From positions 1-17,429 of the forward strand of contig JAACEH010000001.1 in the NCBI GenBank assembly GCA_011682595.1: a DNA stretch of 17,429 nt, written 5' to 3'. The notes beneath the pieces were generated by a model that did no database searches, was not told the DNA's origin, and saw nothing but the letters and a program-made list of their open reading frames with translations. This DNA is from Anaerolineaceae bacterium (GTDB lineage: Bacteria > Planctomycetota > Phycisphaerae > FEN-1346 > JAACEH01). Positions 1-17,429 of this stretch are shown here, in pieces. A program made the position numbers and the translations under genes. Positions within the stretch are counted from its first letter, which is position 1, and every line of letters begins with the position of its first letter.

Positions 1-1438
<1,438 letters not shown>

Positions 1439-1460
1439 GGTCATCCTGTGAGCAAATGCA

Positions 1461-1493
1461 GACGGGCGGTTTCCTTTTCGGGAGCCGCCCGTT
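1461..1493 (+). terminator. Hairpin after the eno/divIC-like unit, possible terminator
   Basis: ACGGGCGG (1462-1469) pairs with CCGCCCGT (1485-1492). G-U pairs at both ends extend the stem to 10 bp around a 13-nt loop. It lies 22 nt past the divIC-like stop. The following bases (TTCAGTTGGGCC) are only weakly T-rich, so intrinsic termination is plausible but not certain. Confidence 0.4.
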
Positions 1494-1504
1494 TCAGTTG
1501 GGCC

Positions 1505-1534
1505 TTTACGCGGGGCGCCCTCTTCGGATACCAT
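1505..1534 (+). promoter_or_regulatory. Weak sigma70-like promoter before the RmlA-like gene
   Basis: TTTACG (1505-1510) and TACCAT (1529-1534) are separated by 18 nt. Each matches four of six consensus positions. It lies downstream of the putative terminator and about 75 nt before the RmlA-like start, where a promoter would be expected. The match is modest. Confidence 0.28.
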
Positions 1535-1608
1535 ATGCGACCGGGGATGCGGGCAGGGCGGGGAACCGTTCGCGTCCGCACCGCGCCGGACGACTGAAAG
1601 GACAATCG

Positions 1609-2340
1609 ATGAAAGGCATCATTCTTGCCGGGGGAACGGGCAGCCGGCTGAGGCCCCTGACCAAGGTGACCAACAAGCACCTGCTGCCGGTCGGGCGGTA
1701 CCCGATGATCTATCACCCGATCTACAAGCTGGTCGGAGGGGGGGTCACCGAAATTCTGGTGGTCACCGGTCGCGAGCACATGGGCGACATCGTCAGCCTG
1801 CTCGGCTCGGGGACCGAGTTCGGCAGCCGCTTCACCTACAAGGTTCAGGACGAGGCGGGCGGCATCGCCCAGGCCCTGGGCCTGTCCCGCCATTTCGTCG
1901 GTGGCGACCGCTGCTGTGTTATTCTGGGCGATCAGGTTTTTGAGGATTCAATCGCCCCATTTGTCGAAAATTACGAGAAGCAGGCCGGTGGAGCGAAAAT
2001 CTTGCTCAAAGAGGTCGCCGACGCGCCGCGATTCGGTGTGGCCGAACTCAGTACCGACCGCAAGACGGTCGTCGGCATCGAGGAAAAACCCGAGCGGCCG
2101 AAATCGAACCTGGCCGTCACCGGCATCTACTTTTACGACGCCGAGGTGTTCAGGATTGTCGAGACGCTCAAGCCCTCCGGCCGCGGCGAACTGGAGATCA
2201 CCGACGTCAACAACTATTACATCGAGCAGGGGCGGATGACCTGGGACCTGCTCGGGAAACCGTGGACCGACGCCGGTACGTTTGAATCTTTGTTGCGGGC
2301 CAACGTCTTGATGAAGGACATCGACATTACCCGCTGCTGA
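1609..2340 (+). CDS. Glucose-1-phosphate thymidylyltransferase (RmlA-like, short form)
   Basis: A cytosolic sugar-nucleotide transferase expected to make dTDP-glucose from dTTP and glucose-1-phosphate, the entry step to dTDP-deoxysugars for surface polysaccharide. ATG 1609 is preceded by AAAGGA with 6-nt spacing. The 243-residue product begins with the nucleotide-binding signature MKGIILAGGTGSRLRPLT, then NKHLLPVGRYPMI (the KxLxPV-type motif), GDQVFED (metal-binding Asp), EEKPERPKSN, the GIYFYD core strand, GELEITDVN, and WTDAGTFESLL. Classical RmlA is about 290 residues; this is the short form lacking the C-terminal allosteric extension. The RmlC-like gene follows after 52 nt with its own strong ribosome site, so they form an operon. 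rmlB and rmlD are not in the window, so the final sugar is unknown. Confidence 0.9.
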   Translation: MKGIILAGGTGSRLRPLTKVTNKHLLPVGRYPMIYHPIYKLVGGGVTEILVVTGREHMGDIVSLLGSGTEFGSRFTYKVQDEAGGIAQALGLSRHFVGGDRCCVILGDQVFEDSIAPFVENYEKQAGGAKILLKEVADAPRFGVAELSTDRKTVVGIEEKPERPKSNLAVTGIYFYDAEVFRIVETLKPSGRGELEITDVNNYYIEQGRMTWDLLGKPWTDAGTFESLLRANVLMKDIDITRC

Positions 2341-2392
2341 GGACGGCCGCGCAGTTTCGAAGCCCGCAGCCCATTTGTCGAGGAGGTCGCAG

Positions 2393-2848
2393 ATGATCGA
2401 CGGAGTGAAGGTGACGACCAGGCGAGTCATACCGGACGAGCGGGGCCGGTTGACGGAGATTTTCCGCAGCGACGAGGAGGATTTCGAAAAGTTCGGCCAG
2501 GTTTACGTGACCACCGCTTACCCCGGCGTGGTCAAGGGCTGGCACTATCATAAGAAGCAGACCGACAACTTCTTCTGCCTGGTCGGCATGATGAAAGTCG
2601 TGCTGTACGACGCCCGCGAAGGCAGCCCGACCCACGGGGAAGTCAACGAGTTCTTCATGGGGCAGCACAACCCGATCCGCCTGAGAATCCCCACGGGCGT
2701 CTACCACGGCTTCAAATGCGTGAGCGACTGTGAGGCCATGGTCCTCAACGTGCCGACCGAGGTCTATAATTACTCCGAACCCGACGAGTTCCGCGTGCCG
2801 CCGCACGACCCGTCGATTCCCTACGATTGGGCGCGAAAGGATGGCTAG
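2393..2848 (+). CDS. RmlC-like dTDP-4-dehydro-sugar epimerase (cupin)
   Basis: A cupin of the dTDP-4-dehydrorhamnose 3,5-epimerase family, acting on the keto-sugar nucleotide made downstream of the preceding thymidylyltransferase. ATG 2393 follows AGGAGGT with 5-nt spacing, the best ribosome site in this part of the window; an in-frame TTG at 2375 is less likely. Conserved features are KGWHYHKKQTDNF (catalytic-type His at 51), FFCLVGMMKVVLYDAR (cupin strands), IRLRIPTGVYHGF (His 105), YNYSEPDE (tyrosines 125/127) and the terminal DPSIPYDW. At 151 residues it is about 30 shorter than classical RmlC, so it may be an epimerase with a different specificity or a related 3- or 5-monoepimerase. It overlaps the next gene by 8 nt. 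Confidence 0.85.
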   Translation: MIDGVKVTTRRVIPDERGRLTEIFRSDEEDFEKFGQVYVTTAYPGVVKGWHYHKKQTDNFFCLVGMMKVVLYDAREGSPTHGEVNEFFMGQHNPIRLRIPTGVYHGFKCVSDCEAMVLNVPTEVYNYSEPDEFRVPPHDPSIPYDWARKDG

Positions 2849-4061
2849 TTTGAGGTTGAGCGAGACTTGTCGCGGCCGCCTGCTCTCTGTGCGGGTGGTC
2901 GTCTTCTTGTTGGCCATGGCTGCAGCGACCGGGCAGTTGGCCGCCGGCCGGTGGCTGCCCGGCGATACGCACAGCCACATCAGTCCGCCCGATGTGCCGC
3001 CGACGTACAATCATGCCGCCAACGATCTGGAAGGGGCCATTGCCTCGGCCAGGAGGGCGGGGCTGAAGTGGCTGATCATCACGCCTCATGCCATGGACCG
3101 CAAGGACGAAAAGTCGGGGCGTTTATGGGCCGTCGAGATGGCCGACCGGCTGGCCGGACGCAAGTCGGCCGCGGACGATCCGCTGGTGGTTCTGGGCTGG
3201 GAGCGCACGTTCACCTGGCCGGGTCACCTGACGATCAGCTTCGTCGAGCTGACCACCGTGGTCACTCAGCCGCTGGAAAAAGTTCTTGCGCGGGTCCGTG
3301 AGCAGGGCGGTCTGGCGATTGTCGCCCATCCCTACCAGTTGCCGACAGTGTTCGTTAAGGGCAATCGCAGTTGGCGTCCCTGGACCGAGGGCCCCAAAGG
3401 GCAGGAGCTTGATCCCTGGCTTACGGGTCTGGAAATTCGCCACCCGATCAGCCCCGCCGCCCTGGCCATCCGCCGCTGGGACGAGTGGATCGCCGGCCAG
3501 AAGCGCCGCATCGTCGGCGTCGGTGCAACCGACGACCATTGGGGTACGCTATACCCGACAACCTGGGTTTACATCGAAGGGGACCTGACGCGAGATAAGC
3601 TGCGCGACGCCCTGAAGGCCGGGCGGGTTGTCGTGGGCGAAGAGCCCATCGCCGGTTCATTGCTCGTTACCAGCGATCGCCGGGGCAAAGACGGCAAACC
3701 GATTCAAGGTAAGCCGGGCGACGCCGTGGCCGCCGACCGGCAGGTCACCGTCAGTTGGAAAGCGCCCGGCGGGCGGCTCTTCGTTGATGGCAAGTTGCAG
3801 AAAGTCGAGGGGCAAAGGATCGTTCACAAGTTCGCTAAGGGCGGGTTTCACTGGTACCGCCTCGAAGTGGGCATCCGCTCCTACAGCAACCCGGTTTATG
3901 TGAACCTGCCGCCCGAGGAGGCCCCACCGCCGATCAAACCGGCAAGCGGTTCCGCGACCAAGTCCCCCGAAGCGCGGCCCGACGAGGAATCCGAGGCCGA
4001 GCGTACGCCCACCGGGGCCGCACCGCCGGCGGGTTCCGCGCCGAAGCGGCCCGGTAAGTAG
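2841..4061 (+). CDS. Secreted PHP-domain phosphoesterase-like protein
   Basis: A PHP-superfamily metal-dependent hydrolase of the CehA/McbA-like type, predicted to be exported. ATG 2841 overlaps the epimerase stop by 8 nt; TTG at 2850 is an alternative with better spacing from AAAGG. The 406-residue product has a basic N-terminus and hydrophobic core (VRVVVFLLAMAAATGQLAAG), looking like a signal peptide cleaved near residue 36. The PHP metal motifs follow: GDTHSHI (HxH, 44-46), IITPHAMD, IVAHPYQ and VGATDDHW. After the catalytic part comes a beta-rich region (VSWKAPGGRLFVDG, then HWYRLEV and SNPVYV). The tail is low complexity (Pro, Ala, Glu, Lys), as in cell-wall or periplasmic spacers. A cytoplasmic relative lies at 7142-8170. 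The substrate is unknown; a phosphate ester of a cell-envelope component is a guess from the neighbouring sugar-nucleotide genes. Confidence 0.8.
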   Translation: MASLRLSETCRGRLLSVRVVVFLLAMAAATGQLAAGRWLPGDTHSHISPPDVPPTYNHAANDLEGAIASARRAGLKWLIITPHAMDRKDEKSGRLWAVEMADRLAGRKSAADDPLVVLGWERTFTWPGHLTISFVELTTVVTQPLEKVLARVREQGGLAIVAHPYQLPTVFVKGNRSWRPWTEGPKGQELDPWLTGLEIRHPISPAALAIRRWDEWIAGQKRRIVGVGATDDHWGTLYPTTWVYIEGDLTRDKLRDALKAGRVVVGEEPIAGSLLVTSDRRGKDGKPIQGKPGDAVAADRQVTVSWKAPGGRLFVDGKLQKVEGQRIVHKFAKGGFHWYRLEVGIRSYSNPVYVNLPPEEAPPPIKPASGSATKSPEARPDEESEAERTPTGAAPPAGSAPKRPGK

Positions 4062-4106
4062 CGTTTCATTTTTCCAACTGTGGAGCCTGGCCGATCGTCC
4101 GCGCTG

Positions 4107-4880
4107 CTAGGCCTCCGCCCATTGGGCGGCCACCAGGTCGCGGGTGGGCTTGAGGTTGGCGTCGATGTCCTGCCAGGCGCACTCCAGGCTGATGCCTCCG
4201 TCGTAGCCGACGGCTTTCAATTCGCGAAACAGCGGCCGCAGGTCGGTCCCGGCCGCCGCCGGCTCGTGGCGTGTCGGCCCGTCGGCCACGTGGACGTGGA
4301 CCAGCAGGTCGCCGCAGTCGCGGATGGCCTCGACGGGCTCGTTCATCTGGACCAGGTGGAAACTGTCGGCCAGCAGGCGGACGGCCGGGTGGTTGACCTG
4401 GCGTACGAAGCGGGCCGTCTCGGCCAGTGTATTGAGCAGGCCGCACTCGGCCTGGCGCAGGTGCTCCATGGCGATGACGATGCCATGGGCCTCGGCCGCC
4501 GGGGCGACGGCGGCGGTGGCTTCCTTCAATTCGTCCATCGCTCTCTCGGGCGAATAGCCTTGCGGCGGGGTGCGGGCCTTGCCGCTGCCGAAGACCTGGA
4601 CCTTGCCGCCGACCTCGGCCAGGCGCGAGAAGAGCGTGTCGGCGTAGTCGGCCAGACGGTGCAGGTCGCGCCGGGGTCCGAAGAGTTTGGCTTCGCCGGC
4701 GAGAAACAGGTTACAGGCCCGAACCGGCAAGGGCAGGGCCAGCAACTGATCCCGAAGCGGCGCCCACTCGGCGTCATCGGCGCCGGGCATGAGGTGCCTT
4801 GCGGCGGCAGGTTCAATATAGTCGAAGCCGGCATCTCTGGCCGCTTGAGCGTGGTCAATGCCGCAAATGCCAATCTGCAT
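4107..4880 (-). CDS. Sugar phosphate isomerase/epimerase family TIM-barrel protein
   Basis: A member of the xylose-isomerase-like TIM-barrel (AP endonuclease 2/IolE/hydroxypyruvate-isomerase) superfamily. The 257-residue size suits a cytosolic single-domain enzyme. ATG at 4880 has GGGAGG 8 nt upstream on the minus strand. The metal-binding pattern is present: IAMEH (Glu 139), LLADSFHL (Asp 172), HVHVADG (His 197) and ISLECAW (Glu 233). The N-terminus, IGICGIDHAQAARDAGFDYIEP, is the usual first strand and helix. The gene stands alone, convergent with the PHP gene (45 nt apart) and divergent from the dehydratase-like gene. The substrate cannot be named; a keto-sugar or inosose-type sugar is typical of the family. 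Confidence 0.85.
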   Translation of the reverse strand: MQIGICGIDHAQAARDAGFDYIEPAAARHLMPGADDAEWAPLRDQLLALPLPVRACNLFLAGEAKLFGPRRDLHRLADYADTLFSRLAEVGGKVQVFGSGKARTPPQGYSPERAMDELKEATAAVAPAAEAHGIVIAMEHLRQAECGLLNTLAETARFVRQVNHPAVRLLADSFHLVQMNEPVEAIRDCGDLLVHVHVADGPTRHEPAAAGTDLRPLFRELKAVGYDGGISLECAWQDIDANLKPTRDLVAAQWAEA

Positions 4881-4927
4881 GTCAAGAGCCTCCCGGTCGA
4901 TAGGGCCGATGCCGTCGGTCGAACTGC

Positions 4928-4955
4928 ATTATGCCACGGCAAGCGAACCTTTCAA
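4928..4955 (-). promoter_or_regulatory. Sigma70-like promoter for the TIM-barrel isomerase gene
   Basis: On the minus strand TTGAAA (4955-4950) and CATAAT (4933-4928) are spaced 16 nt apart, and each matches five of six consensus bases. It lies about 50 nt upstream of the isomerase start and back to back with the promoter at 4984-5012. Confidence 0.55.
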
Positions 4956-4957
4956 GT

Positions 4958-4977
4958 GGGTGGTGATGGGTGGTGAT
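4958..4977 (+). repeat. Perfect 10-bp tandem repeat between divergent promoters
   Basis: GGGTGGTGAT occurs twice without a gap. One helical turn is about 10 bp, so two identical protein contacts would face the same side of the DNA. It fills most of the space between the two -35 boxes (4950-4955 minus, 4984-4989 plus), a fitting place for a shared regulator. No regulator gene adjoins it. Confidence 0.5.
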
Positions 4978-4983
4978 GAAATC

Positions 4984-5012
4984 TTGTCGTCCGCCCGGCA
5001 CGCTGTTATAGT
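4984..5012 (+). promoter_or_regulatory. Sigma70-like promoter for the five-gene run from 5057
   Basis: TTGTCG (4984-4989) and TATAGT (5007-5012) have exactly 17 nt between them, matching four and five of six consensus positions. Transcription would start near 5019, giving a leader of about 38 nt before the ATG at 5057. Confidence 0.55.
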
Positions 5013-5056
5013 GCAGTGATGGCGCCGCCGTTGGGGCGCGGTTCGTGGGGATTGGC

Positions 5057-6079
5057 ATGGTTGACGGTGACGACTATACAGGTCGGGTCGGCATCACCGC
5101 TACGGTTCCGGTGGAGGTGCTTTTTGCCGCGGGCCGGCGGCCGCTGGACCTGAACAACGTGTTCGTCGCCGGCCGGGCGTCCGAGGATATTCACCGCGCC
5201 GAGAGTGCGGGGTTCCCGGTTAATTGTTGCGCCTGGATCAAGGGGCTCTACGGCGCCGCGGGCCGCCTGGGGATTCGCGAAGTGGTCGGCGTGGCCCAGG
5301 GCGACTGCTCGAACACGCACGCCCTGCTGGAGATCTGGGCCAGCGAGGGGCTGCGGGTCTATGATTTCGAGTATCCGCACCCGGCCTCGCAGACGCATCT
5401 GGACGGCGCCCTGCAGGATTTCTGCGCCGCCTGGGGAACCAGCCGCAACAAGGCCGAGCGGACCAAGCAGCGGCTGGACCGGGTCCGGGCCGTGCTGCGG
5501 GAAATCGACGAGCTTTCCTGGCGCAGCGGCCAGGTCAGCGGCCGGGAGAATCACCAGTGGCTGATCGGGGCCAGTGATTTCGGCGGCGACCCGGAGGCTT
5601 ACGAGAATCGGGCCAGGGAGTTTCTGGCCCAGGCCCTGGACCGGCCGCCGTACCGGCCGGCTTTGCGAGTCGGCTACCTGGGCATTCCGCCGATCTGCGA
5701 CGGGCTGCACGGTTTTCTGGAGTCGCTCGGGGCCGGCGTGGTCTTCAACGAGTTTCAGCGGCAGTTCGCCATGTTGCCGCCGACGGGTACGCTGACCGAG
5801 CAGTACCTGGGCTACACATATCCTTACGGAGTGGCCGGCCGGATTGCCGATATAAGAGAGCAGGTCGCTCGGCGGCGGATCGACGGGCTGATTCACTACG
5901 TTCAGAGTTTCTGTTTCCGTCATATCCAGGACCGGCTGATTCGCCAGGCCGTCGAGCTGCCGGTCTTGACGCTGGAGTACGACCGCCCCGGGGCCTTGGA
6001 CGGCCGCAGCCGCACGCGTCTGGAGGCCTTTGTCGAACTTCTGGAAATCAGACGACGGGAATCCGCGAAAACCGAATGA
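5057..6079 (+). CDS. 2-hydroxyacyl-CoA dehydratase / benzoyl-CoA reductase (HgdB/BcrC)-like protein
   Basis: A protein of the HgdB/BcrC iron-sulfur family, whose known members are subunits of ATP-dependent dehydratases or reductases carrying a [4Fe-4S] cluster. ATG 5057 has GGGG 6 nt upstream; GTG at 5045 is the in-frame alternative. In the 340-residue product the cluster-ligand signatures are GFPVNCCAWIKGLYG (Cys 57/58), VGVAQGDCSN (Cys 84) and YVQSFCFRH (Cys 286), followed by LTLEYDRPG and TRLEAFVELL. Characterised enzymes need a second homologous subunit and an ASKHA-type activator ATPase; neither is in this window. Its product may therefore work with partners elsewhere or be an orphan single-subunit form of unknown reaction. 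Its stop overlaps the next start (ATGA), so they are translationally coupled. Confidence 0.82.
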   Translation: MVDGDDYTGRVGITATVPVEVLFAAGRRPLDLNNVFVAGRASEDIHRAESAGFPVNCCAWIKGLYGAAGRLGIREVVGVAQGDCSNTHALLEIWASEGLRVYDFEYPHPASQTHLDGALQDFCAAWGTSRNKAERTKQRLDRVRAVLREIDELSWRSGQVSGRENHQWLIGASDFGGDPEAYENRAREFLAQALDRPPYRPALRVGYLGIPPICDGLHGFLESLGAGVVFNEFQRQFAMLPPTGTLTEQYLGYTYPYGVAGRIADIREQVARRRIDGLIHYVQSFCFRHIQDRLIRQAVELPVLTLEYDRPGALDGRSRTRLEAFVELLEIRRRESAKTE

Positions 6080-7149
6080 CCAAAAGCACCCGCAAATACC
6101 TCTGGCTTGCCGTCCGCGTCCTGGTCAGCGGCCTGTGCATCGCCTTGGTGGTCTACAAGGGCGACATCGTCACCAGGAAGTCCCTGCGGATACTGGGCAA
6201 CGTCTTCAGCGAGGGATATTGGCCGTGGCTCATCGCGGCGGTGGTCGCTTACGCCATGTCGCCGCTGTTCGGGGCCTGGCGCTGGCGGCGGCTGCTGAAG
6301 ATCCAGAGCATCAACCTGACCTTCCGCGAATCATGGCGGCTGACCTACATCGGCTTCTTCTTCAACACCTTCATGCCCGGCGTGACCGGCGGCGACATCA
6401 TCAAGGCCTACTACGCGTCGAAGTACACCGAGCACAAGGCCGAGGCCGTGGCCACGGTTTTCCTGGACCGCGTGCTGGGCATGCTGGGCCTGGGGCTGCT
6501 CTGCATCTGCGTCCTGGCCACCCACTGGCGCGACCCGGCCATTGCCGACGGCCGCTGGACGATCCCCGGCCTCCTGGATCTTTCCATACGCGACATCATC
6601 CTGGCCTTCCTGGGTTTTGCAGCCGCCGGAGCGATGGTCGTCTACAGCCGTCGCGTGCGGAGGTGGCTCTTTGTCGAGAGGCTGCTGGCCAGCTTGCCGT
6701 TCCAGAAACTCATCAAGCGGCTGGACGCCGCGGTGTTCATCTACCGCCACCACCGCCGCACCGTGCTCTTTGCGATCTTCCAGTCCTGGTGCGCCCACAC
6801 AGTGAGCATCGCCAGCGTCTACTTCTGTGCCCGGGCCCTGGGCCTGGACCCTAAGCCGGTTTATTTCTTCATCTACATGCCCGTGGTGTGGATCATTTCG
6901 GCTTTCATCCCCAGTGTCGGCGGCCTGGGCCCCATGGAATGGCTGAGCCAGAAGTTCTTTACGGCGGCGGTGCTGGTCGTGGCCTCGCCGCAGAGGGCAT
7001 TATCTCTTGCGGTGTGGATTATCCTGCTGTTCCGAGTGGCCATGTTCATCGCCGTGCTGCCCGGGGCCGTGCTTCATATTCTCCATCCCGAAGTTTCGGT
7101 AAAGGAAGCTCGCAGCGAAATGGAAAGTCTGGAACCCATCAATGGCTGA
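6076..7149 (+). CDS. YbhN/LPG-synthase-TM-type (UPF0104) integral membrane protein
   Basis: A polytopic inner-membrane protein of the flippase-like lysylphosphatidylglycerol synthase transmembrane family. The 357-residue product has about seven or eight hydrophobic segments, e.g. LWLAVRVLVSGLCIALVVY near the N-terminus, a WPWLIAAVVAYAMSPLFGAW stretch, MLGLGLLCICVLA, IILAFLGFAAAGAMVVY, and C-terminal helices through VWIILLFRVAMFIAVLPGAVL. The family signatures FFFNTFMPGVTGGDIIKAYY and PSVGGLGPMEWL are clear. Known relatives translocate or modify lipids or polyprenyl-linked molecules; the cargo here is unknown. There is no soluble aminoacyl-transferase domain, so it is not a full MprF. ATG 6076 overlaps the upstream stop, and the end overlaps the PHP gene by 8 nt. 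Confidence 0.85.
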   Translation: MTKSTRKYLWLAVRVLVSGLCIALVVYKGDIVTRKSLRILGNVFSEGYWPWLIAAVVAYAMSPLFGAWRWRRLLKIQSINLTFRESWRLTYIGFFFNTFMPGVTGGDIIKAYYASKYTEHKAEAVATVFLDRVLGMLGLGLLCICVLATHWRDPAIADGRWTIPGLLDLSIRDIILAFLGFAAAGAMVVYSRRVRRWLFVERLLASLPFQKLIKRLDAAVFIYRHHRRTVLFAIFQSWCAHTVSIASVYFCARALGLDPKPVYFFIYMPVVWIISAFIPSVGGLGPMEWLSQKFFTAAVLVVASPQRALSLAVWIILLFRVAMFIAVLPGAVLHILHPEVSVKEARSEMESLEPING

Positions 7150-8170
7150 ACGAGAGTACACGGGAGCGGTGCACATTCACAGCGATTTCAGCGACGGTTC
7201 GTCGCCGGTCGGCGACATCATTGCAGCCGCGGTCGAGGTCGGCCTGGACTTCATCGTCATGTCCGACCACAACAGCGACGAAACCGCGCGGCGGGGGCTC
7301 ACCGGGTGGCACGACAACCTGCTCTGCCTCTCGGCGCCGGAGATCGGTTGGCGGGGCAATCCACACTTCCTGGCCTTCGGCCTGCCCGATTTGGCGGCCA
7401 CCGGCGGACTGAACTCCAGCGACGCCATCGAGGAGGCCTGCCGACAGGGAGCGAGCAACATCATCGCCCATCCACACGTGGCCGAGATACGCATGTGGCC
7501 CAAGAAACCTGTCAATTGGACGCACTGGGACACCGACGCATTCTGCGGGATCGAGATCTGGTCCTACATGCACGACGTTTGCCACAAAGCCGTCCCCTGG
7601 CGGCTGCCGATACTGTTTTTCCGGCATCGCCTTCAGGTCAGCGGTCCTCGCCCCGAGACGCTGCAACTCTGGGACCGCATGTGTCGGACCAGGCGCGTGG
7701 CGGCGATGGGCTCGCTGGACAACCACGCCACCAGAAAGTTCCTCGTAGGCCAGATCTTCCCGCACAAGGACCTGTTCCGTACGTTGCGAACGCACGTGAT
7801 CTGCGAGCCGCTGCCGACCGACGGCGCGGCGGCCGTCCGGACCGTGACCCGAGCCTTGACCGAAGGCAGCAGTTTCATCGCCCTGGACGCCTGGGGCGAC
7901 TCGTCCGGTTTCGACATGCATGTCGAAGGCCCGCCCGGGACCGTAACCCTGGGCCGGGAAACTACCTGGTCGCCGGGAATGAAGCTGCACGTGCGTTCGC
8001 CGCTGCCGGCACAACTGACTGTTATTCGCGACGGAACGACCCTGGAGAGCCGCTCCAAGTGCAGCGGCTTTGAACTTCCCATTGAGATTCCAGGGGTGTA
8101 CCGAGTTGAGGGGCGCCTGGGCAAGAAGCCGTGGGTCTTTACTAACCCGATTTATCTGCGAGATGCCTGA
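7142..8170 (+). CDS. Cytoplasmic PHP-domain phosphoesterase-like protein
   Basis: A PHP-superfamily metal-dependent hydrolase, 342 residues, with no signal peptide. Metal-site motifs in order are VHIHSDFSDGSS (HxHxD, near the N-terminus), IVMSDHNSDE, NIIAHPHVAE and AMGSLDNHA. The last 100 residues are a beta-rich module ending VYRVEGRLG then WVFTNPIYLRD. This mirrors the ending of the secreted PHP protein at 2841-4061 (YRLEVGI then SNPVYV), so the two share an architecture as well as a fold. PHP proteins of this size are often nucleoside or sugar phosphatases or diesterases, but the substrate cannot be read from sequence. The start overlaps the upstream membrane-protein gene by 8 nt, coupling their synthesis. 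Confidence 0.82.
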   Translation: MAEREYTGAVHIHSDFSDGSSPVGDIIAAAVEVGLDFIVMSDHNSDETARRGLTGWHDNLLCLSAPEIGWRGNPHFLAFGLPDLAATGGLNSSDAIEEACRQGASNIIAHPHVAEIRMWPKKPVNWTHWDTDAFCGIEIWSYMHDVCHKAVPWRLPILFFRHRLQVSGPRPETLQLWDRMCRTRRVAAMGSLDNHATRKFLVGQIFPHKDLFRTLRTHVICEPLPTDGAAAVRTVTRALTEGSSFIALDAWGDSSGFDMHVEGPPGTVTLGRETTWSPGMKLHVRSPLPAQLTVIRDGTTLESRSKCSGFELPIEIPGVYRVEGRLGKKPWVFTNPIYLRDA

Positions 8171-8221
8171 TTCATGCCCTGCATTTGTGCGCCGCCGTGT
8201 TGACCTGGGAGGCGAAGGATT

Positions 8222-8989
8222 GTGACAGAGCCACGCCTGATCGACGGTTCCACCTGCAGCGAGCTTCTCAGGGAGGCCGCCCAGAGGAGCGTGACCATCG
8301 ACGTGATTCGGCTCTTGAAATCGGGGCCGGACGCGTGCCGTTCGCGGTTCGTCGAACTGCCCGGTGCCGACCTGGCCGTCGAGGTGCCGTCCCGACTTGG
8401 CCGGCCTGTTCCCGTCCGACCCGGCGAGCGGCTCGAGATACATTTCCGCATCAAGGAATATCGCTACTGTTTCCGGACCACGGTCAGGTCCCGCTCGAAA
8501 GTCGCCCTGAGCGAACTGCTCGAAGTGCCGATTCTGCTCGTCGTGCCCCCGGTGAGCATCGAGCAACGCCGGCGACGACAGTTCCTGCGGGTCAAGGTGA
8601 CCGCCGCCGACCGGCTGATGGCCCACCTCTGGCTGGTCGATGACACCCGGCCCCGGGACGAGGTGTTGCGACTGCCGTCGACGGAGGTGCTCGACATCAG
8701 CGGCGGCGGAATGCGGTTGCTCCTGGAAGGGCCGATGAGGGGCCGCATTAAGGAAGGCCAACAGGTCCACCTCCACATGGACCTGGGCACCGGCTGGGAG
8801 CCGTTGAAACTTGTCGCCCACGTCGAGCACGTTGACCGGACGGGGCGCCAAGTTGTGCGATTCGGTCTGCATTTCGACGGTCTCGACGAGACACTCGAAG
8901 GTCGCGCCGCTCAGAACCGCCTGTTGCGGTTTATCGCAGAACGTGAGCGGAAAGAGGCGCAGCGGGTGAAAGCACTGAAGGGGCAGTGA
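8222..8989 (+). CDS. PilZ-domain protein (YcgR-like), predicted c-di-GMP receptor
   Basis: A predicted cyclic-di-GMP effector. The N-terminal half (about 1-110) is a beta-rich domain resembling the flagellar-brake YcgR N-domain. The C-terminal half is a PilZ domain with the ligand motifs RRQFLR (RxxxR, Arg 119 and 123) and DISGGG (DxSxxG, 158-163). The last segment is a charged helix (RFIAERERKEAQRVKALKG). The start is GTG at 8222, with GGGAGG 9 nt upstream. It sits 51 nt after the PHP gene, and its stop overlaps the alkyltransferase start. c-di-GMP binding is established for proteins with these motifs. Its output (motility, polysaccharide or transport) is unknown; co-transcription with a lipid-flippase-like gene hints at the envelope. 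Confidence 0.88.
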   Translation: MTEPRLIDGSTCSELLREAAQRSVTIDVIRLLKSGPDACRSRFVELPGADLAVEVPSRLGRPVPVRPGERLEIHFRIKEYRYCFRTTVRSRSKVALSELLEVPILLVVPPVSIEQRRRRQFLRVKVTAADRLMAHLWLVDDTRPRDEVLRLPSTEVLDISGGGMRLLLEGPMRGRIKEGQQVHLHMDLGTGWEPLKLVAHVEHVDRTGRQVVRFGLHFDGLDETLEGRAAQNRLLRFIAERERKEAQRVKALKGQ

Positions 8990-9540
8990 ACGTGGCGGGA
9001 GGCAACTGCCGGTTTCGTCTGATTGAGACTCCCCTGGGGACCATGGCCATTGTTGTCCGCGGCGACCTCCTGGCTGGCCTGTCGCTTCCCGAGCGCAGCA
9101 CCCGGCGACTGATGAGCCGTGTATCCGCCGGATGGCCCGAGGCCCGGGCCGACCGCGGGCTCCTGCCGTCGCTTACTCGTGAGATTGCCGCCTACTTCGC
9201 CGGCCGGGCAGCCGACTTTGACATTGCCCTGGACCTGTCCGGGAGAACCGATTTCCAGCAACGCATCCTCCGGCAGTGCCGCAAGATTCCCGCCGGCCAG
9301 GTCGCCACCTATGGCCAACTGGCCCACAGGGCGGGGCGACCCCGCGCCGCAAGAGCGGTCGGCCGGGCAATGGCCTTGAACCCAGTGCCGCTGATTATCC
9401 CCTGCCATCGCGTCGTGGCGGCCGACGGCGCCCTCGGCGGCTTCAGCGCCGAAGGCGGCCTGGCGCTGAAGGCCCGCCTTCTGGAGCACGAAAAACGATT
9501 CTGGGGCAGTGACGCCCCGCAAGCGAACCATCAAACTTGA
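8986..9540 (+). CDS. ogt: Methylated-DNA--[protein]-cysteine S-methyltransferase
   Basis: A suicide DNA-repair protein that moves alkyl groups from O6-alkylguanine to its own cysteine. The 184-residue product has the canonical active site IIPCHRVV (Cys 140), preceded by AVGRAMALNPVPL (the helix-turn-helix arginine-finger region) and KIPAGQVATYGQLA, and followed by GGFSAEGGLALKARLLEHE. The N-terminal ribonuclease-H-like domain is present, as in Ogt. GTG 8986 overlaps the PilZ stop (GTGA); GTG 8992, with AAGGGG 8 nt upstream, is an equally good start. It is the last gene of the run from 5057, and housekeeping repair at the end of an envelope/signalling operon is probably incidental. The gene symbol refers to the family; the ogt versus ada C-domain distinction is not made here. 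Confidence 0.95.
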   Translation: MNVAGGNCRFRLIETPLGTMAIVVRGDLLAGLSLPERSTRRLMSRVSAGWPEARADRGLLPSLTREIAAYFAGRAADFDIALDLSGRTDFQQRILRQCRKIPAGQVATYGQLAHRAGRPRAARAVGRAMALNPVPLIIPCHRVVAADGALGGFSAEGGLALKARLLEHEKRFWGSDAPQANHQT

Positions 9541-9565
9541 CTTTCGCGGCGGCCTCCTGTAAAGT
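9537..9565 (+). promoter_or_regulatory. Sigma70-like promoter for tRNA-Arg and tadA
   Basis: TTGACT (9537-9542), overlapping the ogt stop, and TAAAGT (9560-9565) are 17 nt apart, matching five and four of six positions. It would start a transcript near 9572 that runs into the tRNA at 9662 and then tadA. Confidence 0.5.
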
Positions 9566-9600
9566 ACGGTTTCGCACACGGGGCCGTCCGCCCTGGCTGT

Positions 9601-9619
9601 CAGCCCGGTGAGCGGGCTG
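9601..9619 (+). terminator. Hairpin between ogt and tRNA-Arg
   Basis: CAGCCCG and CGGGCTG form a perfect 7-bp stem with a GTGAG loop. Only a broken T-run follows (GGTTGTTG), so it could be a weak terminator for the upstream operon or simply a leader structure of the tRNA transcript. Confidence 0.28.
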
Positions 9620-9661
9620 GCCGGTTGTTGAAAGCTTGAAGACGAAATAGTTACTTGCGGT

Positions 9662-9738
<77 letters not shown>

Positions 9739-9764
9739 TTTCTATTGGGATTGACAGGCCGCCA

Positions 9765-10235
9765 GTGCTTGAAGCCACCGACGAAGCGTTCATGGACATG
9801 GCCCTTCGCGAGGCCGCAAAAGCCCGCCAAGCCGACGAGGTGCCCATCGGGTGCTGCATCGTCCGCAACGGCAAGACCATTGCCCGGGCTCACAACCAAC
9901 GCCAGATGCTGCACGATCCGACGGCCCACGCCGAGATGATTGCCATTACCCAGGCCGCCGAGGCCATGGGCGACTGGCGACTCACCGAGACGGCGCTCTA
10001 TGTGACGCTCGAGCCGTGTGCCATGTGTGCCGGGGCGATTGTCCTGGCCCGCATCCCGCGAGTGGTCTTCGGTGTCCGCGACGCCAAGGCCGGGGCGGTC
10101 CGCAGTCTGTACCAGTTGCTCGAGGACCGGCGGCTGAACCATACAGCCGAGGTGGTTGAAGGCGTGCTGCCGCATCGCTGCCGGGCCATCCTGCAGGAGT
10201 TCTTCCAGCACCGCCGTAGTCTGGGTGAAAAGTAG
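9765..10235 (+). CDS. tadA: tRNA-specific adenosine deaminase
   Basis: TadA converts A34 to inosine in tRNA-Arg(ACG), allowing one tRNA to read three Arg codons. The 156-residue product shows the zinc site: AHAEM (zinc ligand His and catalytic Glu) and PCAMCAGAI (two zinc Cys). The deaminase core EVPIGCCIVRNGKTIARAHNQ and the RVVFGVRDAKAGAV stretch typical of TadA are also present. The start is GTG 9765: the residues between it and the first ATG (9792) include the conserved DEAFM leader, so the later ATG would truncate the protein. The ribosome site (CAGG) is weak, perhaps because translation follows processing of the tRNA upstream. The gene sits beside its own substrate tRNA. Confidence 0.96.
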   Translation: MLEATDEAFMDMALREAAKARQADEVPIGCCIVRNGKTIARAHNQRQMLHDPTAHAEMIAITQAAEAMGDWRLTETALYVTLEPCAMCAGAIVLARIPRVVFGVRDAKAGAVRSLYQLLEDRRLNHTAEVVEGVLPHRCRAILQEFFQHRRSLGEK

Positions 10236-10284
10236 CTCTGCCGGTGCCGTGTGAGCAGGAAACGGACGAGAGTTGCCGGCCTGT

Positions 10285-11130
10285 TCACGGCATGGCGAGA
10301 AAAGTTTTCATCGCGCTGCAGATGGCCTTCAGCAACAAGACATCCGCATCTTCGGGGCCTTTGTGGAACTGTTCGCCGCCGTGGTCGGCGGCATTTGTGA
10401 CGTGGGCGACAAGGCCGACCGGGAAGTTGCAGCGCCGGCCGAAGGCCAGCAGTGAAGCCGCCTGCATCTCCACCGCCAGCGCGCCTTGGGCGGCCCAATA
10501 CTCGATTTGGGAGCGGGTCTCGCGGTACGGCGCGTCGGTGGTCCAGACCAGGCCTTGCCGCACGGGCAACCCGACGGTCGCCAGCGTCCGCGTCAGGGCC
10601 TCTGCCAAGGCCGCGTTGCTGCGAACGGTCCGGCTGGGTGGCAGGTAGTGAAGCGAGGTGCCCTCGTCGCGGACCGCTTCGTCCGCGACCACAATGGCAG
10701 GCAGGGGCAACTCGCAGCCGACACGTCCCGCCGAAGCCAGGCCGATCACCGCCTTGGCCCCACAAACGGCCATCTGTTCGGCCACCAGCACCGTGTAGGG
10801 CCCGCCGATGGTTCGGGCCACGATCCCGCAGCGCGGCTCGTCCTTTGGCCAAAGCCACATCTCGGTGTGGAAGCATGGCCAATGCTCGCACCGCCGCACC
10901 TGGCCACGTGCGATCAGTTTGTCCGTCAAGTCGCCGTCGAACTCCAACACGCACAAGGCCGGTGCGGGCTGATCGCCGACTTCCCGCTGTTGCCGTACCG
11001 CCGCGACCAAATCATCCGGCCGAAAGGCCGTCGCTTCGTCGAGGGCGTGAGCAAGCAGCGGCAGACCTGCTGAAGGGCCGCCCTGGGTCGCCTGCTCAGT
11101 TACGGAATCTTCAAATGTTCGTTCGGTCAT
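10285..11130 (-). CDS. Nucleoside phosphorylase family protein (PNP/UDP type 1)
   Basis: A 281-residue member of the purine/uridine phosphorylase and MTA/SAH-nucleosidase superfamily, cytosolic, cleaving the glycosidic bond of a nucleoside. The evidence is VIGLASAGRVG (phosphate/base loop region), VADEAVRDEGTSLHYLPPS (a family landmark of uridine-phosphorylase-like enzymes), and GLVWTTDAPYRET leading to ALAVEMQAASLLAF. In the well-studied enzymes the last motif is EME and its second Glu binds the ribose hydroxyls. Here it is Glu-Met-Gln (221-223), so substrate binding may differ. The start is ATG 11130 with a modest AAGG site. It lies 39 nt downstream of the ArsR/methyltransferase fusion on the same strand, probably one operon. 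An SAH or methylthioadenosine substrate would make sense beside a methyltransferase, but that is inference. Confidence 0.82.
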   Translation of the reverse strand: MTERTFEDSVTEQATQGGPSAGLPLLAHALDEATAFRPDDLVAAVRQQREVGDQPAPALCVLEFDGDLTDKLIARGQVRRCEHWPCFHTEMWLWPKDEPRCGIVARTIGGPYTVLVAEQMAVCGAKAVIGLASAGRVGCELPLPAIVVADEAVRDEGTSLHYLPPSRTVRSNAALAEALTRTLATVGLPVRQGLVWTTDAPYRETRSQIEYWAAQGALAVEMQAASLLAFGRRCNFPVGLVAHVTNAADHGGEQFHKGPEDADVLLLKAICSAMKTFLAMP

Positions 11131-11169
11131 TGGTTGCCTTATTTCTCAAGAATCCAGTTTCCCTGGTTT

Positions 11170-12228
11170 TCATCGCCGCTTGCCCTCCGCGGGTTCCGGT
11201 GTCCCGACCCGACGAAAGAGGCAGTACACGAAGGCCTGCGGTTTGCCCCACGGCGTCTGATGTGTCTCCCGGAACGATTCGATCGGCGTAAACGCGCCGC
11301 CGAAAGCCTCGGCCATCGCATCGGGGGCCCAGCGGGCCACGTCCAAATCGCTGCAAGAGGGCGGTCCGTCGGGGGCGAAGGTGGCGATAATCGCGTAGCC
11401 TCCAGGTTTCAACCCTCGGTGCAGCGCGGCCAGATAGGCCTGCTGGTCCTTGAGTTCGGTCAAGAAATGAAAGACCGCCCGGTCGTGCCAAAGATCGTAC
11501 TGTTGCGGCGGCATAAAACCGGTGACGTCCGCCTCCAGCCAGGTCACCCGATTGGCCCGATCTCCCAATCGTTGGCGGCACCGCTGCAGGCCCGCAGCGG
11601 AAACGTCCAGCACACTGAGGCATGTGAAACCGCGGTCCAGGAGTTCGCCCACCAAGGCCGACGGTCCGCCGCCGCCGATGTCGATGATGGCCGCATTTCT
11701 CGGCAATGGGACCTGGTCCAGGATGGCCAGCGAAGGCGTTGCCTCGACCTGATACCAGCTCAAATCGGCGTCGGCCTTTTGCGTGTAAACTTGATTCCAA
11801 TGTTCGGCGCGATCCGTTTCCTGGTCTTCCGCCGTTGCGATGGCCGGATGGCCGGCCTCCGTTAGCTCGTCTGACGGTCCCGCTGCGGATCGCTGGTTCC
11901 GCCTGCGGGCGGCCCGTCGAACCCATGCAGCCGAGCAGGGGACAATCGGGTGTTCACTGCCCAGAAACCCCGTGAGCGCTGCGACCAAACTAGGACGAGC
12001 AATGTAGTAGCAGCGGAGGTTGCCGTCTTCGTGGAAGTCCACGATCCTGGCCTGCCGCAGCACCGACAGATGTTGCGAGAGGTTGGCCTGGCGCACGTCC
12101 AGCAGTTCCTGAATGTCGCTGACGCACTTGGGGCCCTTGGCCAGCTCGTCCAGCAGGGCCAGCCGGAGTGGATGCCCAAGCAGCCGAAGCAGGTCGGCGG
12201 CCTCTCGCCTTTGCGAAGCGTCGTTCAT
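11170..12228 (-). CDS. ArsR-type HTH regulator fused to a SAM-dependent methyltransferase
   Basis: A 352-residue two-domain protein. Residues about 8-95 are an ArsR/SmtB winged helix (LLGHPLRLALLDELAKGPKC, then QANLSQHLSVLRQARIV as the DNA-reading helix and DGNLRCYYIARP as the wing). Residues about 96-138 are an Arg/Ala-rich linker. Residues 141-340 are a class I methyltransferase: HWNQVYTQK, the SAM loop IIDIGGGGPSALV (181-193), the acidic strand end LSVLDVS, WLEADVT, YDLWHDRAVFHFL and GGYAIIATFAPDGP. The glycine-rich loop is intact, so SAM or SAH can be bound. Proteobacterial SahR regulators pair an ArsR HTH with a methyltransferase-like domain to sense SAH; this protein could be analogous, or an enzyme that represses itself. 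A perfect palindrome 28 nt upstream of the start suggests autoregulation. Confidence 0.85.
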   Translation of the reverse strand: MNDASQRREAADLLRLLGHPLRLALLDELAKGPKCVSDIQELLDVRQANLSQHLSVLRQARIVDFHEDGNLRCYYIARPSLVAALTGFLGSEHPIVPCSAAWVRRAARRRNQRSAAGPSDELTEAGHPAIATAEDQETDRAEHWNQVYTQKADADLSWYQVEATPSLAILDQVPLPRNAAIIDIGGGGPSALVGELLDRGFTCLSVLDVSAAGLQRCRQRLGDRANRVTWLEADVTGFMPPQQYDLWHDRAVFHFLTELKDQQAYLAALHRGLKPGGYAIIATFAPDGPPSCSDLDVARWAPDAMAEAFGGAFTPIESFRETHQTPWGKPQAFVYCLFRRVGTPEPAEGKRR

Positions 12229-12255
12229 GACTTCATCTCGTCAGTGCTTTTGCTC

Positions 12256-12273
12256 TATTCGAATATTCGAATA
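12256..12273 (-). promoter_or_regulatory. Perfect 18-bp palindromic operator of the ArsR-type fusion
   Basis: TATTCGAATATTCGAATA is identical on both strands and consists of two overlapping TATTCGAATA units. It is AT-rich in a GC-rich region, lies 27 nt before the regulator's ATG and covers the -10 region of the promoter at 12270-12299. This is the usual arrangement for ArsR-family self-repression. Confidence 0.75.
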
Positions 12274-12299
12274 TTGCGCGATACGAGGTGAGGTGTCAA
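12270..12299 (-). promoter_or_regulatory. Sigma70-like promoter of the ArsR-type fusion operon
   Basis: The minus strand carries a perfect TTGACA (12299-12294), then 18 nt to AATATT (12275-12270) or 17 nt to CAATAT (12276-12271). The -10 overlaps the palindromic operator, so bound repressor would block polymerase. Confidence 0.55.
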
Positions 12300-12433
12300 T
12301 GGCAAAGTTTGGTGGTGGGGCAGATTCCACCGAGTCGGCAACCCCGCCCGAACTTGTCGCGGACCAGCGTCTGCGCGAAATTGTTGCCATTGTGTTGCGT
12401 AAACTGGCTGGAAGCCGCATGGGCATAAGTTAA
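12299..12433 (+). CDS. Small hypothetical protein (44 aa), possible recombinase-associated remnant
   Basis: An ATG preceded by the purine-rich GAGGTGAGG opens a 44-residue frame ending at TAA 12431-12433. The C-terminal half, ADQRLREIVAIVLRKLAGSR, is an amphipathic helix. It loosely resembles short helical proteins I recall next to serine recombinases in planctomycetes, and recombinase debris does follow at 12826-13125. The similarity is from memory and weak. No domain is recognisable, so it may be a remnant or not a gene at all. Its start overlaps the divergent promoter of the ArsR-type gene. Confidence 0.3.
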   Translation: MAKFGGGADSTESATPPELVADQRLREIVAIVLRKLAGSRMGIS

Positions 12434-12480
12434 GAGCGCGTTGCCGACACCGAATGACGGAAGGACCGGGAGAACAATCA

Positions 12481-12823
12481 TGCCAAAGTCGCTCCGTCTC
12501 GCCCTGGCCATTCTGGTCGTCCTGGGCGGTGCAGCGCTGATGGTTTACCTGGCGGACACGGCGCTGGAGACCCGAGGCGAAAACTGGCGGCGCGGGCCAA
12601 GGGCGGCATCATCGCCATAGCGGCCATGCTCGGGATCGGCTCGCTCGGATACTTCGGTTCGCAGACAACCTGTTACGTCATGTCTTCACTGTTCGATTCT
12701 CGCGACCCGAAGATCGTCGTGCGACAGAAAGAACTGCTCGAGAAGCAGCACGACGCCGGAATTATCAGCGACCAGACCTACGAGCGGGTGCTGGCCAGCT
12801 TCGAGCCGCAACGGTCGCAATAG
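12481..12823 (+). pseudogene. Small two-helix membrane protein with SHOCT-like tail, broken by a frameshift
   Basis: The frame opens at ATG 12481 after a GGGAG ribosome site and encodes MPKSLRLALAILVVLGGAAL, a first membrane helix, up to LETRGE. Translation then leaves frame at an A-run (12580-12583) and stops at 12617-12619. The other frame continues sensibly from the same point: KLAARAKGGIIAIAAMLGIGSLGYFG (second helix), then a cytosolic stretch and ELLEKQHDAGIISDQTYERVLASF, a short C-terminal motif like SHOCT oligomerisation tails. One more A in the run would restore a protein of about 114 residues. The break is either a true mutation in this degraded patch or an assembly/sequencing error. 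Function unknown. Confidence 0.6.
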
Positions 12824-12825
12824 CA

Positions 12826-13125
12826 GCCGAGCGGGGCCAACCGGCCGACCTGAAATCGCAGCTCGATGAGGTCCAGCGCCAGCTCGACGAGGCCGACGGG
12901 TTCGACCCGGCCTTCGGCCAGGCGGCGCTGGCGGTGTTCGATTTCAGCCAGAATCTGGCGAATATCTGGCGCGGTTCAAACTCGGCACAGAAACGCCAGT
13001 TACTTGAGGTGGTCAGTTTGAACCGTACTGTGAGCGACGTAAGTCTTGTGTTGACAAAAAGAAAGTCGTTCGATTTTCTCGTCGAACGGCCCTTTTTGAA
13101 GAAAAGTCGGGGTGACTGGATTTGA
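12826..13125 (+). pseudogene. C-terminal remnant of a large serine recombinase
   Basis: A reading frame without a plausible start of its own, continuous from before 12826 to TGA 13123-13125. Its translation reads AERGQPADLKSQLDEVQRQLDEADGFDP (a coiled coil), FDFSQNLANIW, SAQKRQLLEVVSLNRTVSDVSLVL and KRKSFDFLVERP. This is the pattern of the extreme C-terminus of serine recombinases with a zinc-ribbon and coiled coil. The catalytic N-domain, recombinase domain and zinc ribbon are missing, so it is a remnant of a lost integrative element. The last codons (13107-13125) lie inside the 3' end of tRNA-Pro on the other strand, pointing to insertion at that tRNA. Family assignment is by remembered similarity. 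Confidence 0.6.
13056..13090 (-). terminator. Intrinsic terminator of tRNA-Pro, within recombinase remnant
   Basis: CGTTCGA (13067-13073) and TCGAACG (13082-13088), extended by a G-U and a G-C pair, give a 9-bp stem with an 8-nt loop. Read on the minus strand it is followed by TTTCTTTTT, a strong U-tract, 17 nt past the tRNA 3' end. On the plus strand CCCTTTTT follows, so it may work both ways. Confidence 0.65.
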
Positions 13126-13180
13126 ACCAGCGACCTCCGCGTCCCGAACGCGGCGCTCTACCAAACTGAGCCACACCCCG
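13107..13180 (-). tRNA. tRNA-Pro (anticodon CGG)
   Basis: A complete 74-nt cloverleaf on the minus strand. The acceptor CGGGGTG pairs with CACCCCG, including the C1-G72 pair and A73 discriminator characteristic of bacterial tRNA-Pro. The D stem is GCTC/GAGC, the anticodon stem CCGCG/CGCGG, and the loop TTCGGGA gives anticodon CGG (13146-13144), reading CCG. The T arm is GCTGG-TTCAAAT-CCAGT. CCA is not encoded, unlike the tRNA-Arg at 9662. The recombinase remnant ends inside its 3' half. Confidence 0.96.
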
Positions 13181-13192
13181 AAGTGCAGGGTC

Positions 13193-13220
13193 ATTATAAT
13201 CATCCGGCCCGTCTTGTCAA
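13193..13220 (-). promoter_or_regulatory. Fully consensus sigma70 promoter of tRNA-Pro
   Basis: On the minus strand TTGACA (13220-13215) and TATAAT (13198-13193), both six of six, are separated by 16 nt. The start would fall about 6 nt before the mature tRNA, a compact, strong stable-RNA promoter. Confidence 0.85.
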
Positions 13221-13522
13221 TCGATGCTTTGTCGAAAGCCCCCACAGAGGACCTGGACAGTCGCCCTCCCCCGACCGTGCTTCCAGGCAACCATTTTCCG
13301 AGCCCGGGGCGGCAGCTTGCCTAACCGGCACAACCCCAACCCGGGCCGCAGCGCCACAACAGGTCGGCCACGGAAGACGCAGTTCAGCCGCTCTGTAACT
13401 CCTTATCCCACAATGCAATAGGACGCAGTTGGCCTGCGCGTTACCTCTCACGCGCCGACCGGCGACTTCCTTGTCCGCATAACCCGCACTTTCGGCACAA
13501 ACGGCTGCGAATTACGCGGCAT
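13221..13522. other. Non-coding stretch between tRNA-Pro promoter and sigma54 region
   Basis: About 300 nt with no convincing gene on either strand. Short open frames here lack ribosome sites and family features. No repeat, hairpin with T-tract or recognisable RNA was found. Confidence 0.5.
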
Positions 13523-13540
13523 TTGTAACTAATTGTACAA
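13523..13540 (+). promoter_or_regulatory. Candidate upstream activator site for the sigma54 promoter
   Basis: TTGTA (13523-13527) and TACAA (13536-13540) form perfect inverted arms 8 nt apart, centred about 85 nt before the predicted start. Sigma54 enhancer-binding proteins usually bind dyads at this kind of distance. Which activator would bind is unknown. Confidence 0.3.
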
Positions 13541-13589
13541 CATCGACTTACAGGCTGCAGACTAAATAAGGGGAAGAGGCTCAGCCTTT

Positions 13590-13605
13590 TGGCACGATGT
13601 TTGCG
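13590..13605 (+). promoter_or_regulatory. Sigma54 (-24/-12) promoter of the PEP-CTERM gene
   Basis: TGGCACGATGTTTGCG matches the RpoN consensus TGGCACG-N4-TTGC at every defined position, with GG and GC at the required 10-bp separation. Transcription would begin near 13616, giving a leader of about 148 nt that includes a small GGCGGA/TCCGCC hairpin (13720-13734) just before the ribosome site. It points directly at the PEP-CTERM gene. Confidence 0.8.
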
Positions 13606-13763
13606 ACTGTGTCTGTATGAGCTTTGGTCTACGCCTGGCGACCGACTGTTGGCGGCAATGGGCGCATTGGCAGTGATCCTTGAGGTGAGTGGGACGCGGT
13701 GAGAGATCGCCGAAGGGGTGGCGGAATGTCCGCCGCAAACGATTGGTTTGGAGGAGATGAAAG

Positions 13764-14423
13764 ATGAAGACGCATCATGTGATGATGATAGCTGCACTCG
13801 GAGTTCTGGCAACTGCAGGGCCGGCCTTTGCCGATGCCGTCTATGACGGGACGATCTACCGGCTTGGTGGACCGGCCCAGGTGGGTGATCGGTACGGTTC
13901 GGACGTCACGGTGTCCACGGTCGATCAACTGTCCTTCACGGTTAATAGCGCCGGAACCGTCGCCATCGACATGATGTCATGGGAGGCGGAGGGCAATGTG
14001 CGGATCGATCTGAACGGCGATGGCGAGTACGCGTGCCTGGACACCAAGATATATCTGTTCCATGACGACGGGGATCTTTCGGCCGACGACTTTATTGCCT
14101 TCGACGACGACCGGAATCCGCCGGGAGTTTACGACGGGTCGGTGCATCTGTACGACTCGTTTCTCGAACTCTCACTGGCCGCCGGCAACTACATTGTTGC
14201 CGTTGGCAGCTTCCAGATGGATATGGACAGCGCCATTGCAGGCCTCAACGACGCAAGCTTCGGGCCAGTGACAATTGCGTCCGACGGGAGCCGCTTCGTT
14301 AACGACCACGGCGACTACCGGCTGACGCTGGTCGGTGACGTGACGATTGTTCCGGAGCCGGCCACCATGGCCCTGCTGGGTGTGGGGGCCATCGGGCTGG
14401 TCCTGCGGCGCAGGAAGAAATGA
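13764..14423 (+). CDS. Secreted PEP-CTERM sorting-domain protein
   Basis: A 219-residue exported protein expected to be processed by an exosortase and anchored to or released from the envelope. ATG 13764 follows GGAGGAG at good spacing. The signal peptide is MKTHHVMMIAALGVLATAG through AFA, with cleavage near residue 23. The mature part is acidic and beta-rich (DLNGDGEYACLDTKIYLFHDDGDLSADDF, then LELSLAAGNYIVAVGSF), a style common to PEP-CTERM surface proteins with a bacterial pre-peptidase-like beta-sandwich. The C-terminus holds the sorting signal VPEPATMALLGVGAIGLVL followed by RRRKK (196-219): PEP motif, membrane helix, basic tail. No exosortase is in the window. It stands alone behind a sigma54 promoter, so expression is probably conditional. 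Confidence 0.9.
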   Translation: MKTHHVMMIAALGVLATAGPAFADAVYDGTIYRLGGPAQVGDRYGSDVTVSTVDQLSFTVNSAGTVAIDMMSWEAEGNVRIDLNGDGEYACLDTKIYLFHDDGDLSADDFIAFDDDRNPPGVYDGSVHLYDSFLELSLAAGNYIVAVGSFQMDMDSAIAGLNDASFGPVTIASDGSRFVNDHGDYRLTLVGDVTIVPEPATMALLGVGAIGLVLRRRKK

Positions 14424-14452
14424 TTTCCGCATGAGATCAGCAGTTGGCGGTT

Positions 14453-14483
14453 AAAACGAGCGGTCTCTGCGGGCCGCCCGCTC
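14453..14483 (-). terminator. Possible terminator after the dGTPase operon
   Basis: GAGCGG (14458-14463) pairs with CCGCTC (14478-14483). Read on the minus strand the hairpin is followed by GTTTTAA, about 30 nt past the dGTPase stop. The 6-bp stem with a 14-nt loop makes this tentative. Confidence 0.33.
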
Positions 14484-14515
14484 CGCTGGGCGAATCGCCA
14501 GTTGACGATTTTCTC

Positions 14516-15667
14516 TTACAGCCGCTCGAAGGGCTCGAAAAGTTTGCGATACTCGTCCTGGGCGAAGCGGTCGGTCATGCCGGCCACGTAATCGCAGACG
14601 GCCCGCTTGATGCTGAACTCCTTGGCGTAGGCCTGGTAAGTCGGTGGTAACTGGCGAACGTCCCCTTCATAGGTGGCCAGCATTCGCTTCAGAAACCGCT
14701 GGGCCTTGGTGGTTATCCGCATGACGCGGTGATTGTGGTAAACCCGTTCCATCAGAAAGGTCTCGACCTGGCTGACGTTCGCCTCGAGGTCTGCGCTGAA
14801 ATGCATCAGTCGCCGTGGCGCGCTGCGAACGTCATCGCAGGAGGCGGCGCCGCAGGCCTCGATTTCCGACTCGGCCACCCCCAAGACGTCGCGGACCATC
14901 ATGTCAATCAGCAGCTTGGCCACTCGACGAACCTTCTGGTCAAGTGTCAGGTGAGCCACCGCCCGGGCGAAGTCCTCCTCGGCCCGGAGGAACAGTTCCA
15001 GCTCGACAAGCTCCTCTGCCCGCACCAGCCCCATGGCCAGGGCGTCGTCCAGATCGTGGCTGTCGTAGGCAATGCGGTCGGCCATCTCAACCGCCTGGCC
15101 TTCCAGCGGCGGGTGCAGCAGCGGGAACTCCTCCAAGGCCTGGGGCTGATCGTGAACCGTGCAGTGCTTGGCGATGCTCTCGCGGACCTCGTAGGTCAGG
15201 TTCAGTCCGCGGAAGGCGGGGTAGGGGTGCTCCAGCAGGTCGACCACCCGCAGGCCGTGGCGGTTGTGCTCGAAGCCGCCGCAGTCGGCCATGAAATCGT
15301 TCAGGGCGGCCTCGCCACCGTGGCCGAACGGTGTGTGACCCAGGTCGTGTCCCAGGGCCACGGCTTCGGTCAGGTCCTCGTTCAGGTTCAGGGTCCGGGC
15401 CAGCGTGCGGGCAATCTGGGCCACCTCCAGGGTGTGCGTCAGCCGCGTCCGGTAGTGGTCGCCCTCGTGGGTGACGAAAACCTGTGTCTTGTATTCCAGG
15501 CGGCGGAAGGCCGTCGAGTGAATCACCCGGTCGCGGTCCCTCTGGTAGGCCGTGCGGAAGGCGTGTTCGGGTTCATCGTGCCGCCGGCCCTTCGTCCGGC
15601 CGCTGGCCGCGGCGTAAGGGGCCAGAATGTCCTGCTCGCGGGCTTCGATGTCGCTTCGGGTCAGCAT
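14516..15667 (-). CDS. dgt: Deoxyguanosinetriphosphate triphosphohydrolase (dGTPase, HD domain)
   Basis: A cytosolic HD-superfamily enzyme that removes triphosphate from dGTP (or dNTPs more broadly), tuning nucleotide pools. ATG 15667 is chosen because AGGAAGG lies 9 nt upstream and MLTRSDIEAREQDILAPYAA is the expected N-terminus. The 383-residue product is typical of the short dGTPase-like class (E. coli Dgt is about 505). Metal-site and family motifs are DRDRVIHSTAFRRLEYKTQVF, RTRLTHTLEVAQIAR (first His), ALGHDLGHTPFGHGGE (the HD pair, 107-108), FEHNRHGLRVV, and EMADRIAYDSHDLDDAL (last Asp). The start follows the HIT gene stop by 5 nt, so it is the third gene of the operon beginning at 16682. 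Confidence 0.93.
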   Translation of the reverse strand: MLTRSDIEAREQDILAPYAAASGRTKGRRHDEPEHAFRTAYQRDRDRVIHSTAFRRLEYKTQVFVTHEGDHYRTRLTHTLEVAQIARTLARTLNLNEDLTEAVALGHDLGHTPFGHGGEAALNDFMADCGGFEHNRHGLRVVDLLEHPYPAFRGLNLTYEVRESIAKHCTVHDQPQALEEFPLLHPPLEGQAVEMADRIAYDSHDLDDALAMGLVRAEELVELELFLRAEEDFARAVAHLTLDQKVRRVAKLLIDMMVRDVLGVAESEIEACGAASCDDVRSAPRRLMHFSADLEANVSQVETFLMERVYHNHRVMRITTKAQRFLKRMLATYEGDVRQLPPTYQAYAKEFSIKRAVCDYVAGMTDRFAQDEYRKLFEPFERL

Positions 15668-15672
15668 GGCGG

Positions 15673-16158
15673 TCAGCCTTCCTGCCGGGCCTTTACCAGG
15701 AGCCGGCAAAGGTCCTCCAGGGCCTGAGGAATAATCTTGACCTCGGCCAGAACGGGCATGAAGTTCGTGTCGCCGTTCCACCGCGGCACGATGTGTATGT
15801 GCAGGTGTCCCGGCAGCCCGGCCCCGGCCACACGGCCAAAGTTCATCCCCACGTTGAAGCCGTCCGGACGTATCGCCTTCTTTAACAGCTTCATGGTGCC
15901 GGCGGTCGTCCGCATCAGTTCGCCCATCTCCCGGTCCGTCAGTTCGTCGAGATCGGCCTTATGATCGTTCGGGCAGACCAGCGTATGGCCGTTATTATAT
16001 GGAAAACGATTGAGCACTACGAAGCTGTGCTCGTTGCGGGCCACGACCAGATCCCGGGCGTCGTCGTCGCTGCCCAAGACGTCGCAGAGGAAGCAGCCGC
16101 CCTTGTCGTTGATACCGTTGATGTAGGTCATGCGCCAAGGCGCCCAGAGGCGTTCCAT
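15673..16158 (-). CDS. HIT-family hydrolase (Ap4A phosphorylase/hydrolase-like)
   Basis: A histidine-triad nucleotide-binding protein that probably cleaves dinucleoside polyphosphates or AMP-lysine-type adducts. ATG 16158 follows a perfect AGGAGGT with 6-nt spacing; longer upstream frames are non-coding. The 161-residue product starts MERLWAPWRMTYI, has a zinc pair CFLC (22-25), then FVVLNRFPYNNGHTLVCPNDH, PDGFNVGMNFGRVAGAGLPGHLH and the triad HLHIHIVPRWNGDTNFMP (His 118, 120, 122). The WAPWR opening and GDTNFMPV ending are typical of the Ap4A-phosphorylase-like branch. It lies between the metallophosphoesterase (14 nt) and dGTPase (5 nt) genes, together a nucleotide-phosphate housekeeping operon. 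Confidence 0.93.
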   Translation of the reverse strand: MERLWAPWRMTYINGINDKGGCFLCDVLGSDDDARDLVVARNEHSFVVLNRFPYNNGHTLVCPNDHKADLDELTDREMGELMRTTAGTMKLLKKAIRPDGFNVGMNFGRVAGAGLPGHLHIHIVPRWNGDTNFMPVLAEVKIIPQALEDLCRLLVKARQEG

Positions 16159-16172
16159 GTCCCGACCTCCTG

Positions 16173-16682
16173 TCAAAGTTTCTCGATCCAGACCTGCGGC
16201 TCGCCCCGGCCCAGTTCCATCATGGCGAAGGTGTGGCCGTATCCGCGGCTGCGCGTCGGGCTGCCGGGGTTGACGAGCCAGACCCGCCGTCCGTCGGACA
16301 GCTCGACCTGGTCGATGTCGGGGCAATGCGTATGCCCGTGGACAACGGCCAGAAGTTGCTCGTAATCGCCCAGGAATCGCCCGATGGCAGCTTTCGGGCC
16401 CTCGCGCACCAAGGGCAGCGAGTGGATCACCAGAATGCTCCCCGCAGGGGTTTCGACCAGGCGGAACTCCGGCAGCGTCTCGTCCAGCGGGCTGCGGTCG
16501 GTGTTGCCGGAGATGGCCACCACTTCCGGCCCGATGGCCTTGATCATCTCCAGCCCGCTCAGGTCGCCGATGTCTCCGGCGTGCAGAATCAGGTCGCACC
16601 TTCTGAACGTCTCGACGAGCCTCTCCGGCAGCACGGGCCGCCCGTCGCGAACGTGAGTGTCGCTGACCAGGCCGATTAACAA
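16173..16682 (-). CDS. Metallophosphoesterase, YfcE/MJ0936 type
   Basis: A small calcineurin-like phosphodiesterase, 169 residues, cytosolic. The di-metal motifs are complete: GLVSDTHVRD (Asp 8, His 10), LILHAGDIGDLSG, AISGNTD, LVIHSLP and VVHGHTHCPD, ending with VNPGSPTRSRG. The start is TTG 16682, preceded on the minus strand by GGAAAGGGA with 8-nt spacing. The next methionines lie inside the conserved core, so the TTG is well supported. YfcE-type proteins cleave phosphodiesters such as model bis-pNPP in vitro and their natural substrates are uncertain. First gene of the operon with the HIT and dGTPase genes. Confidence 0.92.
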   Translation of the reverse strand: MLIGLVSDTHVRDGRPVLPERLVETFRRCDLILHAGDIGDLSGLEMIKAIGPEVVAISGNTDRSPLDETLPEFRLVETPAGSILVIHSLPLVREGPKAAIGRFLGDYEQLLAVVHGHTHCPDIDQVELSDGRRVWLVNPGSPTRSRGYGHTFAMMELGRGEPQVWIEKL

Positions 16683-16726
16683 ACGGATAGTCCCTTTCCG
16701 CTAACCGTGGCACCCTGCGCAGCCGT

Positions 16727-16751
16727 GTAGGGCGGCTGAAACGCAGCCGCC
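16727..16751 (+). repeat. REP-like palindrome, copy 1
   Basis: GTAG (16727-16730) is followed directly by GGCGGCTG, loop AAACG and CAGCCGCC, a perfect 8-bp stem. A GTAG tetranucleotide at the foot of a GC-rich hairpin is the classical REP layout. It lies in the 5' intergenic region of the phosphoesterase operon. Read on the other strand its foot is GCCGCCCTAC. Confidence 0.6.
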
Positions 16752-16770
16752 GATTGTGAGAATAGACCGC

Positions 16771-16791
16771 GTGGCTGCAAGCAGCCACCCT
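16771..16791 (-). repeat. REP-like palindrome, copy 2, interrupted by the IS110 element
   Basis: GTGGCTGC (16771-16778) and GCAGCCAC (16781-16788) are perfect arms, inverted relative to copy 1 (minus-strand foot AGGGTGGCTG against copy 1 AGGGCGGCTG, read without the tetranucleotide). The plus strand runs GCAGCCACCCT, as copy 1 does (GCAGCCGCCCT read through its loop side differs at one base near the foot). Copy 1 continues AC where copy 2 continues TG. The similarity ends exactly there, which I take as the insertion point. Confidence 0.5.
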
Positions 16792-16835
16792 TGTATGATC
16801 ACTGCGACTGTTGCAAAATAGGTTTAACGTGTAAA

Positions 16836-16985
16836 GAGGCGCTGCTGTCCCCCGGCCGGGGGACAGCAGCGGGGCGACCGGGAGATCGTGCCACCCTGGG
16901 CCTGCAAGGTAAGGCCGCTGTTGTAGCTGGATCCCCGGTCGTCTTTACATCGGGCCGCGCCCGAACAGTCGCAAGAGCCGCAGCC
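16836..16985 (+). ncRNA. Candidate IS110 bridge RNA
   Basis: Known IS110-subgroup elements transcribe a bridge RNA from the left end, with a 5' hairpin, then a target-binding loop and a donor-binding loop. Here a perfect 32-nt palindrome (16840-16871) forms the 5' hairpin. CGACCGGG (16875-16882) pairs with CCCGGTCG (16934-16941) to enclose an internal loop capped by GGCCT/AGGCC (16899-16903/16912-16916). The loop's left strand has GCCACCCT (16890-16897), equal to the host flank; the right strand has TTGTAG (16921-16926). A further hairpin TCGGGC/GCCCGA (16950-16964) followed by CAAG (16972-16975) could form the donor loop, since CAAG pairs with the CTTG at the left junction. Ends are estimates. 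Confidence 0.5.
16840..16871. repeat. Perfect 32-nt palindrome in the IS110 leader
   Basis: The arm CGCTGCTGTCCCCC is exactly repeated in inverted form around a GGCC centre, with no mismatch over 32 nt. It has no T-tract on either strand, so it is not a terminator. Its place 50 nt inside the element suggests the 5' hairpin of the bridge RNA. Confidence 0.85.
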
Positions 16986-17024
16986 TTGCCGCCACGAGCT
17001 CGCATTTGCAAGGAAGGGACCCTG

Positions 17025-17429
17025 ATGATGAGCACCTCCACATTCGTCGTCGGCATCGATGTCAGCAAGAAAACTCTCGACGCCCATCTGTTGCCCGAAG
17101 GCCGCAGACCCCACTTTACCAACAATCCCGCCGGCCGGCAAGCCCTGTTGCAGGCCGTGTCCTCAAAGAAGCTGCAATGCGTGGCTATGGAGGCCACCGG
17201 CGGTTATGAGAGAGCCCTGGCCGTGGGACTCGACGCCGCCGGTCTGCCCGTGGTGGTGTTGAACCCACGCTGGGTGCGCGACTTCGCCCGGGCCACCGGC
17301 CGTCTGGCCAAAACCGACCAGATCGACGCCCGGCACATTGCCCAGTACGCCCAGAAGGTCCAGCCCGAGCCGCGTGGTGTGCCCGATGCCACAGGCCGTC
17401 GCCTGCAGGACCTGGTCGCTCGCCGCCGA
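17025..17429 (+). CDS. IS110-family transposase (DEDD recombinase), 3'-truncated by window edge
   Basis: The N-terminal RuvC-like DEDD domain of an IS110 recombinase, which with a bridge RNA joins donor and target DNA. ATG 17025 (a second ATG follows at 17028) is preceded by AAGGAAGGG. The 135 visible codons have no stop. Catalytic motifs are VVGIDVSKKTLDAHL (Asp 12), CVAMEATGGYERAL (Glu 56) and LAKTDQIDARHIAQYAQ (Asp 98, Asp 101), plus the family stretch VVLNPRWVRDFARATG. All four DEDD acids are present, so the domain seen is intact. The C-terminal Tnp domain with the catalytic serine (Transposase_20) lies outside the window, so activity cannot be judged. The 5' leader contains the candidate bridge RNA. 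Confidence 0.93.
   Translation, partial: MMSTSTFVVGIDVSKKTLDAHLLPEGRRPHFTNNPAGRQALLQAVSSKKLQCVAMEATGGYERALAVGLDAAGLPVVVLNPRWVRDFARATGRLAKTDQIDARHIAQYAQKVQPEPRGVPDATGRRLQDLVARRR

Follow-up and report, generated by a model that had tools for sequence, protein, structure and literature searches.

The insertion sequence (IS) of the IS110 group that starts at position 16,792 of the window (the whole 17,429-nucleotide stretch of DNA analysed here), directly after a CT at 16790-16791, very probably (with a probability of roughly 0.92) has a bridge-RNA leader, recombines at a CT core, and takes as its target the junction between the stem and the GTAG head of a REP sequence of its host. In the proposed mechanism, the left-end leader of the element would encode a bridge RNA with one loop that reads the target, at the stem/head junction of the GTAG-type REP, and a second loop that would pair with the joined ends of the element itself; the recombinase would then exchange strands at the common CT core. 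The case is built on the sequence, on guide/flank agreement among relatives and on a dispersed repeat, while RNA expression, pairing and catalysis are extrapolated from IS621. The features of the site and of the element, which is truncated by the window end, are as follows.

16727-16751, minus strand: intact REP-like copy, with a GTAG head at 16727-16730 plus palindrome, reading ...CAGCCGCCCTAC on the minus strand and inverted relative to the interrupted copy (a REP pair)
16771-16791, plus strand: interrupted REP-like copy GTGGCTGCAAGCAGCCACCCT, with the CT core at 16790-16791, equal to the commonest REP of a related genome (G010) up to the core
16792-16816, plus strand: left end (right donor side) TGTATGATC...; core plus left end reads CTTGTA[TAC] in 96 of the 122 non-duplicate elements, among them the window element
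16840-16871, plus strand: 5' stem-loop of the predicted bridge RNA, from the fold, with a 14-bp stem
16874-16888, plus strand: 5' strand of the target-binding loop stem, from fold and alignment, with last bases GATCG
16889-16897, plus strand: left target guide (LTG) TGCCACCCT, identical at 8 of 9 positions to flank AGCCACCCT
16899-16916, plus strand: small hairpin within the target-binding loop (GGCCT...AGGCC), from the fold and RNAalifold
16919-16926, plus strand: right target guide (RTG) TGTTGTAG, with complement CTACAACA as the predicted right flank; the same rule also predicts the right flanks of relatives
16929-16942, plus strand: 3' strand of the target-binding loop stem, GGATCCCCGGTCGT, from fold and alignment
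16966-16972, plus strand: left donor guide (LDG) CAGTCGC, which predicts the right end ...ACAGTCGCT
17003-17012, plus strand: putative right donor guide CAT..CAAG, complementary to CTTG.ATG at the core plus left end
17025-17429, plus strand: recombinase ORF, first 135 aa, DEDD_Tnp_IS110, truncated by the window end

The recombinase is typical of the IS110 family. PF01548 (IS110 DEDD domain) is matched in the window ORF (E 2.4e-21), which is identical across the part within the window to a full-length protein of 315 aa (P0002) for which precomputed domains include both PF01548 and Transposase_20 (PF02371). Catalytic residues of IS621 are D11, E60, D102, D105 and S241 (PMC11208158); residues D12, E56, D98, D101 and S237 are present in P0002 and probably correspond to them, as matched by order and context rather than by alignment. 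The combination of DEDD domain and Transposase_20 with catalytic Ser that marks the family is, thus, present in the window element via P0002. Eleven proteins numbered P0003-P0012 and P0014, together with P0002 itself, form a set of relatives with 70-100% identity that are known as proteins only. From core to ORF, the window element has 235 bases, which is a long left end with a predicted RNA region upstream of the gene. The CT core is seen at the left end of the window element and at the right end in relatives, where the right end lies a median of 17 bases past the stop codon (range 10-77, 79 elements).

The flank GTGGCTGCAAGCAGCCACCCT is built of a 7-bp palindrome that encloses a 4-base loop, with CCT after it. 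The neighbouring intact copy reads GGCTGCGTTTCAGCCGCCCTAC on the minus strand, then AC; the AC that completes the GTAG complement is absent from the interrupted copy because the element follows there. GCCACCCT occurs at 16784-16791 and at 16890-16897, which are its only two plus-strand places in the window (with none on the minus strand), and TTGTAG occurs at 16921-16926. The initial annotation had placed these letters in the flank and leader loop, and had described an intact neighbouring copy; its letters and positions are exact to the base and the neighbour is present. The single mismatch between left guide and flank is the first of nine positions, and the match runs through the CT core. In the published bridge-RNA scheme, 8-9 nt of the left guide pair with the bottom strand and 4-7 nt of the right guide pair with the top strand, with the core in both (PMC11208160). 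The 5' side of the window loop likewise equals the left target including the core, in the window (8/9) and in the test of 50 clusters below, and the 3' side is complementary to the right target in relatives, with the right flank of the window element predicted only.

The interrupted sequence is one of many copies in a related genome. The pattern GGCTGN{2,10}CAGCCRCCCTACA was searched in 397 genomes of the host class of the nearest relative with flanks (L001), taken to be the Phycisphaerae, and it matched in two of them (45 places in G010, 6 in G046). A reversed control gave none in these two genomes and one place each in three others. A pattern one base shorter has 56 places in G010, of which 48 read GGCTGCAAGCAGCCACCCTAC, which is the window flank plus the missing AC; the window flank is identical to the G010 repeat up to CCCT. 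Among 49 G010 copies read with flanks, A follows CTAC (CTACA) in 39 and downstream flanks are mostly different; a GAAAAC-like stretch lies upstream in 25 of the 49, which makes the repeat unit longer in roughly half of the copies. Judged by sequence, the window site is a member of the G010-type REP family, cut exactly where the predicted guides meet. The family has the properties of GTAG-type REPs, namely a short palindrome, an unpaired GTAG head and dispersal (56 places in G010, and 67 in G001 for the L001 target), and known REPs have a GTAG head to which CTAC is complementary. This head is the mark by which RAYT/TnpA-REP is thought to handle REPs. PF01797 (Y1 transposase, RAYT) was found in all eight genomes that carry either the REP or an element aimed at a REP, in 11/12 hosts of other elements and in 5/14 controls; RAYT presence does not discriminate because it is also common in the other hosts, and the association was rejected as support.

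An empty site, GTGGCTGCAAGCAGCCACCCTACA, had also been expected in a related genome. Its uninterrupted form was found as the dispersed repeat just described, and none was found at the orthologous locus. Synteny with the window is 75% over 14517-16721 in G046 and 72% over 14517-16158 in G010; homology with G046 ends where the REP pair starts, with no REP there, so that this locus offers no orthologous empty site. From this synteny, the host is probably a planctomycete close to these two genomes. A REP pair similar to that of the window exists in G046, with 64/82 aligned positions identical. On the minus strand, an open frame covers 16700-16791, passes through the REP pair and terminates in CAGCHG*, and the G046 counterpart without REP gives a Cys/Gly-rich reading that is FmdB-like by eye. 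The REP pair and element seem to have been inserted into the 3' end of an FmdB-like-looking minus-strand gene. Other features of the window include a single minus-strand ORF with an ArsR-type HTH and a methyltransferase domain (11170-12228), two tRNA genes (9662-9735, plus strand, and 13107-13180, minus strand) and a small PEP-CTERM protein (13764-14423).

The window match could be fortuitous, with an 8-base agreement of flank and leader and a 6-base complement that have no function. Among 849 CT-ending 8-mers, five occur exactly in the loop (16885-16926), with one being the flank and four being CTGGGCCT. At the structural register of the guide (16889-16897), only 2 of 849 CT-ending 9-mers from window positions 1-16791 match at 8/9, namely the insertion flank and TGGCACCCT, which lies at 16708, 75 bases upstream of the flank. 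The left half by itself is, therefore, suggestive, not decisive, and the relatives carry the weight. The window flank agrees with its own guide at 6/7 positions, which is equalled by one of 49 other cluster guides (L009). A register-free scan of whole leaders is also weak and hardly separates own from other leaders (mean of 6.81 of 9 vs 6.06), with the own guide being the unique best match in 4/52 clusters. Against coincidence, the structural register holds in other clusters, with 0/100,000 permutations on both sides, as detailed next; chance is already refuted for the clade and is very improbable for the window element.

Relatives were gathered by several searches. In reference genomes, 183 were detected, and the 80 best of these, at identities up to 52%, were retained; none of these 80 is a closer relative (>52% identity) with both flanks. 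A viral scan gave three relatives, and a class-wide search was positive in 25/397 genomes at E <= 1e-60. At E <= 1e-90, hits occurred in 0/8 genomes of the order of G046 and in 1/392 of its phylum (G065, already in the set). The resulting 122 non-duplicate elements, window included, contain 96 with a rule-defined left boundary between CT and TGTA[TAC], of which 93 have a target loop (L030, L034 and L093 gave none). These 93 form 50 leader clusters, grouped by common leader 10-mers, so that some related clusters (e.g., L018 and L025) are counted separately. Candidate loops were ranked by fold energy, not by flank; the short anchor motifs of the loop rule were picked after the register-free scan had been seen, so the rule is not fully blind. 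The rule misplaces some loops (e.g., in a beta-proteobacterial group, G065 and G072), and these were retained in the counts.

Guides and flanks agree across these clusters on both sides. On the left, flanks match their own guides at 4.82 of 7 positions compared with 3.34 for guides of other clusters (0/100,000 permutations), and matches at 6 or 7 of 7 positions occur in 16/50 own pairs vs 51/2,450 other pairs. On the right, 5/5 matches occur in 21/40 testable own pairs vs 13/1,560 other pairs (0/100,000 permutations), and 30/78 elements with a readable right flank match their right guide at 7 or 8 of its 8 bases, counting the core. Covariation of leaders and flanks, which the initial annotation had proposed as a check, is thus clear, and its proposal of a bridge-RNA recombinase programmed for a planctomycete REP is supported by this 50-cluster agreement together with the dispersed REP family in the related genome.

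The leader has a structure consistent with such guides. The strand at 16830-17030 folds with z -3.06, with 0/200 shuffles equally stable, and the fold contains the 5' hairpin and the target loop. Alignment of 20 leaders chosen from the 93 reveals an invariant AG and CG ahead of the left guide, AGC past the right guide, CCG.AC ahead of the left donor guide, and CAAG. RNAalifold on these 20 chosen leaders recovers the target loop only, with 10 pairs, of which 8 have at least one change on both sides; the donor loop was not recovered across the same 20. No leader match reached an Rfam gathering score, and hits to sX15, MIR5534 and BTH_s1 in the leader were rejected as far under their gathering scores. 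Downstream of the target loop, CAGTCGC and GCATTTGCAAGG occupy the donor-guide places. In 31/37 testable clusters, the left donor guide is identical to the sequence of the right end at 6/6 positions, vs 16.8% of other pairs (0/100,000 permutations), while CAAG of the putative right donor guide is invariant in the 20 aligned leaders and offers no covariation to read.

Another explanation for the loop is that it is a duplicate of the host flank, left as a scar of self-insertion, rather than a guide. One element (L015:250-400) has a 67-bp stretch, from left end through left guide, doubled in tandem, which indicates that exchanges between flank and loop can happen. The duplication looks like a recombination of the element with the guide that it carries, a sequence that is necessarily a copy of the target; an ordinary microhomology duplication is an alternative. 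The loops, however, occupy a structurally conserved position across the 20 aligned leaders and covary with flanks, so that a scar is scarcely credible as an account of the window loop.

Relatives of the window element also occur in palindromes. The site of L001 is GGTGGGCGGAGCCCACCCT, followed on the right by CTAC, and the pattern GTGGGN{3,12}CCCACCCTAC occurs at 67 places in the L001 host (G001). In G065, which has two intact places, two of three copies are inserted in GTGGGCATGGCCCACCCT, with right flank AC. The readable right flanks of palindrome-sited relatives begin with CTAC (L001, L002, L009 (four bases only), and L122-L124). L019 (KSB1) lies within GGTGGAGTGCGACTCCACCCT; GGTGGN{5,15}CCACCCTAC occurs at 11 places in the L019 host (G406), of which four read GGTGGAGT(G/T)GGACTCCACCCTAC, and four places were counted in G405, which hosts L002 (Calditrichota). 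Elements L009 (Dehalococcoidia) and L027 (Omnitrophota) have a hairpin plus CTAC, with CTAC read from the guide only for L027. The L009 host (G004) has no intact palindrome copies by two patterns that fit the L009 palindrome, and the L027 host (G007) has none by patterns that do not fit the L027 palindrome; cross-phylum REP targeting is thin for these two elements.

The site could instead be chosen by the recombinase, or by the shape of the REP hairpin, with the leader match as a by-product. A hairpin of at least 7 pairs abuts the site in 8/10 clusters with a CTAC target vs 3/40 others (Fisher 1.2e-5), where CTAC was taken from the guide rather than the flank for three of the ten (window, L019 and L027), L123 represents a cluster otherwise headed by L122, and L037, which has a mismatch in its stem, is counted although it is not labelled REP on the tree below. 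With L122 in place of L123 the result is 7/10 vs 3/40 (p 1.2e-4), and with one more cluster dropped it is 8.7e-4. The other clusters have no hairpin preference (3/40, compared with 245/2,659, or 9.2%, for random CT sites), yet the guide/flank test across all clusters is strong. Selection by shape is, therefore, improbable as an alternative to RNA guidance.

A more serious rival accepts a true bridge RNA but regards the REP as incidental, with any GCCACCCTAC being hit. It draws on L122 in G065, which has a CTAC right flank, a site that is not palindromic and a loop that aligns like those of its relatives, and on L009, with a host that lacks intact palindrome copies. The same loop in unrelated targets had been named beforehand as an observation that would count against a REP-programmed element; the L122 site goes that way, the two G065 sister copies in palindromes do not, and REP targeting is evidently not absolute. 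In a recombinase tree of 54 rows, on the other hand, seven of eight REP-labelled rows fall in one 10-row clade (98/89; bootstrap not settled), with L009 apart, and REP targeting requires 5 changes compared with a shuffled mean of 7.6 (2/500 as low). REP targeting seems to be largely inherited, yet gained or lost more than once. The 56 ready places in the related genome also make REPs the main target in practice. An incidental REP is, thus, unlikely, although it retains some weight, and we prefer an element with guides directed at the REP.

Two further observations concern guides and repeats in this set. Among 40 clusters with a known right target, 12 carry CT[CT][CTG]G[CT]G there (L014, L073, L098, L102, L103, L108, L110, L112, L120, L125, L130 and L135), and several left flanks fit too. 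Copies of a dispersed repeat, CTYYGYGNCYYYGYGGT, number 97 in G057 (4 for the reversed control), 105 in G152 (control 0), 25 in G154, 14 in G030, 1 in G252 and none in G072, which is also a host of those elements; G001, which is not, carries 40. Separately, L140 and L141 (G108) are close copies that have a common right guide and different left guides (ATGACCCCT vs GTTGGACCT). The L141 flank GTCGGATCT agrees at 7/9 with its own guide and at 3/9 with that of its sister only if the boundary is shifted to one base ahead of the usual TGTAT; without this shift it agrees at 3/9 with both, and the L140 left flank lies outside its contig. Natural reprogramming is possible for this pair.

These patterns allow a broader, tentative reading to which we give somewhat less than even odds: guide-RNA recombinases may repeatedly evolve or keep guides to REP GTAG heads, as hyperparasites on sites dispersed by a second mobile system, in Planctomycetota, KSB1, Calditrichota and Gammaproteobacteria (IS621), and possibly in Chloroflexota and Omnitrophota. 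As part of that reading, and with the same reserve, other elements of the clade could form a second set, aimed at another dispersed repeat, CTYYGYGNCYYYGYGGT. The results suggest that RNA-guided IS survive by aiming at high-copy repeats of the host itself, and that elements in more than one phylum favour the REP GTAG head as a place to land. They also test the bridge-RNA rule independently, on natural elements in lineages far from E. coli, in which guides read from sequence alone predict both flanks, and the relatives are ready-made guide/target pairs, of which 30 match the right guide at 7 or 8 of 8 bases.

The closest known system is IS621 of E. coli, which resembles the window element in its DEDD+Ser recombinase, CT core, and leader RNA with target and donor loops (PMC11208160, PMC11208158), and in insertion at the CTAC end of a REP, with target ATCAGGCCTAC (PMC11208160). 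Its palindrome and host are not those of the window element, and the right-guide agreement of 7 or 8 of 8 bases in 30/78 elements here also differs from IS621, although some IS621 relatives are reported to have right guides longer than that of IS621 (PMC11208160). Insertion of IS110 elements into REPs was known by 2006 for ISPa11, ISPpu9, ISPpu10 and ISRm19, which have the same family and REP specificity as the window element but have Pseudomonas and Sinorhizobium hosts and other host repeats (PMC1525189); ISPa11 is an IS1111-type element (PMC11187229). In seekRNA elements (IS1111/IS110), a non-coding element region likewise yields a targeting RNA, but these are mostly of IS1111 type with RNA downstream of tnp, whereas the predicted RNA of the window element lies upstream (PMC11187229). 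Among repeats, a GTAG head defines one REP super-family (PMC3733652, PMC2817692), and tagged REPs were reported in Planctomycetes in 2013 (PMC3733652), in a paper with a main text that has no mention of IS110. The window family has the GTAG head, short palindrome, dispersal and inverted pairs of such REPs (PMC2817692, PMC3733652), and differs in reading GTAGGGTGGCTGCTTGCAGCC on the head strand and in being used by an IS110 element. The literature searched contains no paper that joins bridge RNA and planctomycetes, and the retrieved portions of work on IS110 with RAYT, or on IS110 with planctomycete and transposase, describe no such element. The bridge-RNA mechanism (2024) and IS110 insertion into REPs (by 2006) were, thus, known already; new here are the lineage, the repeat family and a REP-targeting pattern in three candidate phyla and, more weakly, in two more.
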